Assembly: GCA_001898505.1 (NCBI GenBank)
Contig: MKTZ01000001.1
Location: 744,001-808,000, forward strand
Reading direction: 5' to 3'
Origin: Sphingobacteriales bacterium 50-39
GTDB taxonomy: Bacteria; Bacteroidota; Bacteroidia; Chitinophagales; Chitinophagaceae
DNA: 64,000 nt
Part shown: positions 1 to 64,000 of the stretch, one piece after another
Numbering within the stretch: the stretch's first letter is position 1
Layout: each line of letters starts with the position of its first letter
Translations under genes and position numbers: made by a program
Notes under the pieces: model-generated
What the model was told of the DNA's origin: nothing
What the model saw: the letters and a program-made list of their open reading frames with translations, nothing else
The model's database searches: none

Positions 1-2
1 TC

Positions 3-1211
3 CTGGGACTTAAGATCCCGGGGAGCGTGCCGGCTGATTTTCTTTATAAATGGAAGGTTTATGCAGAGAATATTTCTTCCTTGAACAGTTATTCTATACT
101 GTTAGCGGCTGTAACCATTGTCATCATCATTTTTTGGCCTAAGGTGACGCATAAGATACCGGGATCGCTGATCGCTATCCTGGTGACGACCCTGGCCACT
201 TTGTTCTTTCATTTTCCTGTCGAGACCATCGGCAGCAGGTTTGGGAGCATACCCTCCTCCCTGCCTGCACCGTCCGTACCGCGACTCGATATGGAGACGA
301 TAAAGGGGCTGATCAGACCTGCATTTGCCATTGCCCTGCTGGGAGGGATCGAATCCCTGTTGTCGGCTGTAGTAGCAGATGGAATGATCGGGGGGAATCA
401 CCGATCGAACATGGAGCTGGTGGCACAGGGCGGCGCCAATATTTTTTCGTCTTTGTTCGGCGGTATACCCGCTACGGGCGCTATTGCACGTACGGCTACG
501 AATATAAAAAACGGAGGGCGTACACCTGTGGCCGGGATGATGCATGCTGTGACCTTATTATTGATCATGTTATGTGTAGGCAAGTGGGCGGCCCTGATCC
601 CCATGGCGACCCTGGGAGGCATCCTGGTGGTAGTGGCATATAATATGAGCGAATGGGAGAATTTTCTGTCCGTCCTAAAAGGGCCGCGAGGTGATGTGGT
701 GGTATTGCTAACCACCTTTTTTCTCACCGTTCTGGTGGATCTTACCCTTGCCATCGAGATCGGGATGGTGCTGGCCGTCTTCCTCTTTATGCGTAAGATG
801 ATCCAGATGAGCGATGTCAGTGCGCTGAAGGGGCAGTTGGAGGATGGGGGCGATGGAGTGGCAGAGCGGATCGTGCTGCCTGCGAATGTAGAAATATTCG
901 AGATAACAGGACCGCTGTTCTTTGGGGCGGTGTACAAATTCAAGGATGCTATAAGATTTATCGAAAGGCCTCCCAAAGTATTTATCATCCGGATGCGTCA
1001 TGTGCCTATCATCGATGCCACGGGTATAAAAGCCATTCAGGAGGTCTATAGGGAATGCAAGCGGCATGGGACCCGACTGATCCTGTCGGAGGTGCACAGT
1101 TCGCAGGTGATGAAGGAGTTGAAAGATGCGCGGCTGCTGTTTGCTATCGGCAAGGCCAATGTAACGGATGATCTCGATGCGTCCATAAAAAGAAGTAAGG
1201 AGCTATTATGA
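3..1211 (+). CDS. SulP-family anion permease with C-terminal STAS domain (5' partial)
   Basis: Inner-membrane SulP (SLC26-like) anion transporter, probably sulfate or bicarbonate; the substrate cannot be read from the sequence. The frame is open to the left edge, so the N-terminal half of the transporter lies outside the window; the GTG at 27 is an internal codon. Seen: several hydrophobic segments (for example around LLAAVTIVIIIFWP and VVLLTTFFLTVLVDLTLAIE), and a Gly/Ala-rich segment (GGIPATGAIARTATN) typical of SulP cores. The last roughly 110 residues form a STAS domain, with the core IDATGIKAIQEVYREC at the usual anti-sigma-antagonist-like position. The stop codon overlaps the start of the next gene (ATGA), so the two are probably translationally coupled. 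Confidence 0.9.
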   Translation: MGLKIPGSVPADFLYKWKVYAENISSLNSYSILLAAVTIVIIIFWPKVTHKIPGSLIAILVTTLATLFFHFPVETIGSRFGSIPSSLPAPSVPRLDMETIKGLIRPAFAIALLGGIESLLSAVVADGMIGGNHRSNMELVAQGGANIFSSLFGGIPATGAIARTATNIKNGGRTPVAGMMHAVTLLLIMLCVGKWAALIPMATLGGILVVVAYNMSEWENFLSVLKGPRGDVVVLLTTFFLTVLVDLTLAIEIGMVLAVFLFMRKMIQMSDVSALKGQLEDGGDGVAERIVLPANVEIFEITGPLFFGAVYKFKDAIRFIERPPKVFIIRMRHVPIIDATGIKAIQEVYRECKRHGTRLILSEVHSSQVMKELKDARLLFAIGKANVTDDLDASIKRSKELL

Positions 1212-1477
1212 ATAAAGAACTAACTCCGGAGATCCTGGATGAACTAAAGAAAAAGGGCTTCAAATACGTAATTGTAAGCGGCTATACGCATGACAAACGC
1301 TCGGATTATATGGAGCCGCATTATTTTTTGCTGGAGCCGGTAAAGGAGCTGCCGGACGATGTCAACAGGAAGGGTATTTATGAGCCTATCGAAAGCCCCT
1401 TGCTGATGGAGTGGGCTAAACATCCCCATGAAGGCACCCGGATCTATATCATGATGGGTCAAAAAGTGAAGCCATAG
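1208..1477 (+). CDS. Small conserved-type protein of unknown function, coupled to SulP
   Basis: An 89-residue protein with no signal peptide or membrane segment, so probably cytoplasmic. I do not recognise the family. It begins with a Lys/Glu-rich helix, followed by an apparent beta strand (KYVIVSGYT) and a Pro/Glu-rich tail ending in a second strand (TRIYIMMGQ). The ATG overlaps the stop of the upstream transporter by four bases, which implies co-translation and a possible accessory or regulatory role for that transporter (inference). The short antisense frame opposite it has no supporting features. Confidence 0.65.
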   Translation: MNKELTPEILDELKKKGFKYVIVSGYTHDKRSDYMEPHYFLLEPVKELPDDVNRKGIYEPIESPLLMEWAKHPHEGTRIYIMMGQKVKP

Positions 1478-1586
1478 ACCTGACCCGACCGGGACCTGCC
1501 CAAGGACTGGCACCAGAACCTGTCCAAGGTCCGGCGTATCAAAAACTACAGGTCAAATATCAAAACCTCCATTCTTTTTAGGGCAG

Positions 1587-1616
1587 ATAGGAATACATTT
1601 GATAATGTATTCCTAT
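1587..1616 (+). promoter_or_regulatory. 12-bp perfect inverted repeat upstream of GH106-like gene
   Basis: Arms ATAGGAATACAT (1587-1598) and ATGTATTCCTAT (1605-1616) are perfectly complementary around the 6-base spacer ttgata. The left arm and spacer contain TACATTTG (1594-1601), a full match to the Bacteroidota -7 consensus TAnnTTTG; no good -33 element was found. The repeat ends four bases before the preferred start codon at 1620. It could be an operator overlapping the promoter, or an RNA hairpin masking the translation start. Confidence 0.7.
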
Positions 1617-1619
1617 AAT

Positions 1620-4600
1620 ATGAAAATGAACCTACTTCGACAGCATGCCGGGGCGAGGGTGTGCGGCCTGCTGCTCGTATTGAGCCTTCTGTCGGGGGCT
1701 GTCCATGCACAGAAGAATGATTTTGGATATCTGAAGGAGCATTTTGCCGCTCCGGATAATCATTTTGGCAGCGCGCCTTTATGGGTATGGAATACGAAGG
1801 TGACCAGGGCGGACATCGACACGATGCTGTATGGATTTAAGAAGAATGCTTTTGGCGGTGTGTTCGTGCATCCCCGGCCGGGGCTGATCACGGAATACCT
1901 TTCGAAGGAGTGGTTTGATGATTATGCCTATACCGTCCGTAAGGCAAAAGAGCTGGGGCTGGATGTGTGGATCTATGATGAGAATTCGTATCCCTCCGGA
2001 TTTGCGGGGGGGCATGTGCCGGATGAGATGCCGGAGTCGTATAATCAGGGGCAGATGCTGCATCTGACGAAGATGGGAAGGCTGTCGGATGAGGTGGAGG
2101 GACTGGCCGGAACAGGGGGCGCGGTGATTGGTGCGGCGGAGGGAAAATATGTCTATGTCCTGAAGGAAGAGAATGGGGGCTTTACGGATATTACCAGCCG
2201 GCTGAAGGAATATGCGGGGAAGGAAGGGAACTTTTATTTATTCAATAAAGCTTATTACGGACGCAGTCCATGGTATGGCGGCTTTTCCTATGTGGACCTT
2301 ATGGTAAAGGGGGTGACGGAAAAGTTTATCGACGTCACGATGAAGGGGTATGAGCAAAGCATCGGGGCTGAATTTGGCAAGACCGTGCGGGGAGTTTTTA
2401 GCGACGAGGCGAATATTGAAACACAGGGGAGCGGCAATGTGCGGTGGACGCCGGATCTTTTTACCGCCTTCCGGGAGAAATGGGGATATGAGCTGTTGCC
2501 CAATCTGCCGCTGTTGTATGAGGAGACCGGGGCCGGACTGGCCGGGACGAAGGGGACGGTGGACTGGAAGAAGGTGCGGCATGACTATTTTGAAACATTG
2601 CTGGACCTGTTCGTGGACAGGTGGTCAAAGCCATTTGCCGCCTGGGCTGCGGGGAAGAACCTGGAATGGACCGGGCATTATTGGGAGCATGAGTGGCCGA
2701 GCCCGAACAACGGACCGGATAATATGGCCATGTATGTATACCCGCAGCGGCCGGGGATCGACATGCTATTCAACCAATTCAATGAAACGAGTCCGGGGGC
2801 TCAGTTCGGGAATGTACGGAGCGTGAAGGAACTGGCGAGTGTGAGCAATCAAATGGGGAAGAAACGAAATCTTAGCGAGACATATGGCGGCGGTGGATGG
2901 GACCTGACCTTTAAGGACATGAAGCGGCTGGGAGATTGGGAGTTCGTGCTGGGCGTGAACACGCTGAACCAGCATCTGGCGCATATGACGATCAATGGGG
3001 CGCGTAAATACGATTATCCGCAAAGTTTCTCCTATCATACGCCGTGGTGGCCCTATTATGGATCGTTGAATATTCATTTCACGCGACTGACCTTTGCGTT
3101 GACGAGAGGAGAAGAGAGAAATAATGTCCTGGTGCTGGAGCCTACGACTACGGCGTGGATGTATTTTAATCATGACAGGTCCGACCCGAAGTTTAGCGAG
3201 ATCGGAAATAATTTCCAGGCTTTTGTCACCCGGCTGCAGAAGGCGCAGGTGGAATATGATCTGGGTTCGGAGTATATTATTCGGGGGTTTGGAAGTGTGG
3301 CCGGAGGGAAGTTTGTTGTGGGCAAGCGGGCGTATGGGGTTGTCGTGATCCCTGCGGAGATGGAGAACGTGGACAAGCGTACGCTGGAGCTGTTGAAGGA
3401 ATTTGCGGGGCAGGGTGGAAAGATCGTGAATTTGGGGAAGCTGCAGTATGTGGATGGGGCGCCAATGAGGACGGGGGGGCTGAATGGGGCGGCGAGCGGA
3501 GGTTTGGGCGGGATCGGGGGTGGAGGAGAACGACCGGAAGACCAGTTGAGGGCGGATGATATTTCTTTTTGGGTGACGGGGGGAGACCTTTTCCATCAGC
3601 GGAGGCGATTGAAAGATGGACAGCTGTTGTTCCTGGCCAATTCGGATCTGGGGGCTTCCGCGCATGTGCGGGTACGTATGGCGGGGAAAAAGGTGTTGCT
3701 GTTGAATACATTTACGGGGAAGATAGAGGAGTATGCGGGGAAGGCGGATGGAGGTAAGGTATGGTTCGAAACTGAACTGCCGCCGGCGGGGAGTCAGTTG
3801 TTCTTTATTGGCAATGAGGCGGCGGGGAATTATCCTATGGCGGGTAAGGATGAGAAAGAGACCGTGCTGACCACGGCGAAGATGACTGTCGTGCGTCCTC
3901 GTATGAACACCCTGATGATCGACTTCTGCGACGTGCATGTTGGGGATACCGTATTAAGGGACAAGCACGTGTACTATGCGGCGGATACCGTGTTCAAGTA
4001 TTTTGGTTTTAAGGATGGAAATCCGTGGAATACCTCGGTGCAGTTCAGGCGGAATATCATAGACCGGGATACTATTTCCAGCGGGCGAGGGTTTAGCGTC
4101 ACCTATCATTTTACAGTGGACGGGAGTGTTGATGCGAAGGGACTGGAGGGAGTAGTAGAACGTGCGGGTACCTATGTCATTACTATCAATGGGAAGGTCG
4201 TGAAGCCGGAGCCAGGCCGTTGGTGGCTGGACAAGAGCTTTGGGGTGCTGAAGATCGGAGACTATGTACGGCCCGGAGAAAACAGTCTTACGTTGTCCAC
4301 GAATAAGATGAGCATTTATGATGAGGTGGAGCCGGTGTATGTATTGGGAGATTTCAACCTGGAGTCTGCTGCGAAGGGGTGGGCCATTGCGCCGCCGGCT
4401 GTGTTAGGATTGGGGAGCTGGAAGACGCAGGGGATGCCGATGTATGGGCAGGGGATACATTATATCAAGGAGTTTGTACTGGGGGCGAGGCCGACGCGTC
4501 TGCTTGTGAAACTGGGTAAGTGGAATGGCACGATGGCAGCAGTCACCGTGAATGGCAAGCCAGCGGGTGTGATTGCGTATGATCCTTTTGAGCTGGATAT

Positions 4601-4808
4601 TGCCAAATACCTGGTGGCAGGGAAGAACAAGGTGGATGTAGAGGTGATCGGCAGTCTGAAGAACCTGTTAGGGCCCCATCACGGGAAACATCAGCCGGGA
4701 CTGGCCTCTCCCTGGCATTGGCGGAATATTCTTAACTATCCGTCTGGGAAGGATTACGATACGTATGATTATGGATTGATGGAAGATTTTCATCTGGTAA
4801 TGCCATAA
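1620..4808 (+). CDS. GH106-like glycoside hydrolase (putative alpha-L-rhamnosidase), secreted
   Basis: Large exported glycosidase of about 1,062 residues resembling GH106 alpha-L-rhamnosidases. Seen: a signal peptide (hydrophobic LLLVLSLLSGAVHA then Q), an N-terminal barrel segment beginning PLWVWNTKVTRADID, the motif WIYDENSYPSG, and FSDEA with the candidate catalytic Glu at about residue 263. A further SETYGGGGWD segment is also typical of this family, and beta-sandwich modules follow in the C-terminal third. GH106 enzymes remove terminal L-rhamnose from complex glycans such as rhamnogalacturonan II; the exact linkage here is unknown. Upstream in-frame starts at 1599 (TTG) and 1605 (ATG) lie within the inverted repeat; 1620 was chosen because it gives a clean signal peptide. 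It is followed 26 bases later by a heparinase-like lyase, probably in one operon. Confidence 0.82.
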   Translation: MKMNLLRQHAGARVCGLLLVLSLLSGAVHAQKNDFGYLKEHFAAPDNHFGSAPLWVWNTKVTRADIDTMLYGFKKNAFGGVFVHPRPGLITEYLSKEWFDDYAYTVRKAKELGLDVWIYDENSYPSGFAGGHVPDEMPESYNQGQMLHLTKMGRLSDEVEGLAGTGGAVIGAAEGKYVYVLKEENGGFTDITSRLKEYAGKEGNFYLFNKAYYGRSPWYGGFSYVDLMVKGVTEKFIDVTMKGYEQSIGAEFGKTVRGVFSDEANIETQGSGNVRWTPDLFTAFREKWGYELLPNLPLLYEETGAGLAGTKGTVDWKKVRHDYFETLLDLFVDRWSKPFAAWAAGKNLEWTGHYWEHEWPSPNNGPDNMAMYVYPQRPGIDMLFNQFNETSPGAQFGNVRSVKELASVSNQMGKKRNLSETYGGGGWDLTFKDMKRLGDWEFVLGVNTLNQHLAHMTINGARKYDYPQSFSYHTPWWPYYGSLNIHFTRLTFALTRGEERNNVLVLEPTTTAWMYFNHDRSDPKFSEIGNNFQAFVTRLQKAQVEYDLGSEYIIRGFGSVAGGKFVVGKRAYGVVVIPAEMENVDKRTLELLKEFAGQGGKIVNLGKLQYVDGAPMRTGGLNGAASGGLGGIGGGGERPEDQLRADDISFWVTGGDLFHQRRRLKDGQLLFLANSDLGASAHVRVRMAGKKVLLLNTFTGKIEEYAGKADGGKVWFETELPPAGSQLFFIGNEAAGNYPMAGKDEKETVLTTAKMTVVRPRMNTLMIDFCDVHVGDTVLRDKHVYYAADTVFKYFGFKDGNPWNTSVQFRRNIIDRDTISSGRGFSVTYHFTVDGSVDAKGLEGVVERAGTYVITINGKVVKPEPGRWWLDKSFGVLKIGDYVRPGENSLTLSTNKMSIYDEVEPVYVLGDFNLESAAKGWAIAPPAVLGLGSWKTQGMPMYGQGIHYIKEFVLGARPTRLLVKLGKWNGTMAAVTVNGKPAGVIAYDPFELDIAKYLVAGKNKVDVEVIGSLKNLLGPHHGKHQPGLASPWHWRNILNYPSGKDYDTYDYGLMEDFHLVMP

Positions 4809-4811
4809 ATT

Positions 4812-4835
4812 TACGATAGAATCAAATCTATCGTA
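4812..4835 (+). promoter_or_regulatory. 9-bp inverted repeat ending on the start codon of the lyase gene
   Basis: TACGATAGA (4812-4820) and TCTATCGTA (4827-4835) are perfect reverse complements around the spacer atcaaa. The last base of the right arm is the A of the ATG at 4835. In RNA this stem would cover the whole ribosome-binding region of the heparinase-like gene; in DNA it could be an operator. The 6-base spacer matches that of the repeat at 1587-1616. There is no T-run after it, so it is not a typical intrinsic terminator. Confidence 0.7.
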
Positions 4836-6775
4836 TGCGACCTTACTGTCTGGCCGTCTTTCTTGTGTTAGCGACCTTCTGTGCGAAGGCTCAGGTCACC
4901 CAACGAAACTTATTGCAGTCCTATGTTCCGGGGCTACGATCCGAACTGATGTCGCGGGGGGAATTTCATCCTTTCCCTCAAGCTCCCGCGGCGTGGCGCG
5001 CCCTTCTGCCGGACACCTTGATACGCAATATCATCAAGGGCGGTGAGGATGCCCTTCATTTTGAATTTCGTCCTATACCGGCAACACTGACATTGGAGTT
5101 TGTCCGGACGGGAAACCGGGTGCGGTATGAGAAGGCTTCTTTTGAAAAAAGAAATGCGCTCTGCAGTTTGGTGTATGCGGAGATGTTGGAGGGAAAGGGA
5201 AGATTTGCGGACAAGATACTGGATGGGGTGTGGTCTATTTGTGAAGAGAGCTATTGGGGGCTGCCTGCGCATCTGGGGATGCAGAAGGCCGGCGCGGGGC
5301 TGCCTGATGTGGAGGAACCTACCGTAGACCTTTTTGCGGCGGAGACCGCGGCTGTCATGGCATGGACGGATTATTTCGCGGGGGCTGTATTGGAAAAGAT
5401 ATCACCGCTGGTGCGTCAACGTATCTATTATGAAGTGAACCGGCGTGTGTTCGTGCCCATGCAAACGCAGAAATATGGATACCTGGGAGCGGGTCGTAGC
5501 GATGTAAAGCTGAACAACTGGGCGCCCTGGGTTATGTCGAACTATCTTGCGGCGGCGCTGGTGCTGGAGAAGGACGAAGCGAAGCGTGTCGATGCCGTCG
5601 AGAGGGTGATGCATTACACGGATCAATATATCAATGGGCTTGGCGATGATGGTGGCTGTGACGAGGGGCCGGGGTACTGGAGCGCGGCCGGTGGATGTGT
5701 GTTCGATGTGTTGAACCTGTTGTCGGATGCCAGCAAGGGGAAGATCGATGTCTTTCATGAGCCTATCATACAAAAGATGGGCGCTTATATATACAAGACG
5801 CATATAGCGGGGAGGTATTATATCAATGTGGCTGATGCCGCACCGCAGATCATACCGGATGGGGGGATGCTGTATTATGCGGGCAAGGTTATGAAGGATA
5901 CGCTGATGATGGGGTTTGGGAGCTGGATCTATCATCAATATCCTTCGGGAGGTGTGGGGTATGAACAGTTCCATCGTACCCGTACGCTGTATGATGCACT
6001 GATATTGAAAGAGTGTGCGGCTTATGCTCCAAAAGAACCTGAAGTCAGGGATTGCTGGTTTGCCGATGTACAGCTGATGGCTGCGCGTAATGACAAGGGG
6101 ATGTTCGTAGCGTCGCATGGGGGGCATAATGCGGAAAGTCACAATCATAACGATGTGGGTGATTTTGTCGTGTATGTTCATGGTGAGCCTGTCATTATCG
6201 ATGTGGGGTCAGGTACGTATACGGCACGTACTTTTTCCAGTCACCGGTATGATCTCTGGTTCAATACTTCGGCTTATCATAACCTGCCTGTCATCAATGG
6301 GTATCAACAAAAGGATGGAAAGCAGTATTCGGCGTCGGGGGTAAAATATGAAGCTGGGCGAGGAGTCAGCTCACTGGTCATGGATATTGGGAAGGCTTAT
6401 CCGGCGGAGGCGGGTATAGGGTCGTGGGTGAGAGCGGTGAGGATGGGGAAGGAAGCTGTTGTTGTCAGTGATGCATACGCGATGAGCAAACCCATGGAAA
6501 GTCTTACGCAGACTTTTATGACGGTGTGTCACGCGGAGCTGGGTGGGCGTGGCAGGGTCGTATTTGTTACGGGTGCGGGTGAGCAGGTGTGGTTGGATTA
6601 TGATGGTGCGGTGTGGGATGCTACGGTGGAAAAGATCGAGTACAAGGAGCCTGAGGATGAGGGTGTGCGGCAGCACTGGGATGGGAGGGCGGTGTATAGG
6701 GTGTTGTTGAAGGCGGTGAGATTGGCCCCAAAGGGGGAGATGAAGTATACTATCCGGACTGTGGAAAAGGGTTGA
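4835..6775 (+). CDS. Heparinase II/III-like polysaccharide lyase, secreted
   Basis: Exported lyase-like protein of 646 residues. Seen: a signal peptide (CLAVFLVLATFCAKAQ), a long alpha-helical (alpha/alpha toroid) first part rich in Trp and Tyr, and then the heparinase II/III signature SHNHNDVGDF with His436 and His438, leading into VIIDVGSGTYTA and a beta-sandwich C-terminal part. Members of this fold cleave uronic-acid-containing polysaccharides (heparin, alginate, ulvan-like or exopolysaccharide chains) by beta-elimination. Which of these is the substrate cannot be told from sequence. It follows the GH106-like gene by 26 bases, so both may act on one acidic, rhamnose-containing glycan (inference). 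The start lies at the foot of a 9-bp hairpin. Confidence 0.85.
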   Translation: MRPYCLAVFLVLATFCAKAQVTQRNLLQSYVPGLRSELMSRGEFHPFPQAPAAWRALLPDTLIRNIIKGGEDALHFEFRPIPATLTLEFVRTGNRVRYEKASFEKRNALCSLVYAEMLEGKGRFADKILDGVWSICEESYWGLPAHLGMQKAGAGLPDVEEPTVDLFAAETAAVMAWTDYFAGAVLEKISPLVRQRIYYEVNRRVFVPMQTQKYGYLGAGRSDVKLNNWAPWVMSNYLAAALVLEKDEAKRVDAVERVMHYTDQYINGLGDDGGCDEGPGYWSAAGGCVFDVLNLLSDASKGKIDVFHEPIIQKMGAYIYKTHIAGRYYINVADAAPQIIPDGGMLYYAGKVMKDTLMMGFGSWIYHQYPSGGVGYEQFHRTRTLYDALILKECAAYAPKEPEVRDCWFADVQLMAARNDKGMFVASHGGHNAESHNHNDVGDFVVYVHGEPVIIDVGSGTYTARTFSSHRYDLWFNTSAYHNLPVINGYQQKDGKQYSASGVKYEAGRGVSSLVMDIGKAYPAEAGIGSWVRAVRMGKEAVVVSDAYAMSKPMESLTQTFMTVCHAELGGRGRVVFVTGAGEQVWLDYDGAVWDATVEKIEYKEPEDEGVRQHWDGRAVYRVLLKAVRLAPKGEMKYTIRTVEKG

Positions 6776-6809
6776 GAAATGTCTTGTGAGGGATAGTAGA
6801 CCTACAATA

Positions 6810-6828
6810 AATATCTTATTCTGATATA
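6810..6828 (+). promoter_or_regulatory. Putative AbiEi operator box 1
   Basis: AATATC-TTATTCT-GATATA: inverted ATATC/GATAT half-sites around 7 bases. It matches the second box (6872-6890) at 16 of 19 positions, and the two are offset by 62 bases, close to six helical turns. Box 1 sits just upstream of the -33 element. Known AbiEi antitoxins repress their own operon by binding paired inverted repeats; that these boxes serve this role is inference. Confidence 0.65.
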
Positions 6829-6829
6829 T

Positions 6830-6861
6830 TTTGCATTTTAGATGTAATGTTATTATATTTG
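6830..6861 (+). promoter_or_regulatory. Bacteroidota-type promoter of the abiE operon
   Basis: TTTG at 6830-6833 and TATATTTG at 6854-6861 are separated by 20 bases and match the -33 (TTTG) and -7 (TAnnTTTG) elements of Bacteroidota housekeeping promoters. Transcription would begin near 6867, leaving a leader of about 25 bases that contains the second operator box. Confidence 0.7.
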
Positions 6862-6871
6862 AAGTGCAATT

Positions 6872-6890
6872 AATATCATATTTGGATATA
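6872..6890 (+). promoter_or_regulatory. Putative AbiEi operator box 2
   Basis: AATATC-ATATTTG-GATATA: the same box as at 6810-6828, with three differences, all in the spacer. It lies between the promoter -7 element and the abiEi start codon at 6893, where a bound repressor would block transcription. Confidence 0.65.
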
Positions 6891-6892
6891 AA

Positions 6893-7720
6893 ATGAACTT
6901 AAAATCTTTCGATAAAACGGGGCTAAGCCGTCAGGAAAGGTACATCATAGATACTTTCGTCGGTCAAGGCAAACTGGTCATACGAGCAGAAGACTTGCTT
7001 AATATCCTGGGACCTCCAACCAGTAATCCTCACCTTATTTTTTCACGGCTCGCAAAAAAAGGTTGGCTGCAGCGATTGAAGGCAGGAGTTTATCGTATTG
7101 TTCCATTGGGGTCTGATTCCGCGAATCCAATCCCTGATGATGCCTGGTATATTGCTACAGAAATATTTGCTCCATGCTATATTGGCGGTTGGACAGCCGC
7201 GGAGCATTGGGATCTTACAGAACAAATCTATAATAGTACAATCGTATTCACGGGGAAGAAACAAAGGGCCATCAAACACAATGTCGCTGGTCTTTTTTTT
7301 GAGACCCATTTCATTCCGGAAAATCATATCTTCGGTACCCAAAGAATATGGTCAAATAATCAGCCTATTCGAATCTCTGATTTACACAGAACTCTGATAG
7401 ATATTCTTCATGATCCTTCGGTAGGCGGAGGAGGCAGGTCACTAATTGATATAGCGCGGTCTTATTCAAAAGAGGAAGAGTTTGAACCAAAAAAACTCTG
7501 GCAATACGCAGTTCGACTTGAAAGTGGCGCTGTATTTAAGCGCTTAGGGATAATAGGTGAAAAAATCCTCAACATGCCAGAGACTATGCTAGATGATATT
7601 CAGTTAAAATGTAGACAGGGCATTATCCTGCTTGATCCGCAAGGACCAAGGACAGGTCCAATTCATAAACGATGGGGAATTCGGATCAATATACCATTAG
7701 CTGATATGCATGATACCTAA
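6893..7720 (+). CDS. abiEi: AbiEi-family antitoxin / transcriptional repressor
   Basis: Antitoxin of a type IV toxin-antitoxin pair, 275 residues. Seen: an N-terminal winged helix-turn-helix (about residues 12-70, including the segment LIFSRLAKKGWLQRLKAGVYRI), then the AbiEi core with YIGGWTAAEHWDLTEQ and a C-terminal part with RISDLHRTLIDIL. In this family the antitoxin does not bind the toxin; it counters its effect and represses the operon. The gene overlaps the toxin gene by 11 bases. Its base composition is clearly more AT-rich than the glycan genes around it, which fits horizontal acquisition. Confidence 0.88.
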   Translation: MNLKSFDKTGLSRQERYIIDTFVGQGKLVIRAEDLLNILGPPTSNPHLIFSRLAKKGWLQRLKAGVYRIVPLGSDSANPIPDDAWYIATEIFAPCYIGGWTAAEHWDLTEQIYNSTIVFTGKKQRAIKHNVAGLFFETHFIPENHIFGTQRIWSNNQPIRISDLHRTLIDILHDPSVGGGGRSLIDIARSYSKEEEFEPKKLWQYAVRLESGAVFKRLGIIGEKILNMPETMLDDIQLKCRQGIILLDPQGPRTGPIHKRWGIRINIPLADMHDT

Positions 7721-8948
7721 ACAGGAAATATTATCCATTGCGGCTGCCATGGGTTTGCGCCCAGACACGGTCGAAAAAGATTATGTGTTGAGTTGGGTAT
7801 TATATGGTCTCTCCAAGAATTCAAGATTTGCCGGATGGATATTCAAAGGCGGTACCTGTCTGAAAAAGTGTTATTTTGATACATATCGCTTTTCTGAAGA
7901 TCTTGATTTCACTGTTCCTGATGGCGCATTGTATGACCAACAAGGTATCGAAACTGCTCTTATAGAAATAGCGTTTTCCATCTATGAAGAAACAGGTGTC
8001 CAAATAAAATTAGAGGCGGTAAAGGAAAGTATTAGCAAGAGACAATCAAGGACTTTTGAAGCAAAGATCAGCTATGTTGGTCCTTTGAATTATAATCGTT
8101 CCGGAGGAAATCCACGTATTAAATTCGATATTACCAATGATGAGATCCTTGCAGAAGATCCGGACGTTCGTATGGTGTTTCATCCCTATACAGATGCACC
8201 TAATCCTCCTGCTCTTATTTCTTGCTACTCTATTCACGAAATTTTGGCGGAGAAAACCAGGGCTATGTTGGAGAGGGCCGGCAGAGCACGTGATCTCTAT
8301 GATATCATACAAATCACCCGGAACTTTCGTGAGCATATACAATCTGATCGAGCGCTGAGCTGCCTTAAAAAGAAATTTGAGTTTAAATCTCTCCCAAAGC
8401 CAACGGTGCAATCGATCATGGAAAGTATTGATATAGCTATCCTAAAGGCCAACTGGGAAGATCAGCTAAGCCATCAACTTCCTCAACTCATAGCTGTTGA
8501 AAGTTTTTATAATGCGCTACCAGTGGAATTAGCCTGGTGGATAGAAGATAGCCATATGGAAGAGCCGTTACAGGCTATTGGCAAAAATCCATATGAAAAT
8601 ATATTGCCTCGCGAATATTTTCCTCTAATCCAGGAATTCCGTGCCTTGGGAATTGAGAGGCGGGTTTCTATGCAGTCAGCAGCCATACAGTCCGCAGGAC
8701 ATCTTTACCAAGTCCGCTATGCTGCCCGCAACAGGCTTTGTATTCAACTGGAATACCATGGTATAGCACGCATCGTAGAGCCTTATTCATTGCGACGACC
8801 AGCTACAGGTAATTTGCTATTATATGCGTTCGAACAAATAAGGAACGGCGCTCCCAGTAATCAAATTAAAGCATTTAAGGTGCCGGAGATAACAGATATC
8901 CAGATCACCAACGATACATTTGATCCCAGGTATCTTATAGAGCTTTAG
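7710..8948 (+). CDS. abiEii: AbiEii/AbiGii-family nucleotidyltransferase toxin
   Basis: Toxin of the AbiE system, 412 residues. Seen: the DNA polymerase beta-like nucleotidyltransferase signature in two parts, FKGGTCLKK (GGT at residues 47-49) and RFSEDLDF (Asp64 and Asp66, metal-binding carboxylates). A later conserved segment, HEILAEKTRAMLERAGRARDLYDI, is typical of the family. Such toxins use nucleotides to block growth, for example during phage infection, and related enzymes modify tRNA acceptor ends. All key motif residues are present, so the toxin looks intact. It overlaps abiEi at its start, and its last 14 bases overlap the convergent membrane-protein gene. Confidence 0.9.
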   Translation: MIPKQEILSIAAAMGLRPDTVEKDYVLSWVLYGLSKNSRFAGWIFKGGTCLKKCYFDTYRFSEDLDFTVPDGALYDQQGIETALIEIAFSIYEETGVQIKLEAVKESISKRQSRTFEAKISYVGPLNYNRSGGNPRIKFDITNDEILAEDPDVRMVFHPYTDAPNPPALISCYSIHEILAEKTRAMLERAGRARDLYDIIQITRNFREHIQSDRALSCLKKKFEFKSLPKPTVQSIMESIDIAILKANWEDQLSHQLPQLIAVESFYNALPVELAWWIEDSHMEEPLQAIGKNPYENILPREYFPLIQEFRALGIERRVSMQSAAIQSAGHLYQVRYAARNRLCIQLEYHGIARIVEPYSLRRPATGNLLLYAFEQIRNGAPSNQIKAFKVPEITDIQITNDTFDPRYLIEL

Positions 8949-9450
8949 GGGTGCGGGCGAAGTATTTTCCTGTGATGAATGCTATAGACGGTCCGAAGAG
9001 GAGGATCATGGGGGCAATACTTTTTAGGAAGGGCGCTGTGTTATAGGTCCAGGCACGCCCCATCACGAGGGGTACGATCACGATGGTCATCATTCCCCAT
9101 ACGACTACACCGTATACTATGCCGCTGACCCATTTGTTTTTTGCGAGCAGGGGGATGTGGGGATAGATGAAGAAATAGAGCATGGTCCAGGCGAGGCTGA
9201 TGCCGTAGTGCATGGCCAGCCCTATCAGCGCTGTGGGAGTACCGCCTGTGAAGGCATCTTTACCCATGAGGGCACTGGCGATGCTCTGGAGTATCTGTGC
9301 GGCTGTGATCTTACCGAACACGGGACCCCAGGTGATGATGGCGTAGGAGATGTCAAAGGTGCCGGCCACCAACCATGCAAGGATGATGGTCATGATGGCC
9401 GGCTGCAGCGATTTGTTTTTAGTTGCCGGAACAGAGATTGTATTGGGCAT
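8935..9450 (-). CDS. Small polytopic membrane protein of unknown function
   Basis: About 171 residues with four likely membrane segments (for example IMTIILAWLVAGTFDISYAI, ISLAWTMLYFFIYPHI, GIVYGVVVWGMMTIVIVPL and MILLFGPSIAFITGKYF). It loosely resembles YagU/DUF1440-type inner-membrane proteins, but I cannot assign it firmly. A longer start at 9468 exists; the ATG at 9450 was preferred because it avoids overlap with the stop of the SusD-like gene at 9458. It is the last gene of a minus-strand run SusC, SusD, membrane protein, so it is probably co-transcribed. Confidence 0.7.
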   Translation of the reverse strand: MPNTISVPATKNKSLQPAIMTIILAWLVAGTFDISYAIITWGPVFGKITAAQILQSIASALMGKDAFTGGTPTALIGLAMHYGISLAWTMLYFFIYPHIPLLAKNKWVSGIVYGVVVWGMMTIVIVPLVMGRAWTYNTAPFLKSIAPMILLFGPSIAFITGKYFARTPKAL

Positions 9451-9457
9451 GATTTTT

Positions 9458-10939
9458 CTAATAAGCACTGGTGTTAGCTGTCGTCTCCTTGAACAAGTCT
9501 CCCGCAGCCAGCTTTGGCGTATTGGGATTGGTGTTTATCTCATCCTGCGGATAAAGGAATCGCTGTGGCAGCTTGGCGCCTTTGGTCGGAGGTATGCCCA
9601 GCAAATTCTTTGTCCTGCGTACGTCGTTGAACTGTTCGATCTGTCCTACCAAAGTAACATATTTTTCCTGTAGTATCTCTTTTAGCAGCGCCTGTTCCTG
9701 TGTAAGACCTGAACTTGCGGGGTTGGCCATGCCTCCGGAACTGAAGTCGGCGAGGACATAATCATCATACTTATGGCCATCCGGCAGGTAGCCCGTATTG
9801 ATATATCCACCGGCGGCCATATACTGCCGGTGTTTGTTCAATGCCTGTAAGGCTGCGGCGTCGTCGGGACTGTTGTTCTTTATCAGCGCCTCGGCCAGGA
9901 TCAGCTGATTTTCCTCGAAGGTGACCAGGGGAAACCATGTATCCCCGGCGAAGAAGCCGTCCTGGTTCTGCGGGTTGCCCCATCCGTCGAAATTGGAGAG
10001 GACGTTGGGATCGAGGTCCGACGTCATCAATCCTTCCTGGTAGAGGTATTGGAAGCGGGCCGTCTCATCCGTCTTGGCATTGCCGCGGTAGGTGGCGCTG
10101 GACGGGTCCAGCAGGGAAGGAGCAAAGGCGCCCTGTGCATTCATATAGCCACCCCGCTGGTTGACCATGAAGTCATAATAGATGTTGAGATCGGCCGTGA
10201 TACTGGTGCCGTGCGGGTCCATCATATTGTTCGTGGCGTCGTCGATGCCATTCTGTGCGCTGGCGATGGCATTGGCATAATCCTTAATATGCAGGTAGAA
10301 TCTGGCTTTGAGGGTATAAGCGACGGCTATCCACTTGCCGCGATCGCCCTGAAAATAAATGTCCTTTTCGGCGGGACCGGTACCCACGTGTGCCTGTAAA
10401 TTAGTAATAGCGCTGTCCAGCAGGGCCTGCACTCCCTTATAAACATCTGCCTGGCTATCGAATTTTGGCGTGGGGTATTTCACTGCGTCACCAGCCTCTG
10501 AAAAAGGCACATCGCCCCAGAGGTCGGCAGCCAGCCCGAAAGCCTGGGCTAGCATCACCTGGGTGATGCCGATGGTAGTCTTGTCGTTGACCGCCTGGGA
10601 GCCCGCCTCGACGACCTTCAATTGCCCGATGACGATGGAGTAGAGGTTGTCCCATGTATCGTTGTAATCTGCTGCGGAAGAATTATACCTGTTGATGTCC
10701 ACGTATTGTCTGTCGGCCCCCGTGAAGCTCCTGGAAAATATGCCAGCCACGCGTGCGAGGTTGCCTTCATATATGAGTATGCCGGATACCTGCGCTCCGT
10801 TCAGCACGAGCGGGTAAGGGGCTGAGGTTGGCCTGTTCGGACTGGTATTGAGCCCTTCGGTAAATTTTTTGCAGCCTGCCGTGACGGCGCCCGTCAGCAA
10901 GGCCAGTGCGAGAATGATATATAAAAAAGTAGTTCTCAT
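9458..10939 (-). CDS. SusD/RagB-like outer-membrane lipoprotein (SusD-like_2 type)
   Basis: Surface lipoprotein of 493 residues that caps a SusC-type transporter and binds its ligand. Seen: an N-terminal export signal with lipobox TAGC followed by KKFTEG, then the tetratricopeptide-like helical core of the SusD fold with the family segments FGLAADLWGDVPFSEA and RFYLHIKDYANAI, and a C-terminal helix with EQALLKEILQEKYVTLVGQ. It starts 10 bases after the SusC stop. No sigma, FecR or glycosidase gene accompanies this pair, so the ligand could be a glycan, peptide or other nutrient. Confidence 0.88.
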   Translation of the reverse strand: MRTTFLYIILALALLTGAVTAGCKKFTEGLNTSPNRPTSAPYPLVLNGAQVSGILIYEGNLARVAGIFSRSFTGADRQYVDINRYNSSAADYNDTWDNLYSIVIGQLKVVEAGSQAVNDKTTIGITQVMLAQAFGLAADLWGDVPFSEAGDAVKYPTPKFDSQADVYKGVQALLDSAITNLQAHVGTGPAEKDIYFQGDRGKWIAVAYTLKARFYLHIKDYANAIASAQNGIDDATNNMMDPHGTSITADLNIYYDFMVNQRGGYMNAQGAFAPSLLDPSSATYRGNAKTDETARFQYLYQEGLMTSDLDPNVLSNFDGWGNPQNQDGFFAGDTWFPLVTFEENQLILAEALIKNNSPDDAAALQALNKHRQYMAAGGYINTGYLPDGHKYDDYVLADFSSGGMANPASSGLTQEQALLKEILQEKYVTLVGQIEQFNDVRRTKNLLGIPPTKGAKLPQRFLYPQDEINTNPNTPKLAAGDLFKETTANTSAY

Positions 10940-10949
10940 GTTGTCGATT

Positions 10950-13900
10950 TTAATAGTTGATCTTGATGGTAAATAAATAGCTGCGTGTGCTGGGATTGTT
11001 GAAGTAATCGATGCCGCGTCCGTTGGTGGGTCCAGACAGGTTGGTCTCCGGATCGATGCCTTTATAGTGTGTCCATAGAACGATGTTCCGGCCTGTGAAG
11101 GAGAAGTCGATGGATTGCAGCTTTGTCTTCTGACGGAAGCCGAACCCTGTCAGGGAATATCCCAGCGCTATCTCGCGCAATCTTGTGCGGGTGCCCTTCT
11201 CGATGAATTGCGGACCTGTGGCTGTGCCGAACCCGCCGCCGATGCTGCTATACCAGGCTTGGGTAAGTGCAACGGGTCCCGCGCCGAAGTTAGCGATGGA
11301 GCCCCGGAAGGTAGTGCCCGCTGCGATAGTGGCCCCGTCATAGGTCTTGAGGTCTGTTTTGGCCAGTGCCCTGGTCCCTGTCTCCGCGGCCGTGCCGATG
11401 GTCGTCAGTGCGCCTCTTGTTCCATTCCATACATCACCACCCTGTACGTGGTCGAAGAGGAAGGTAAGGGAGACCGTCTTGAATTTTATCGTATTGGTTA
11501 TGGCGCCTATCCAGTCCGGGTTGGGGTCACCCAGCACCGACTCGCTTGGAGCTACTGTGGGGAAGCCATTGCCATCCAGTATGAGGCTGCCTTTTGCATC
11601 TCTGTCGTAACCTACACCCCATAAGGCGCCCAGCCCATAGCCTGGTACGGCGCTGGACAGGACCGAAGCGAAACCTGCCAGACCGAATTGCTTGGTGCCT
11701 TTCAGGCTAAGCACTTTGTTCTTGTTCTTTGACCAGTTGAGACTGGAGCTGATGTTCCAGTTGCCATTGGCGCTTTTGAACCAGGTAATGCCCAGGTCCG
11801 CCTCTACGCCATGGTTCTCGATCTCCGCGGCATTGTCGTTGATGGTTTGGAAGCCCGTGGTGGCGGGTACGGCCACGCCAAAGATGGCGCCCGTGGTCTT
11901 GTTGGAGTAATAAGTGCCGCTGAGGCTTACTTTATTGGAGAAGAGACGGAGGTCGAAGCCGAGCTCGTACTCTTTTTTCCGCTCGGGTTTTATATTCGGA
12001 TTGCCTTTGAGTGTGCTGCGGAGATAGCCGCCGCCGTACAGGGGTGAGGATGCATCGAGCGAGGAGCCGAATGCCTCGACTATGACGTTTGAAGAGGCTG
12101 TGACGTAATAGGTGTTTGTCAGATAAGGGACGGGTTGTACACCCACCTCACCATAGGAGGCTCGTAATTTTCCAAATGATAGCGTGTTACTTCCATCCAG
12201 TCCTCTCAGTTTTGTAAACTGCCATCCCAGCGAGGCAGAAGGATAGAAGAAAGTATTGGCGAAGGTCGAGGCCTGTTCGGCACGGCCTGTCAGATTGAGG
12301 ATGAGCTGATCGAAAGCGTCGAAGTTAAGCTGTGCGTAGGTGGCCGTGGTGCGTGCCGTCGAGCGCGAGTTGAAGGGGAAGCGCGATGCTCCTGCCGAAT
12401 TGCCGAGGTCAAGCGGGGCGTCGGGCAGGATAAAGCTTTTCACGTCGGTGCCGGAGTTCTCGAAATTCCGATTGTTGTAGTTGAATCCAACCAGTCCTGT
12501 GAAGTTGATATTCGATGTCAGCGGAGTGGTGACCTTGGCCAGGACATCCGTATTGAACTGTAGCTCGGAGAGATCCTGTATGGTGAGATCACCGCCGGGG
12601 AAATTTGCCGAGAGTACGGGATAGTTATCCGTGCGATTGTCGGAATAGAAGTCCACGCCTGTACGCGCCAGGAAGGACAGCCAGGGAGTGGCTTCGATGT
12701 TGGCTTCAAAGGAGCCCAGGGCTCTGTTTACTTCGGTGATGCTGGTGATCCTGTTGATGATCCAGAATGGGTTGTCATAGATAGAGTTGGTGTTGGCGCC
12801 GATGGGGTTACGATAGGCTACCTGTCTGTTGGGGTACAATGCGCCGGCTGCATCGACGTAGGTGCCCTGATATATGCGGTTATCAAAATCGGCGGGTGTT
12901 CGCAGGCCTCCCAGGAAAATGCCTGAGAGATTGGAACCTTGCTGCGCCCGCTGGGACTTAACATTGGAGTAAGCAAAATTGGTGGACAGGCGGAGGGATT
13001 TGTTGAATTTTCTGTCCGCATTGAAACTGAAGGATTTTCTATGATAGTCGGAACCTGTTCTGAGAGCGCCCTGTTGGGAGAGGTTGGAGAGACTGGCGTA
13101 ATACACCGTCTTGTCGTCCCCTCCGCTGAGGGAAAGGGTATTATCTATGAAGTAGCCGTTATGGAAGAGCTCTTTGGAGTGATCGTAGAGGGTCTTGCTG
13201 TTCTTCCCGCCGTGTGGGTTGGCTGTTGTGCCGTTGGGAACGGCAAAGCGTTCTGTGCCGTCGGGTAGGAGGAGATGTGCGGCGCCGGTAGTAAGGTCCA
13301 CTCCGCCTGTCCTGTCGGCGATGATGTCACCCCAGGAAAGTCTGTTACCGTATTTATAAATCCCTCCGTCACCTTGACCGAAGGTTGTCTGGAGCGGAAC
13401 ACTTTTGTTGAGGACGTCCAGGGAGTAAGTGGTGTTGAGGGTTATGCTGATCTTTCCGCCGGCCCGGCCTTTTTTGGTGGTGATGAGCACGACACCATTG
13501 GCGGCGCGGGTGCCATAGAGAGCGGCTGCTGCGGCGCCTTTCAGGACTTCCACGGATGCGATGTCATCCGGGTTGATGTCGCTGAGACGGGATTGCTGGG
13601 AAGTTCCGGCGAGTGACATGCCAAAGGAGGTGTTAAAAACCGGCGTGCCGTCAATGACAAAAAGAGGCTGCAGATCACCCGTGATGGTGCTTTGCCCACG
13701 TATTTGTATATAGGTGCCTTCGCCCGGCTCGCCACCGGAGCGGACTACCTGTACGCCAGAGGCTTTGCTGGAGAGGCCGTTGAGGACGCTGGTCTCACCG
13801 GATTCTGCGATAGCTTGTCCCTTTATGCTGGACTGGGAGGTGGCCAGCTTGTCCTTTTGATTTTGGATACCCAGGGCGGTGACGACGACTTCGGCCAGGG

Positions 13901-14195
13901 ATGTGTTCTTACGGGCGACCTTTATATTGAGGACCGTGGCATCACCCACTTCCAGCTCGCGGGGAACGATGCCGGAGCCGCTGATCAGCAATGTTTCGTT
14001 GTTCTTGACCCGGATGGAGAAGTTGCCGTCGGCGTCGGCGCTGGTGCCGGCCCTTGTTTGTTTGATCCGGATGCTGGCGAAAGGAATGGGTTGTCCCTCC
14101 TGATCCGTGATCTTTCCGGTGAGGACCCTGGACTGAGCCAGGGCAGGCATTATGCCTATGACCGGCAGGAGCGCGAGTAATAGAAGTTTTCTCAT
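10950..14195 (-). CDS. SusC/RagA-type TonB-dependent outer-membrane transporter (no STN domain)
   Basis: Outer-membrane beta-barrel importer of 1,081 residues. Seen: a signal peptide (LLLLALLPVIGIMPALAQ), a carboxypeptidase-regulatory-like domain (about 25-100, LTGKITDQEGQPIPFASI), a TonB-box-like segment LAEVVVTALG, a plug domain with SVEVLKGAAAAALYGTRAAN, and a long barrel ending in an aromatic strand (YLFTIKINY). Unlike the other three SusC proteins here it lacks an N-terminal STN signalling domain, which agrees with the absence of a neighbouring sigma/FecR pair. It is divergent from a LytTR gene, separated by about 230 bases with no clear consensus promoter. Confidence 0.93.
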   Translation of the reverse strand: MRKLLLLALLPVIGIMPALAQSRVLTGKITDQEGQPIPFASIRIKQTRAGTSADADGNFSIRVKNNETLLISGSGIVPRELEVGDATVLNIKVARKNTSLAEVVVTALGIQNQKDKLATSQSSIKGQAIAESGETSVLNGLSSKASGVQVVRSGGEPGEGTYIQIRGQSTITGDLQPLFVIDGTPVFNTSFGMSLAGTSQQSRLSDINPDDIASVEVLKGAAAAALYGTRAANGVVLITTKKGRAGGKISITLNTTYSLDVLNKSVPLQTTFGQGDGGIYKYGNRLSWGDIIADRTGGVDLTTGAAHLLLPDGTERFAVPNGTTANPHGGKNSKTLYDHSKELFHNGYFIDNTLSLSGGDDKTVYYASLSNLSQQGALRTGSDYHRKSFSFNADRKFNKSLRLSTNFAYSNVKSQRAQQGSNLSGIFLGGLRTPADFDNRIYQGTYVDAAGALYPNRQVAYRNPIGANTNSIYDNPFWIINRITSITEVNRALGSFEANIEATPWLSFLARTGVDFYSDNRTDNYPVLSANFPGGDLTIQDLSELQFNTDVLAKVTTPLTSNINFTGLVGFNYNNRNFENSGTDVKSFILPDAPLDLGNSAGASRFPFNSRSTARTTATYAQLNFDAFDQLILNLTGRAEQASTFANTFFYPSASLGWQFTKLRGLDGSNTLSFGKLRASYGEVGVQPVPYLTNTYYVTASSNVIVEAFGSSLDASSPLYGGGYLRSTLKGNPNIKPERKKEYELGFDLRLFSNKVSLSGTYYSNKTTGAIFGVAVPATTGFQTINDNAAEIENHGVEADLGITWFKSANGNWNISSSLNWSKNKNKVLSLKGTKQFGLAGFASVLSSAVPGYGLGALWGVGYDRDAKGSLILDGNGFPTVAPSESVLGDPNPDWIGAITNTIKFKTVSLTFLFDHVQGGDVWNGTRGALTTIGTAAETGTRALAKTDLKTYDGATIAAGTTFRGSIANFGAGPVALTQAWYSSIGGGFGTATGPQFIEKGTRTRLREIALGYSLTGFGFRQKTKLQSIDFSFTGRNIVLWTHYKGIDPETNLSGPTNGRGIDYFNNPSTRSYLFTIKINY

Positions 14196-14423
14196 TGGTA
14201 GTATTTTATTTTGGTGTGACTACGAGCTATAGACAGGCTGTTGTGCGGGTGTGACGCGGGTGGATAGGGGTAAGCTGGATATTTGGCAGGTGAAGTTGGA
14301 TTTTTTCGGGTGGAAGTTGGGTGGGAAGATGCAGCGGGGAAAGGGAAAATCCGGGGCAGGGCGCGGAGGATGAAACCTGTTGAAACCGGGGATCAACCTG
14401 TTGAATATATTTTCGCGGGTGGG

Positions 14424-14855
14424 ATGAGTTTCAGATATTTAAATATGCTGCTGAACGAAGAATTGACTATTATGCGCCGAAAGGATACCGGGTCCGGGGA
14501 AATACCGGATGCGGGTAAGCGTATACTTGTAAGGAAGGGTAGGGAATTCATGGTCATTCGCTATGAGGATGTGGCATATTTCTTTATCGAGAATGGGGTG
14601 TCTTACCTGATAGATGCCAAGAGCCATTGCAAGTACATCATGGCGCAGCCGTTGCGGAATATCGAGCTCACTGTCAATTCTAAATATTTTTTTCGGGTTA
14701 CAAAGAAGTACCTCGTGAATATCAACGCGGTGGTGAAGTTCCGGCCCATGAAGAAGGGGAAGCTGGAGGTGCAGCTGAGTCCTGATCCGAAGGAGGCGGT
14801 CGTTATCAGTCAGTTGAAGGCGGGGACTTTTAAACGGTGGCTGATGGAGAACTGA
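14424..14855 (+). CDS. Stand-alone LytTR DNA-binding domain protein
   Basis: Probable transcription factor consisting almost only of a LytTR domain (about the last 105 residues, from RILVRKGREFMVIRYEDVAY to the end), with the family pattern FRVTKKYLVNINAV. There is no receiver domain, so it is not a classical phosphorylated response regulator. The frame can be extended to a TTG at 14283, and ATGs occur at 14370, 14424, 14445 and 14472. 14424 was chosen because a GGTGGG stretch precedes it, but the start is uncertain. It is divergent from the SusC/SusD operon and convergent with the LytS/LytR-type pair, so it may control the SusC operon (inference). Confidence 0.7.
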   Translation: MSFRYLNMLLNEELTIMRRKDTGSGEIPDAGKRILVRKGREFMVIRYEDVAYFFIENGVSYLIDAKSHCKYIMAQPLRNIELTVNSKYFFRVTKKYLVNINAVVKFRPMKKGKLEVQLSPDPKEAVVISQLKAGTFKRWLMEN

Positions 14856-14914
14856 GGCGACGGACCGGCGAGCCAGGGCCAGGGCGAGGGCAGGGGATGG
14901 CGGAGAGGCCAGGC

Positions 14915-15604
14915 TCACAGCGCGCGCTGCTGTATAAATTCAGTGAAGAGGTCGCGATAGGAGATCCCGATGGGGAGGTTCTTGTCATCGACCAGCACGT
15001 AGTTGCCTTCCACGCGGGTGATATGATTGCCATTGATGATATACGAGTTGTGGATACGGGTAAAATGGGCGGGCAGCTTTTCCAATAGTTCCTTCATCCT
15101 TTTGTAGGTGACGATCTTTTGTGTTTTTGTGTGGATGCACACATATTCTTTCAGCGCCTCGAAATAGAGGATGTCCCGTAAATTGACGCGTATCATTTTC
15201 TTATCTGTGCGTACAAAGAGATATTCTTCGGCCTGTGCGGGTGTGGGCATGGCAGCGGCGGCCTTGTTGACAGCCATCATGAATCGCTTGAAAGTGATAG
15301 GTTTCAGGAGATAGTCCACGGCGTTGTATTCGTAGCTCTGGATGGCGTATTCGGAGTAGGCCGTGGTGAAGATGACCTTTTGTTCCCTGGGCAATATGTT
15401 CATCAGCTCGATGCCGGTGAGATCGGGCATATTGATGTCCAGGAAGATGATATCTGTTTGGGAATGGTTGAGGAATTCGAGGGCTTCCAGGGCGTCGAAG
15501 CAGGTGCCCTTCAGGGTCAGGTAAGGGACCTTGCTGATATAATCCTGGAGCAACTGGCCCGCATTGGGCTCGTCATCGATGATAAGGCAGCCTAATTTTG
15601 TCAT
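14915..15604 (-). CDS. LytR/AlgR-type response regulator (receiver plus LytTR)
   Basis: Response regulator of 229 residues. Seen: a receiver domain (about 1-120) with acidic pocket Asp10-Asp11-Glu12, phospho-acceptor Asp56 in IIFLDINMPDLTG, and a Lys in LLKPITFKRF. A LytTR DNA-binding domain follows (about 130-229), with YFEALKEYVCIHT and RIHNSYIINGNHI. It overlaps the histidine kinase gene by four bases, so the two are translationally coupled and form one two-component system. Its targets are not shown by sequence; the adjacent SusC/SusD operon or DUF1223 gene are candidates. Confidence 0.93.
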   Translation of the reverse strand: MTKLGCLIIDDEPNAGQLLQDYISKVPYLTLKGTCFDALEALEFLNHSQTDIIFLDINMPDLTGIELMNILPREQKVIFTTAYSEYAIQSYEYNAVDYLLKPITFKRFMMAVNKAAAAMPTPAQAEEYLFVRTDKKMIRVNLRDILYFEALKEYVCIHTKTQKIVTYKRMKELLEKLPAHFTRIHNSYIINGNHITRVEGNYVLVDDKNLPIGISYRDLFTEFIQQRAL

Positions 15605-16620
15605 AGCGGTATCGTTAAGTTACTGATATATGTGTCTTCCACATTATGGTTGGTCAATTGATAATTATTGCCATATAGAATTTGCAGTCTTTTCGAGAGG
15701 TTGCTCAGGCCGGTGCCTTGTCCGTTATCATGCTGGCCATGGTCGGGGCGGATACGGTTGCAAACCCTGAAATACAATCGATCCGAGATCTGCAGCCGTA
15801 TGGTAATATAATTATTTTTTCCCCTTTTGTCAATCCCGTGTTTGAAGACATTCTCCACCAGGGGGATAAGGAGCATGGGTGGGATCTTTATATGCGAGAT
15901 ATCCTCTTCCACCTCGATGGTGGTTTTTACGGGGTGGCGTATACGCATTTTTTCCAGGTCGATGTAATTCCGGATGAAGTCCATTTCGGTGGTCAGGGGT
16001 ATTTCCTGGTGAGGCCCCTGTTCCAGGAAGTAGCGTATAATGGAGCTGAGCTTTTCGATGAGATCGGCCGTCAGGGGGGATTCCCGCTGGGCGACGAAAT
16101 AGATATTGTTCAGGGTATTGAAGAGGAAATGCGGCTGTACCTGTGCCTTTAGCAGATTGAGCTGTGCTTCGGCGTGCTGTTTCAGGAGGGCCTCTTGCTG
16201 TCGCTGGATCCTGAAATAATCAATGGTAAACCGGAAGGCGATGCTGAAGACATAAAAGAGACAGTTGGTGATGAAAGTATAGATATAGTCCTTGAATTCG
16301 AGATGGTAGGGTTCTTTTTGTATCCAGACATGCCATACATAGGACTGGGTCTGCACGCGGAAGTACGTGATGAGGAACAGGAGGGGGATAACAATGAGGA
16401 AGTAGAGGGTATATTTCTTCTTTCTATACAGCCTGGGCATCAGGTAGAGGGCGTTGCCATAGATGATGAAGGCATAGGTCAGCGAGGAATGGATGGCATA
16501 ATTAAAGGCATCTTCCAGGCCGTAGATCTCCAATGCGTAGATAAAGAACATGCAGGTGAGGACTGTCCAAATGATCCATTGTAACCTGGTAAGGGGATGA
16601 TATTTCCGGGGCCTTTGCAT
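15601..16620 (-). CDS. LytS/YehU-type sensor histidine kinase
   Basis: Membrane sensor kinase of 339 residues. Seen: four hydrophobic segments in the first 135 residues (including IIWTVLTCMFFIYALEIYG and YTLYFLIVIPLLFLITYF), a coiled linker (IQRQQEALLKQHAEAQLNLL), the His_kinase box QVQPHFLFNTLNNIYF with His164, and an HATPase region with VENVFKHG and GTGLSNLSKRLQILYG. No periplasmic ligand domain is evident. The upstream 63-base gap contains an AT palindrome around GAATATTC (16634-16652), possibly regulatory. It is coupled to the response regulator gene. Confidence 0.92.
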   Translation of the reverse strand: MQRPRKYHPLTRLQWIIWTVLTCMFFIYALEIYGLEDAFNYAIHSSLTYAFIIYGNALYLMPRLYRKKKYTLYFLIVIPLLFLITYFRVQTQSYVWHVWIQKEPYHLEFKDYIYTFITNCLFYVFSIAFRFTIDYFRIQRQQEALLKQHAEAQLNLLKAQVQPHFLFNTLNNIYFVAQRESPLTADLIEKLSSIIRYFLEQGPHQEIPLTTEMDFIRNYIDLEKMRIRHPVKTTIEVEEDISHIKIPPMLLIPLVENVFKHGIDKRGKNNYITIRLQISDRLYFRVCNRIRPDHGQHDNGQGTGLSNLSKRLQILYGNNYQLTNHNVEDTYISNLTIPL

Positions 16621-16683
16621 ACCCTCGTAATGTAAAAAGAATATTCCTTTTTGGTTAAGTTTTCAACGGATGAAGTGGACGCT

Positions 16684-17406
16684 TCAATGGATGTCAAGGA
16701 GGCGAGCTCCTTCCACCTGTAGGGTTTCTTTGTCCTGGAGGAATACGATGACCTTACAATCCGCGGCAGTCAGGCCGGCGGGAAGGGATAGGGTCAGAGA
16801 GCCTTTGCTCTTTGAGGAAGACTTCAGATCCCTTACTATGTTGGCATGGTGCAGCTCACGGCCTGCGTTCTCTCCATTCTTTACGTCAGTGGAGGCCTGC
16901 AGCTGTATAAGGGCCGCCTGTAATGTTGCCCGGTTTTTTCCTGTCAACGTAAAATCTATAGTGACTTTTTTGCTGTCTGTGGTATGGGCGGTGGCGTCGA
17001 TGACCGGGTTGGTGGTATGGGCCAGCTGTTCGTCGATGGCTTCCTTGAGGCGGTCCTTATCGGAACCTACCATTTGGGTCCTGCCGTTGACGACGACCTG
17101 GGGGGTATAGACGCTTTTGAGCATGAGGACCTCGCCGTATTGTCTTTGGCGTTGGGTAAAGTCGGATCGGCTGAAGGGGTCTTTCCAGCCCAGGCGATCC
17201 CAGTAATCTACGTGAAAACTAAGGATATAGACGCTGGAGGGGTAGGTCGTTGGGAGGGAGGCTACGAGTTCGTCGGCCGGGGGGCAGCTGGAGCAGCCTT
17301 CGGAGGTGAACAATTCTACCACCGCAAAACCATTATTAGTGGGGGGAATGGGTCTGCCAGAAAGGAACAGCAGTGAGAAAATGGCCAATTTTAAGTATTT
17401 TCCCAT
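16684..17406 (-). CDS. DUF1223 (thioredoxin-like fold) exported protein
   Basis: About 240 residues with a short N-terminal hydrophobic export segment (KLAIFSLLFLSGRP) and the DUF1223 core VVELFTSEGCSSCPPADE, with a CxxC pair in a thioredoxin-like position, followed by FHVDYWDRLGWKDPFS and YTPQVVVNGR. The function of the family is unknown; a periplasmic redox or metal role is often assumed. In-frame starts exist at 17472, 17424 and 17406. The two upstream ones would overlap or touch the divergent hydrolase gene starting at 17425, so 17406 was preferred. Confidence 0.85.
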   Translation of the reverse strand: MGKYLKLAIFSLLFLSGRPIPPTNNGFAVVELFTSEGCSSCPPADELVASLPTTYPSSVYILSFHVDYWDRLGWKDPFSRSDFTQRQRQYGEVLMLKSVYTPQVVVNGRTQMVGSDKDRLKEAIDEQLAHTTNPVIDATAHTTDSKKVTIDFTLTGKNRATLQAALIQLQASTDVKNGENAGRELHHANIVRDLKSSSKSKGSLTLSLPAGLTAADCKVIVFLQDKETLQVEGARLLDIH

Positions 17407-17424
17407 AAACTTTATTTTCCCCAT

Positions 17425-18696
17425 ATGAACAAGCGATTGCAGTCTTTGTTGGTGACGGTCTTGCTTTTTCAATGCATTACCGGTTTACCCCAATCAATTA
17501 CAGTTAACAACATACAAAGGAAGGATGTGGATTATGGTCGTCTGGCCCGGATCGACACACTGGTCAATTCCTATATCGACAAAGGATGGGTGCATGGGGT
17601 GGTGACGTTGGTGGTAAAGGGGGGAGAGATCGTGCAATACAAGGGGTATGGCTATGCCGATGCGGAGAGCAGGAAGCCCATGCATAAGGATGATCTTTTT
17701 CGTATTGCGTCCCAGACCAAGGCGATCGTCAGCACGGCGATCATGATCCTGTATGAGGAGGGGAAATTTACCCTGGACGAACCCATTGCGGATTTTTTAC
17801 CGGCCTGGCGGAACCCGTCCGTCCTGAATGAATTTCATGCGTCGGATACAACCTATACTACCGTGCCTGCCAAAAGAGATATCACTTTCCGGGATTTGCT
17901 GACCCATACCGGGGGGCTGGATTATTCGGGTATCGGGACCGAGAAGATGCGCGCGATCTATGCCAAGGCAGGTATACCGTCGGGGCTGGGGGTCGTGGAT
18001 CATAGTCTGCGAGATAGAATGGACGTATTGGCGAAGCTGCCTTTGGGAAGTCAGCCGGGGGAGAAGTGGACATATAGCCTCAGTATCGATGTGCTGGGGT
18101 GCCTGGTGGAGGTGATCAGCGGGAAGAACCTGGAGCAATTTTGTATGGAGCGGATCTTTCGGCCGCTGGGTATGAAGGACACGTATTTCAATGTGCCTGC
18201 GAGCAAGGCGTCACGGCTGACGATCGTATATATGGAAGACAGTCTGCATCATATTGTCCGGTGGACGAAGGATCATTTTGCCGTCGACCCTGACTACCCC
18301 CTGAAGGAGAAACATTATTTTTCGGGTGGGGCCGGTCTTACTTCGACGGCGTATGATTATGCCCTATTCCTGCAGACGATGCTGAATGGCGGCGTTTATA
18401 ATGGAGTGCGTATCCTGTCGCCCCGAACTGTGCAGATGATGACCAGCGGTCAACTCAGTTTTCTCTTTAATGGCATGGATAATTTTGGGCTGGGGTTTGG
18501 TATTACCAGCGAGCTATCCGGCGCCCGCGGGCCCCTTAATGCAGGATCTTTTTACTGGGGAGGGTTTTTTGGGACCACTTACTGGGCGGACCCCAAAGCG
18601 GGGCTGGTGTGTCTGATCATGACACAGGAGAATCCCAATAGTCATGGCGATCTGGCGGCGAAAGTGGAGCAGCTTATTTATCAGAGTTTGCGGTAG
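17425..18696 (+). CDS. Serine hydrolase of the beta-lactamase / class C esterase family
   Basis: Exported serine hydrolase of 423 residues (MEROPS S12-like fold). Seen: a signal peptide (LLVTVLLFQCITGLPQ), the SxxK nucleophile motif SQTK with Ser96 and Lys99, a Tyr217-Ser-Leu segment in the place of the YxN motif, and the C-terminal GGAGLTSTAYDYALFL segment typical of the family. Members are esterases, D-aminopeptidases or beta-lactamase relatives; the lack of Asn in the YxN position fits an esterase better than a true beta-lactamase. It is divergent from the DUF1223 gene, with at most 18 bases between start codons, so promoters must lie inside the opposing reading frames. Confidence 0.9.
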   Translation: MNKRLQSLLVTVLLFQCITGLPQSITVNNIQRKDVDYGRLARIDTLVNSYIDKGWVHGVVTLVVKGGEIVQYKGYGYADAESRKPMHKDDLFRIASQTKAIVSTAIMILYEEGKFTLDEPIADFLPAWRNPSVLNEFHASDTTYTTVPAKRDITFRDLLTHTGGLDYSGIGTEKMRAIYAKAGIPSGLGVVDHSLRDRMDVLAKLPLGSQPGEKWTYSLSIDVLGCLVEVISGKNLEQFCMERIFRPLGMKDTYFNVPASKASRLTIVYMEDSLHHIVRWTKDHFAVDPDYPLKEKHYFSGGAGLTSTAYDYALFLQTMLNGGVYNGVRILSPRTVQMMTSGQLSFLFNGMDNFGLGFGITSELSGARGPLNAGSFYWGGFFGTTYWADPKAGLVCLIMTQENPNSHGDLAAKVEQLIYQSLR

Positions 18697-18723
18697 GTGT
18701 GGGTGGGGTGAGTTTAACCTGCC

Positions 18724-20280
18724 TTAAGGCAATTGCTGGGCGCCTATATCGATCTTATTGCCGGCTATCCGCGGGTTCCCATCGATGTCCGTATTCCCAT
18801 TGACATTCGCAGCGATCACCAGCCCTGTACCCTTGGCGGGACTCCCGGCCTGTATATGCAGGTCAGGCCCGGAAGAAACATTTACAAGTAAAGGATCGAC
18901 TCCATAAAGAGCATTCGTATCTCCTCCGGAGGCGGTCTTCCAGTCGGCCAGGGTCGTAAGGGCCGGACCGTTGACATTACCCCATATCCATTGGGGGGAC
19001 CCCTTCGTATAATAGAGATTGTTGGCGAAGACATTCCCTGTCCCCGTCCCGGTATACTTATGCTGGAAGACATCCTGGTCCATGGCATAGACGAGATTAT
19101 TGGCAATGATATTGCTGTCACAGTGCTCTGTCAGCCTGATCTCGCCCTCGATCTCGCCAAATGCTCCCTGCGAATGGTTGTTATGGTAAAGCGTATTATT
19201 GACAATAGCGCAGCTCTTCGTGCCCATGCCTATAAAATTCAAATAATCCCCCATGTAAATACCCGTACGCCAGCAGTCATAGACGAAATTATTCCGTACG
19301 GTGGAGGTGAGGGTTGCATAGATCTTGCTCTCGCTGACCAGTCCGATGCCACGGTCGCAGTTATAGACCCTGTTCCGCTCTACCACAGCGCCCGCTCCTC
19401 CGCAGATATAAATGGCGATGGCTCCATAATTGCCCGCACCCCATACGGCCACACTGTTGGACATAGAGACATTGTACAGCTCATTGTCGCTGATCACCCC
19501 GTTGCGAGCATAGTTGATTGCTACATTCCCGCTGGGGTTCAGGTTGTCGCCCCCCGCAATAATGATCCCGATGTTCTCGGTATTATATATCCTATTATGA
19601 CGGATGGTAAATCCGTCCACATTCCCCGCCAGCGTAATGTTCTCGCTGGTGCCTGTTTTTGTATCGTGCACCGTGCAGTATTCGATGACCAGGTTGCTTA
19701 TCGGTGAGACATTATCAGTACCGAGCACAAAGATAGCATGCCCGCTCCTGCCATTGCTCAAGGGGCTGCTGTTCACAATATTGTATATATTACAGTTCCG
19801 GATAGTAATATCGTGCGACCTTCCGTTGATGGCAATACCCTCAGGGTCCGCGCTCCCAATGGCGGCGGATAAATTACATATATCCAGTCCGTCCAGCACG
19901 ATATACCGCATGCTGCGCATGGTCAACAGCGCACTCCATCCCGACACGGTGACGTTGCTCCCATCGATGACGGGCCGTTCGCCAGGATAAGCCTTGAGGG
20001 TAACATTCCTGCCCATCATACCCCCGGTGGGGAAATCTATTTGTTCGTAGTAAGTCCCACCCCGTACTACCACCGTATCGCCCGGAATGACGAGGCCCAG
20101 AGCCTTGCCGATGGACCGCAATGGTTTGTCCACGGACCCGGTATTGCCGTCGTTCCCTTTAGCCGACACGTAATAGACATGCACGGCCGGAGCGCCGCCA
20201 TTAGGATCACCGCCTCCGGAGCTTTTGGAACAATCCATAAAAATCAGGGAGCATAGCAGGGTCAGTAAATAGATCTTCAT
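18724..20280 (-). CDS. Right-handed parallel beta-helix lipoprotein (pectate-lyase-like fold)
   Basis: About 518 residues. Seen: a lipoprotein signal ending in FMDCSKSSGGG, the DUF1565-type start VYYVSAKGNDGNTGSVDKP, and then many short repeats of beta-helix coils (for example ITIRNCNIYNIV, LVIEYCTVHDT, FTIRHNRIYNTENIGI and NNTLYHNN). This fold is found in polysaccharide lyases such as PL9-like enzymes and in glycan-binding proteins. I see no decisive catalytic motif, so a lyase activity is only possible. The ATG at 20280 gives the shorter, more usual signal; 20289 is the alternative. Confidence 0.82.
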   Translation of the reverse strand: MKIYLLTLLCSLIFMDCSKSSGGGDPNGGAPAVHVYYVSAKGNDGNTGSVDKPLRSIGKALGLVIPGDTVVVRGGTYYEQIDFPTGGMMGRNVTLKAYPGERPVIDGSNVTVSGWSALLTMRSMRYIVLDGLDICNLSAAIGSADPEGIAINGRSHDITIRNCNIYNIVNSSPLSNGRSGHAIFVLGTDNVSPISNLVIEYCTVHDTKTGTSENITLAGNVDGFTIRHNRIYNTENIGIIIAGGDNLNPSGNVAINYARNGVISDNELYNVSMSNSVAVWGAGNYGAIAIYICGGAGAVVERNRVYNCDRGIGLVSESKIYATLTSTVRNNFVYDCWRTGIYMGDYLNFIGMGTKSCAIVNNTLYHNNHSQGAFGEIEGEIRLTEHCDSNIIANNLVYAMDQDVFQHKYTGTGTGNVFANNLYYTKGSPQWIWGNVNGPALTTLADWKTASGGDTNALYGVDPLLVNVSSGPDLHIQAGSPAKGTGLVIAANVNGNTDIDGNPRIAGNKIDIGAQQLP

Positions 20281-20376
20281 TGAATACACCTTTTCTTGTA
20301 ATACTACACCGCCGGACCAAAACGGGTGAATGGGTTGTAGTAGTTTTTTAAAAGCCTGTAAATGTATTTAAAGTAA

Positions 20377-20409
20377 TTGTTAGTTTATCTGATAAAGACA
20401 TTATATTTG
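20377..20409 (+). promoter_or_regulatory. Putative Bacteroidota-type promoter of PUL A sigma gene
   Basis: TATATTTG at 20402-20409 matches TAnnTTTG exactly, and TTG at 20377-20379 lies 22 bases upstream, slightly wide for a -33 element. The sigma gene start is at 20463, leaving a leader of about 45 bases. Confidence 0.5.
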
Positions 20410-20462
20410 AAAATAACTTCAGGTGTACAGGTACTTTGATTAGTAATTATCCCTTTTGATCT

Positions 20463-21005
20463 ATGTCGCAGCAGGATGCCTCCATAATCGAGCGGTTAAA
20501 GAACGATGACCTGGCTGCCTTTGATGAATTGTACCTGAAATACTTCAAACTGCTTTGTGCCAGCGCTTATTTCTTCCTTAAAAATGACAACGATGCAAAA
20601 GATATCGTGCAGAATTTATTCATGGATATATGGGATAAAAAGCTGTATCGGCATTTTCACAACGATGTAAAAGGCTACCTTTTTCTGGCAGTAAAAAACC
20701 GCTGTCTGAATTTTATCAAAAAACAAAAAGTACAAGAGGTGAGAGGTCAGGGGCTTAACCTGTTTTATGACACGAATGGGGACGAGGCGGCAAGGGAAGA
20801 AGAGCAAGTCGGGCTCCAGGAAAAGTTACAGGGGCTCCTGTCCAAAATGAAAGGACAGAAAAAGTCAGCGATCACTATGGTATATTTCAATGATAAGAAA
20901 TACAGTGAAGCCGCCGAGGGAATGGGCATTGGGGTTAATTCCTTAAAGACACACCTGAAAGCAGCATTAAAAAAGCTGCGGGAAGGGATGAAAACTAAAA
21001 AATAA
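20463..21005 (+). CDS. ECF sigma-70 factor of PUL A
   Basis: Extracytoplasmic-function sigma factor of 180 residues. Seen: sigma region 2 (about 20-90, FDELYLKYFKLLCASAYFF and DAKDIVQNLFMDIWDKK) and sigma region 4 (about 125-175) with helix-turn-helix YSEAAEGMGIGVNSLKTHLK. It begins the first PUL and is followed 37 bases later by a FecR anti-sigma gene and a STN-containing SusC, so it is expected to be released when the SusC/FecR relay senses the substrate and to activate this PUL. Confidence 0.93.
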   Translation: MSQQDASIIERLKNDDLAAFDELYLKYFKLLCASAYFFLKNDNDAKDIVQNLFMDIWDKKLYRHFHNDVKGYLFLAVKNRCLNFIKKQKVQEVRGQGLNLFYDTNGDEAAREEEQVGLQEKLQGLLSKMKGQKKSAITMVYFNDKKYSEAAEGMGIGVNSLKTHLKAALKKLREGMKTKK

Positions 21006-21042
21006 TTAACCTGATTTTGATTTATACTGTATCTAAATTATA

Positions 21043-22194
21043 ATGGCAACCGATTACGACATATTACACAGGCTTTACATAGAAAGGTTGACCGGGACGA
21101 TCAGTCCCGAAGACAGGGCTTTGCTCAAAAGCAGGCTGGAAGACGATCTACAGGCGAAAAAAATATGGGAAGAATTGCAGGCGGAAGGCAATGATAGTGA
21201 TATTCAGCAATTCCTTGATAGTCTTCGGCCGGAGGAAGAGTTGACCCGGCTAAAGGGCGCCTTTTTAAGAGTACCCGGTAAAAAGGCAGCTGTCCGCCTT
21301 ATGACCCGATATGCAGCGGCTGCAGCAATATTGATCCTGCTGATGGCCGGCGCATGGTGGATATGGTTCAAAAACAGGAAGATAACCGATAATCAGGCTA
21401 TTGCCTCTCTGATAAAACAGAATAAAAGCACCGTGCACCTTCAGATAGGTACGGGACAGGTCATCGACTTGCAGGATAAAAGAAAAGAGGCGCAGCTTAA
21501 AGTAGGTGCAACAACCCTTTCTATCGATAGCAATAAACTAAGCTTCAGCTCGGCAGATACCGCGCTCAACCTGCTTTCCATTCCACAGGGAGAAAGTTAC
21601 GCCATCACGCTGGCCGATGGCAGTTCTGTTCTATTAAATGCGGATTCCAGGCTGAGGTTCCCCTTCCGATTTACACAGTCCACGAGAGAGGTATATCTTG
21701 AAGGGGAAGCCTATTTTAAGGTGGCAAAGGATGACAAACATCCCTTTATTGTCCATACCCCGTTGACAAAGGTAGAAGTGATGGGTACTGAATTCGATAT
21801 CAATACTTATAAAAAAGGCGTTGTTTCAACAGCGCTGATAGAAGGGAAAGTGCGTACAGCCCAACCAGATGGCGGACTTGAAAAAACACTCCTTCCGGGC
21901 CAGGCTGCCCTGTATAACATTACTGAAGGCTTCAATATCGAGCCAATCGACAGGGACGATGTGCTTGCCTGGATGAAAGGCGTATATTATTTCCACGATC
22001 TGTCATTCGACGATCTGGCCGGTGCGATATCCCGGATATATGGCGTTGCGATCACTTTCGACAATACATCGATAGGGAACAGGTCTGTATCGGGCGTTAT
22101 GGATAAAAATAACCTCCCTGAATTATTGGAAGACCTGAGATCCACTGCAGGAATAAAATATTACTATTCCGGCAAAACGCTGCACATCTATTAA
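21043..22194 (+). CDS. FecR-family anti-sigma factor of PUL A
   Basis: Inner-membrane anti-sigma regulator of 383 residues. Seen: a cytoplasmic N-terminal part (about 1-85) that should hold the sigma factor, one membrane helix (RYAAAAAILILLMAGAWWIW), a periplasmic FecR domain with SYAITLADGSSVLLNADSRL and REVYLEGEAYFKVAKD, and a C-terminal DUF4974-type domain (from about residue 310, YYFHDLSFDDLAGAISRIYG) that should contact the STN domain of SusC. It lies between the sigma gene and susC. Confidence 0.93.
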   Translation: MATDYDILHRLYIERLTGTISPEDRALLKSRLEDDLQAKKIWEELQAEGNDSDIQQFLDSLRPEEELTRLKGAFLRVPGKKAAVRLMTRYAAAAAILILLMAGAWWIWFKNRKITDNQAIASLIKQNKSTVHLQIGTGQVIDLQDKRKEAQLKVGATTLSIDSNKLSFSSADTALNLLSIPQGESYAITLADGSSVLLNADSRLRFPFRFTQSTREVYLEGEAYFKVAKDDKHPFIVHTPLTKVEVMGTEFDINTYKKGVVSTALIEGKVRTAQPDGGLEKTLLPGQAALYNITEGFNIEPIDRDDVLAWMKGVYYFHDLSFDDLAGAISRIYGVAITFDNTSIGNRSVSGVMDKNNLPELLEDLRSTAGIKYYYSGKTLHIY

Positions 22195-22332
22195 CTGTCT
22201 CATTGATCTCTCACCTGACAAGGTTCAGCTATTTTTTCAAAAATCTTTCCTTTCCTGTTCACCCCTTTTAACCATCCTGTTGTGTTTACTACGTAAAAGC
22301 TTGTCATTCCCGAAAAATCAGGTTAACTTCTT

Positions 22333-25300
22333 ATGATTAGAAATTGTCACCAAAACTATGCTTCCCGCAACGGGATATTGAAACTATTTTCCATCTGCTG
22401 CCTGCTACTGTTCATTGCCGGCAGTGCTAACGCCCAAAATAACGTCGAACCGCCAGGCGTTACGCTCCATCTTAACAACGCGTCCTTTTTCCAGGTATTC
22501 AAGTCCATCAAAAAACAGACAGGTTATGTTTTCTTTTACAGCAACCAACTGTTGGACGATAAGGAAAAAATAAGCCTTAGCTTTCAGAAGGCCAGGCTGG
22601 AGGAAGTATTGGATTACTTATTCCAGAACAGGAATATCTCCTACCAGGTCCGCGGGCAGAAGATACTTTTGAGTGAGAAAAAGACTGAACCCGCCAAGCC
22701 GCTGGACAAGTCAGTTAAACCTTTATCCATCCGGACAGATACTGTCCCAGGCATTGTAGTCAAAGGGGCGGTGATGGACGTGGATGGCAAGCCGCTGTCG
22801 GGTGTATCGGTGGTCCCCAAAAGCCAGCCGGGGAAGGGGGTGGTAACGGATGATTTTGGTTCTTTCACCATTGAGACCATGCCGGGAGAGATACTCGCTG
22901 TATCCATGGCGGGGATGAATTCCCAGGAAGTGGCCGCACAACAACGTGGGATATTGAAGATAACGCTTACCGTCCGACAGGATGCCATCAAAGAAGTGGT
23001 CGTAACGGCCTATGGGAAGCAGTCGAAGATCACTGTCACCGGCGCCGTCTCATCTGTCAACATGAGCGATATGCACACAGCCGTGCCCAACCTTACCAAT
23101 GCACTGGCAGGGAAGGTGGCAGGTGTTATCTCCGTCCAGTCCAGCGGCGAGCCGGGATATGATAACTCCACATTTACCATTCGCGGCATTGGCAGTTTCA
23201 CCGGCAATAATTCGCCCTTGATCATCGTGGACGGGGTACAGCGTGAAGACGTGAACAGTACCTACGGCGGCGCATTTAATAATATAGACCCGGAAGATGT
23301 ATCCAGCATCACGCTGCTCAAAGATGCTTCTGCTACGGCTATGTACGGTGCTAAGGGAGCCAACGGTGTATTGATCATTACTACCAAAAGAGGCGTTGCC
23401 GGAAAACCCAGAATATCCCTAAAGGCAGAATCCGGTATCACCGGTTTTGCCAAAAAGCCCGAAATGCTGGACGGGGTAAGCTATATGCAGCTGTATAATG
23501 AGGCCCGCAAGAACATGGGGCTTACCGACCTCTATTCGCAGGACCAGATAAAAAAGACCGCCAGCGGACTGGACCCAGACCTTTACCCCAACGTCAACTG
23601 GATGAATGAAGTCTATAAGGACCATTCCATGCTCGACAATGTGAATCTCAACGTCACCGGCGGCGGAGATAATGTGCGCTATTTTGTGTCCGGCTCTTTT
23701 TATGATCAGGAGGGGCCTTACAAGGTTCAGCGTTTGAATAATTACAACCCCAACCTTTCTTTCAAACGCTATGATTTCAGGACCAACCTGGACATCAACC
23801 TCACCCGCACCACCCTCATGCAGCTCAACCTGGATGCGATGCTGGTAAATGAAAGATTCCCGGGTATCTCAGCTGGTAATATCTGGTACCTGACCTATGC
23901 CACCACTCCTGTAGCTTTCCCTGCCCGCTACTCTGACGGCAAATGGGCGGGGCCGTCCAGCAGCGCCGGCGGCAGCAACCCCTTGAATGAAGTGCAAAAC
24001 GACGGCTATGCTATGGAGTTCCATCCCTCACTGCAATCCGTAATGACCCTTGTGCAAAAGCTGGATGTCCTGACCAAGGGCCTTTCGGCCTATGCCCGCT
24101 TCTCCTTTGACAGCTATGGGGAATTTGACAACCGCCGCACGGGGGTCAGTGATCTGTACTTTGCCACTGGAAGGGATGAAAATGGGGATTTGGTGTATAC
24201 GCACAGCAGGAATGGCCAGCAATTCTTAGGCTATGCACAAAGCTCCACGGGCGAACGTACCATGTACCTGGAAGCCAACGTCAATTACGACAGGGCGTTT
24301 GGGCCGCACAGGCTGGGCGCTATGGCGCTGTATAATGTACGCAACCGCCTGACCAGCACTGCCGGAGATGCCATCAGCTCCATTCCTTACAGGAACCAAA
24401 GCCTGGCAGGACGCTTCAATTATGGTTACATGGATAAGTACCTCCTGGAATTGAATGCCGGCTATACAGGGTCTGAGAATTTTCAGCCGGGACGGCGATT
24501 CGGGTTCTTTCCTTCGGTGTCTGCCGGATGGGTGATATCCAGGGAAAATTTTTTTGACAGAGCTGCTGGAAAGATATCATTGTTGAAGCTCAGGGGCTCG
24601 TATGGCGTTGTGGGAAATGATAATGTTTGGTCCGGAGCGCGTTTCCCCTACCTGACACAAATCGGCGGTGGCGGCTCCGCGGGTTTTGGGTTGAACGGCG
24701 GCTCGGCGGGCGGCATTACGGAAAATATCATTGGCATCCAGAACCTGACCTGGGAACGTTCTTACAAGTCAGACATAGGAATTGAGATCGGCCTGTTCAA
24801 AAAGTTGAGCATAACAGCCGATTATTATATAGACCACCGGAAAAATATACTGGTGCAGCGCGGGACCGTGGCAGGCATAGCAGGGTACAACGGCTCCCAG
24901 ATATACGCCAATCTTGGCGAGGCAAGGAATAAAGGGGTTGACGGCAACATAGAATACAATGACCAGTTTGGCAAAGTAGGGCTGCGCCTGTTTGGAAACC
25001 TTACCTATGCCATCAATAAGATAGTATTCCAGGACGAGCCTTCCAAGAAATATGCTTACCAGAGAGGAACGGGCCATATGTATGGAGAGTTCACGGGCTA
25101 CATCGCGGACGGTTTGTTTGTCGATCAAAATGATATTGACAAACGGCCTGCCCAGAATTTGGGTGTGGTGGCGCCGGGAGACGTCCGGTATAAAGATCTG
25201 AGCGGCGACAATGTGGTGGATGCGGCCGACTGGACCTACCTGGGCAAATCCTGGTTCCCTAAATGGTTATATGGCGCCGGCTTTACCGTGAGCTATCATA

Positions 25301-25776
25301 ATTTCGACCTCTCGTCCCTGTTCCAGGGCATCTCGGATGTGGGCATTATGACCAACGGGGCCACGATCAGCGGTCCGGGCGCTTCCGGAGCGGGGGTAAT
25401 CCCTTTCTCCGGTATGGGACAATACGCCAATAACTCTCTAACGGTGATTAAAGACAGGTGGACGGTAGATAACCCCAGACAGAATGCGGCCTACCCCCGG
25501 CTGACCGTAGCAAGCCTGCTGGACAATAATTACCTTGCCAGCTCCCGCTGGTTGAAGGACGGCTCTTATCTCCGGCTGAAGCAGGTGTCGCTCGGCTATA
25601 CTATCTCTTCCGATAAAATGAAACGGACAGGCATCGGCTCCCTCTATGTATATGTGGCCGGCCAGAACCTGCTCACATTTTCCCAGTTCAAATTATGGGA
25701 CCCGGAATTGGGATCAAATGGCGCTAAATACCCGATCACACGCATGGGTACGGTTGGGGTCAGGGCATTGTTTTAA
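22333..25776 (+). CDS. SusC-type TonB-dependent transporter with STN domain, PUL A
   Basis: Outer-membrane glycan importer of 1,147 residues. Seen: a signal peptide (LFSICCLLLFIAGSANAQ), an STN signalling domain (about 43-115), a carboxypeptidase-regulatory-like domain (about 140-220), the TonB-box-like KEVVVTAYGKQ, a plug with DVSSITLLKDASATAMYG, and a barrel ending TRMGTVGVRALF. The STN domain relays substrate occupancy to FecR. It is strongly similar to the SusC of PUL B (34496-37951), sharing many long identical stretches through plug and barrel, so the two are recent paralogs. The last aromatic residue is the expected C-terminal Phe. Confidence 0.95.
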   Translation: MIRNCHQNYASRNGILKLFSICCLLLFIAGSANAQNNVEPPGVTLHLNNASFFQVFKSIKKQTGYVFFYSNQLLDDKEKISLSFQKARLEEVLDYLFQNRNISYQVRGQKILLSEKKTEPAKPLDKSVKPLSIRTDTVPGIVVKGAVMDVDGKPLSGVSVVPKSQPGKGVVTDDFGSFTIETMPGEILAVSMAGMNSQEVAAQQRGILKITLTVRQDAIKEVVVTAYGKQSKITVTGAVSSVNMSDMHTAVPNLTNALAGKVAGVISVQSSGEPGYDNSTFTIRGIGSFTGNNSPLIIVDGVQREDVNSTYGGAFNNIDPEDVSSITLLKDASATAMYGAKGANGVLIITTKRGVAGKPRISLKAESGITGFAKKPEMLDGVSYMQLYNEARKNMGLTDLYSQDQIKKTASGLDPDLYPNVNWMNEVYKDHSMLDNVNLNVTGGGDNVRYFVSGSFYDQEGPYKVQRLNNYNPNLSFKRYDFRTNLDINLTRTTLMQLNLDAMLVNERFPGISAGNIWYLTYATTPVAFPARYSDGKWAGPSSSAGGSNPLNEVQNDGYAMEFHPSLQSVMTLVQKLDVLTKGLSAYARFSFDSYGEFDNRRTGVSDLYFATGRDENGDLVYTHSRNGQQFLGYAQSSTGERTMYLEANVNYDRAFGPHRLGAMALYNVRNRLTSTAGDAISSIPYRNQSLAGRFNYGYMDKYLLELNAGYTGSENFQPGRRFGFFPSVSAGWVISRENFFDRAAGKISLLKLRGSYGVVGNDNVWSGARFPYLTQIGGGGSAGFGLNGGSAGGITENIIGIQNLTWERSYKSDIGIEIGLFKKLSITADYYIDHRKNILVQRGTVAGIAGYNGSQIYANLGEARNKGVDGNIEYNDQFGKVGLRLFGNLTYAINKIVFQDEPSKKYAYQRGTGHMYGEFTGYIADGLFVDQNDIDKRPAQNLGVVAPGDVRYKDLSGDNVVDAADWTYLGKSWFPKWLYGAGFTVSYHNFDLSSLFQGISDVGIMTNGATISGPGASGAGVIPFSGMGQYANNSLTVIKDRWTVDNPRQNAAYPRLTVASLLDNNYLASSRWLKDGSYLRLKQVSLGYTISSDKMKRTGIGSLYVYVAGQNLLTFSQFKLWDPELGSNGAKYPITRMGTVGVRALF

Positions 25777-25798
25777 ATCACACTTAATATACTATAAA

Positions 25799-27664
25799 AT
25801 GAATAAGCTTTTTATATATAGCCTTTTAATCTGCTGTACGGCAATCGCGCTGGGCAGCTGTACAAAATATCTCGATGAGAAGCCGGACAACCTACTGACC
25901 ACTGACCTGGTATGGCAAAAAAGGTCAACGACTGAATCCTATCTGAACCAGGTATACAGCCATGTGCTCATCCAGGCGGATGACTATACGACGCTGGGGG
26001 GCAGTGATGAAACTACCTGCGCGCTTGCCGGTGTCAACGTGCGAAAAATGGTGACGGGCAACTGGAGCGCCCAAAGCAATTACTGGGATTACTGGCCCAC
26101 CTATTATGAAGGCATCCGGCAATCCATCGTATTTGATCAGAACATCGACAAAGTGCCTTCTTCTGAATTGAGCGACGCCCTGAAAAGCCAGTATAAAAGC
26201 GAAGCATTGTTCTTAAGAGGCTGGTTCTATTGGAGGCTGCTGCGTCAGTACGGACCCGTTGTGCTGCTGAGAAATACAATAGGGCTGAATGAAGATTACA
26301 GCAAATATCCCCGGGCGCCTTTTGACTCCTGCGTTGCTGAGATCAATAGTTTAATGGATCGGGCGGCCGCGGGCCTTCCACCTACCTGGACAAGCTCAGC
26401 CAATTATGGACGAGCCACTAAAGGCGCCTGTCTCTCGGTAAAAGCACAATTGGCTTTATTGGCAGCAAGCCCGTTATGGAATGGCAACCCGCTGTTCGGC
26501 TCGTTCAAGAACAACGACGGTGAGCAGCTGGCCCCCACAAGCTATGATGCCAATAAATGGAAAACAGCGGCAGATGCTGCAAAGGCAGTGATCGACCTGG
26601 GTGTGTACAAACTATATATGAACACCGATGACGGCGATGCTAATTTTGATCCCCTGGTTTCCTACCGGAATGTGTTTGTCTCCAACTGGAACAATGAGAT
26701 CATCTTTTCCTCTAACCTTGCCGGCGCCTTCTGGATATGGGGATTAGAGATCAGGTGCGCCCCCTGGCCGGCAGGTCTCTGCATTCAAAATGCCACGCAA
26801 AATGTAGTGGATGCGTTCTATATGCGAAATGGCCTGACCATCGATGACACCAATTCCGGATATACGGAGCAGGGGTTTGCCCAGGCGGATGACCCAGCAA
26901 ATTGGGGTGTGGCAAGAGATGGGATCAACCGGGGCTATATAACGGGCAACAGCAACATGTATGTAGGCAGGGAAGCTCGATTTTATGCCGCCGTCATGTA
27001 TAATGGCAAGCCGGCTGTGGCCGCCCCCACTTCGGATGACAGGAATTTCTTCTCTTCTACGCAGAACATCGATGGCCGGGGAAGAACAGAATTTTATTAT
27101 AGCGGCAAGTCAGGATCACACACCAACAGCAACAACGATATTACAGGGTACAATGTGCTGAAGGGTGTAAGCCCGGGCAGCAATATCCGTTATAGCCAGG
27201 TGACCTACCGCCCTTATATCCATATGCGTTATGCGGAGATACTGCTGGACTATATTGAAGCATTGAATGAATACGATCCTGCAAATCCCGACATCATCAA
27301 ATACCTGGATATGATCCATGCCAGGGCCGGTCTGCCGGGCTTTGAAACGGTATACCCCAACAGCGTAGGCAACCAGGATGCGATGCGTAAAGTGATATTG
27401 AAAGAACGGCAGATAGAATTGTGTTTCGAGGGCGACCGGTATTTTACCCTGGCACGCAGGCTGATCATGAACGATCCTAAAGTGCTGACGATCTACCGCA
27501 TGAATGTCAACGCCGACGACAACGGCCAGGGATTTAGCTTCCCTGATTTCTATACCAGGAACTTGTTCCAAACAAGATTCTGGGATAATAAAATGTATTT
27601 ATTCCCGATACCACAGGATGAGCTGGATAGAACAAAAGGAATGGTGCAAAACCCGGGATGGTAA
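25799..27664 (+). CDS. SusD/RagB-like surface glycan-binding lipoprotein, PUL A
   Basis: Lipoprotein of 621 residues partnering the preceding SusC. Seen: a signal with lipobox LGSC followed by TKYLDEKPDN, SusD helical core segments (SEALFLRGWFYWRLLRQYGP), a central AAS-PLWNGNP region and the C-terminal RQIELCFEGDRYFTLARRL. It starts 22 bases after SusC; an upstream in-frame start at 25646 lies inside susC and was rejected because it would bury the signal peptide. A close paralog is at 37973-39844. Confidence 0.94.
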   Translation: MNKLFIYSLLICCTAIALGSCTKYLDEKPDNLLTTDLVWQKRSTTESYLNQVYSHVLIQADDYTTLGGSDETTCALAGVNVRKMVTGNWSAQSNYWDYWPTYYEGIRQSIVFDQNIDKVPSSELSDALKSQYKSEALFLRGWFYWRLLRQYGPVVLLRNTIGLNEDYSKYPRAPFDSCVAEINSLMDRAAAGLPPTWTSSANYGRATKGACLSVKAQLALLAASPLWNGNPLFGSFKNNDGEQLAPTSYDANKWKTAADAAKAVIDLGVYKLYMNTDDGDANFDPLVSYRNVFVSNWNNEIIFSSNLAGAFWIWGLEIRCAPWPAGLCIQNATQNVVDAFYMRNGLTIDDTNSGYTEQGFAQADDPANWGVARDGINRGYITGNSNMYVGREARFYAAVMYNGKPAVAAPTSDDRNFFSSTQNIDGRGRTEFYYSGKSGSHTNSNNDITGYNVLKGVSPGSNIRYSQVTYRPYIHMRYAEILLDYIEALNEYDPANPDIIKYLDMIHARAGLPGFETVYPNSVGNQDAMRKVILKERQIELCFEGDRYFTLARRLIMNDPKVLTIYRMNVNADDNGQGFSFPDFYTRNLFQTRFWDNKMYLFPIPQDELDRTKGMVQNPGW

Positions 27665-27705
27665 CATTTCCCATCAAATGATTATTGCCTAAAACAAATA
27701 ACGCT

Positions 27706-29013
27706 ATGCAAAAAAAACATATTTCTTTCATCATATTATACTACTTCCTTGCAGCCGTTGTTCTTGTCGCTTGTAAAAAGAACGGGTCAGGAGCCGGAGG
27801 ACCTATCAGTATTCAAAGCTTTACGCCTTCGACAGGCGGCGCCACTACAGAGATCCTCATCGATGGGAAGAACTTTATTGCCGACACTTCGCAGATATCG
27901 GTTTCCATTAATGGGAAAAAGCTCAAGCTCATCGCCGTCAATGACCACCAGGTGATGGCCCTGGTCCCCAAAAAGACAGGATCAGGCCCTATTGTGCTGA
28001 CAGAAGGCAACCAAACCGTTACCAGTGTTGATACATTCCATTATCAATACACACGTGTCGTTTCAACATTGGCTGGCAATGGTCAGCCTGGTTATGTCAA
28101 CGGAAACGGCGCTAATGCACAGTTTCATTTTTTTGACGCGGGAAATAACTGGTATCGCAGCGAAGGAATTGTAGTAGACAGATCTTTAAACGTATACGTA
28201 ACGGAGCCCATGGATCATTGCATCCGTAAAATCGATTCAGCGGGGAACGTGACGTTATTCGCCGGAGATCCCAATAATGGGGGCAATATGGATGGCAATG
28301 GAGCGAATGCGCAGTTTCAGTGGCCCTGGTCCTTAGGTATCGATGGAAACGATAACGTATACTGTATCGATATCTTGAACTGGAATATCCGGAAGATTAC
28401 GCCTGATGGCACCGTCACAACCCTGGCATCGACAAAAGCTGAACCCTGGGGCATAACCGTTAATAAAGCAACGGGGGATATCTACTATGTCCATATCTGG
28501 TCGGGGAATGTGTTTAAGCTATCGGCAGATGGCTCCTTCCATGATAAGATCATTGACAATTGCGGTCTTTGGGTGGCCGGTATCGCCTGTGACAAATCCG
28601 GGAACCTCTATGCCTGCTCCGATGGGGACCAGGTGGTAAGGGAGTTTGCTGCGGGCACCTGGACGCCTTCCGTCATTGCGGGAACTTTAGGCGTTGCCGG
28701 TGTGGAAAATGGCGTTGGTACAGCGGCCAAGTTTACCTATCCATGGGGGCTTAGTATCGACGATTGGGGAAACCTCTATGTAGGGGGCAACGATGGTAAT
28801 GGAGCTTCGAGCCCCGATCAGTCCATCCGGATGATCACAGCGGGGACATGGGAAGTGAGCACTTTCGCCGGCAGTACTAACCTTGGTTTTACGGATGGCA
28901 TCGGCGGCGCAGCAACGTTTGCCGGGCCTATCAATTCAGCAGTGGATAAGAATGGTACCGTATATGTGTTGGATAAACGAAATAATGCGGTGCGGAAAAT
29001 CATTTCAGAATAG
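27706..29013 (+). CDS. IPT/TIG plus NHL-repeat lipoprotein, PUL A (candidate glycan-binding protein)
   Basis: Lipoprotein of 435 residues. Seen: lipobox LVAC followed by KKNGSG, an IPT/TIG immunoglobulin-like domain (about 25-110, IQSFTPSTGGATTEILIDG), then NHL-type beta-propeller repeats (about 115-435) with recurring units such as STLAGNGQPGYVNGNG, VYVTEPMDHCIRKID and VYVLDKRNNAVRKI. It occupies the position of SusE/SusF-like surface glycan-binding proteins after SusD, so it may bind the glycan on the cell surface (inference). TTG at 27685 is an upstream alternative; ATG at 27706 gives the clean signal. The paralog is at 39897-41207. Confidence 0.88.
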   Translation: MQKKHISFIILYYFLAAVVLVACKKNGSGAGGPISIQSFTPSTGGATTEILIDGKNFIADTSQISVSINGKKLKLIAVNDHQVMALVPKKTGSGPIVLTEGNQTVTSVDTFHYQYTRVVSTLAGNGQPGYVNGNGANAQFHFFDAGNNWYRSEGIVVDRSLNVYVTEPMDHCIRKIDSAGNVTLFAGDPNNGGNMDGNGANAQFQWPWSLGIDGNDNVYCIDILNWNIRKITPDGTVTTLASTKAEPWGITVNKATGDIYYVHIWSGNVFKLSADGSFHDKIIDNCGLWVAGIACDKSGNLYACSDGDQVVREFAAGTWTPSVIAGTLGVAGVENGVGTAAKFTYPWGLSIDDWGNLYVGGNDGNGASSPDQSIRMITAGTWEVSTFAGSTNLGFTDGIGGAATFAGPINSAVDKNGTVYVLDKRNNAVRKIISE

Positions 29014-29034
29014 AAAAACCCGATCATAAAAAAT

Positions 29035-30360
29035 ATGAAGAAGATCTTTTTGTCACTTGTCACCATTTTGTTCGCTGCAACTTGTTTTTGTCAAACCACC
29101 CTGGTCAATCCCCGTACCGATATGAAACTGCTCAGGCGGTTCCAGGATGGTAAGCTCGGCATGTTTATACATTGGATGGCCTGTTTTACACCGGCCACGG
29201 GCGATTCGTGGGAGATTGGACGAAAAACGCCCAAGCGGGTGGCAGACTCCATAACCTACGCCTGGGACCCTGAAAAATTCGATGCAAAAGCAATTGTTGA
29301 TTTTGCGGTACGGGCCGGGTGCAAATATATTACCGTTATCTCCAAGCATCATGACGGCTTTTGCATCTGGGATAGTAAGTATACTTCATTCGACCTTGAA
29401 AGAGTAAAATTCAAAAAAGACATCCTGGCTGAGCTCGGCAGGGAAGCGCACCGCCGTGGATTGCTTTTCGGCATCTACTATTCCATCCTTGACATCAATC
29501 AAATGGGATGGGATAAAATGCCCTTTGAGATATCCACCCAGCCGGAACCCACCGGCGGCAAGGCAGCCTTTGTACAGTATATTCATGACCAGGTAAAAGA
29601 GCTGCTCACAAGATATAGCCCCGATATCATGTGGTTTGACGGCTACTGGCTGAAGCAATACTGGACGAATGAGGACGGCAGGAACCTGTATGAAGACATC
29701 AAAAAAACAAAACCCAATACCCTGTCGAGAGGGCTGTCTTCGACAAGAAATGATAAGGATGAAGATATTTTCGTACCGGACGGTTCCGCGGGCGATTACC
29801 TGTGCATCGAAGCCAAAACCTCTGAAGGCCCATCTTATCCCTGGGAGGCCTGTACAAGTGTCAGCTATCCCGTTTATGCTTATGACCCCAGCGCTCCGCT
29901 CAAGAGCAAAAAGGATCTGATCACCATGTTCGATAAAGAGATTTGCGGGAATGGGAATTTCCTGTTGAATATCGGGCCAGATAGGGACGGGACCCTGCCT
30001 AAGGCACTTACCGACAGATTCCTGGAAGTGTCCGACTGGGTGTTGAAGAACAAGCAGGCCATCTATAATACATCCGGCGGCCCCTTCAAACAAGGAACCT
30101 GGGGTGGCAGCACTTACAAAGGCAATCATATTTACCTGCATCTGCGTCAGCCGGACCAGGAGATCACCCTGAATGAGCTGAAAGGTTATACGGTCTTGTC
30201 GGCGAAAGACGCCGCCACCGGCGAATCCCTGAAACTGACGAGGACGGCAACGGGCTATTTGATACAAGCGCCCAGGGTGGGGGATGATAATATCATTGCG
30301 GTGATCGCATTGCAATTGGACAAACCATTTGTTTTTTCGGGATGGCTTTCATTAAATTAA
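29035..30360 (+). CDS. GH29 alpha-L-fucosidase, secreted
   Basis: Exported alpha-L-fucosidase-like enzyme of 441 residues. Seen: a signal peptide (FLSLVTILFAATCFCQ), the GH29 barrel with KLGMFIHWMACFTP, YITVISKHHDGFCIWDSKY and the nucleophile motif MWFDGYW with Asp202, then YPWEACTSVS and the family segment GNGNFLLNIGPDRDGTLP. GH29 enzymes remove alpha-linked fucose with retention. The small C-terminal beta domain is present, so the protein looks complete. It is found only in PUL A, between the NHL lipoprotein and the GH89 gene; PUL B lacks it. Confidence 0.94.
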   Translation: MKKIFLSLVTILFAATCFCQTTLVNPRTDMKLLRRFQDGKLGMFIHWMACFTPATGDSWEIGRKTPKRVADSITYAWDPEKFDAKAIVDFAVRAGCKYITVISKHHDGFCIWDSKYTSFDLERVKFKKDILAELGREAHRRGLLFGIYYSILDINQMGWDKMPFEISTQPEPTGGKAAFVQYIHDQVKELLTRYSPDIMWFDGYWLKQYWTNEDGRNLYEDIKKTKPNTLSRGLSSTRNDKDEDIFVPDGSAGDYLCIEAKTSEGPSYPWEACTSVSYPVYAYDPSAPLKSKKDLITMFDKEICGNGNFLLNIGPDRDGTLPKALTDRFLEVSDWVLKNKQAIYNTSGGPFKQGTWGGSTYKGNHIYLHLRQPDQEITLNELKGYTVLSAKDAATGESLKLTRTATGYLIQAPRVGDDNIIAVIALQLDKPFVFSGWLSLN

Positions 30361-30368
30361 TTAGGTTC

Positions 30369-32471
30369 ATGAGAGGAATATATTTAGGTCTTTTGCTGGC
30401 AGGATTGGTTAGCGCTTATTCATCATTTGGATCGGACTTCGAGGGCGTGAAAGAATTAGCCGCAAGGCGCGTGAGCTGGCTCAGCCGATACCTTGTGTTT
30501 AAAAAGATACCGGCCCAGGCAAATGACCATTTCATCTTGCAGTCGGAACATGGAAAGATCGTCATTTCCGCCACATCGGCTAATGCGGCAGCATTTGGAT
30601 TGAACTGGTATTTGAAATATTACTGCCATCGTTCCATGAGCCATATGGGCGATAACCTCTCTGCAGTATACCCGATCCCACCGATAAAAGCCCCGGTGAC
30701 AAAGGATGCATCGGCGCAATATCGCTATGCGCTGAATTACTGCACCTACAATTACACCATGAGCTTTTACACCTGGAAAGACTGGGAGCATGAGCTGGAC
30801 TGGATGGCATTGAACGGGGTAAATACCATGCTGGTGGCGAATGGAGAGGAGGCGGTGTGGCAAAATGTGTTGAGGCAATTGAATTATTCGGAGGAAGAAA
30901 TAAGGAAGTATATCACCGGCCCTGCCTATAATGCCTGGTGGCTGATGGGGAACATACAGGGATGGGGAGGTCCGATGCCGCAATCGCAGATCGATGGCAG
31001 GAAAGACCTGGTGCAAAATATGTTGAAGCGCATGAAGGTGTTGGGCATAGACCCTGTGATGCCAGCGTTTTATGGCATGGTTCCCTCCGACCTGAAAAAT
31101 AAAGTAAAGGCGCATATTTTTACACAAGGCACCTGGGGCTTCTTTACGCGGCCCGATATCCTGGACCCGAATGATCCGCTATTCGACAGGATCGCCGACC
31201 TGTTCTACGGCGAAACAAAAAAGTTATATGGTGATCGTATACGCTTTTTCTCCGGCGATCCTTTTCATGAAGGAGGCGCCGTCGAAGGAGTGGACCTGGG
31301 TAAGACGGGGTTGTCAATTCAAAGAGCCATGCAGCGGAATTTCCCGGGGGCTATATGGGTATTGCAAGGGTGGCAGGGGAACCCCCGCAAAGAAATGATT
31401 GCGGCAGTGGATAAGCAAGGTATCCTGATACAAGAGCTATTCGGGGAGAATACGAAGAACTGGGAAGACCGCAAAGGCTATGAGAGCACGCCCTTCATCT
31501 GGTGCACCGTCACCAACTTTGGCGAACGTCCCGGTATCAATGGTAAGCTACAACGGTTTGCCGACGAGGTTTACAGAGCGCAAAACAGTCCGTACGGCGC
31601 CGTTATGAAAGGTGTCGGCATCATGCCCGAAGGGCTCAATAACAACCCTGTCGTATACGAGCTGATGATGGAGCTGGCCTGGCACAAAGAGCATGTAGAT
31701 GTCAACGACTGGATCAAAGGCTACACGGAAGCACGGTATGGAAAAAATACAGACGATGTGACAAAAGCATGGAGTCTCCTTTTACAGACCGTCTACAGCA
31801 GCGACATGGGGTACCAGGAAGGACCGCCTGAAAATATATTGTGCGCAAGGCCTGCTTTGCAGATCAAATCCACTTCGAGCTGGGGCAGCCGGAAAAAGAA
31901 ATTCGATATTTTGAAATATAAGGAAGGGGTTAAATATTTCGTGAAAGCTCTGCCGCAATTGAAGAACAGCGAAACATATAAGATAGATGTCGTCAACCTT
32001 GTAAAACAGGACATCGCGGATGACGCAGATACGGTGTTTAGCGGGCTGGTCAATGCCTTTGAGCAAAAAGACAAAGTAGGTTTTGAGATACAGGCCGCCC
32101 GGTTCTTACAATTGCTCGATCATACCAACACGTTGCTGAACACGAACAGCTACTTCAGGCTCGATACTTACCTGCGACAGTCCAAAGCATCGGGGATCAC
32201 TCCTCAGGAAAAGAGGAACGATCTTTTAAACGCGCTGATGCTTGTAACCTATTGGGGCGGCAACGATCCCAAAGAGGACAACCTGCATGAATATGCTTAT
32301 AAAGAATGGGGTGGGCTGATGGACGGCTTTTATAAGAGACGCTGGCAGCTCTATTTTGAACAGCTGCGCAATCAGCTCAAGGGGCAGCAGCAGGAGCCTA
32401 TTGATTTTTTCCACTGGGAGCGCAGCTGGGTGCAGGAACGATACAATAGTGCTATCAATCAATCAAAATAG
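30369..32471 (+). CDS. GH89 alpha-N-acetylglucosaminidase, PUL A
   Basis: Exported NAGLU-type enzyme of 700 residues. Seen: a signal peptide (YLGLLLAGLVSAYSSFGS), an N-terminal domain with FGLNWYLKYYCHRSMSHMG, the barrel with LDWMALNGVNTMLVANGEEA and MGNIQGWGGPMPQSQI, and two catalytic Glu: Glu301 in DPFHEGG (acid/base) and Glu421 in IMPEGLNNN (nucleophile), equivalent by motif to the human enzyme FNE and PEG positions. A C-terminal helical domain follows. GH89 removes terminal alpha-GlcNAc, as found in mucin-type and heparan-like glycans. An in-frame ATG at 30342 overlaps the fucosidase gene and was rejected. The paralog is at 41218-43317. Confidence 0.94.
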   Translation: MRGIYLGLLLAGLVSAYSSFGSDFEGVKELAARRVSWLSRYLVFKKIPAQANDHFILQSEHGKIVISATSANAAAFGLNWYLKYYCHRSMSHMGDNLSAVYPIPPIKAPVTKDASAQYRYALNYCTYNYTMSFYTWKDWEHELDWMALNGVNTMLVANGEEAVWQNVLRQLNYSEEEIRKYITGPAYNAWWLMGNIQGWGGPMPQSQIDGRKDLVQNMLKRMKVLGIDPVMPAFYGMVPSDLKNKVKAHIFTQGTWGFFTRPDILDPNDPLFDRIADLFYGETKKLYGDRIRFFSGDPFHEGGAVEGVDLGKTGLSIQRAMQRNFPGAIWVLQGWQGNPRKEMIAAVDKQGILIQELFGENTKNWEDRKGYESTPFIWCTVTNFGERPGINGKLQRFADEVYRAQNSPYGAVMKGVGIMPEGLNNNPVVYELMMELAWHKEHVDVNDWIKGYTEARYGKNTDDVTKAWSLLLQTVYSSDMGYQEGPPENILCARPALQIKSTSSWGSRKKKFDILKYKEGVKYFVKALPQLKNSETYKIDVVNLVKQDIADDADTVFSGLVNAFEQKDKVGFEIQAARFLQLLDHTNTLLNTNSYFRLDTYLRQSKASGITPQEKRNDLLNALMLVTYWGGNDPKEDNLHEYAYKEWGGLMDGFYKRRWQLYFEQLRNQLKGQQQEPIDFFHWERSWVQERYNSAINQSK

Positions 32472-32492
32472 ATGTGGTTTGTTGGGTATTTG

Positions 32493-32521
32493 ACGAATGT
32501 GATTTTTTTGTATACATTCGT
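32493..32521 (+). promoter_or_regulatory. 8-bp inverted repeat upstream of PUL B sigma gene
   Basis: ACGAATGT (32493-32500) and ACATTCGT (32514-32521) are perfect reverse complements around a T-rich 13-base spacer. It lies between the end of PUL A and the start of the PUL B sigma gene (32549) and may be an operator or weak hairpin; no T-run follows the right arm and no exact -7 consensus was found. Confidence 0.45.
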
Positions 32522-32548
32522 TGAAAAGAGGCTCTCGCATCCCCAACC

Positions 32549-33151
32549 ATGTTGCCATACGAAACATTTGATGAACAATCTGCATGGACGCTCATCCGCC
32601 AGGGTGATAAAGCAGCTTTCCTGCAGCTGTACGAGCATTTTTTCCACTACCTGCTTCAAATCGGTATCCGTATCAGCAATGACCCGCATGCAGCAAAAGA
32701 TGCCTGCCAGGATTACTTCCTATATCTCTGGGAAAAACGGGATACGCTTTCGGAGGTCCGCAATATCAAAGGCTATCTGTACAAAGGATATAAGAACCAA
32801 TTGGTAAAAATGATCCTCAAAAAGGGAAAAACATTGAGCTTCTCTCCGGAGGACGATGATGGTCAGCGGAGCTGGGAACCCGGCCGGGAGACGGAGGCGA
32901 TCCTTTCGGAAGAGGCCCGGGAAAAGCGGGACCTGGTCATCAGGGCTTTTAAGGCATTGCCTCCCCGGCAGCGGGAATTGGTCTACCTTCGCTATTATGC
33001 TGCGCTTCCCATCGAGGAGATCGCCCGGGCCACCGGTCTTACCCTTCGCAGCGTGTACAACCAACTGCATATCGCCCACAACAAGCTCCGGGAGTCATTA
33101 AATAAAAAGGACCGGAACAGTCTGGGGTCTATTTTCCTTCTCCTTTGGTAG
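32549..33151 (+). CDS. ECF sigma-70 factor of PUL B
   Basis: Sigma factor of 200 residues. Seen: region 2 (about 10-85, AAFLQLYEHFFHYLLQIG, DACQDYFLYLWEK) and region 4 (about 130-185) with the helix-turn-helix ALPIEEIARATGLTLRSVYN. It heads the second PUL, 77 bases after the last gene of PUL A, followed by a FecR gene. It is less similar to the PUL A sigma factor than the SusC and SusD proteins are to each other, which suggests the two PULs answer to separate signals. Confidence 0.92.
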   Translation: MLPYETFDEQSAWTLIRQGDKAAFLQLYEHFFHYLLQIGIRISNDPHAAKDACQDYFLYLWEKRDTLSEVRNIKGYLYKGYKNQLVKMILKKGKTLSFSPEDDDGQRSWEPGRETEAILSEEAREKRDLVIRAFKALPPRQRELVYLRYYAALPIEEIARATGLTLRSVYNQLHIAHNKLRESLNKKDRNSLGSIFLLLW

Positions 33152-33255
33152 AATGTGCAGGAAGGGCTTCCTACGCATTCAAAAAAAAGAAAAAATTTTT
33201 GGGTTTAGACAGGTAAAAAACTGAAGCAGGGGCACTCTTTACTAAAAAGGGTCTC

Positions 33256-34389
33256 ATGAACGGTTTTGATGCCGAGATCGAACAATTGATGAATGATGCT
33301 TCTTTCCTGAATTTCTGCTTTGGGAAGGACCAGCAGGATATCGCCCTGTGGGAAACGGTCCTGCTCACCCAACCGCAAAAAAAAGAGGCGATACTGGAAG
33401 CCCGGAGGCGCCTGCTGGCGTTGGCGGAAGCCGTTTGGGAAGGGGAGCGGCAGCTGGCTGTGGAGAGGCTGCGGGAAGGCATTGAAAAGCTGGGACAACA
33501 GGGAAATATTGAACAGCTTGAAGGTGAGGCTGGCGGAACTGACACCGGGGAGGAACGTATTTTCCTTCGGAAGATATCGCCCTGGCTTCGGGCTGCAGCT
33601 GTCGTCCTGCTCCTGCTGGCCGGTGGCTGGTTGATCTATCGTTATAGCTCCAGGCCACAAACGGGTTCGGCACAGGAATTCCTGGCTTCCAGGGGGGAAC
33701 GAAAAACGCTTCATCTCCCGGATGGGACCACCGTCATCCTTAATGGTGGTAGTCGGCTTCTCATGCCGGCTGAATTCGGATCTGCTTCGCGGGAGCTGAC
33801 GCTAAGCGGAGAGGCTTTTTTCGATGTGGCAAAGGATGCGGGGCGTCCTATGGTTATTCACACCCCCTTCATCGCTATAAAAGTGCTGGGGACCACTTTC
33901 AATGTCCGTGCGTACCCGGATGAACCTACCGCAGAAGCCGCGCTGGTAAAAGGGGTGATAGAGGTGCACTATTCCAAGGCTGGGGATAAAAACGTGCTTC
34001 TCCACCCTATGCAGAAAGTGGTGATCAATATCGCAGATTCCCTGCGGGAGAGTACTATCGTCACCGGAGAGGCTGGCAAGGGAGAGAAAACACCCGTTGT
34101 CCGGGTAGGGGCGCTTCATAAAAGCCGCCTGCTAAATGGGCTGGCGGAAACGGCCTGGACCGAGAACAAGCTGGTATTCGACGATGAGCCATTGGGGACT
34201 ATTGCGGGCAAGCTGGAAAAATGGTTCGGTACTGAAGTGGGGTTTGAAGATGAAGGGCTGAAGAGCCTGCCTTTTACCGGAACGTATGATGCTCCTAAGC
34301 TGGAAACCGTGCTGGAAGCTATGCAGACGGCCATCCCGGGATTACAGTACAGGCGGGGGGAGGGTGGTAAAATTGTCATTTACAGGTAG
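33256..34389 (+). CDS. FecR-family anti-sigma factor of PUL B
   Basis: Anti-sigma regulator of 377 residues with a cytoplasmic N-terminal part, a membrane helix (LRAAAVVLLLLAGGWLIYRY), a periplasmic FecR domain (KTLHLPDGTTVILNGGSRL, LTLSGEAFFDVAKDAG), and a DUF4974-type C-terminal domain (about 300-377, LVFDDEPLGTIAGKLEKWFG). The 104-base gap before it contains a short hairpin, AGGAAG-gg-CTTCCT (33159-33172), and a poly-A tract. Between its stop and susC lie two further hairpins. Confidence 0.92.
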   Translation: MNGFDAEIEQLMNDASFLNFCFGKDQQDIALWETVLLTQPQKKEAILEARRRLLALAEAVWEGERQLAVERLREGIEKLGQQGNIEQLEGEAGGTDTGEERIFLRKISPWLRAAAVVLLLLAGGWLIYRYSSRPQTGSAQEFLASRGERKTLHLPDGTTVILNGGSRLLMPAEFGSASRELTLSGEAFFDVAKDAGRPMVIHTPFIAIKVLGTTFNVRAYPDEPTAEAALVKGVIEVHYSKAGDKNVLLHPMQKVVINIADSLRESTIVTGEAGKGEKTPVVRVGALHKSRLLNGLAETAWTENKLVFDDEPLGTIAGKLEKWFGTEVGFEDEGLKSLPFTGTYDAPKLETVLEAMQTAIPGLQYRRGEGGKIVIYR

Positions 34390-34398
34390 AAATAAAAA

Positions 34399-34420
34399 GG
34401 GGATGCGTGCAGGCATCCCC
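34399..34420 (+). promoter_or_regulatory. 8-bp hairpin in the fecR-susC leader of PUL B
   Basis: GGGGATGC (34399-34406) and GCATCCCC (34413-34420) pair perfectly around the 6-base loop gtgcag. It starts ten bases after the fecR stop. An A-run precedes it but no T-run follows, so it is not a standard intrinsic terminator; an RNA-processing, stability or attenuation role is possible. Confidence 0.6.
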
Positions 34421-34433
34421 GGTAAAAAGTCCA

Positions 34434-34466
34434 GAAACAGGCGGCTTCGCATCCGAAACCTGTTTC
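34434..34466 (+). promoter_or_regulatory. Second hairpin in the fecR-susC leader of PUL B
   Basis: GAAACAGG (34434-34441) pairs with CCTGTTTC (34459-34466); inside the loop CGG and CCG extend the stem past a 3-base bulge. It ends 30 bases before the susC start and forms, with the hairpin at 34399-34420, a two-stem leader. Confidence 0.5.
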
Positions 34467-34495
34467 CATTATTAACTTAAAACCAAAGCTAAGGT

Positions 34496-37400
34496 ATGCA
34501 AAATTGCAGGACCCGAAGGCAAGCTTTTGCCGGAGGGGCATTAACCAAAACATTACGACTTATGCGATTGACCGCTGTTATACTGGTGGCAGCCTGCCTC
34601 CAGGTCTCTGCAAAAGGTCTCTCACAGGACGTGAAAGTGACGCTGAATGAGAAGCATATAAGGCTGGACAAGCTGTTCCACCTTTTTGAGAAGCTCACTT
34701 CCTACCATTTTTCGTACAGCAGCGCGTACGTTCCCATCGAAACGAAGGTGGATGTAAGCGCCCGGGATGAAGAGCTTTCCACCGTCCTGAAACGGACCCT
34801 CTACCCCCTCTCCCTGAGGTTCAGGCAGCTGGACGATCATATTATTGCGATCATGCAGGATGAAGCCGGCAAAGGCGATCCGGCTTCCCAGCTTCCGGCG
34901 CCTCCGGCCGACAGTACGAGGCAGGTCCGGGGCCTGGTCATGGATGTGGACGGAAAACCGCTGGTAGGCGCTTCGCTGATGGTCCGGCATTCGACCAGGG
35001 CCACTTCCACGGACGAGCTGGGGACCTTTGCCATTAAGGTCGCCGTGGGTGATACGCTGCAGGTGTCCATGGTGGGGATGACGTCTCAGAATATCAGGAT
35101 CACCGGTTATGATGTAATCAAAGTGACCCTTGACGCCCGCACCGACAAGATGGATGAAGCGGTGATCGTCGGTTATGGCAAACAAAAGAAGATCACCGTA
35201 ACAGGGGCCGTTTCTACGATCAATATGGCGGATATGCGGACCCCATCCACCAATTTGTCCAATGCCCTTGCCGGAAAAGTAGCCGGGATCATTTCCGTGC
35301 AGTATGCCGGGGAGCCGGGCTATGACAATCCCACCTTCACCGTCCGGGGTATCGGCACCTTTACAGGGAACGCGTCTCCTCTTATCATTGTCGATGGTGT
35401 ACAGCGGGACGATGTGAACAGCACTTATGGCGGTGCGTATAACAATATCGATCCCGAAGATATTGCCAGCATATCCATCCTGAAAGATGCATCGGCCACC
35501 GCCGTGTATGGCGCCAAGGGGGCCAACGGGGTCATGATCATCACCACTAAGAGGGGTGTGGCTGGTAAACCGAAGATCTCTATCAAAGCAGAAACAGGCA
35601 TGACAGGGTTCACGCGGGTCCCGAAAATGCTGGATGGCGTGAACTATATGAAATTGCTGAATGAGGCCAGGACCAATATGGGCCTGACCCCTGCCTATAC
35701 AGATCTTCAGATCCAAAAAACTGCCAGCGGCCTCGATCCTTACATGTACCCAAATGTGAACTGGATCGACGCGGTGTACAGAGACCATGCGGCCCTCGTC
35801 AATTCTAATCTGAACATTACCGGCGGCGGAGAGAACGTGCGGTATTTCGTCTCTGCGTCTTTTTATGACCAGGAGGGACCATACAAGGTAACCACGCAGA
35901 ACGGGTTCAATCCCAATCTGAATTTTAAGCGATATGATTTCAGGAGCAATGTGGATGTCGACGTCACCAAAACCACCCTGTTGTCGCTGAACGTGGATGC
36001 CATGCTGGTGAACCTCAAATTCCCGGGCATTTCGGCCGGGCATCTCTGGTATTTATCTTATGCGACCACTCCTGTCGGCTTCCCTATCAAATTTCCGGAT
36101 GGCAATCGCTGGGCCGGCCCTCTTAATAATGGCGGTAATAACCCCCTGAATGAAGTGCAGAATAATGGATATTCCACGGAATTCCATCCCTCCGTCCAGT
36201 CGGTATTCACCGTGACCCAGAAGCTGGACTTCCTGACAAAGGGCTTGTCGGCATATGGCCGGGTGGCATTTGATACCTATGGTGAGTTTGATAACTCCCG
36301 GCGGCATGCGAATGATCTTTGGGCTGCTCTTGGCAGGGACGACAATGGCAAGCTGATATATAGCCAGACAAGGGTTGGACAGCAGTTCCTAGGATATGGT
36401 CAATCCTCGACAGGGGAAAGGATCATGTACCTGGAGGGCAATCTATCCTACTCGAAGGACCTGGGAGATCACCATATCGGCGCTATGGCTCTGTTCAACA
36501 TGCGCAACCGGCTGGAAAGCACTGCCGGGAACGTGATCAGCGCCATTCCATACCGTAATGAGTCCCTGGCTGGCAGGGTAAGCTACTCTTATAAGGACAA
36601 GTATCTTGCCGAGGTCAACACCGGATGGACTGGTTCGGAGAATTTTGCAGTTGGCAAAAAGTTCGGTCTGTTCCCTGCGGTATCTGCCGGTTGGGTGATA
36701 TCCCGCGAAGATTTCTTCGACCGTCTGTCCAGCACTTTCAGTCTGGTGAAGCTGCGCGCCTCCTATGGTGTGACGGGGAATGACAATATCGGAGGGGGAG
36801 GAAGGTTCCCCTATATCACGCAATATGGCGGAGGCAATTCCACCGGGTTTGGCCTGAATGGTAACTGGTATGGTGGGATCACGGAAAGTGTCATCGGCGT
36901 GGAGAACCTGACCTGGGAACGGTCCTATAAGAAAGACCTCGGGTTGGAGATTGGCATTAAGAACAGGTTGAATGTCATTGTGGATGTTTTCCAGGAACAC
37001 CGGAAGGACATCCTGATCGCCCGATCCTCCATTTCCTCTGCGGCCGGTTATTCGGGTACTGCCGTTTATGCCAACCTGGGTGAAATGAACAACCGGGGCA
37101 TGGACGCCAGCTTCGAGTATAACAATAAGATTGGAAGAGTCGGTCTGCGGGTGTTTGGAAATGTAACCTACAGCAACAACAAGATCGTATTCCAGGATGA
37201 GCCTATCAGGAAATATGGCTACCAGCGGAGTACCGGCCATCATTATGGAGAGTTTACAGGATACATAGCAGAAGGCCTGTTCAAAGACCAGGCAGATATC
37301 GATAACAGTCCCACGCAGCAGTTTGGCGTGGTTGCTCCCGGGGACATCAAATACCAGCACCTGACAGGTAAAGACGATAATGTGATCAATGCCTATGACT

Positions 37401-37951
37401 GGACCTACCTGGGCAAGTCCTGGTTTCCCAGCTGGCTGTATGGGGCGGGATTTTCCGTGATGTATCACAAATTCGATGTCTCCCTATTCTTCCAGGGAGT
37501 GCAGGATGTCGGCATTATGGCGAACGGTTCCTGGATATCTGGCGATGGATGGGGTTCAGACGGAGCGGGGGTTGTACCCTTCTCGGGTATGGGAGAGTTT
37601 CCCAATAATACGCTGGCCAATGCTGTGGACAGGTGGACCCCTGCCAATCCCCGGCAGAATGCATACTATCCCCGGCTGACAATGGGCAGTCTCGGCGATA
37701 ATAACTATGCGGGGAGCACCTGGTGGCTGAAGGACGGGGCTTATATGCGGTTGAAGCAGGCCTCGCTGGGGTATACGCTTTCCTCCGTCCGGCTGAAGAG
37801 AGGCGGGCTGTCCAGCCTTTATTTCTACCTGTCGGGTATGAACCTGCTGACCTTCAGCAAGTTCAAGCTTTGGGATCCCGAGCTGGGGTCCAACGGCGCC
37901 AAATACCCTATAACCAGGACAGTAACCTTTGGGATCAGGGCCGAATTTTAA
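34496..37951 (+). CDS. SusC-type TonB-dependent transporter with STN domain, PUL B
   Basis: Outer-membrane importer of 1,151 residues. Seen: an N-terminal extension then a signal segment (LTAVILVAACLQVSAKGLSQ), an STN domain (about 43-118), a carboxypeptidase-regulatory-like domain (about 140-220, VDGKPLVGASLMVRHS), TonB-box-like DEAVIVGYGKQ, a plug with DIASISILKDASATAVYG, and a barrel ending TRTVTFGIRAEF. It is a paralog of the PUL A SusC (22333-25776) with long shared stretches such as GANGVMIITTKRGVAGKPKI. It signals through FecR via STN. Confidence 0.95.
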   Translation: MQNCRTRRQAFAGGALTKTLRLMRLTAVILVAACLQVSAKGLSQDVKVTLNEKHIRLDKLFHLFEKLTSYHFSYSSAYVPIETKVDVSARDEELSTVLKRTLYPLSLRFRQLDDHIIAIMQDEAGKGDPASQLPAPPADSTRQVRGLVMDVDGKPLVGASLMVRHSTRATSTDELGTFAIKVAVGDTLQVSMVGMTSQNIRITGYDVIKVTLDARTDKMDEAVIVGYGKQKKITVTGAVSTINMADMRTPSTNLSNALAGKVAGIISVQYAGEPGYDNPTFTVRGIGTFTGNASPLIIVDGVQRDDVNSTYGGAYNNIDPEDIASISILKDASATAVYGAKGANGVMIITTKRGVAGKPKISIKAETGMTGFTRVPKMLDGVNYMKLLNEARTNMGLTPAYTDLQIQKTASGLDPYMYPNVNWIDAVYRDHAALVNSNLNITGGGENVRYFVSASFYDQEGPYKVTTQNGFNPNLNFKRYDFRSNVDVDVTKTTLLSLNVDAMLVNLKFPGISAGHLWYLSYATTPVGFPIKFPDGNRWAGPLNNGGNNPLNEVQNNGYSTEFHPSVQSVFTVTQKLDFLTKGLSAYGRVAFDTYGEFDNSRRHANDLWAALGRDDNGKLIYSQTRVGQQFLGYGQSSTGERIMYLEGNLSYSKDLGDHHIGAMALFNMRNRLESTAGNVISAIPYRNESLAGRVSYSYKDKYLAEVNTGWTGSENFAVGKKFGLFPAVSAGWVISREDFFDRLSSTFSLVKLRASYGVTGNDNIGGGGRFPYITQYGGGNSTGFGLNGNWYGGITESVIGVENLTWERSYKKDLGLEIGIKNRLNVIVDVFQEHRKDILIARSSISSAAGYSGTAVYANLGEMNNRGMDASFEYNNKIGRVGLRVFGNVTYSNNKIVFQDEPIRKYGYQRSTGHHYGEFTGYIAEGLFKDQADIDNSPTQQFGVVAPGDIKYQHLTGKDDNVINAYDWTYLGKSWFPSWLYGAGFSVMYHKFDVSLFFQGVQDVGIMANGSWISGDGWGSDGAGVVPFSGMGEFPNNTLANAVDRWTPANPRQNAYYPRLTMGSLGDNNYAGSTWWLKDGAYMRLKQASLGYTLSSVRLKRGGLSSLYFYLSGMNLLTFSKFKLWDPELGSNGAKYPITRTVTFGIRAEF

Positions 37952-37972
37952 CATCTATCCAACCTATTTAAC

Positions 37973-39844
37973 ATGTATACGATCAAACATAATCTTCTTT
38001 CTGCCGGCCTGGCTTTCCTCTTGATGGCCCTGCTTTCCGGCTGTGCCAAATACCTGGATAAAAAACCGGATAATATCCTTAGTTCCGACCTGGTCTGGCA
38101 GACGCGGGCGAATGCTGAAGCATATCTATACCAGGTTTATGGCTATGTCCAAGCCTATACGGACGATTATACCAAGCTGGGCGCCAGCGACGAGACTTCC
38201 TGCAGCATCGCAGGGGTGAATGTTCGCAGGATGGTGACCGGGAACTGGAGTCCACAGAGCGGGTATTTTTACAATTGGGGATCGTACTATGCCGGCATCC
38301 GGCAATCGCTGGTCTTTGAGGCAAACGTGGACAGGGTCCCTGCGACAGCATTGAGCGATGACCTGAAGACCCAGTACAAAGCCGAGGCCGTCTTTCTCCG
38401 GGGCTGGTTCTACTGGAATTTGCTCCGGCAATATGGTCCCTTTCTAAAGCTGACGCATACCCTGAGCCTGAATGAAAATTACAATGTATATGCCCGTGCG
38501 CCCTTCGATACCTGCGTAGCTTATATCAACCAACTGATGGACCAGGCTGCACAGGTGCTTCCGGTGGCCTGGACCTCGTCTTCCAATTATGGAAGGCCGA
38601 CAAAGGGAGCCTGTCTGGCGGTGAAATCACAGCTGGCATTGCTGGCGGCCAGCCCCCTGTGGAATGGCAATCCCCGGTTTGCCTCCTTTAAGAACCAGGA
38701 TGGCACTGCCCTGGCCCCGGCCAGCTATGATGCGGGAAGGTGGAAGACCGCTGCCAATGCTGCCAAAGCCGTCATCGACCTGAACGCTTACCGGTTGTTT
38801 ACAAATATCGATGAAGGTGATGGGGCATTTGACCCTTATCTGTCCTGCCGGGACCTGTTCCTCACCAATTGGAACAATGAAATGATCTTTACCACCAATA
38901 TGGCCGGCACCTGGCAATGGGGCCAGGACAAGCGCTGCACCCCTTCGCCCGGCGGGATCAATATGACCAATGCCACCCAGAACGTGGTAGATGCTTTCTA
39001 TATGCGCAATGGCAGGACCATCGACGATACTTTATCCGGCTATACCGAGACCGGCTTTGCCGTTGCCGATGACACGGCCAACTGGGGTGCTGCAAGAGAT
39101 GGGGTTCAAAGAGGGTATATCACGGGCAACTCCAATATGTATGTCGGCAGGGAACCCAGGTTCTATGCGTATATCCAGTATAACGGCAAGCCCGTCCTGC
39201 CGGCGCCTACCAGCGACGACCGGAATTTTTTCTCTTCGTCCAGCAACCAGGACGGCAGAGGCAGAGCGGAATTCTATTACAGTGGCAAATCGGGGGTAGG
39301 GACAAATAATAATGGGGATTACACCGGCTATGACGCGCTTAAAAATGTAAGCCCAGCTTCCAATATCCGTAACGATAATTCGGCCTACCGTCCTTATATC
39401 CATATCCGGTATGCGGAGATCCTGTTGAACTATGTCGAGGCCCTGAATGAATATGATCCGAGCAATCCCGACATACTCACCTATCTGAATATGATACGCA
39501 CCAGGGCAGGACTTCCCAACCTGGAAGCTGTTTATCCTTCCGCGCCGGGCAACCAGGTGGAAATGCGAAAAAGGATACTGCAGGAGCGGCAGATCGAACT
39601 TTGCTTTGAAAGCGACCGGTATTATACGCTGATCCGGCGGTTAATGATGAGTAATCCCGGGATCCAGTCTATTTACCGGATGAATACTATCGCCAACGAC
39701 AACAACCAGGGGTTTGCTTTTACTGGTTTTTATACCAGGATATTGTTTCAGAACCGCTATTGGGATGATAAAATGTATTTGTTCCCGATGGCACAGGATG
39801 ACATCGACAAGGACAATGCCATTGTCCAGAATCCAGGCTGGTAA
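37973..39844 (+). CDS. SusD/RagB-like surface glycan-binding lipoprotein, PUL B
   Basis: Lipoprotein of 623 residues, partner of the preceding SusC. Seen: a signal with lipobox LSGC followed by AKYLDKKPDN, the helical core AEAVFLRGWFYWNLLRQYGP, the segment LLAASPLWNGNP, and the C-terminal RQIELCFESDRYYTLIRRL. It is closely similar over its length to the PUL A SusD (25799-27664), and both end in the same motif VQNPGW. It begins 21 bases after susC. Confidence 0.94.
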   Translation: MYTIKHNLLSAGLAFLLMALLSGCAKYLDKKPDNILSSDLVWQTRANAEAYLYQVYGYVQAYTDDYTKLGASDETSCSIAGVNVRRMVTGNWSPQSGYFYNWGSYYAGIRQSLVFEANVDRVPATALSDDLKTQYKAEAVFLRGWFYWNLLRQYGPFLKLTHTLSLNENYNVYARAPFDTCVAYINQLMDQAAQVLPVAWTSSSNYGRPTKGACLAVKSQLALLAASPLWNGNPRFASFKNQDGTALAPASYDAGRWKTAANAAKAVIDLNAYRLFTNIDEGDGAFDPYLSCRDLFLTNWNNEMIFTTNMAGTWQWGQDKRCTPSPGGINMTNATQNVVDAFYMRNGRTIDDTLSGYTETGFAVADDTANWGAARDGVQRGYITGNSNMYVGREPRFYAYIQYNGKPVLPAPTSDDRNFFSSSSNQDGRGRAEFYYSGKSGVGTNNNGDYTGYDALKNVSPASNIRNDNSAYRPYIHIRYAEILLNYVEALNEYDPSNPDILTYLNMIRTRAGLPNLEAVYPSAPGNQVEMRKRILQERQIELCFESDRYYTLIRRLMMSNPGIQSIYRMNTIANDNNQGFAFTGFYTRILFQNRYWDDKMYLFPMAQDDIDKDNAIVQNPGW

Positions 39845-39896
39845 TACCGGGAAGCTGGAAGTCCAACAGGCAATTATAAAATCAAACATCAAAAAA

Positions 39897-41207
39897 ATGA
39901 GATTGAATATATTAACCTTCTTTACCGGCGTAGCCTTGCTTGGTGCAACGCTGGCGGGTTGTAAAAAAGACAATACAGCTGCTCATCATGCCGGCTCGCC
40001 TATCCTGATTGACAGTTTTGCAGCAACAAGCGGCGGCGGCGGGACCGAGATACTCATCTCCGGGAGCAATTTCTCATCGGACACGAATGCTGTCCAGGTA
40101 TATATCAACGGTCGCCGGCTGGCCATCGTGAATTCCAACTTTCACCAGATCATGGCCGTGGTCCCGAAACGGTGCGGATCGGGAAAGGTTGTCATTAAGA
40201 TCGGGAGTGACAGCGGGGTCAGCAGCAACACCTTCACCTATATCTATTCCCATATCGTCAGTACGCTGGCCGGGAATGGAACGGCAGGCTTTGCCAATGG
40301 CAAGGGTACAGATGCACAGTTCAATTTCAACGGAGCGAGCTGGTATCGCAGCAGCGGGCTGGCGGTAGATGACAATCTGAACCTTTATGTAGCAGACGTC
40401 GGCAATGCGTGTATCCGGAAGGTGGACAGTGCGGGCAATGTGACAACGTTCTGTGGCAATCCAGGACATTACGGATATGCGGATGGCCAGGGGTTGGCGG
40501 CTAAATTCAGCATTCCTTACTCTGTGGCCATCGATCCGGCGGGCAATGTATATTCGGCAGACCCCGGTAACTGGGACATCCGAAAGATCACCCCGGATGG
40601 AACCGCTACGACCATTGCATGGGGAAGCCAGTCTCCCTGGTTCGTAGCCTATGATAAGGTGTCGGGCCTTCCGTATTATGGGAGTGTTTCGAGTCCCGGG
40701 AATGTGTACCAGATCCCCTCACAGTGGAACAGCACTGCAATTGTGTCGGGACTAAATTATCCAGCCGGCATCGGGTTCGACGGGCACGGCAATCTGTATG
40801 TCTCCGGCAATGGGGATGATGTGATCCACAAATTTACCGCCGGGACCTGGCAGGATAGCACCATTGCCGGCCAGACGGGGAAAGCGGGGTATACTAACGG
40901 AGGACCTTCTGTGGCACAGTTCTCCCTTCCATGGGGTCTTGCGGTGGATCTTGCCGGGAATATCTATGTGGCGGGTAACGGGACCTGGGACGGAGGCGCG
41001 TATAACCCTGATCAGTCAGTCCGGTTCATAGAGGCCGGCACCTGGCAGGTAAGCACATTCGCCGGAAGCGGTACTGCGGGGTATGTGGATGGGGTAGGTG
41101 AGGCGGCTGCTTTCTCCGGACCTACGGGGGTTACAGTGGACAAATACGGTACTGTATACGTGCTGGACAAGAATAATAACAGGATCCGAAAAATTATCTC
41201 CGAGTAA
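39897..41207 (+). CDS. IPT/TIG plus NHL-repeat lipoprotein, PUL B
   Basis: Lipoprotein of 436 residues paralogous to 27706-29013. Seen: lipobox LAGC followed by KKDNTA, an IPT/TIG domain (about 30-115, SGGGGTEILISGSNFSSD), then NHL propeller repeats with STLAGNGTAGFANGKGT, LYVADVGNACIRKVD and VYVLDKNNNRIRKI. A longer in-frame start at 39714 lies inside susD and was rejected. Position after SusD again suggests a surface glycan-binding accessory role. Confidence 0.88.
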   Translation: MRLNILTFFTGVALLGATLAGCKKDNTAAHHAGSPILIDSFAATSGGGGTEILISGSNFSSDTNAVQVYINGRRLAIVNSNFHQIMAVVPKRCGSGKVVIKIGSDSGVSSNTFTYIYSHIVSTLAGNGTAGFANGKGTDAQFNFNGASWYRSSGLAVDDNLNLYVADVGNACIRKVDSAGNVTTFCGNPGHYGYADGQGLAAKFSIPYSVAIDPAGNVYSADPGNWDIRKITPDGTATTIAWGSQSPWFVAYDKVSGLPYYGSVSSPGNVYQIPSQWNSTAIVSGLNYPAGIGFDGHGNLYVSGNGDDVIHKFTAGTWQDSTIAGQTGKAGYTNGGPSVAQFSLPWGLAVDLAGNIYVAGNGTWDGGAYNPDQSVRFIEAGTWQVSTFAGSGTAGYVDGVGEAAAFSGPTGVTVDKYGTVYVLDKNNNRIRKIISE

Positions 41208-41217
41208 GAACTGACAA

Positions 41218-43317
41218 ATGAAGAATATACGGATAGGGAAAATGCTTCTCGCCGGGGCCCTGGTTTTATCAATCGGAGCGAGTGCGCAATCTTTTGAGGG
41301 AGTGAAGCAACTGGCCCGGCGGCGGGTACCCTGGCTGGCGGAGCGGCTGGACTTCCAGGTGCTGAAAGACAGTGGTGATCAAAAAGATGTTTTTGAGATC
41401 CGGAGCAAAGGGGGCCGCGTGACGATTGCCGCTACGGGATCTAATGCCGCGGCCATGGGTCTGAACTGGTACCTGAAATATTATTGCCACCGTTCCATGT
41501 CGCATATGGGGGATAACCTGGGGGCGGTGGCGGCGCTACCCGTAGTAAAAGAGCCCGTGACTGTGCGGGCTGTTGCGCAGTATCGGCATGCGTTGAACTA
41601 TTGCACGTACAACTACAGCATGAGCTTTTATACGTGGAAGGATTGGGAGCGGGAGCTGGACTGGATGGCGTTGAACGGGGTCAACCTGATGCTGGTGGCG
41701 AATGGAGAGGAGGCCGTGTGGCAAAATGTATTGAGGCGACTGGGCTATACGGAGAAGGAGATATTGGATTTTATTACCGGCGTGGCGTTCAATGCCTGGT
41801 GGCTGATGGGCAATATACAGGGATGGGGCGGTCCGATGCCGCAGAGCCAGATAGAGGGGAGGATGCGGATGGTGCAGCGGATGCTGGCGCGTATGAAGGA
41901 GCTGGGTATCGAACCAGTGATGCCCTGTTTTTTTGGAATGGTACCGTCTACGTTGCGAGATAAGATGAAGGCGCATGTCATTGTACAGGGGACCTGGGGC
42001 GCCTTTACGCGGCCCGATATCCTGGACCCTTCGGACACGCTGTTTTCCCGGGTCGCCGGCATCTTCTATGAGGAGACCCGGCGGCTGTACGGGAAGGATA
42101 TTCATTTTTTCTCGGGCGATCCTTTTCATGAGGGCGGTGTTACCGAGGGGGTGGACCTGGGAGCTGCGGGGCGGCGGATACAGCAGGCCATGCAGGAATC
42201 TTTCCCTGGCTCCGTGTGGGTGTTACAGGGGTGGCAGGCGAATCCGAGGAAGGAGATGCTGGCTGGAGTGGACCGGTCGAAAGTGCTGGTACAGGAGCTG
42301 TTCGGGGAGACGACCAATAATTGGGAGAAGCGGCAGGCTTATGAGGGGACGCCTTTTGTCTGGTGTATGATCACGAATTATGGGGAGCGGCCGGGACTTT
42401 TCGGAAAGCTGCAACGGTATGCCGATGAGCCTTACCGGGCGCGGAATGGGGAATTTTCCAAGTATGTGGCCGGTATCGGCATTATGCCCGAGGGCATCGA
42501 CAATAATCCAGTGTCGTATGACCTGATGCTGGAGGTGGGCTGGCATGCGGAGCGGGTGAATGTGGAGGAGTGGATCCGGCAGTATACATGGTATCGATAT
42601 GGCAGGCTGGATACAAATGTTGTGGCGGCGTGGAAGATGTTCTTACAGACTGTGTACAGCAGTCCGGAAGGGTATCAGGAAGGTCCGCCGGAGAATGTAC
42701 TTTGTGCCCGACCTGCGATGCAGATCAAGTCGGTGTCTACCTGGGGGACGTTGCGGAAGAATTATGACACGGCATTGTTTGCAAGGGCGGTGGAGATATT
42801 TGACCGTGCGGCGGGAAGGATGAAGGGAAGCGAGACGTACCGGATCGATCGGATCAATTTTCTCCGGCAGGTAATTGCCAACCGGGCGGATATTGTCTTT
42901 TCGGAGGTAGTGGGGGCGTATGGCGCTCGGGATAGCGTGAGCTTTAAAAAAGCAGCGGGTAGGTTTTTGTCGTTGCATGATGCCGCGGATGTCTTGCTGA
43001 AAGAGGATCGCTATTTCCTGCTGGATGCGTATAAGCGTCAGGCCGTGGATGCCGGGCAAACGCCGGAGGAAAAGAAGAATAATCTTTTGAATGCACTGAT
43101 GCTGATCACCTATTGGGGTATGAACGACCGGAAAGAAGATAATCTGCATGAGTATGCGTATAAGGAGTGGGGCGGTATGATGAAAAGTTTTTACAAGCGG
43201 AGGTGGGAGATGTATTTCGATTATTTGTTGAGGCAGCTGAGGGGTGAAAAGGAAGAGGCGCCAGACTTTTTTGGATGGGAGCGGGAGTGGGTGCAGCGGG
43301 AGAGGCGGGGCTTATAA
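41218..43317 (+). CDS. GH89 alpha-N-acetylglucosaminidase, PUL B
   Basis: Second NAGLU-type enzyme, 699 residues. Seen: a signal peptide (MLLAGALVLSIGASAQ), the same domain order as the PUL A copy, catalytic Glu305 in DPFHEGG and Glu425 in IMPEGIDNN, and the C-terminal helical domain with LHEYAYKEWGGMM. All motif residues are intact, so both copies should be active. It follows the NHL lipoprotein directly; the fucosidase seen between these two genes in PUL A is absent here. Confidence 0.94.
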   Translation: MKNIRIGKMLLAGALVLSIGASAQSFEGVKQLARRRVPWLAERLDFQVLKDSGDQKDVFEIRSKGGRVTIAATGSNAAAMGLNWYLKYYCHRSMSHMGDNLGAVAALPVVKEPVTVRAVAQYRHALNYCTYNYSMSFYTWKDWERELDWMALNGVNLMLVANGEEAVWQNVLRRLGYTEKEILDFITGVAFNAWWLMGNIQGWGGPMPQSQIEGRMRMVQRMLARMKELGIEPVMPCFFGMVPSTLRDKMKAHVIVQGTWGAFTRPDILDPSDTLFSRVAGIFYEETRRLYGKDIHFFSGDPFHEGGVTEGVDLGAAGRRIQQAMQESFPGSVWVLQGWQANPRKEMLAGVDRSKVLVQELFGETTNNWEKRQAYEGTPFVWCMITNYGERPGLFGKLQRYADEPYRARNGEFSKYVAGIGIMPEGIDNNPVSYDLMLEVGWHAERVNVEEWIRQYTWYRYGRLDTNVVAAWKMFLQTVYSSPEGYQEGPPENVLCARPAMQIKSVSTWGTLRKNYDTALFARAVEIFDRAAGRMKGSETYRIDRINFLRQVIANRADIVFSEVVGAYGARDSVSFKKAAGRFLSLHDAADVLLKEDRYFLLDAYKRQAVDAGQTPEEKKNNLLNALMLITYWGMNDRKEDNLHEYAYKEWGGMMKSFYKRRWEMYFDYLLRQLRGEKEEAPDFFGWEREWVQRERRGL

Positions 43318-43387
43318 ATCATGACGAAGCCGGTGCCGTTGAGACGTAAATGCGTATATTTCGGAAAAAGTGGGGGATGTTGAAGAA

Positions 43388-43969
43388 ATGAAAACAGAAA
43401 ATTTTGAGAGCTTATTAATAAAGTTCGAAGAAACCTTAAAAAGATATAATCCCAGGAATTACGAAAAATTGCAACCGCCATTGCCGGAGCAGCAGCTCAA
43501 TTATCATTTGGACAAATTACATCTTAACTATCCGGAAATGAAGCTACTATTCGGATGGAGAAATGGCGTCAATCTTTCAAAAGGTATATTTAGCAGTGAT
43601 AAGATTTTTTATATGGGTACAATGCTTTCTTTGGAGCATATAGTATCTTCTTCGGAAAAATACCCTCATGAAAATCCTCACCTCATACCTTTGGTGAGAG
43701 ATATAGCCGGGGATGGTTTATTGATCAACAATGAGGCTGGCAATGATTATGGCAGGATATATCTTTACTCTGTTGCCTTATTGTCCATTGATGATCCATA
43801 CAGTTGCTATGATTCTATTTATTCGTTGCTGAAAACTACTATAAAAGCTTATGAAACCCAAGCTTTAAAGTATGACTATGAAGAGGACTATTTAGATAGT
43901 GATACAAGTAAATTCTGGGAAATTGCGAAAGAGCTGAATCCCCAATCCAGTTATTGGAAATTGGAATAG
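43388..43969 (+). CDS. SMI1/KNR4 (SUKH) family protein, possible orphan immunity protein
   Basis: About 193 residues, cytoplasmic, acidic. Its pattern fits the SUKH superfamily: an N-terminal helix, PPLPEQQLNYHLDKLHLNYP, then LKLLFGWRNG-like and a later LIPLVRDIAGDGLLINN followed by a charged C-terminal part. SUKH proteins often protect against polymorphic or contact-dependent toxins, but no toxin gene is nearby. A GTG at 43370 is an upstream alternative; the ATG at 43388 has a GAAGAA ribosome-binding-like stretch. Its base composition is much more AT-rich than both neighbours, suggesting separate origin. Confidence 0.7.
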   Translation: MKTENFESLLIKFEETLKRYNPRNYEKLQPPLPEQQLNYHLDKLHLNYPEMKLLFGWRNGVNLSKGIFSSDKIFYMGTMLSLEHIVSSSEKYPHENPHLIPLVRDIAGDGLLINNEAGNDYGRIYLYSVALLSIDDPYSCYDSIYSLLKTTIKAYETQALKYDYEEDYLDSDTSKFWEIAKELNPQSSYWKLE

Positions 43970-43984
43970 GTATTACATTTGGGT

Positions 43985-45055
43985 ATGGGATTATTATCTG
44001 TCTTTGGAAGGGCCCCTTCGGGGGCGCGGCTGGAAAGGGTACGGAGGTCGCCGCACTATAAGGGGGGAACCTTTCAGAATACCATGCCGACCCGTGTGAT
44101 GCGGGAGGGGGCGTCCCTGCCCAGGATGATATGGGAGTTTATGAATAAGCCGGCCGATACGGCGCCCTCGGCGCCTTTGCCTTCTGTGAAGGTGGATCTG
44201 CGCGGCCAGACTGGCGACGAGCCGGTGGTGGTATGGTTTGGACATTCTTCTTATTTTATAAAGCTGGCGGGACTCACAGTGCTGGTTGATCCAGTGTTCT
44301 GCGGCTATGCTTCTCCTTTTCCCTTTAGCACGAAGGCTTTTGCCGGCACGGATGTATATGGGGTAGATGATCTGCCGGAGATAGACATCGTGTTGATCAC
44401 ACATGACCACTACGATCACCTCGACTATAAGACGATGCAGCGGCTGGCTACGAAGGGCCGGCATTTTTATACTTCGCTGGGCGTGGGTTCGCATTTGGAG
44501 TATTGGGGGATCCCGGCGTCGACCATCACGGAGCTGGACTGGTGGGACGAGGTGGCGGTGGGGGATGGAGGTGTGTTAACGGCGACGTCGGCGCGGCATT
44601 TCTCGGGAAGAGATTTTCGGCGTGGGAGAACGTTATGGTCTTCCTTTGTGCTGCGGGTCGGTGGGTATACACTTTTTCTTGGCGGAGATTCCGGGTATGG
44701 ACCGCATTTTAAAATGATCGGGGAGCGATTTGGGCCGATGGATCTGGCCATCCTGGAATGCGGGCAATATGGCAAGGACTGGCCTGCTATACATATGCAG
44801 CCTGAGGAGTGTGTGACAGCTGCGGGGGAGCTAAGGGCCAAGGCGCTCTTGCCCGTACACTGGGGGAAGTTCTCGCTGTCGCTGCATCCCTGGGATGAGC
44901 CTGTGCGGCGTGTAGTGGCAGCCGCCCGCGAGAAGGGCTTGGCGTTCGCGACCCCTATGATCGGCGAACCAGTGGCTTTAGGTGGGCCGCTGCCTCAGAC
45001 GGCATGGTGGGAAGGGGTTGGCCGGTACCATGTCAGTACAGGATGGGGGTTATAG
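43985..45055 (+). CDS. MBL-fold (UlaG-like) metal-dependent hydrolase
   Basis: About 356 residues. Seen: the metallo-beta-lactamase motif THDHYDHLDYK (HxHxDH), VVWFGHSSYFIKLAGLTVLVDP ahead of it, and later FLGGDSGYGPHF and LPVHWGKFSLSLHPWDEP with further metal-ligand residues. It resembles UlaG/NAPE-PLD-type hydrolases acting on lactones or phospholipids; the substrate is unknown. A TTG at 43979 is an upstream alternative; the ATG at 43985 is preferred. An N-terminal Arg-rich stretch is typical of a membrane-associated or unprocessed protein in this family. It precedes the rhamnosidase gene by 21 bases. Confidence 0.85.
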   Translation: MGLLSVFGRAPSGARLERVRRSPHYKGGTFQNTMPTRVMREGASLPRMIWEFMNKPADTAPSAPLPSVKVDLRGQTGDEPVVVWFGHSSYFIKLAGLTVLVDPVFCGYASPFPFSTKAFAGTDVYGVDDLPEIDIVLITHDHYDHLDYKTMQRLATKGRHFYTSLGVGSHLEYWGIPASTITELDWWDEVAVGDGGVLTATSARHFSGRDFRRGRTLWSSFVLRVGGYTLFLGGDSGYGPHFKMIGERFGPMDLAILECGQYGKDWPAIHMQPEECVTAAGELRAKALLPVHWGKFSLSLHPWDEPVRRVVAAAREKGLAFATPMIGEPVALGGPLPQTAWWEGVGRYHVSTGWGL

Positions 45056-45076
45056 AGCAGGATCGTATTTTTAAAT

Positions 45077-48000
45077 ATGAAAAGTTTTTTATTTTTCGGG
45101 CTTTTTTTTGGGATCTCGCAGGTATTTGCGCAGGATCTGAAACTGAACAATCTTCGTTGCGAGTACAAGGTAGATCCATTGGGTATCGAGAGCCGTTCTC
45201 CTAAGCTGAGCTGGGAGATCCAATCCAGTGGGAGCGGAGTATTACAGACCGCCTGGCGGGCGCTGGTGTCTGAAGACAGTGTGAGCCTGGAGAAGAATGT
45301 CGGTACTGTCTGGGACTCGCATAAGACTTTATCGGATGCATCTATACAAGTGAGCTACGGGGGGAGCGCCCTGGCGCCTGCCAAAATTTATTATTGGAAG
45401 GTGATGGTCTGGGGCAATCATGGGGATAGCTCGCGGTGGAGCAGGGTGGCAAGGTGGCAGACAGGCCTTTTTACCACGGCAGACTGGAAAGGGGCGCGAT
45501 GGATCGGGTATGAGGAGATCCCTGACTCCAACAGGATGCTGCCGGGCAGCAGTGGGAAGGAAAATGGCCCGCCCCGGGATACATTGCCGTTGCTGCGAAA
45601 GGAATTTATGGTGAAAGGGCCGCTGAAGAAGGCTACGGTGTTTATCTGCGGGCTTGGACATTTTGAGATGCGGCTGAATGGGACTGTGGTGGGGGATCAT
45701 TTTATCGATCCGGGCTGGACGAGATATGATAAAGAGGCGTTGTATGTGCCATTTGATGTCACCAGCCAATTGAGGCAGGGCGCTAATGCTATTGGCGTCG
45801 AGCTGGGGAATGGGTTTTATTATATACCCGGGGAGAGGTATACCAAGCTGACCGTGGCATTTGGCTATCCGAAGATGATAACGCGTATATTTTTAGAGTA
45901 TGCGGATGGGTCGACAGAGAATGTGATCAGCGATGAGAGCTGGAAGGTGAGCGCGGGGCCGATACTTTTTTCATCGGAATATGGAGGAGAGGATTATGAT
46001 GCCCGTCGCGAGCAGGAGGGGTGGGGCAGCCCCCATTTTAAGGGGACTGGCTGGAAAAATGCCGTAGTAGTGAGCGGGCCGCCCGAGCTGCATGCACAGC
46101 GGGAGGAGCCTGTAAAACGGATGCAGGGTTTCAAGCCGCGCAGCAAGGTGCGATTATCAGACAGGACGTGGGTTTTTGACTTGGGGCAAAATATGTCGGG
46201 CATACCCCGGATAAATGTACAGGGAGAGGCCGGCAAGACGGTCCGGATCATTCCTGGAGAGCTGTTGCACAATGATTCGGTTGACCAGGATGCCACGGGC
46301 ACACCTTGTTATTTCGATTATACATTAAAGGGAGGGAGCCCGGAGAGATGGTCTCCCAAGTTCATGTATTATGGTTTCCGGTATCTGCAGGTGGAAGGAG
46401 CTGTACCCGAAGGTGAGCCAAATCCGGATGGATTACCGGTGATCATCGGTATCGAGGGCTTGCACACGAGGAGCGCGTTGGAGCGGGATGGTAAATTCTC
46501 ATGCAGCAATGAGCTGTTCCGCCGGACGGATACATTGATCGACTGGGCGATGAAGAGCAATCTGGTCAGTGTTTTTACCGATTGCCCGCACAGGGAAAAG
46601 CTGGGATGGCTGGAGCAGGTGCATTTGATGGGAAGCGCTTTCCGGTACAATTACAATATCGTCAACACTTACCGAAAGAACATCCACGACATGATGGGGG
46701 CGCAGCGGGCGGACGGGCTGGTGCCTGAGATAGCGCCGGAGTTTACTCAATTTTCTGAGCCTTTCCGGGACTCGCCCGAATGGGGGAGCAGCTGTATCAT
46801 CGTGCCCTGGTATTGCTACCAATTCTATGGGGACAGGCAGACCCTGGCGGAGAGCTATTCGATGATGCGGCGGTATAATGCCTACCTGGTGTCCAAGGCG
46901 AAGGGCCATATTCTTTACCAGGGACTAGGTGACTGGTATGATCTGGGGCCGGGTGATCCCGGTGTGTCGCAGCTAACTCCTGCAGGTGTTACGGCAACGG
47001 CTATCTGGTATTATGATCTGTCCATTCTGTCGAAGACTGCCCGGCTGCTGGGAAAGGTCGAGGATGCGGCTGGCTATGAGTCGCTGGCTGTTGCCGTTAA
47101 GAAAGCGTTCAATGAAAAATTCTTTAATAAGACAACCCATCAATATGCCACGGGCAGTCAAACTGCCAACGCGATGGCTGTCTTTGCAGGACTGGTGGAG
47201 CCTGCCGACAAGGCCGCTGTGGTGGAAAATATCGTGAAAGATCTCCGGAGCCGCAACAACGCGTTGACATCGGGAGATATCGGATTCCGCTATTTGTTAA
47301 AAGTGCTGGCCGATGAGGGAAGGTCGGATGTGATCTTCGATATGAACAGCCGGACCGATGTGCCTGGTTATGGGTATCAGCTGGCGCACGGGGCGACCTC
47401 TTTGACGGAATCCTGGCAGGCATTGCCTTCCGTGTCCAATAATCATTTTATGCTGGGGCATATCATGGAGTGGTTCTATACCGGACTGGCGGGGATAAGG
47501 GCTGCCGAGGGGGCGGTGGGCTTCCGGGAGATCGTTCTTCGCCCGGAGATGGTTGGGGATGTCAGCTGGGCGGCTGGGGATTATCATTCCCCCTATGGGA
47601 TGATCTCTTCCCACTGGAAGAAGGAGGGTAAAACTTTTGATTGGAGCATCAGCATTCCTGTAAATACAAGGGCTGTGATCTATCTGCCTGCGCCGGCAGG
47701 CGCCATTGTTACAGAGGGAGGGAAGCTTTTACAGGGCAGGAAGGATGTGACGCTGTTGCGTCGCGAAGGTTGGAGGATGGTGCTGCGGGTGGGGTCGGGG
47801 AATTATGATTTCCGGGTGAAGGAAGGCAATACAGTGACCGGGGCAAAGATGAAGGAAGTGTATGAGCAGATAAAGACGCCGTACAAGTATGGGCTGGTGA
47901 TGGCGGAGGACAAAAACAAGAAGATGGATTGTCCCAGTATATTTCGTAAGGGGGACAGCTGGTATATGGTCTATCTGATCTTTAACGGGCGTGGTTATGA

Positions 48001-48877
48001 GACCTGGCTGGCACAGAGCGCCGATCTTCTTCACTGGGAGAGCAAAGGGCGGGTACTCTCGTTTGGGGATGGTGTGAAGACGGGAGAGGAGCATTGGGAT
48101 GACAATCAAAAAGCAGGCTATGTATCGTTGCAGGATCTCCGGTGGGGTGGGAGCTATGCATTACAATCGTATAAGAACAGGTATTGGATGTCCTATCTCG
48201 GTGGGAGCGCCAAGGGGTATGAGGCCGGTGAGCTGTCGATAGGCATTGCTTATACAAGCAAGGACCCGGCCGTTGTGCATGAGTGGGAGCGGCTGGACAG
48301 ACCTGTATTGACGCCCGTGGATATGAATGCGGGGTGGTGGGACAATCATACTTTATACAAAAGCAACATAATATGGGACAAGGCCCGGAAGACCGGCCAT
48401 CCTTTTATCATGTATTACAACGCCAATGGGGACAGTGTAAATAAAAAGGGTGGGGCCGAGCGTATCGGGATGGCGGTGTCGGACGACATGGAGCATTGGA
48501 TGCGTCCCCGTCGTGATCCTTTGTTGGATCATCACAGCGGGATCACGGGTGATCCGTATATACAGCGGATAGGGGATGTGTGGGTGATGTTTTATTTCGG
48601 GGCGTTCTGGAAGGGGGCGTCGGGAGCTTTTAACAGATTTGCCTGTTCTTATGACCTGGTGAACTGGACTGACTGGACGGGGCCGAATTTAATAGAGCCA
48701 TCAGAGCCGTATGATGCGGAGTTCGCGCACAAGTCGTTTGTCGTGAAGTGGAAGGGGGTGGTTTATCATTTTTATTGTGCTGTGGATAAAAAAGAAAATC
48801 GCGGCATTGCCGTGGCGACGTCCGTGGATATGGGGAAGAGTGTGTTGGCGTTTGTGGATGCGCCGGATAAAAAGTGA
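45077..48877 (+). CDS. GH78 alpha-L-rhamnosidase fused to a GH43-like five-bladed propeller
   Basis: Large exported protein of 1,266 residues. Seen: a signal peptide (FLFFGLFFGISQVFAQ), GH78 N-terminal beta domains (about 20-480), the GH78 catalytic barrel with FTDCPHREKLGWLEQ (Asp502 and Glu507), the segment QLAHGATSLTESW and a C-terminal beta-sandwich up to about 920. About 340 more residues form a separate module with repeated propeller units (DCPSIFRKGDSWYMVYLIFN, RYWMSYLGGSAKG, WWDNHTLYKSN, GDPYIQRIGDVWVMFYFG), as in GH43/GH117-type enzymes. It should remove rhamnose and possibly a second sugar from one substrate (inference). The frame runs through without a break, so the fusion is real. 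It sits just upstream of the third PUL regulator genes. Confidence 0.88.
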   Translation: MKSFLFFGLFFGISQVFAQDLKLNNLRCEYKVDPLGIESRSPKLSWEIQSSGSGVLQTAWRALVSEDSVSLEKNVGTVWDSHKTLSDASIQVSYGGSALAPAKIYYWKVMVWGNHGDSSRWSRVARWQTGLFTTADWKGARWIGYEEIPDSNRMLPGSSGKENGPPRDTLPLLRKEFMVKGPLKKATVFICGLGHFEMRLNGTVVGDHFIDPGWTRYDKEALYVPFDVTSQLRQGANAIGVELGNGFYYIPGERYTKLTVAFGYPKMITRIFLEYADGSTENVISDESWKVSAGPILFSSEYGGEDYDARREQEGWGSPHFKGTGWKNAVVVSGPPELHAQREEPVKRMQGFKPRSKVRLSDRTWVFDLGQNMSGIPRINVQGEAGKTVRIIPGELLHNDSVDQDATGTPCYFDYTLKGGSPERWSPKFMYYGFRYLQVEGAVPEGEPNPDGLPVIIGIEGLHTRSALERDGKFSCSNELFRRTDTLIDWAMKSNLVSVFTDCPHREKLGWLEQVHLMGSAFRYNYNIVNTYRKNIHDMMGAQRADGLVPEIAPEFTQFSEPFRDSPEWGSSCIIVPWYCYQFYGDRQTLAESYSMMRRYNAYLVSKAKGHILYQGLGDWYDLGPGDPGVSQLTPAGVTATAIWYYDLSILSKTARLLGKVEDAAGYESLAVAVKKAFNEKFFNKTTHQYATGSQTANAMAVFAGLVEPADKAAVVENIVKDLRSRNNALTSGDIGFRYLLKVLADEGRSDVIFDMNSRTDVPGYGYQLAHGATSLTESWQALPSVSNNHFMLGHIMEWFYTGLAGIRAAEGAVGFREIVLRPEMVGDVSWAAGDYHSPYGMISSHWKKEGKTFDWSISIPVNTRAVIYLPAPAGAIVTEGGKLLQGRKDVTLLRREGWRMVLRVGSGNYDFRVKEGNTVTGAKMKEVYEQIKTPYKYGLVMAEDKNKKMDCPSIFRKGDSWYMVYLIFNGRGYETWLAQSADLLHWESKGRVLSFGDGVKTGEEHWDDNQKAGYVSLQDLRWGGSYALQSYKNRYWMSYLGGSAKGYEAGELSIGIAYTSKDPAVVHEWERLDRPVLTPVDMNAGWWDNHTLYKSNIIWDKARKTGHPFIMYYNANGDSVNKKGGAERIGMAVSDDMEHWMRPRRDPLLDHHSGITGDPYIQRIGDVWVMFYFGAFWKGASGAFNRFACSYDLVNWTDWTGPNLIEPSEPYDAEFAHKSFVVKWKGVVYHFYCAVDKKENRGIAVATSVDMGKSVLAFVDAPDKK

Positions 48878-48903
48878 TTGATCTTATTTATTTTTTTTAT
48901 TTT

Positions 48904-48923
48904 TAATGACTGTAAGGTCATTA
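48904..48923 (+). promoter_or_regulatory. 7-bp inverted repeat just upstream of the PUL C sigma gene
   Basis: TAATGAC (48904-48910) and GTCATTA (48917-48923) are perfect reverse complements around the 6-base spacer tgtaag, four bases before the TTG start of the sigma gene. It follows a T-rich stretch. It may be an operator or translation-masking hairpin. Confidence 0.5.
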
Positions 48924-48927
48924 GTAG

Positions 48928-49494
48928 TTGAAACATTTGACGCCATATGAAGAGAAGCTTCTTTTAGGGGAGATCTCCGGGGGAAGCGAGAAGGCATTCC
49001 GTGTATTATACGATGCCTATTTCGGCCGCCTGTCGGCCTATATCTTCAAATTATGCAAATCTCCTGTCATGACGGAGGAGATAATCCAGGAAGTTTTTTT
49101 AAAGATCTGGCTCAACCGGACCACCCTGGTGGAAGTGGAGATACCTGAAGCATATATACTTTCCATCGCCCGTAATAAGGTCATCGATCATCTGCGCCGC
49201 CTGGCAAAGGAGACGAAGCTGACAGCGTATCTTTCGGAGCAGCTACAGTCAGGTGCTATCGACCCCGGGCATTTAATGGATGCGAAGGATATCGAGGCGC
49301 TGATCGACACTGCGTTGAAGGGTTTATCCTCACAGAAGGGGAAGATCTTCCGCATGAGCAAGCAGGAGGGATTGGACCATGATGAAATATCCCGGATCAT
49401 GCAATTATCCAAGAGCACAGTAAAAAACCATCTTTCCGAGACGCTGAGGCATATCCGGCGACATATAACCATACCGGGGGTAAAAAAAATCTGA
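48928..49494 (+). CDS. ECF sigma-70 factor of PUL C (TTG start)
   Basis: Sigma factor of 188 residues. Seen: region 2 (about 20-90, AFRVLYDAYFGRLSAYIF, EIIQEVFLKIWLNR) and region 4 (about 120-180) with helix-turn-helix LDHDEISRIMQLSKSTVKNH. An in-frame TAG directly precedes the TTG at 48928, and the next in-frame ATG lies inside region 2, so translation must begin at a TTG (48928, or 48937). It is followed by an intrinsic-terminator-like hairpin and the FecR gene. Confidence 0.9.
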   Translation: MKHLTPYEEKLLLGEISGGSEKAFRVLYDAYFGRLSAYIFKLCKSPVMTEEIIQEVFLKIWLNRTTLVEVEIPEAYILSIARNKVIDHLRRLAKETKLTAYLSEQLQSGAIDPGHLMDAKDIEALIDTALKGLSSQKGKIFRMSKQEGLDHDEISRIMQLSKSTVKNHLSETLRHIRRHITIPGVKKI

Positions 49495-49497
49495 TAT

Positions 49498-49520
49498 GGG
49501 GCAGTACGCTGCCCTTTTTT
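49498..49520 (+). terminator. Intrinsic terminator between sigma and fecR genes of PUL C
   Basis: GGGCAG (49499-49504), loop TACG, CTGCCC (49509-49514), followed by six T. The stem is perfect, the loop belongs to the stable UNCG tetraloop group, and an A-run precedes it. It lies four bases after the sigma stop and 30 bases before fecR, so it may reduce read-through and set an excess of sigma over anti-sigma. Confidence 0.75.
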
Positions 49521-49550
49521 CTTCGTCTGCTATTGTAAAGCCTTTTAAAA

Positions 49551-50738
49551 ATGTCCACGAACCTCTCTCCAGAGAGACTTGATTATTTGCTGGAAAGATA
49601 TGCAGCCAATCGTTGTACTCCGCAGGAATTGCTGGAGCTGATGGAGGCATTGAAGCAAGGTGGGGGTGAAGAGGCCATTCATCGCCGGCTGCAGGGTATT
49701 TGGAAAGAGGGGGCTGATAAGGAAGAGGGTCCGTCGCTGGACAAGGAGCGTATATTTAATGCTATCGTGGGCGATGAGCCTGTGACACCCGTAAGACCCT
49801 TATGGAGGCGGGGGGCGGCTGCGGCGGCCGTCGTTCTTTTGTTGGGTGGGGCCATATACTGGTATGCGCGGCCAGGGAAGGGAGCGCCGGCAGGGGGTGT
49901 GGCGACGGCTGATGTGAAGAAGGATATTGCCCCGGGTGGGAGCAAGGCTGTGCTAACTTTGTCGGATGGTACGGATATCGTGCTCGATAGTACACGTAAT
50001 GGGGCCGTGTCGAGACAGGGTGGTTCAGTGGTGATGAAGAGAGATGGAGGGGAACTGGCCTACCAGGCAGCCGCGAGCTCTGCGCGCGCTACGAGTGAGC
50101 TTGTTTATAATAAGATCACCACGCCAAAAGGTGGAAAATATAGGGTGGTATTGCCGGATGGTAGCAAGGTATGGCTGAATGCTGCCAGCGTGTTGCGATT
50201 CCCAACGGCGTTTACGGGGAGTGATCGTACTGTAGAACTTTGGGGAGAGGCGTATTTTGAAATAGAGAAGGATAAGAACAGGCCTTTTTATGTGAAGGCC
50301 AACAACATGCAAGTGTCGGTATTGGGCACCAGCTTCAATATAATGGCTTATGAGGAAGAGGGCGTTGTTCGGACCACGTTGCTGGACGGGGCGGTACAGG
50401 TCACCGGGACATCCGGGACCAGTTTGCAGCTGTCACCGGGACAGGAAGCCCGCTGTTGGGAAAACGGAGAGTTGAAATTGATAAAGGAGACTAATACGGA
50501 TGAGACAGTAGCCTGGAAAAATGACCAGTTCTATTTCCGGGGTGCGGATATACAAACCATCATGCGGCAACTGGCCCGGTGGTATGACATAGATGTAGTA
50601 TATGGCGGGGCTGTGAACGGAAAATTTTACGCCAAGATACCGAGGAATACAAACCTATCCATAGTACTGCGCGCACTAGCATTGACCAACAAATTAAACT
50701 TTACCCAGGAAGGAAAGAGGGTGACCGTGATGCCTTAA
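49551..50738 (+). CDS. FecR-family anti-sigma factor of PUL C
   Basis: Anti-sigma regulator of 395 residues: a cytoplasmic N-terminal part (LDYLLERYAANRCTPQELLE), a membrane helix (RRGAAAAAVVLLLGGAIYWY), a periplasmic FecR domain (KYRVVLPDGSKVWLNAASVL, VELWGEAYFEIEKDK) and a DUF4974-type C-terminal domain (FYFRGADIQTIMRQLARWYD). Role as for the other two: it restrains its sigma factor until the STN domain of the following SusC signals. Confidence 0.93.
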   Translation: MSTNLSPERLDYLLERYAANRCTPQELLELMEALKQGGGEEAIHRRLQGIWKEGADKEEGPSLDKERIFNAIVGDEPVTPVRPLWRRGAAAAAVVLLLGGAIYWYARPGKGAPAGGVATADVKKDIAPGGSKAVLTLSDGTDIVLDSTRNGAVSRQGGSVVMKRDGGELAYQAAASSARATSELVYNKITTPKGGKYRVVLPDGSKVWLNAASVLRFPTAFTGSDRTVELWGEAYFEIEKDKNRPFYVKANNMQVSVLGTSFNIMAYEEEGVVRTTLLDGAVQVTGTSGTSLQLSPGQEARCWENGELKLIKETNTDETVAWKNDQFYFRGADIQTIMRQLARWYDIDVVYGGAVNGKFYAKIPRNTNLSIVLRALALTNKLNFTQEGKRVTVMP

Positions 50739-50766
50739 AAAACCTGCCTATAAATAATTTTAAAAA

Positions 50767-50798
50767 GGCCAGATCCTGACTGCCATCGGGACCCGGCC
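50767..50798 (+). promoter_or_regulatory. Imperfect 13-bp hairpin in the fecR-susC leader of PUL C
   Basis: GGCCAGATCCTGA (50767-50779) and TCGGGACCCGGCC (50786-50798) pair around the 6-base loop ctgcca with two A-C mismatches and one G-U pair. Its place between fecR and susC matches the hairpins in PUL B. No T-run follows. Confidence 0.5.
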
Positions 50799-50869
50799 AT
50801 GTATTGGACCAAACATAAAACTACATCTTCCACAGACTGCTTATTGTTTAACCCAAACGAATCAAATTT

Positions 50870-53800
50870 ATGCTTTCGACGGCTTATTGCCAAAACAGGC
50901 ATGCCTGTTCCTGGCTCTTAACCAAACTAAATTCTCCGGCAATGAAACTAACGATCGTTTTTTTGTTGTCCGCTTGTATGCAAATCAGCGCCAAGGGGGT
51001 TGCGCAGAAGGTATCGCTGTCCGAGAAGGAAGCGCCCCTGGAAAAGATATTTTCCAAGATCGAGCGGCAAACACCCTACAAGTTCGTATATGAGGAAAGC
51101 CTGCTGTTAAAGGGAAGTCCGGTGACGATACATATAACCGATGCTTCTATTAGCCAGGCGTTGGACGCCTGTCTGACGGGGCAACCCTTCTCTTACACCA
51201 TTTTGGAAAATCTTGTCATTATCAAGGAGAGGCCCATTGTGGCAAGCCCTCCGCCTCCTCCGGCGGATATAAGAGGGAGAGTCACTGACAATAAAGGAGC
51301 GCCCATATCCGGGGCCTCTGTAACCATAAAAGGAACACAAAGAGGGACTACCAGCGATGAGCAGGGCCGGTGGGCGCTGACCGGTGTCGACAGGGATGCA
51401 ACCCTGGTATTTACCATCGTTGGCTATAAGACGCAGGAGATTGCGTTAAGGGGCCGCGGTGAGATCAATGTACGGATGGAGATCAATGCGCAATCGTTGG
51501 GTGATGTGACCGTGATGGTGGGATATGGCACACTGCGTAAGCGGGATGTGACGGGATCGTCCTCGGGTGTCAGTGCCAGGACCATCGGCGAAACGCCTGC
51601 CAATACGCTGGAGAATGCATTGCAGGGAAGGATGGCAGGTGTGAATATCACCAATACCTCTGCCGAGCCCGGGGGCGGCATCAATATCCAGGTGCGTGGC
51701 GCCACCTCCATATCCGGAAGCAATCAGCCGTTGTATGTCATCGACGGGGTGCCGCAATACAATGACAATAGCCGCAGCGCGGTCGAGATCAATGGTTTTT
51801 CTCCTGCCAACTCCATGGCTACCTTGAATCCCAGCGATGTGGAGTCGGTGGAAGTATTGAAGGATGCATCTTCGGCATCTATCTATGGGTCCAGGGGAGC
51901 CAATGGGGTGATCCTTATTACTACCAAGAAGGGACGAGCAGGAAGGGCGACCGTTGATCTTGGCTATTATACGGCGCTGGCGGAATCTCCTAAAAGGATA
52001 CCGCTGGCTACTGCCCATCAGTATGCGGAGTTTATCAATCTTACCAATACAAATGATGGGGCGCCTGCCTATTTCGACGGCACGTATAAAGTGACGAACA
52101 ATAAGCTGGACAGTGTATATTTCGGCAAGCCGGAAGAATATGGCGCGGGTACGGACTGGCAGAAAGTGATCTACCGGAATGCGATGACGCATAATTTTCA
52201 GCTGACGATGCGTGGCGGCAATGAATCCGTGCGATATCTTATCTCCGGCAACTATCTTACCGACCAGGGGGTAGTAAGATATTCCAGCTACAGGAAAGGC
52301 TCTTTGAGGGCGAATATCGATGCGAAGCTGAATGAGAAGCTTTCCGCTGTCGTAAACCTGAATATGGCATCGGATCTGAATGACAGAGCGGAGAGCAGCA
52401 ACCTGAGCACCACGCCGGGCGGGTTCTCTCCTTCGGGTGTGATACAGAAAGCATTTTTAGCAAGCCCTGCTGTGCCGGATGATGCCCAGTACTATCCTGT
52501 GTATCTTCTTCTGGCGGACAGGGGGTCTTCTTCGGGGCTTATCAATCCTTTATTCGATCTTGCTCATACTATCAACAAGCGGACATCTTTTTTCGGTCAG
52601 GCGACAATGGACCTAGTCTACAAATTCAACAATAATCTAAGCTTCACCGTGCGCGGCGCCTATAACAATACGGCCAGTGCGAATGATATGTATTGGGGGC
52701 TTCAGACGGAACTGGGTTATGACAGGGGACAGAAAGCGTTCCGAAGCACATGGAATACCAAATCCTATATCAACGAGAATTTTTTCACTTTTAACAAGAA
52801 CACCACCCGATATAATCTGAATGTGGTGGCAGGCACTACCGTGCAGAAGGAGCTGGCCGAGGGCGGCACATTGGGAGGTGAGCTATTGCCTATACCTTCG
52901 GACAATGGCCTTTACCTGATACCCTTGTATAAGAACATCAGCATCCCTACTACGAGTGAAGCAAGCTCATTGTTATTGTCCGGCTTTGGCCGTCTGTCCT
53001 TCAGCTATAAGAACCGTTATTTGTTCACTTTTTCCGGAAGGGGGGATGGCAGCAGCAAATTTGCCGAGAATAAGAAATGGGCGTTTTTCCCATCGGTGGG
53101 GTTAGGCTGGAACTTCAGCGAAGAGAATTTTATGAAGGGGGCACAGGAGACGCTGACCAGCGGCAAGATAAGGGCAAGCTATGGAACCAGCGGCAATCAG
53201 GCTATCAGCGCCTATCAATCGTTGTCATCGCTGGGGCCTATTTCCTATGGCGCCTATGGCGGTGCTGTAACGGGCATCGTCACCAATACGTCGGAGAACA
53301 AGGACCTTACCTGGGAAACTACGCGTCAGCTGGACTTGGGGATCGACCTGGCTTTTGCGCAGAACAGATACAGGGTCAGCTTCGATGTATACCGTAAGAC
53401 CACCGATCACCTGCTGCAGGCTAAGACCGTACCATCGGAGTCGGGATATTCCACGATACTTTCGAATTTCGGGTCTATTCGCAATCAGGGCATCGAGCTG
53501 GAGCTGGGGGCGCGGCTGATCCAGGGCAGGGTCTTTACATGGAATACGGACTTCAATATCTCTGCCAATCGCAACAAGATACTGGATCTGGGGGAAGGAG
53601 TGGATTATTACAATGCTGCCAGTGGACAGGCGGACTATACGCACCGGCTGACTGTAGGAGGATCGTTGGGCGAGTTCTGGGGCTATCGTACGGAAGGACT
53701 TTTGACGGACAAGGATATCGCCAGCGGATACCCCGTGCTGGGTGGTTCGAAATTCGAGGGCGATCTGAAGTTCGCGGACGTGCACAAAGACGGGATCATC

Positions 53801-54325
53801 AATGATGCGGATAAAGTGGCATTAGGGAATGCTTTTCCAAAGTTCACGCTGGGGCTGTCGAATAATTTCACCTATGGCAACTGGAGCCTGAACATACTGC
53901 TTACGGGCGCCCTGGGGTATAAGATACTGAATCAAAACCTGCTGTACTCCACGTACGGGTCTTATTTCGGCGTGCCTTCCCAGAAGTATCTGCGTAATTA
54001 CTGGACGCCGGACCATAAGAATGCCTATTATCCCCGGCCTTCTGCCGCGGCTGTCAATAATGTGACCAGCGACCGGCTTATCGAAGACGGCACCAATGTG
54101 CGGATAAAGAACCTGTCTGTCCGATACAATTTCTCCAGGCTGCCGAAGTGGGCAACGAAGGCGCAGGTGTATCTCACGGCCAGCAATCTGTATACTTTCA
54201 CCAAATACGATGGATATGACCCTGAAGTCAGTGGATATGGACAGAATATCCTTACACCGGGCATCGATATCGGCAGCTATCCCAGGACGAGGATGTGGAC
54301 GCTGGGAGTAGACCTGGGATTTTAA
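50870..54325 (+). CDS. SusC-type TonB-dependent transporter with STN domain, PUL C
   Basis: Outer-membrane importer of 1,151 residues. Seen: a long N-terminal region with the hydrophobic signal at LTIVFLLSACMQISAKGVAQ, an STN domain (about 46-118), a carboxypeptidase-regulatory-like domain (IRGRVTDNKGAPISGASVTI, about 130-210), TonB-box-like GDVTVMVGYGTLRKRDVTGS, plug with DVESVEVLKDASSASIYGSR, and a barrel ending RTRMWTLGVDLGF. An alternative start at 50942 would give a shorter signal; the longer start resembles that of the PUL B protein. It belongs to a different branch of SusC proteins than those of PULs A and B. Confidence 0.94.
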   Translation: MLSTAYCQNRHACSWLLTKLNSPAMKLTIVFLLSACMQISAKGVAQKVSLSEKEAPLEKIFSKIERQTPYKFVYEESLLLKGSPVTIHITDASISQALDACLTGQPFSYTILENLVIIKERPIVASPPPPPADIRGRVTDNKGAPISGASVTIKGTQRGTTSDEQGRWALTGVDRDATLVFTIVGYKTQEIALRGRGEINVRMEINAQSLGDVTVMVGYGTLRKRDVTGSSSGVSARTIGETPANTLENALQGRMAGVNITNTSAEPGGGINIQVRGATSISGSNQPLYVIDGVPQYNDNSRSAVEINGFSPANSMATLNPSDVESVEVLKDASSASIYGSRGANGVILITTKKGRAGRATVDLGYYTALAESPKRIPLATAHQYAEFINLTNTNDGAPAYFDGTYKVTNNKLDSVYFGKPEEYGAGTDWQKVIYRNAMTHNFQLTMRGGNESVRYLISGNYLTDQGVVRYSSYRKGSLRANIDAKLNEKLSAVVNLNMASDLNDRAESSNLSTTPGGFSPSGVIQKAFLASPAVPDDAQYYPVYLLLADRGSSSGLINPLFDLAHTINKRTSFFGQATMDLVYKFNNNLSFTVRGAYNNTASANDMYWGLQTELGYDRGQKAFRSTWNTKSYINENFFTFNKNTTRYNLNVVAGTTVQKELAEGGTLGGELLPIPSDNGLYLIPLYKNISIPTTSEASSLLLSGFGRLSFSYKNRYLFTFSGRGDGSSKFAENKKWAFFPSVGLGWNFSEENFMKGAQETLTSGKIRASYGTSGNQAISAYQSLSSLGPISYGAYGGAVTGIVTNTSENKDLTWETTRQLDLGIDLAFAQNRYRVSFDVYRKTTDHLLQAKTVPSESGYSTILSNFGSIRNQGIELELGARLIQGRVFTWNTDFNISANRNKILDLGEGVDYYNAASGQADYTHRLTVGGSLGEFWGYRTEGLLTDKDIASGYPVLGGSKFEGDLKFADVHKDGIINDADKVALGNAFPKFTLGLSNNFTYGNWSLNILLTGALGYKILNQNLLYSTYGSYFGVPSQKYLRNYWTPDHKNAYYPRPSAAAVNNVTSDRLIEDGTNVRIKNLSVRYNFSRLPKWATKAQVYLTASNLYTFTKYDGYDPEVSGYGQNILTPGIDIGSYPRTRMWTLGVDLGF

Positions 54326-54349
54326 TCTATCATTCAAACAACATCGGAC

Positions 54350-55846
54350 ATGAAAAAGCATGCATTGGCATCGATAATAGTTATTTGTTACCTGATCAGC
54401 GGGTGTAAGAAAGAGCTGATCGAAGATCCACTTTCTACGATTGCCCCCACCAATTTTTATAAGACGCAAACGGATTTTGAAACAGCAACCAATGGAGTGA
54501 TCGGGATCCATGCGGGTATGGACCTGTACTCCTGGGGATGGCATTATATGCAGACCTGGCCGGCGGGGGATTATAAACGTGGGCCTGGTGATCCCTGGGA
54601 GAATCTGAGCTATGCGGGTGACTGGTATTTTTCGGAATCGGTGTGGACAGCCGATTACAAGCAGATCAACAATATCAACCTGGTGCTGAGCAAGATAGAT
54701 GGAGTGAGCTTTGACGAGAGCAGGAAGAATGCGTTGAAAGGAGAGCTGTTGTTCCTTCGGGCCGTGGCTTATTTCGACCTGGTAAGGGCTTTTGGGAAGG
54801 TGCCTATTCACCTGACGCCTACTGTATCTATAGAGAATGCTTCGTTACCGGAAGGGGAGATCAAGGATGTGTATGCTGTCGTTATAAAGGATTTGCAGGA
54901 TGCTTCCGGTCTGCTGCCCTTAAAGAATCCTTATGGGCCGAATTATGCCAATCAGGGAGCGGCGGTAGGGCTGTTGGCCAAAGTTTATATTACCATGGCC
55001 GGACATCCGTTGCTGGATCAAACCAAATGGCAGGCAGCTATCGGCCAGTTGGAGAAGATCGTGGATCCTGCCAATCCTTCGCAATCCGTGCAGCCTTATA
55101 CGTATCACCTGGAGCCCGATTACCAGAATCTTTTCGACCTGGTGGTTTCGCCCGCTTATTCGGGATCGGGAGGAACGGCCAAGCCGGTGATCGGCAAGCC
55201 TGCGGATAAAAATGGACCGGAGGGAGTATATGAGATCAATTACAGTACGGTGGCGGGTCTTCTTTCCGCAGCCTTTCCCACTTCCGTCAGCGGGTTGCAA
55301 TGCAATGACTGGCTCGTGAACTTCTTTGATCCCGGGGACTACCGGAAGGAAGTGACGATGGTGACGAAGAACAATGATCCATTGGGTGTGATGAACCTGG
55401 AAAAGAAATTTCAGAGTACGGGCACTACCTGGAATGACAATCAGAACAACTGGCCTTATTTACGATATGCTAATCTCATTCTTTACCTGGCGGAGGCGGA
55501 GAATGAGGTCAATGGGCCTACCCCGCTGGCTTTCCGGTGTATCAATGCCATCCGGGCCAGGGCAAGGGCGGCGGATGGAACGGCAAGGGCCGTGCCGGCG
55601 GACTATGTAGCGGCGGATGCAACGACGGCGGACCAGTTCAGGGCGTTGGTATACCGGGAAAGAATACTCGAATTCAGCTGTGAGGGCGAGGATTGGTTCG
55701 ACTGGATAAGGACCGGTACTTTGAAGGAAGAGATAACTTTTCAGGGCCGTACTCAGTACTATACGGACAGGCTGAATTTCTTTCCCAAGCCGCAGGCGGA
55801 GATCACGCTGGCCAAGGGGAATTTAACACAAAATACCGGCTATTGA
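54350..55846 (+). CDS. SusD/RagB-like surface lipoprotein, PUL C
   Basis: Lipoprotein of 498 residues. Seen: lipobox ISGC followed by KKELIEDPLS, SusD core segments (KGELLFLRAVAYFDLVRAFG, KVPIHLTPTVS), and the C-terminal YRERILEFSCEGEDWFDWIR. It starts 24 bases after susC and serves as its ligand-binding lid. It is not closely related to the SusD proteins of PULs A and B. Confidence 0.93.
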   Translation: MKKHALASIIVICYLISGCKKELIEDPLSTIAPTNFYKTQTDFETATNGVIGIHAGMDLYSWGWHYMQTWPAGDYKRGPGDPWENLSYAGDWYFSESVWTADYKQINNINLVLSKIDGVSFDESRKNALKGELLFLRAVAYFDLVRAFGKVPIHLTPTVSIENASLPEGEIKDVYAVVIKDLQDASGLLPLKNPYGPNYANQGAAVGLLAKVYITMAGHPLLDQTKWQAAIGQLEKIVDPANPSQSVQPYTYHLEPDYQNLFDLVVSPAYSGSGGTAKPVIGKPADKNGPEGVYEINYSTVAGLLSAAFPTSVSGLQCNDWLVNFFDPGDYRKEVTMVTKNNDPLGVMNLEKKFQSTGTTWNDNQNNWPYLRYANLILYLAEAENEVNGPTPLAFRCINAIRARARAADGTARAVPADYVAADATTADQFRALVYRERILEFSCEGEDWFDWIRTGTLKEEITFQGRTQYYTDRLNFFPKPQAEITLAKGNLTQNTGY

Positions 55847-55885
55847 GAACGCACGCTCCAACGGCGGCATTAAAAATTATTTTAT

Positions 55886-57610
55886 ATGGAAACGAGAAGA
55901 GAAGCAATCGGCAAGATAGGAGCAGGTGTGGCGTTAATGGTCAGTGGCGGGCCCAGCGTATTGGCGGAGCCTGACAAGGCGCCAGTGGCGGGGCCTTATG
56001 GATTCAAATATTTTGTAGGCATTGTCGGGAATCCTTCTGCTCCGGAGATCGAGTGGAGCGATGCAGAGCTGACAAAGATCAAGGAGCTGGGAGTGAATAT
56101 GCTGCAATTGAGCATTGCGTGGGGCGGCAAGCCGGCAAATGAGGTGATAAACCTGGAGGACATGGATGCGGATCAAAAGTCAAAGTTTGCCTGGCGCACG
56201 AAGCAGGCAAAGAAGTTTGGATTCCGGACCATGGCCCAGTTCGGGGCGCCCCGTATGTTGAATTTTTCGCCTGTGCGGCCCGCCTGTATCATGGACCCCG
56301 GCGTGCGTGAGAAGTATACGAAAATGCTGGGAGATTTTTTGAATGAATTTCCCGATACGAGCGATATCATGTTGTATACATTCGACCAGCAGGCGTGGCT
56401 TTGCAGCGAATACGGACCATGCCCCCGTTGCAGCGGGATACCGTTGCATGAAAGACTGTCCGGCTTTTTGAACTATCTCAAGGATGGAATGGTAAAACAC
56501 CGGGCGGATGTCCGGCTGTGGTGGAAGCCGTGGGAGCTTACGAAGGGGCAGACCCAGATGGTGCTGGAGAATGTGGATGCTGCCAATTTTGGGCTGGTGC
56601 TCAATCCGTCCACGAGCAATGAGGTATATCCATTCAATGACAGGAGCTTCAAGTCCGACCTGGGTGTGAAGCGGCTGGTGCGCATGGCGCTGGATCGTAA
56701 TATACCCGTGATGGGCGAGTTCGATCATACCCTGTACAAGGGGCTTTATTTGATAGCGGATTATTTTCCGCGGATGGTCTATGAGAATCTGCAAGGCTGG
56801 AAGGAGATGGAGGGGGTGGTGGGCATCAAGGAATATTATGGTTTTGCGCCTTCTCAATTTTCTGTGAATGCAGCCATGCTGAAGGCGTGTATGCGCAGCC
56901 CTACCGCGACGCTGGACCAGCTGTTGAAAGAGGTGGCCGCACCTTATGGTGAAAAGGCCGCCCCATTGATGATACAGGCGTGGGACTATGTAGCGCGGGG
57001 TGTGGAAGCCTTTCCCTGGGACACGACATATCTCATCGGGCCCATGGGGCTGGACAGGAGCCAGGATGGATCGCATGGATGGGATCCCGTGACCATTCCC
57101 AACGGCACCTGGGATACGCCTATATGGAAAAGCAACCGCAGGGCTAATTTTATGCTGACGCAGGATCATAAGGCCGACCCCTGGCTATTCGAGGATGCGG
57201 GTTTGCGGCTGGAAGACGCGGCGGTGCTGCATTTTCAGGCGGTGGAATATTTCGACAAGGCTATTGCCACGGGTGGTCCCAAAAGCGATGATATAAAGAT
57301 GCAGCGGGATTTTGTTTTCAATACGGGACGTGCTGTGAGGGGTAAATCGCTGCATTTTCTGGAAACGCTGGCTGCACAGAGCGCCCGGCTGGTGGCGTGG
57401 GACGAGGCGCAGTTAAAGAAAGTGTTGCAGCGGCTGGATGGGCTTTTGGAAAAGGATGTCAGGAATCAATCCGCCGCGGCTGTCGTGTCGGAGAAACTGG
57501 CATCGTTCCGAAAGGACCCTATGGGATGGCTGAACACTAATCTGAATCCCCGTACATATGAATCCATCTGCACCATCGACTGGAGCAAATATGTGCCTTA
57601 TCAAAGCTGA
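55886..57610 (+). CDS. Uncharacterised TIM-barrel-like protein with Cys-rich motif (candidate glycosidase), copy 1
   Basis: 574 residues; I do not recognise a named family. Seen: an N-terminal segment with Arg-Arg and a hydrophobic stretch (METRREAIGKIGAGVALMVS) resembling a Tat-type or weak Sec signal, then alternating strands and helices as in a (beta/alpha)8 barrel: IKELGVNMLQLSIAWGG, KKFGFRTMAQFGAP, and YTFDQQAWLCSEYGPCPRC. Later come WWKPWELTKGQ and VGIKEYYGF. The CSE, PWEL and IKEYYG segments carry conserved acidic residues that could be catalytic; the CxxxxxCxxC cluster may bind metal or form disulfides. It is a clear paralog of 60262-61971. Position after SusD suggests it acts on the imported glycan. 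Confidence 0.65.
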   Translation: METRREAIGKIGAGVALMVSGGPSVLAEPDKAPVAGPYGFKYFVGIVGNPSAPEIEWSDAELTKIKELGVNMLQLSIAWGGKPANEVINLEDMDADQKSKFAWRTKQAKKFGFRTMAQFGAPRMLNFSPVRPACIMDPGVREKYTKMLGDFLNEFPDTSDIMLYTFDQQAWLCSEYGPCPRCSGIPLHERLSGFLNYLKDGMVKHRADVRLWWKPWELTKGQTQMVLENVDAANFGLVLNPSTSNEVYPFNDRSFKSDLGVKRLVRMALDRNIPVMGEFDHTLYKGLYLIADYFPRMVYENLQGWKEMEGVVGIKEYYGFAPSQFSVNAAMLKACMRSPTATLDQLLKEVAAPYGEKAAPLMIQAWDYVARGVEAFPWDTTYLIGPMGLDRSQDGSHGWDPVTIPNGTWDTPIWKSNRRANFMLTQDHKADPWLFEDAGLRLEDAAVLHFQAVEYFDKAIATGGPKSDDIKMQRDFVFNTGRAVRGKSLHFLETLAAQSARLVAWDEAQLKKVLQRLDGLLEKDVRNQSAAAVVSEKLASFRKDPMGWLNTNLNPRTYESICTIDWSKYVPYQS

Positions 57611-57649
57611 GACATGTAATCCCCATTAACCATTATACAATTTTGTCGA

Positions 57650-60265
57650 ATGAGAACGATCCTCCTCTGCATGGTGCTGTTCTTCATAAGGGCGATGCTA
57701 TGCGCGCAAACGATGGCCACCATTCCCGCCGGGATGCGTCTGGTCACACCTTGTCATTATACCTACGGCTGTGCCAACGCCGCCGATGGGTCAGTATGGT
57801 TTACCGAATACAATCACCAGGAGCTCCGGCAGCTGAACAGCAATGGCACTATTTCCGTACGGCGGATGGGGCTGGCCGGTATGTTCGGCATTGCCATCGA
57901 CAAGGATAATAATGTTTTTATAGGGCTGGAGCTGGGAGATGTAGGTAATCCCAGCAAGATCATGCGTATAACTTCTGCCGGCGTTGAGAGCTATATCGTC
58001 ACCGGCATCACCCGGCCGCGGCAGGTGACGACAGATACGGCAGGCAATATCTATTTCGCCACGGAATCTCCTTCCCGTATATCGAGATGGAATAAAGCGT
58101 CGGGGACGGTGGATATACTGGCGGATGGTCTCAGCTCTTCGGCCGAAGGAGTGGCCGTGGCGCCGGATGGCACTGTGTATTTCAGCACGTATGGCTTTCC
58201 CGAAAGCAGTGTGGCGGGGTTTGTTGGAAAGATATCCGGGGGGATCGTGACGACGCTGGCAACGGGTTTCTGGAGGGCGCGCGGATTGGTGTTAAATGCT
58301 ACCAGCGACTATTTATACCTGTGTAATGAGGCCGACCAGGAGGATCAGGGCAATTCCGGCGTGCTGAGCAGGATAAAAGTGTCGGATGGAACCGTGACGA
58401 AGGCGTTGGAAGGGATCGACTATCCCCAGTTCCCCAGCAGAGGAAGTGATGGGCAGATCTATTTTGCATTGACAAGGGACAGCTGGATAGCAGCCTATGA
58501 TCCTGCTGCAACCGTGACGCAAAGTTCATGGTCCGGCAACAGTGCCGTGAAGCTGGGTATTAGTGGCGGGACCTGGGGGTCGGGTGGTGGTGATTCACTA
58601 AAGGAGGATATAGGAGGAGTGGTGTCCATTACGGGAAATGTACAGGCATCGGCGCCGGGAGGAACGGTGAACGGGTGGATCCGTGTGCCGGTGAGTTTTT
58701 TTTCTTTGGATACCAATGAGCTGTATACCTACCGGTGTGATCCGGAGCATCCGACTCCCGGCATATTCAAGCTGCCTGCTATCAATTATCTCACCGACAC
58801 CGGCACCTGTCTTATAGCAGCTATGGCTTTACGTGAGCATGTCGGGCAACGATGGCCTATGTCCAACCCCGGCACGTGTACCGAGACCGCGGCATCCGGG
58901 TTCCGGGAATCGCCTACAGCCTACCTGGTATATTTTGGGTGGAACAGGAATAGCCGGGTAGATACGATCTTATCGCCGTCCTACAAGGAGGCGGGAGGGA
59001 AGATGACCATAATAAAGGGCAGCGAGCCCGGATGGATCTATGCAGGCAATCCATGGACAAGTTCCGGGCAGACCTGGCTGGGCAGCGGGAAGTATAACTC
59101 GCCGCCCAGCTCTTCTTCCTGGGCGGAGCAGGACCTGGGGTCTTTTTCCGGTAAGTCGAAGTACATCTATGTCATGTGGCATAAGAACGGTGCTTATCGT
59201 CCGGACTCAGCACGTTTCAGGTTGTATGATTATACGGAGGACAAGCAGGTTAGCGTCATCGACGAAACCAAACATGCGGACGGGTTGTCTCATAATGACG
59301 ATACGTTCTCCGGATGGAAGATGCTGGGGACTACCAAGATCAACATCACTCCAGGCACAAAGCTGCGTGTGTCGCAGGATGATCCCGTGGGGGCAACAGA
59401 ATATATGGGCAGCGATGCGATCATGCTGTCCGACTTCCCTGTCATCGACAATACATCCCTGGGGGCTGCCGATGATTTCGAGACATTGCCCGTGTTGTCG
59501 GTGACCTCTACCGGCGCCACCGGGTTGGGCAGTCACTGGGGGATGCAGGGACTGGGATCGCAATATACCATCGGCAGCTCTTCTTCCTGGGCGGCTACCA
59601 TCGACAGCAATGTGGTGGCCGATGCGCCTGAGGGAAATTATTATGTGGATGTGTCCTGGACCTATTTCGACGCGGACAATGTCAATGCCACGAATGTGCG
59701 TTATGCAGTAAATGGCACTCTGTTGACCGGTACGGTGAACCAGAACAGGTCGGCCGCCAACCAGGGGGGCTCTTTTGTACAGGGTAATTCCGTGGGCACA
59801 TGGTCAGGCTTTTACCGGCTCAGCGGGGTGTATGCCCATTCGCATGCCCATCCTATTATTGTAACGCTCAATTATAATTCCTCTTCTTATGGGGGCAAGC
59901 GGCTGGTGACGGATATGGTGCGTTTTGTACCACAGGCGGACAGCGCCGGCACGGGAGCACGAGTAGTGTCTGAGCAGGCTTTTTCGGCGACGGGTGTTCT
60001 GGATGTGGCAGCCGGGTGGGGCAATTATCCGGACCCTTTCCGCGGATCGACACAAATAAATTATCGTGTGGATGTGCCGAAGTTCGTCTCGCTGAAGGTA
60101 TATAGTGTATCGGGTGTGGAAGTGGCGGACCTGGTGCACCAGGTACAGGCTGCCGGGAATTATCATGTGAATTTCGATGCTGCGGGATTACCGGCGGGTG
60201 TGTATGTATATAAGCTGCTGGCTGGCGGGCGGAGCTTTTCCAAAGCAATGGTACATATAAAATGA
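57650..60265 (+). CDS. Secreted propeller / golvesin-like protein with T9SS sorting signal
   Basis: Exported protein of 871 residues. Seen: a signal peptide (TILLCMVLFFIRAMLCAQ), an N-terminal propeller resembling Vgb/NHL-type repeats (about 30-300, GSVWFTEYNHQELRQLNSNG, GNIYFATESPSRISRWNK), a middle region of beta-rich modules (about 300-620), a golvesin-C-like domain (about 640-765, with VNQNRSAANQGGSFVQG and TWSGFYRLSGVY), and a C-terminal type IX secretion sorting domain (last about 80 residues, YPDPFRGSTQINYRVDVP to SFSKAMVHIK). It should be exported to the surface by type IX secretion, perhaps as a glycan-binding or lyase-like factor. It overlaps the next gene by four bases. Confidence 0.8.
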   Translation: MRTILLCMVLFFIRAMLCAQTMATIPAGMRLVTPCHYTYGCANAADGSVWFTEYNHQELRQLNSNGTISVRRMGLAGMFGIAIDKDNNVFIGLELGDVGNPSKIMRITSAGVESYIVTGITRPRQVTTDTAGNIYFATESPSRISRWNKASGTVDILADGLSSSAEGVAVAPDGTVYFSTYGFPESSVAGFVGKISGGIVTTLATGFWRARGLVLNATSDYLYLCNEADQEDQGNSGVLSRIKVSDGTVTKALEGIDYPQFPSRGSDGQIYFALTRDSWIAAYDPAATVTQSSWSGNSAVKLGISGGTWGSGGGDSLKEDIGGVVSITGNVQASAPGGTVNGWIRVPVSFFSLDTNELYTYRCDPEHPTPGIFKLPAINYLTDTGTCLIAAMALREHVGQRWPMSNPGTCTETAASGFRESPTAYLVYFGWNRNSRVDTILSPSYKEAGGKMTIIKGSEPGWIYAGNPWTSSGQTWLGSGKYNSPPSSSSWAEQDLGSFSGKSKYIYVMWHKNGAYRPDSARFRLYDYTEDKQVSVIDETKHADGLSHNDDTFSGWKMLGTTKINITPGTKLRVSQDDPVGATEYMGSDAIMLSDFPVIDNTSLGAADDFETLPVLSVTSTGATGLGSHWGMQGLGSQYTIGSSSSWAATIDSNVVADAPEGNYYVDVSWTYFDADNVNATNVRYAVNGTLLTGTVNQNRSAANQGGSFVQGNSVGTWSGFYRLSGVYAHSHAHPIIVTLNYNSSSYGGKRLVTDMVRFVPQADSAGTGARVVSEQAFSATGVLDVAAGWGNYPDPFRGSTQINYRVDVPKFVSLKVYSVSGVEVADLVHQVQAAGNYHVNFDAAGLPAGVYVYKLLAGGRSFSKAMVHIK

Positions 60266-61971
60266 TGTTCATGAAAAAAATAACGGCCCTATTGTGCATG
60301 TTATACGGCATGCAGGTGATGGCGCAGCTGAAGTATAAGGTTGGGTTTTTAGGAGCTCCTTCGTGGCCGCATACGGAATGGAACGACTCCAACATGCAAA
60401 AAATGAAAGATCTTGGGTTCAATACCATGCAGCTGAATATTGCCTGGGGCTACAGACCCGGGGACGAGCCGTTGAACCTGGAGGATGTGCTAGGATTGCC
60501 GGCCGGGCAGCGATGGACAGCAGGAGACTCTGTGTATATGGATTCCTTACGGAGGCCGGGCCAGGTGGTGGAGAGAGGGCGCCGGCTGCGGCAACGTATC
60601 GGCATTTGCCGGAAGTATGGGTTTCGCACGATCTTCCATTTTGGAGCGCCTTGTGTGCTGTATCCCGCTAAGGAGCCGTTGGATCAGTGTATTTCGGACG
60701 AGGCTACTGTGGCGCGGTATGTAGCACTTATCAAGGATCTTCATGCTCAATATCCGGGAGTGGATGATCTCTTATGCTATACGTATGATCAGAATGCGTG
60801 GTTATGCAGCGAGTTTGGTCCTTGCCCCCGTTGTCATGGCGTGCCATTACCCCAGCGGGTGTCGAAGTTCGTGAATAGGCTGGCACGTACATGGCGGTCA
60901 TTGAACCCGCATGGTATTTTCTGGTGGGAGCCATGGGAGCTGTCGGCGGGGGAGACATACAGGACCGTGGACCTGCTGGATAGTACCTGTATAGGATTGT
61001 CTATTCATTCGGATATAGCCGAGGTGCAGGTGGCTTTGCCGGCAGACAGGTGGTTCAGGAATATTGTCGTGCAGGCGAAGGGAAGAAAGATGCCTGTTAT
61101 AGGAGAGGTCTGGACAGGGGGACCTACGGAGGAGGTTGAGCCATACCTGCACATTGCTGCGCCTCTGGCTACTCTGCATGCGCTGCGCACTGTCGCCAGC
61201 TGTAGCCCGGACGGCATTAAAGAATACTACGGGAATATCCCCGATAAGGAAGACCCGAACCTGAGGATGACCGGAATATTTTTTCATCAACCTGCTATTG
61301 GAGATGATGCGGCGCTGGCTGAGCTGGCAAGGCCTTATGGTGTGGCGGCGAGGGATGTGGCTATGTATTGGAGGCTTGCATCCGAGGCGATGGCCCTGTA
61401 TCCATGGGATGTATCCTGGATGGCGCGGGAGATAGGCCGGAGCGATCCAGCGCATCTATTGACTGCGGCAGTATTGAAGGGCGCAAGCTGGCAGACCCCT
61501 TCCTGGCAGTCTACCAGAAAGACCGCCTTTATGCGTACGGATGATACGGCGCAACCGAATTTCTGGATGAGAGAGGATATACAATTGCGGTGTGAGCAGG
61601 CTGCCCTGAAGATGGAGGATGCCTTAAAGGTGGCGCCGGGTGTCAGGGACAGGGTGCCGGTGGTGTACAAAGCAGTATTTGTAAAAAGTATGGAAGAACT
61701 GGATGGGATAAGAAGGAGGACGCTGGCCTATGCTTATCATTTACGTGAGACCAATCTGGCTGAGATGGCGAGGGGCGGGGGGATACGGTCCGCGTGTAAA
61801 GAGGAAATGAAGAGCTTGTTGGAAAAAGATCGTGCGAACCAAGGGGGCAGCGCGGACATCGATGAAGCATTGCGGCTGCTGGAGAAGGATAGTGATAAAT
61901 TTTTTTCTACTTATTTTTTGCCAACGCCACCTTCGGGAAAGAAAGAAGGCTGGACCATCACGTCACAATAA
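60262..61971 (+). CDS. Uncharacterised TIM-barrel-like protein with Cys-rich motif (candidate glycosidase), copy 2
   Basis: 569 residues, paralogous to 55886-57610. Seen: a Sec signal (KKITALLCMLYGMQVMAQ), barrel segments MKDLGFNTMQLNIAWGYRPG, RKYGFRTIFHFGAP, YTYDQNAWLCSEFGPCPRC, FWWEPWELSAGE and GIKEYYGNIPD, and a helical C-terminal part with YPWDVSWMAREIGR. The acidic and Cys positions described for copy 1 are conserved. The start codon overlaps the stop of the secreted propeller gene (ATGA), so the genes are coupled; an internal ATG at 60271 could also be used. Confidence 0.65.
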   Translation: MMFMKKITALLCMLYGMQVMAQLKYKVGFLGAPSWPHTEWNDSNMQKMKDLGFNTMQLNIAWGYRPGDEPLNLEDVLGLPAGQRWTAGDSVYMDSLRRPGQVVERGRRLRQRIGICRKYGFRTIFHFGAPCVLYPAKEPLDQCISDEATVARYVALIKDLHAQYPGVDDLLCYTYDQNAWLCSEFGPCPRCHGVPLPQRVSKFVNRLARTWRSLNPHGIFWWEPWELSAGETYRTVDLLDSTCIGLSIHSDIAEVQVALPADRWFRNIVVQAKGRKMPVIGEVWTGGPTEEVEPYLHIAAPLATLHALRTVASCSPDGIKEYYGNIPDKEDPNLRMTGIFFHQPAIGDDAALAELARPYGVAARDVAMYWRLASEAMALYPWDVSWMAREIGRSDPAHLLTAAVLKGASWQTPSWQSTRKTAFMRTDDTAQPNFWMREDIQLRCEQAALKMEDALKVAPGVRDRVPVVYKAVFVKSMEELDGIRRRTLAYAYHLRETNLAEMARGGGIRSACKEEMKSLLEKDRANQGGSADIDEALRLLEKDSDKFFSTYFLPTPPSGKKEGWTITSQ

Positions 61972-62051
61972 AATGGATGGGCAAAGTGATACCGCGCCGT
62001 GCCGAGCGTAGGCGGGAAAAGGGCGGGTGAGATTGTTTTAAATAATTCTTC

Positions 62052-62621
62052 TTACTTTCTTGTAAATTTTATTTCCATGGTCTTGACTTCCTGTCCACCC
62101 ATGCTGGCATACATTTCCATGGTCTGGTGATTGTCATCGATCATTTTGATGACCTCGCGAACCGGGACGTCCTTACCCGAAGCAGGGTCGACCATATTGC
62201 CGGTAAAGTTAACGCTGTTGGTAGCTGCGTCCCAGGCGCCGGTGAGGGTCATGATGCCCGTCCCCATGTTGTCGATCCAGGTGTTGATGTACATTTTTTT
62301 GGCGTTGTCATAAGCAGTGATGCCGATGCCTTCGAAGGGCTGGCCCATGAAGTTCCCCGTGTTTGTACTTTTGAGATAGCGGCCGCCAAGGATCATTTCA
62401 TTTTTCATTTCCCCGGTGGATTTCGTGGGTGAGCCCCCGGGAGCCATCCACATGGAGATATCGGCTGTCCAGTCGCCTACGGATTTGGCCATCATTTTGT
62501 GAGCTTCTCCGGGAGTGCCATATGCCATCATGGCTTTCATGTCGTTGTCGGTCTGGGCCTGGCTGGAATGGTAGGTGAATAAGGCCGCGATGGCGAGCAA
62601 AGCAAAGGCTAGCTTGTTCAT
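62052..62621 (-). CDS. DUF1579-family exported protein
   Basis: About 189 residues with a signal peptide (LAFALLAIAALFTYHSSQAQ) and the DUF1579 pattern: KSVGDWTADISMWMAPGGSP, GGRYLKSTNTGNFMGQPFEG, YINTWIDNMGTGIMTLTG and a C-terminal EVKTMEIKFTRK. The family is of unknown function, with a lipocalin-like beta fold likely. The upstream start at 62663 would add residues before the signal, so 62621 was chosen. It is convergent with the operon of PUL C. Confidence 0.85.
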   Translation of the reverse strand: MNKLAFALLAIAALFTYHSSQAQTDNDMKAMMAYGTPGEAHKMMAKSVGDWTADISMWMAPGGSPTKSTGEMKNEMILGGRYLKSTNTGNFMGQPFEGIGITAYDNAKKMYINTWIDNMGTGIMTLTGAWDAATNSVNFTGNMVDPASGKDVPVREVIKMIDDNHQTMEMYASMGGQEVKTMEIKFTRK

Positions 62622-62745
62622 AAAATATGTTTTGGTGTAGTAAAAGGTACGAAAAATTGGCATATAAAAGAATGTCCCAGGGATATTAGGCCTGATGCCG
62701 GCGACTTTGAGTATTATTGCGGGAGAGGATACTCTATTAAATAAA

Positions 62746-64000
62746 ATGGGAGGTATGAGATCATATTTTAGTTTCCTGGTTGGGATCTTGTTGACCGGTG
62801 TGGTTTATGGACAAAGCCAGTTCATCTACGAGCAGGCTCCTTTCCCCGAGTGTCATGCGTCTACCATTGCGGAGACGCCAAAGGGGTTGGTGGCGGCCTG
62901 GTTCGGGGGAACAGAGGAGCGGAATCCGGATGTCTGTATCTATGTCAGCAGGAAGGGTAAGGGACAGCAGGTATGGACTGTGCCCGTGAATGTGGCCAAT
63001 GGGATCATGAATGATACATTGCGTTATCCGTGCTGGAACCCTGTGCTGTATCAGATACCCGGTGGAGACCTGCTGCTGTTTTATAAAATGGGCCCCAATC
63101 CCGTGAAGTGGAAGGGATGGCTGTTGCGAAGCGCCGATGGGGGTATTTCCTGGGGAAAACCACAGGCCTTGCCGGAAGGATTTTTGGGACCTATCAAGAA
63201 CAAACCCGTCCTCCTGATGGATGGGACACTGATCTGTCCTACCAGCACGGAGGGGAATGGATGGAATGTTCATTTCGAGCTGACGCAGGATTGGGGGAAG
63301 CATTGGATGCAGAACGCGCCGCCCGTATCCGTTGGAACGCAGGCTATACAGCCCAGCATAGTTTTTCACAAGGATGGCAGTTTGCAGGCTTTGTGCCGGA
63401 GTCAGAACAGGGCGATATTGGAGACATGGTCCAAGGACAACGGGCGGACATGGTCGCCGCTGGCGGCTACCTCGCTGCCAAACAATAACTCGGGCATCGA
63501 TGCGGTGACATTGAAGGACGGGCGGCAACTGCTGGTATATAATCATGTGCTGCCACCGCCGGGGCGGTCGGAGGGGGGGCGGTCGCCATTGAATGTGGCG
63601 CTGTCGCCGGATGGGAAGACATGGTATGCGGCGCTGGTGCTGGAGAACGACACGATGGGGGAATATTCTTATCCTTCCGTCATTCAGTCGTCGGATGGGA
63701 TGGTGCATATTGTCTATACCTGGAGGAGGAAGAAGATAAAATATGTGGAGCTGGATCCGGAGAAGTTACAGTTGGTGAAGATTGAAAATGGAGTTTGGCC
63801 GAAGACGGTGGGGAAGATGGGGATGACGGAGAGTGTATTTGGGCAAAGCAATTCGGATGAGCAATACCGCAAGCCTTTGAAAGAGGTCCTGGCGTCTATA
63901 CAGGAACGGTATCATGTCAGTATAAAATATAAGGATGAACAGGTAACGGATCGTTGGGTGAACTATGCCGACTGGCGTATGCGGAATGACGTGGAGACCA
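62746..64000 (+). CDS. Sialidase-like (BNR/Asp-box) protein with C-terminal STN-like domain, 3' partial
   Basis: Frame from ATG 62746 is open to the window edge (418 residues so far). Seen: a signal peptide (FSFLVGILLTGVVYGQ), then a six-bladed sialidase-type propeller with the start FPECHASTIAETPKGLVAAW and Asp-box motifs SADGGISW, TQDWGKHW and SKDNGRTW, through DAVTLKDGRQLLVYNH to YPSVIQSSDGMVHIVYTWRR. After about residue 370 comes a different segment, KPLKEVLASIQERYHVSIKY, which resembles the STN or DUF4974 signalling fold. Exo-sialidase relatives of this type occur in PULs; the true sugar could be another acidic monosaccharide. The end lies outside the window. Confidence 0.82.
   Translation, partial: MGGMRSYFSFLVGILLTGVVYGQSQFIYEQAPFPECHASTIAETPKGLVAAWFGGTEERNPDVCIYVSRKGKGQQVWTVPVNVANGIMNDTLRYPCWNPVLYQIPGGDLLLFYKMGPNPVKWKGWLLRSADGGISWGKPQALPEGFLGPIKNKPVLLMDGTLICPTSTEGNGWNVHFELTQDWGKHWMQNAPPVSVGTQAIQPSIVFHKDGSLQALCRSQNRAILETWSKDNGRTWSPLAATSLPNNNSGIDAVTLKDGRQLLVYNHVLPPPGRSEGGRSPLNVALSPDGKTWYAALVLENDTMGEYSYPSVIQSSDGMVHIVYTWRRKKIKYVELDPEKLQLVKIENGVWPKTVGKMGMTESVFGQSNSDEQYRKPLKEVLASIQERYHVSIKYKDEQVTDRWVNYADWRMRNDVET

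Follow-up and report, generated by a model that had tools for sequence, protein, structure and literature searches.

The window analysed here is a 64,000-nucleotide stretch of contig MKTZ01000001.1 from the Chitinophagaceae member Sphingobacteriales bacterium 50-39. It holds a SusC/SusD operon that includes two proteins, A and B, on either side of a Vgb-like propeller/T9SS protein (Table 1). We conclude that A and B probably perform paired steps in degrading a rhamnose-containing polysaccharide. On balance, we favor the reading that they represent a family of exported glycoside hydrolases not yet catalogued, and that the two enzymes work together on glycans containing rhamnose. We know of no enzymes for many linkages found in the rhamnose-rich polysaccharides that algae, cyanobacteria and plants make; if our reading is right, the catalogue of carbohydrate-active enzymes lacks this family, whose design as a pair is clear, and the pair offers a direct handle in the form of two exported proteins for expression and assay.

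Table 1. Features of the A/B locus, in window coordinates unless residues are given
Feature	Position	Strand	Remarks
GH78-type alpha-L-rhamnosidase	45077..48877	+	Upstream of A/B locus, same strand
FecR anti-sigma factor	49551..50738	+	Ahead of SusC
SusC-like TonB-dependent receptor	50870..54325	+	
SusD-like lipoprotein	54350..55846	+	
Copy 1, A (subfamily A)	55886..57610	+	574 aa; ORF
A C134, first cluster cysteine	56285..56287	+	29/31 members
A D167, just after strand 4	56384..56386	+	Invariant; candidate acid/base
A C173, C179, C182 with E175 between (CSEYGPCPRC)	56402..56431	+	E175 invariant
A E217, after strand 5	56534..56536	+	Invariant
A E278, in strand 7	56717..56719	+	Invariant; candidate nucleophile or base
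A K315-E316, strand 8 end	56828..56833	+	Invariant
Middle propeller protein	57650..60265	+	871 aa; ORF
Vgb-like propeller	Residues 40-179 of middle protein		Pfam match, below cut-off
Propeller unit common to relatives	Residues 20-428 of middle protein		
Golvesin-like part	Residues about 440-761 of middle protein		Named by eye
T9SS tail	Residues 793-866 of middle protein		
Copy 2, B (subfamily B)	60262..61971	+	569 aa; ORF
B C143, first cluster cysteine	60688..60690	+	
B D176, C182, E184, C188, C191 block (DQNAWLCSEFGPCPRC)	60787..60834	+	
B E226, after strand 5	60937..60939	+	Invariant
B E282, in strand 7	61105..61107	+	Invariant
B E321, strand 8 end	61222..61224	+	Invariant

Two exported paralogues in one operon

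The outer genes had been described as clearly related, and this is borne out by 31% identity over 559 alignment columns (E = 2e-75), which makes A and B genuine paralogues. The four sequence motifs that they were said to share were all found, the first reading LGVNMLQLSIAWG in copy 1, where its F is absent. Gaps of 39 bases separate both SusD from A and A from the middle gene. The predicted ATGA overlap between the middle gene and B is present at 60262-60265, although the exact start of B is uncertain because ATGs in the same frame also occur just downstream, at 60265 and 60271 (MMFMKK); in a relative (L009/L072), the B gene begins with MKK and the overlap is 4 bases.

The original prediction also assigned the two copies different export signals. 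Within the window this holds: the start of A (METRREAIGK) is Tat-like when compared by eye with the Tat consensus, and the N-terminus of B, also judged by eye, is Sec-type. The difference does not extend further, as the Tat-like start is common only to this A and that of its close relative L009/L072, both from Chitinophagaceae, and the remaining readable A N-termini are Sec-type in appearance.

A predicted barrel family without a catalogue entry

Searches of Pfam, NCBIfam and PDB sequences claimed neither protein, in keeping with the earlier failure to place them in a named family. For A, Pfam and NCBIfam gave no match and the best PDB sequence hit was not credible (E = 1.5); for B, the only match was a sub-threshold one to GH35 (E = 0.22; score 11.5 bits, cut-off 27 bits). 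In 25-row alignments, from which the fragments L019 and L020 were left out, 2 of the 25 members matched GH35 (PF01301; best E = 0.0092), none above the cut-off, and none matched GH42 (PF02449) at E up to 1. A description of the family was not found in the titles and abstract starts of the literature searched, which is weak evidence given that a nameless family is hard to search for by word.

AlphaFold2 models of A and B (mean pLDDT = 74.4 and 82.0, respectively) both contain a (beta/alpha)8 barrel, with eight strands in order and helices between them, followed by an all-helical C-terminal domain. In A, the barrel spans about residues 40-320 and the helical part about 327-551, and B has the same architecture. 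Several loops at the barrel mouth are poorly modelled, and the cysteine loop block has a pLDDT of 55 in A and 61 in B. The barrel fold that had been proposed, with structure prediction as its check, is therefore present in both predicted models, as distinct from solved structures.

Comparison with the PDB using Foldseek placed glycosidases nearest to both models (GH138, GH20, GH67 and GH84; TM-score 0.34-0.55 of query), which agrees with the glycosidase-like chemistry suggested earlier, at low TM-scores. The best fold for A was GH138 (6hzf; E = 1.6e-9, TM 0.53 of query), and for B the entries for GH20C, GH138 and GH67 span E = 9e-9 to 5e-8, with 6hzg among the best (TM 0.55 of query). Both GH138 entries are BP0997, whose title gives as its target rhamnogalacturonan II, a rhamnose-containing pectin; TM-scores to GH138 range over 0.49-0.55 of query and 0.35-0.46 of target, but identity to A and B is only 9-11% and the PDB sequence search gave no match. 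The GH67 alpha-glucuronidases and the GH20 and GH84 hexosaminidases are likewise barrels, with Foldseek alignments of about 520-640 columns including gaps (E about 1e-8 to 1e-7 for GH67 and GH20; best 4e-8 for A and 4e-6 for B with GH84), but their Pfam models do not match A or B and the TM-scores are low. Many barrels are included among the Foldseek matches of the two models.

We also compared a profile of the 31-member family with GH42 and eight other outside profiles using hhalign, a weak control given that the GH42 profile held 7 sequences and the others 1 to 4 each. GH42 scored highest of the outside profiles tried (29.6% probability, strands 1-4), and B alone reached 14.1% against GH42 over a different stretch (9-81). 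With these few-sequence profiles, DUF4838, GH67, NAGLU, GH29, GH78, GH106, GH127 and SusD each stayed below 5% and were rejected as sequence relatives. A and B do not belong to DUF4838 (PF16126), which had been suggested earlier: there was no Pfam match, hhalign gave 4.6% over 205 barrel-region columns, and the genome's own DUF4838 match is a separate protein on another contig.

Invariant acids at the strand ends

Conservation counts and the tree were based on 31 members, with the fragments L019 and L020 and two G686 fragments left out. All 31 retain five acids at the barrel strand ends (D167, E175, E217, E278 and E316 in A numbering, the first two following strand 4), among them the Glu of the CSE motif (E175) and the Glu of IKEYYG (E316). 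Catalytic acids in clan GH-A follow a strand 4/strand 7 rule, and on this basis we tentatively propose D167 or E175, together with E278, as the catalytic pair. At the position after strand 4 where GH42 has its Asn-Glu acid/base motif, 31/31 members carry Asp-Gln (D167-Q168), and E175 might take the role of the GH42 acid/base Glu.

In the mechanism we propose, A and B would be (beta/alpha)8 barrels with these invariant acids at the strand ends, and would act as hydrolases by ordinary acid/base chemistry. The two would divide the work by cleaving two different linkages, which may lie at or next to L-rhamnose. SusC and SusD would bind a rhamnose-containing glycan fragment and import it.

A putative structural zinc site

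The four-cysteine cluster occurs in 29 of the 31 members. The whole set is absent from two members of a third type, C, both of which keep all five strand-end acids. Because the four cysteines vanish together in members retaining every acid, the pattern suggests a putative structural Zn(Cys)4 site like that of GH42, and not a catalytic cysteine. C134, C173, C179 and C182 would coordinate a zinc and so anchor the loops that follow strands 3 and 4, in the manner of GH42. Of the earlier proposal of a metal site or disulfide near the active center, a structural metal site is the most likely, whereas a disulfide or a part in the chemistry is disfavored by the two members that lack the cysteines and keep the acids.

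We consider it unlikely that the cysteines instead act as a catalytic thiol or pair up in disulfides. Disulfides can occur in exported proteins, and the four cysteines of A and B would allow two; GH127, a neighbor in several loci, uses a zinc-bound cysteine in catalysis. The GH42 zinc cluster described in PMC8573354 (Cys113, Cys153, Cys155 and Cys158; catalytic Glu148) is spaced almost as in A and B. For the GH42 enzyme Gal42, its authors infer that Cys-Zn has a role in catalysis too, with activity reaching 229.6% with Zn, and they cite a study that calls the zinc structural. Against disulfides or a thiol stand the joint loss of all four cysteines in members that retain the acids (the only two type C members known) and the arrangement of C-x2-C plus two cysteines on the strand 3 and 4 loops, which is that of the GH42 site cited as structural (PMC8573354).

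How far the resemblance to GH42 goes bears on whether A and B are simply distant, unrecognized members of GH42 or of another existing clan GH-A family. Going by PMC8573354, the cluster is alike in spacing (C-x39-C-x-C-x2-C in GH42 and C-x38-C-x5-C-x2-C in A/B), has an acid 5 or 6 residues ahead of the second cysteine, and is absent from part of the family in both cases; GH42 is also the top one of the outside profiles tried, over strands 1-4. However, PF02449 matches 0/25 members, Asp-Gln replaces Asn-Glu throughout, and no GH42-named entry is among the 50 Foldseek matches listed per model, and we regard such membership as very unlikely. The C-terminal part of GH42 consists of further domains, unlike the helical part of A and B.

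Distribution and pairing

A and B represent two subfamilies that separated long ago: in Bacteroidota, Ignavibacteria and Verrucomicrobiota, most relatives share 52-68% identity with their own copy but only 30-36% with the other. A genome search whose first-look filter may miss distant members yielded 19 genomes with any member. The two occur together in 12 and are adjacent in 11; the pair is missing from 7, genomes with a single type exist, and G417, whose completeness is rated 100%, encodes B and C but lacks A. The pair is absent from all four genomes that the A profile was first to pick up. Across 11 loci, A and B distances were correlated (Mantel r = 0.78, p = 5e-5), but we do not lean on this as co-evolution because the organisms' shared descent gives the same result, and L011 and L012 (the isolate Flavivirga amylovorans) group as sisters in B, which they do not in A.

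Each subfamily has its own, nearly invariant residue at 39 columns that set A apart from B, and some of these columns are close to strand ends (K214/E223, N240/H249). A has K214 at a position that is a fixed Glu in both B and C. Together with the frequent adjacent pairing (11/19 genomes), these fixed differences could mean that one of the two is a non-enzyme partner, either in an A-B hetero-oligomer or as a protein that only binds glycan. We think this improbable: all five strand-end acids are kept in every compared member, unlike in a decayed copy, genomes with a single type exist, and two specificities account equally well for the residue differences.

Rhamnose genes near A and B

In 4 of the 19 genomes, a gene for rhaM (L-rhamnose mutarotase) lies no more than 150 bp from a member. 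Counted by hand, 4/40 rhaM copies, 4/69 GH127-like matches and 4/140 GH78-like matches fall within 5 kb of a member, compared to 0.135, 0.233 and 0.473 expected under a uniform genome; PULs tend to gather such genes in any case. These neighbors are found in some loci only, as are a GH106-like gene (three loci), sulfatases and sugar isomerases. In G417 (L063), B sits amid GH32 genes with no rhamnose genes among the neighbors scanned, and in L073 and L066 the few neighbors of B that were scanned are non-PUL genes. Freshwater Verrucomicrobia are treated in connection with fucose- and rhamnose-containing polysaccharides in PMC5615132.

The same context could fit alpha-uronidases of the glucuronidase or galacturonidase type, which would remove an acidic sugar from rhamnose and leave rhamnose release to other enzymes. 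GH138 (rhamnogalacturonan II by title) and the alpha-glucuronidase family GH67 are among the nearest folds, a GH115 alpha-glucuronidase ranks 46 among the Foldseek matches of B, and GH78 or GH106 rhamnosidases occur in several A/B loci. Sequence comparison gives GH67 (PF07488) no Pfam match and 1.1% in hhalign. In L011, moreover, rhaM adjoins B and the nearest GH78 is about 30 kb away (for GH106, the search covered the neighbors of L011, all but two), which favors rhamnose release by A or B. Uronidase activity is possible, in our view, but on the unlikely side.

The middle protein and compact loci

The middle protein would be exported by the T9SS and then probably bind the glycan or make the first cut. 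Its membership in a functional set with A and B, as proposed originally, is supported by the recurrence of its parts beside A/B in six other loci, a comparison of neighboring genes with no genome-wide control. A bolder version, which we hold to be rather doubtful, is a mobile three-part machine in which two cooperating subfamilies of a new glycoside hydrolase family act with the propeller protein, itself a glycan lyase resembling virginiamycin B lyase, open a rhamnose linkage beyond the known rhamnosidase families, and have spread together among Bacteroidota, Ignavibacteria and Verrucomicrobiota. Plasmids were rejected as carriers, with no match for B in 72,556 plasmid records. For our preferred reading of A and B as a hydrolase pair, the PUL is small and testable, and it takes a compact form in two Flavobacteria, where SusC, SusD, A, a GH127-like enzyme, B and rhaM lie close together.

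An uncatalogued family with a predicted glycosidase-like barrel

The paralogous proteins encoded on either side of the window's propeller protein (copy 1, hereafter A, and copy 2, hereafter B) represent a real and uncatalogued family. The original reading could not place them in a named family, and in agreement with this A had no match in Pfam or NCBIfam and no credible one among PDB sequences (best E = 1.5), and B had only a sub-threshold GH35 match in these databases. When 25 members were compared to Pfam, seven scattered families appeared, each in at most two members and led by DUF3389 (2/25, E = 1.4e-4) and GH35 (2/25, E = 0.0092); the NCBIfam scan of members gave nothing below E 0.019. 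PDB sequences yielded no match at E up to 10 with a joint-family profile and none credible with a B profile (best E = 0.78).

The expected barrel fold was supported by AlphaFold2 models built on 25-row alignments. The A model has a mean pLDDT of 74.4 and a pTM of 0.76, the B model 82.0 and 0.84. In the A model, strands at residues 42-46, 72-75, 114-119, 160-164, 210-214, 235-239, 275-279 and 311-316 alternate with helices as a (beta/alpha)8 barrel, and residues 327-551 contain helices only; the B model has the same element order. Barrel-mouth loops at 49-51, 78-84, 121-130, 174-176 and 243-254 of the A model have pLDDT < 50. The PDB entries ranked highest by Foldseek are glycosidases of GH138, GH20C and GH67, joined in the case of A by GH84. 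Their E values run from 1.6e-9 to about 1e-6, yet TM scores reach just 0.34-0.55 of the query, and many other barrels, such as glucose isomerase, rank lower. The models thus support a glycosidase-like barrel well but not assignment to one specific glycosidase family. The members are probably glycoside hydrolases, making the family a solid lead for enzyme discovery, with the kind of enzyme already known.

Conserved acids and a cysteine cluster

Numbered as in A, none of D167, Q168, E175, E217, D258, E278, K315 and E316 varies across 31 members (13 A, 16 B and two of a third subfamily, C). C134, C173, C179 and C182 occur in all 13 A and all 16 B proteins, and both C members lack all four while keeping the acids. 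As the cysteines are absent as a whole set, they would fit one four-ligand metal site; a metal site or a disulfide had been proposed. A site of this type is present in GH42 enzymes, and the cysteine spacing is similar to that in the GH42 enzyme Gal42 (Cys113, printed once as Cys11, Cys153, Cys155 and Cys158; catalytic Glu148 and Glu305; PMC8573354), the distance from acid to second cysteine being 5 in Gal42 and 6 in A and B. That paper describes the cluster as not conserved in GH42, cites work in which zinc stabilizes a GH42 enzyme and has no part in the catalytic cycle, and infers a zinc role in Gal42 activity as well. GH42 also ranked first of the outside profiles tried with hhalign against the 31-member family (29.6%, E = 5.7e-4 for one comparison; alignment spanning strands 1-4), with 25.6% for A alone and 14.1%, over a different stretch, for B alone; this likeness is suggestive only.

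Subfamilies, rarity and pairing

Searching 84,980 species genomes with B returned 14 loci, in genomes labelled as Bacteroidota (Chitinophagaceae, Flavobacteria, Bacteroidales and Cytophagales) or Verrucomicrobiota and in one Ignavibacteriaceae MAG. The ORFs of these loci split into group A (54-90% identity to copy 1) and group B (52-79% to copy 2), with cross-group identity of 30-36%; an A from locus L065 (68%) and a B from L066 (46%) were added later. The C proteins, from genomes G417 and G1095, are 32-33% identical to A and 36-37% to B, and their surroundings also hold 507- and 606-aa proteins without a Pfam match. The family is rare: B found one of 395 genomes in a phylum sample (the window's own), and the A profile found 2/294 in the taxonomic family (own genome included), 4/387 in Verrucomicrobiota (two already known) and 2/295 in the order Bacteroidales (one already known). 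In a MAG labelled Chitinophaga pinensis (L014/L076), A and B group with Bacteroidales members rather than with the window, which would point to transfer or else to a bin that is mixed or wrongly labelled.

Members are often met as an A+B pair. Nineteen genomes contain any member: 12 have A+B (including G686, scored from two fragments with A assigned by profile score alone), four B only, and one each B+C, A only and C only. A and B share a contig, at most about 7 kb apart, in 11 of the 12 paired genomes. For the 14 genomes found through B, the sole informative datum is that A is present (11/14), and none of the four first found by the A profile (G417, G897, G909 and G1095) has the pair. Many of the genomes are MAGs; G417, rated 100% complete, has B and C without A, indicating that B can do without A.

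We identified 39 columns near-invariant in both A (at least 12/13) and B (at least 15/16) with differing residues, including K214/E223, which follows strand 5, and N240/H249, which follows strand 6. These may reflect action on different substrates or linkages, which is our reading, and plain divergence could explain part of them. C members agree with B in 42 of 78 cells, with A in 12 and with neither in 24.

Gene row, middle protein and export

In the window, A, B and the middle protein form one co-directional row with FecR, SusC and SusD; A has a 39-base gap on either side, and the middle protein and B overlap by four bases (ATGA). The 7.9-Mb source genome, in which the window occupies positions 744001-808000 of contig C1, yielded no full members beyond A and B, and one extra weak match (E = 0.065) has a frame interrupted by stops.

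Coordinates of family members and neighbouring features (window positions unless a locus is named)
Feature	Position	Strand	Remark
GH106/heparinase pair	1599-6775		
Toxin-antitoxin pair	6893-8948		
Tandem PULs	22333-32471; 34496-43317		
GH78-type rhamnosidase	45077-48877	As A/B row	Upstream
FecR	49551-50738	As A/B row	
SusC	50870-54325	As A/B row	
SusD	54350-55846	As A/B row	
A (copy 1)	55886-57610	As row	
Middle protein	57650-60265	As row	
B (copy 2)	60262-61971	As row	
BNR_2 protein	62695-63999 + L069:696-3188		
Subfamily C	L062:7795-9582 (G417)		Near GH78 or GH106 genes; no Cys cluster
Subfamily C	L064:8918-10654 (G1095)		Near GH78 or GH106 genes; no Cys cluster
A, Akkermansiaceae	L010:12301-14658		~200 extra N-terminal residues ahead of barrel
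A, Akkermansiaceae	L018:12011-14368		~200 extra N-terminal residues ahead of barrel

The middle protein has an 85% relative over its whole length in L072, from a close relative of the window. Its propeller half (20-428), which resembles virginiamycin B lyase below the Pfam cut-off, has 28-36% relatives in L067, L068, L010 and L018, and its second half (440 on) has 45-51% relatives, two in tandem, in the Ignavibacteria locus L077. In a search that covered neighbours only, parts of it adjoined A/B in six further loci, drawn from five genomes. By eye, A of the window is Tat-like and B has a Sec-type signal, as originally described. Judged in the same way, a Tat-like A occurs elsewhere only in L009/L072, and the B proteins of L014 and of the Flavobacteria and Bacteroidales members are lipoproteins, with SC following the signal. 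The difference in export therefore does not belong to a conserved design.

Rhamnose genes around the family

Neighbouring genes were counted genome-wide in the 19 genomes, with observed numbers read by hand and expectations assuming a uniform genome, a background that overstates the surprise because such genes cluster in PULs. Of 40 rhaM (L-rhamnose mutarotase) copies, four lay no more than 150 bp from a member (G678, G679, G683 and G684), against an expectation of 0.135 for a distance of 5 kb (P = 1.3e-5). Within 5 kb were also four of 69 GH127-like matches (G675, G678, G679 and G681; P = 1e-4) and four of 140 GH78-like matches (G417 with two, G679 and G682 with one apiece; P = 1.4e-3). Other neighbours were GH106-like (L075, L064, L065), S1 sulfatases (L067, L071; L011 by BLAST cluster), arabinose/fucose-type isomerases (L071; L068 and L070 by cluster), GH43-like (L068, L075) and weakly GH95/DUF5703-like below cut-off (L010, L018, L068, with relatives in L071 and L076).

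The loci are rhamnose-linked in several cases. The unit in L011, with all but two neighbours scanned, comprises SusC, SusD, A, GH127-like, B and rhaM; this rhaM and a nearest GH78 about 30 kb away make A or B a reasonable candidate for the release of rhamnose in that locus. The window's own GH78 lies 8 kb from A, and the rhaM copies of that genome are far off. Counter-examples are L063, where B sits among GH32 genes, and L073 and L066, where the few neighbours scanned include no PUL genes.

Other loci of the window

A GH106 rhamnosidase adjoining a heparinase II/III-like protein forms a second rhamnose/uronate-looking pair. The BNR_2 protein encoded beyond B extends out of the window, and its continuation is esterase-like, with matches to models of AXE1 and of fungal glucuronyl esterase; the protein is thus a predicted fusion of a sialidase fold with an esterase. 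Two alike tandem PULs each carry SusC (assigned from position), SusD, an NHL/TIG protein and NAGLU, and one has an extra GH29-type fucosidase. The toxin-antitoxin pair is of AbiEi/AbiEii type, with the AbiEi match slightly under cut-off.
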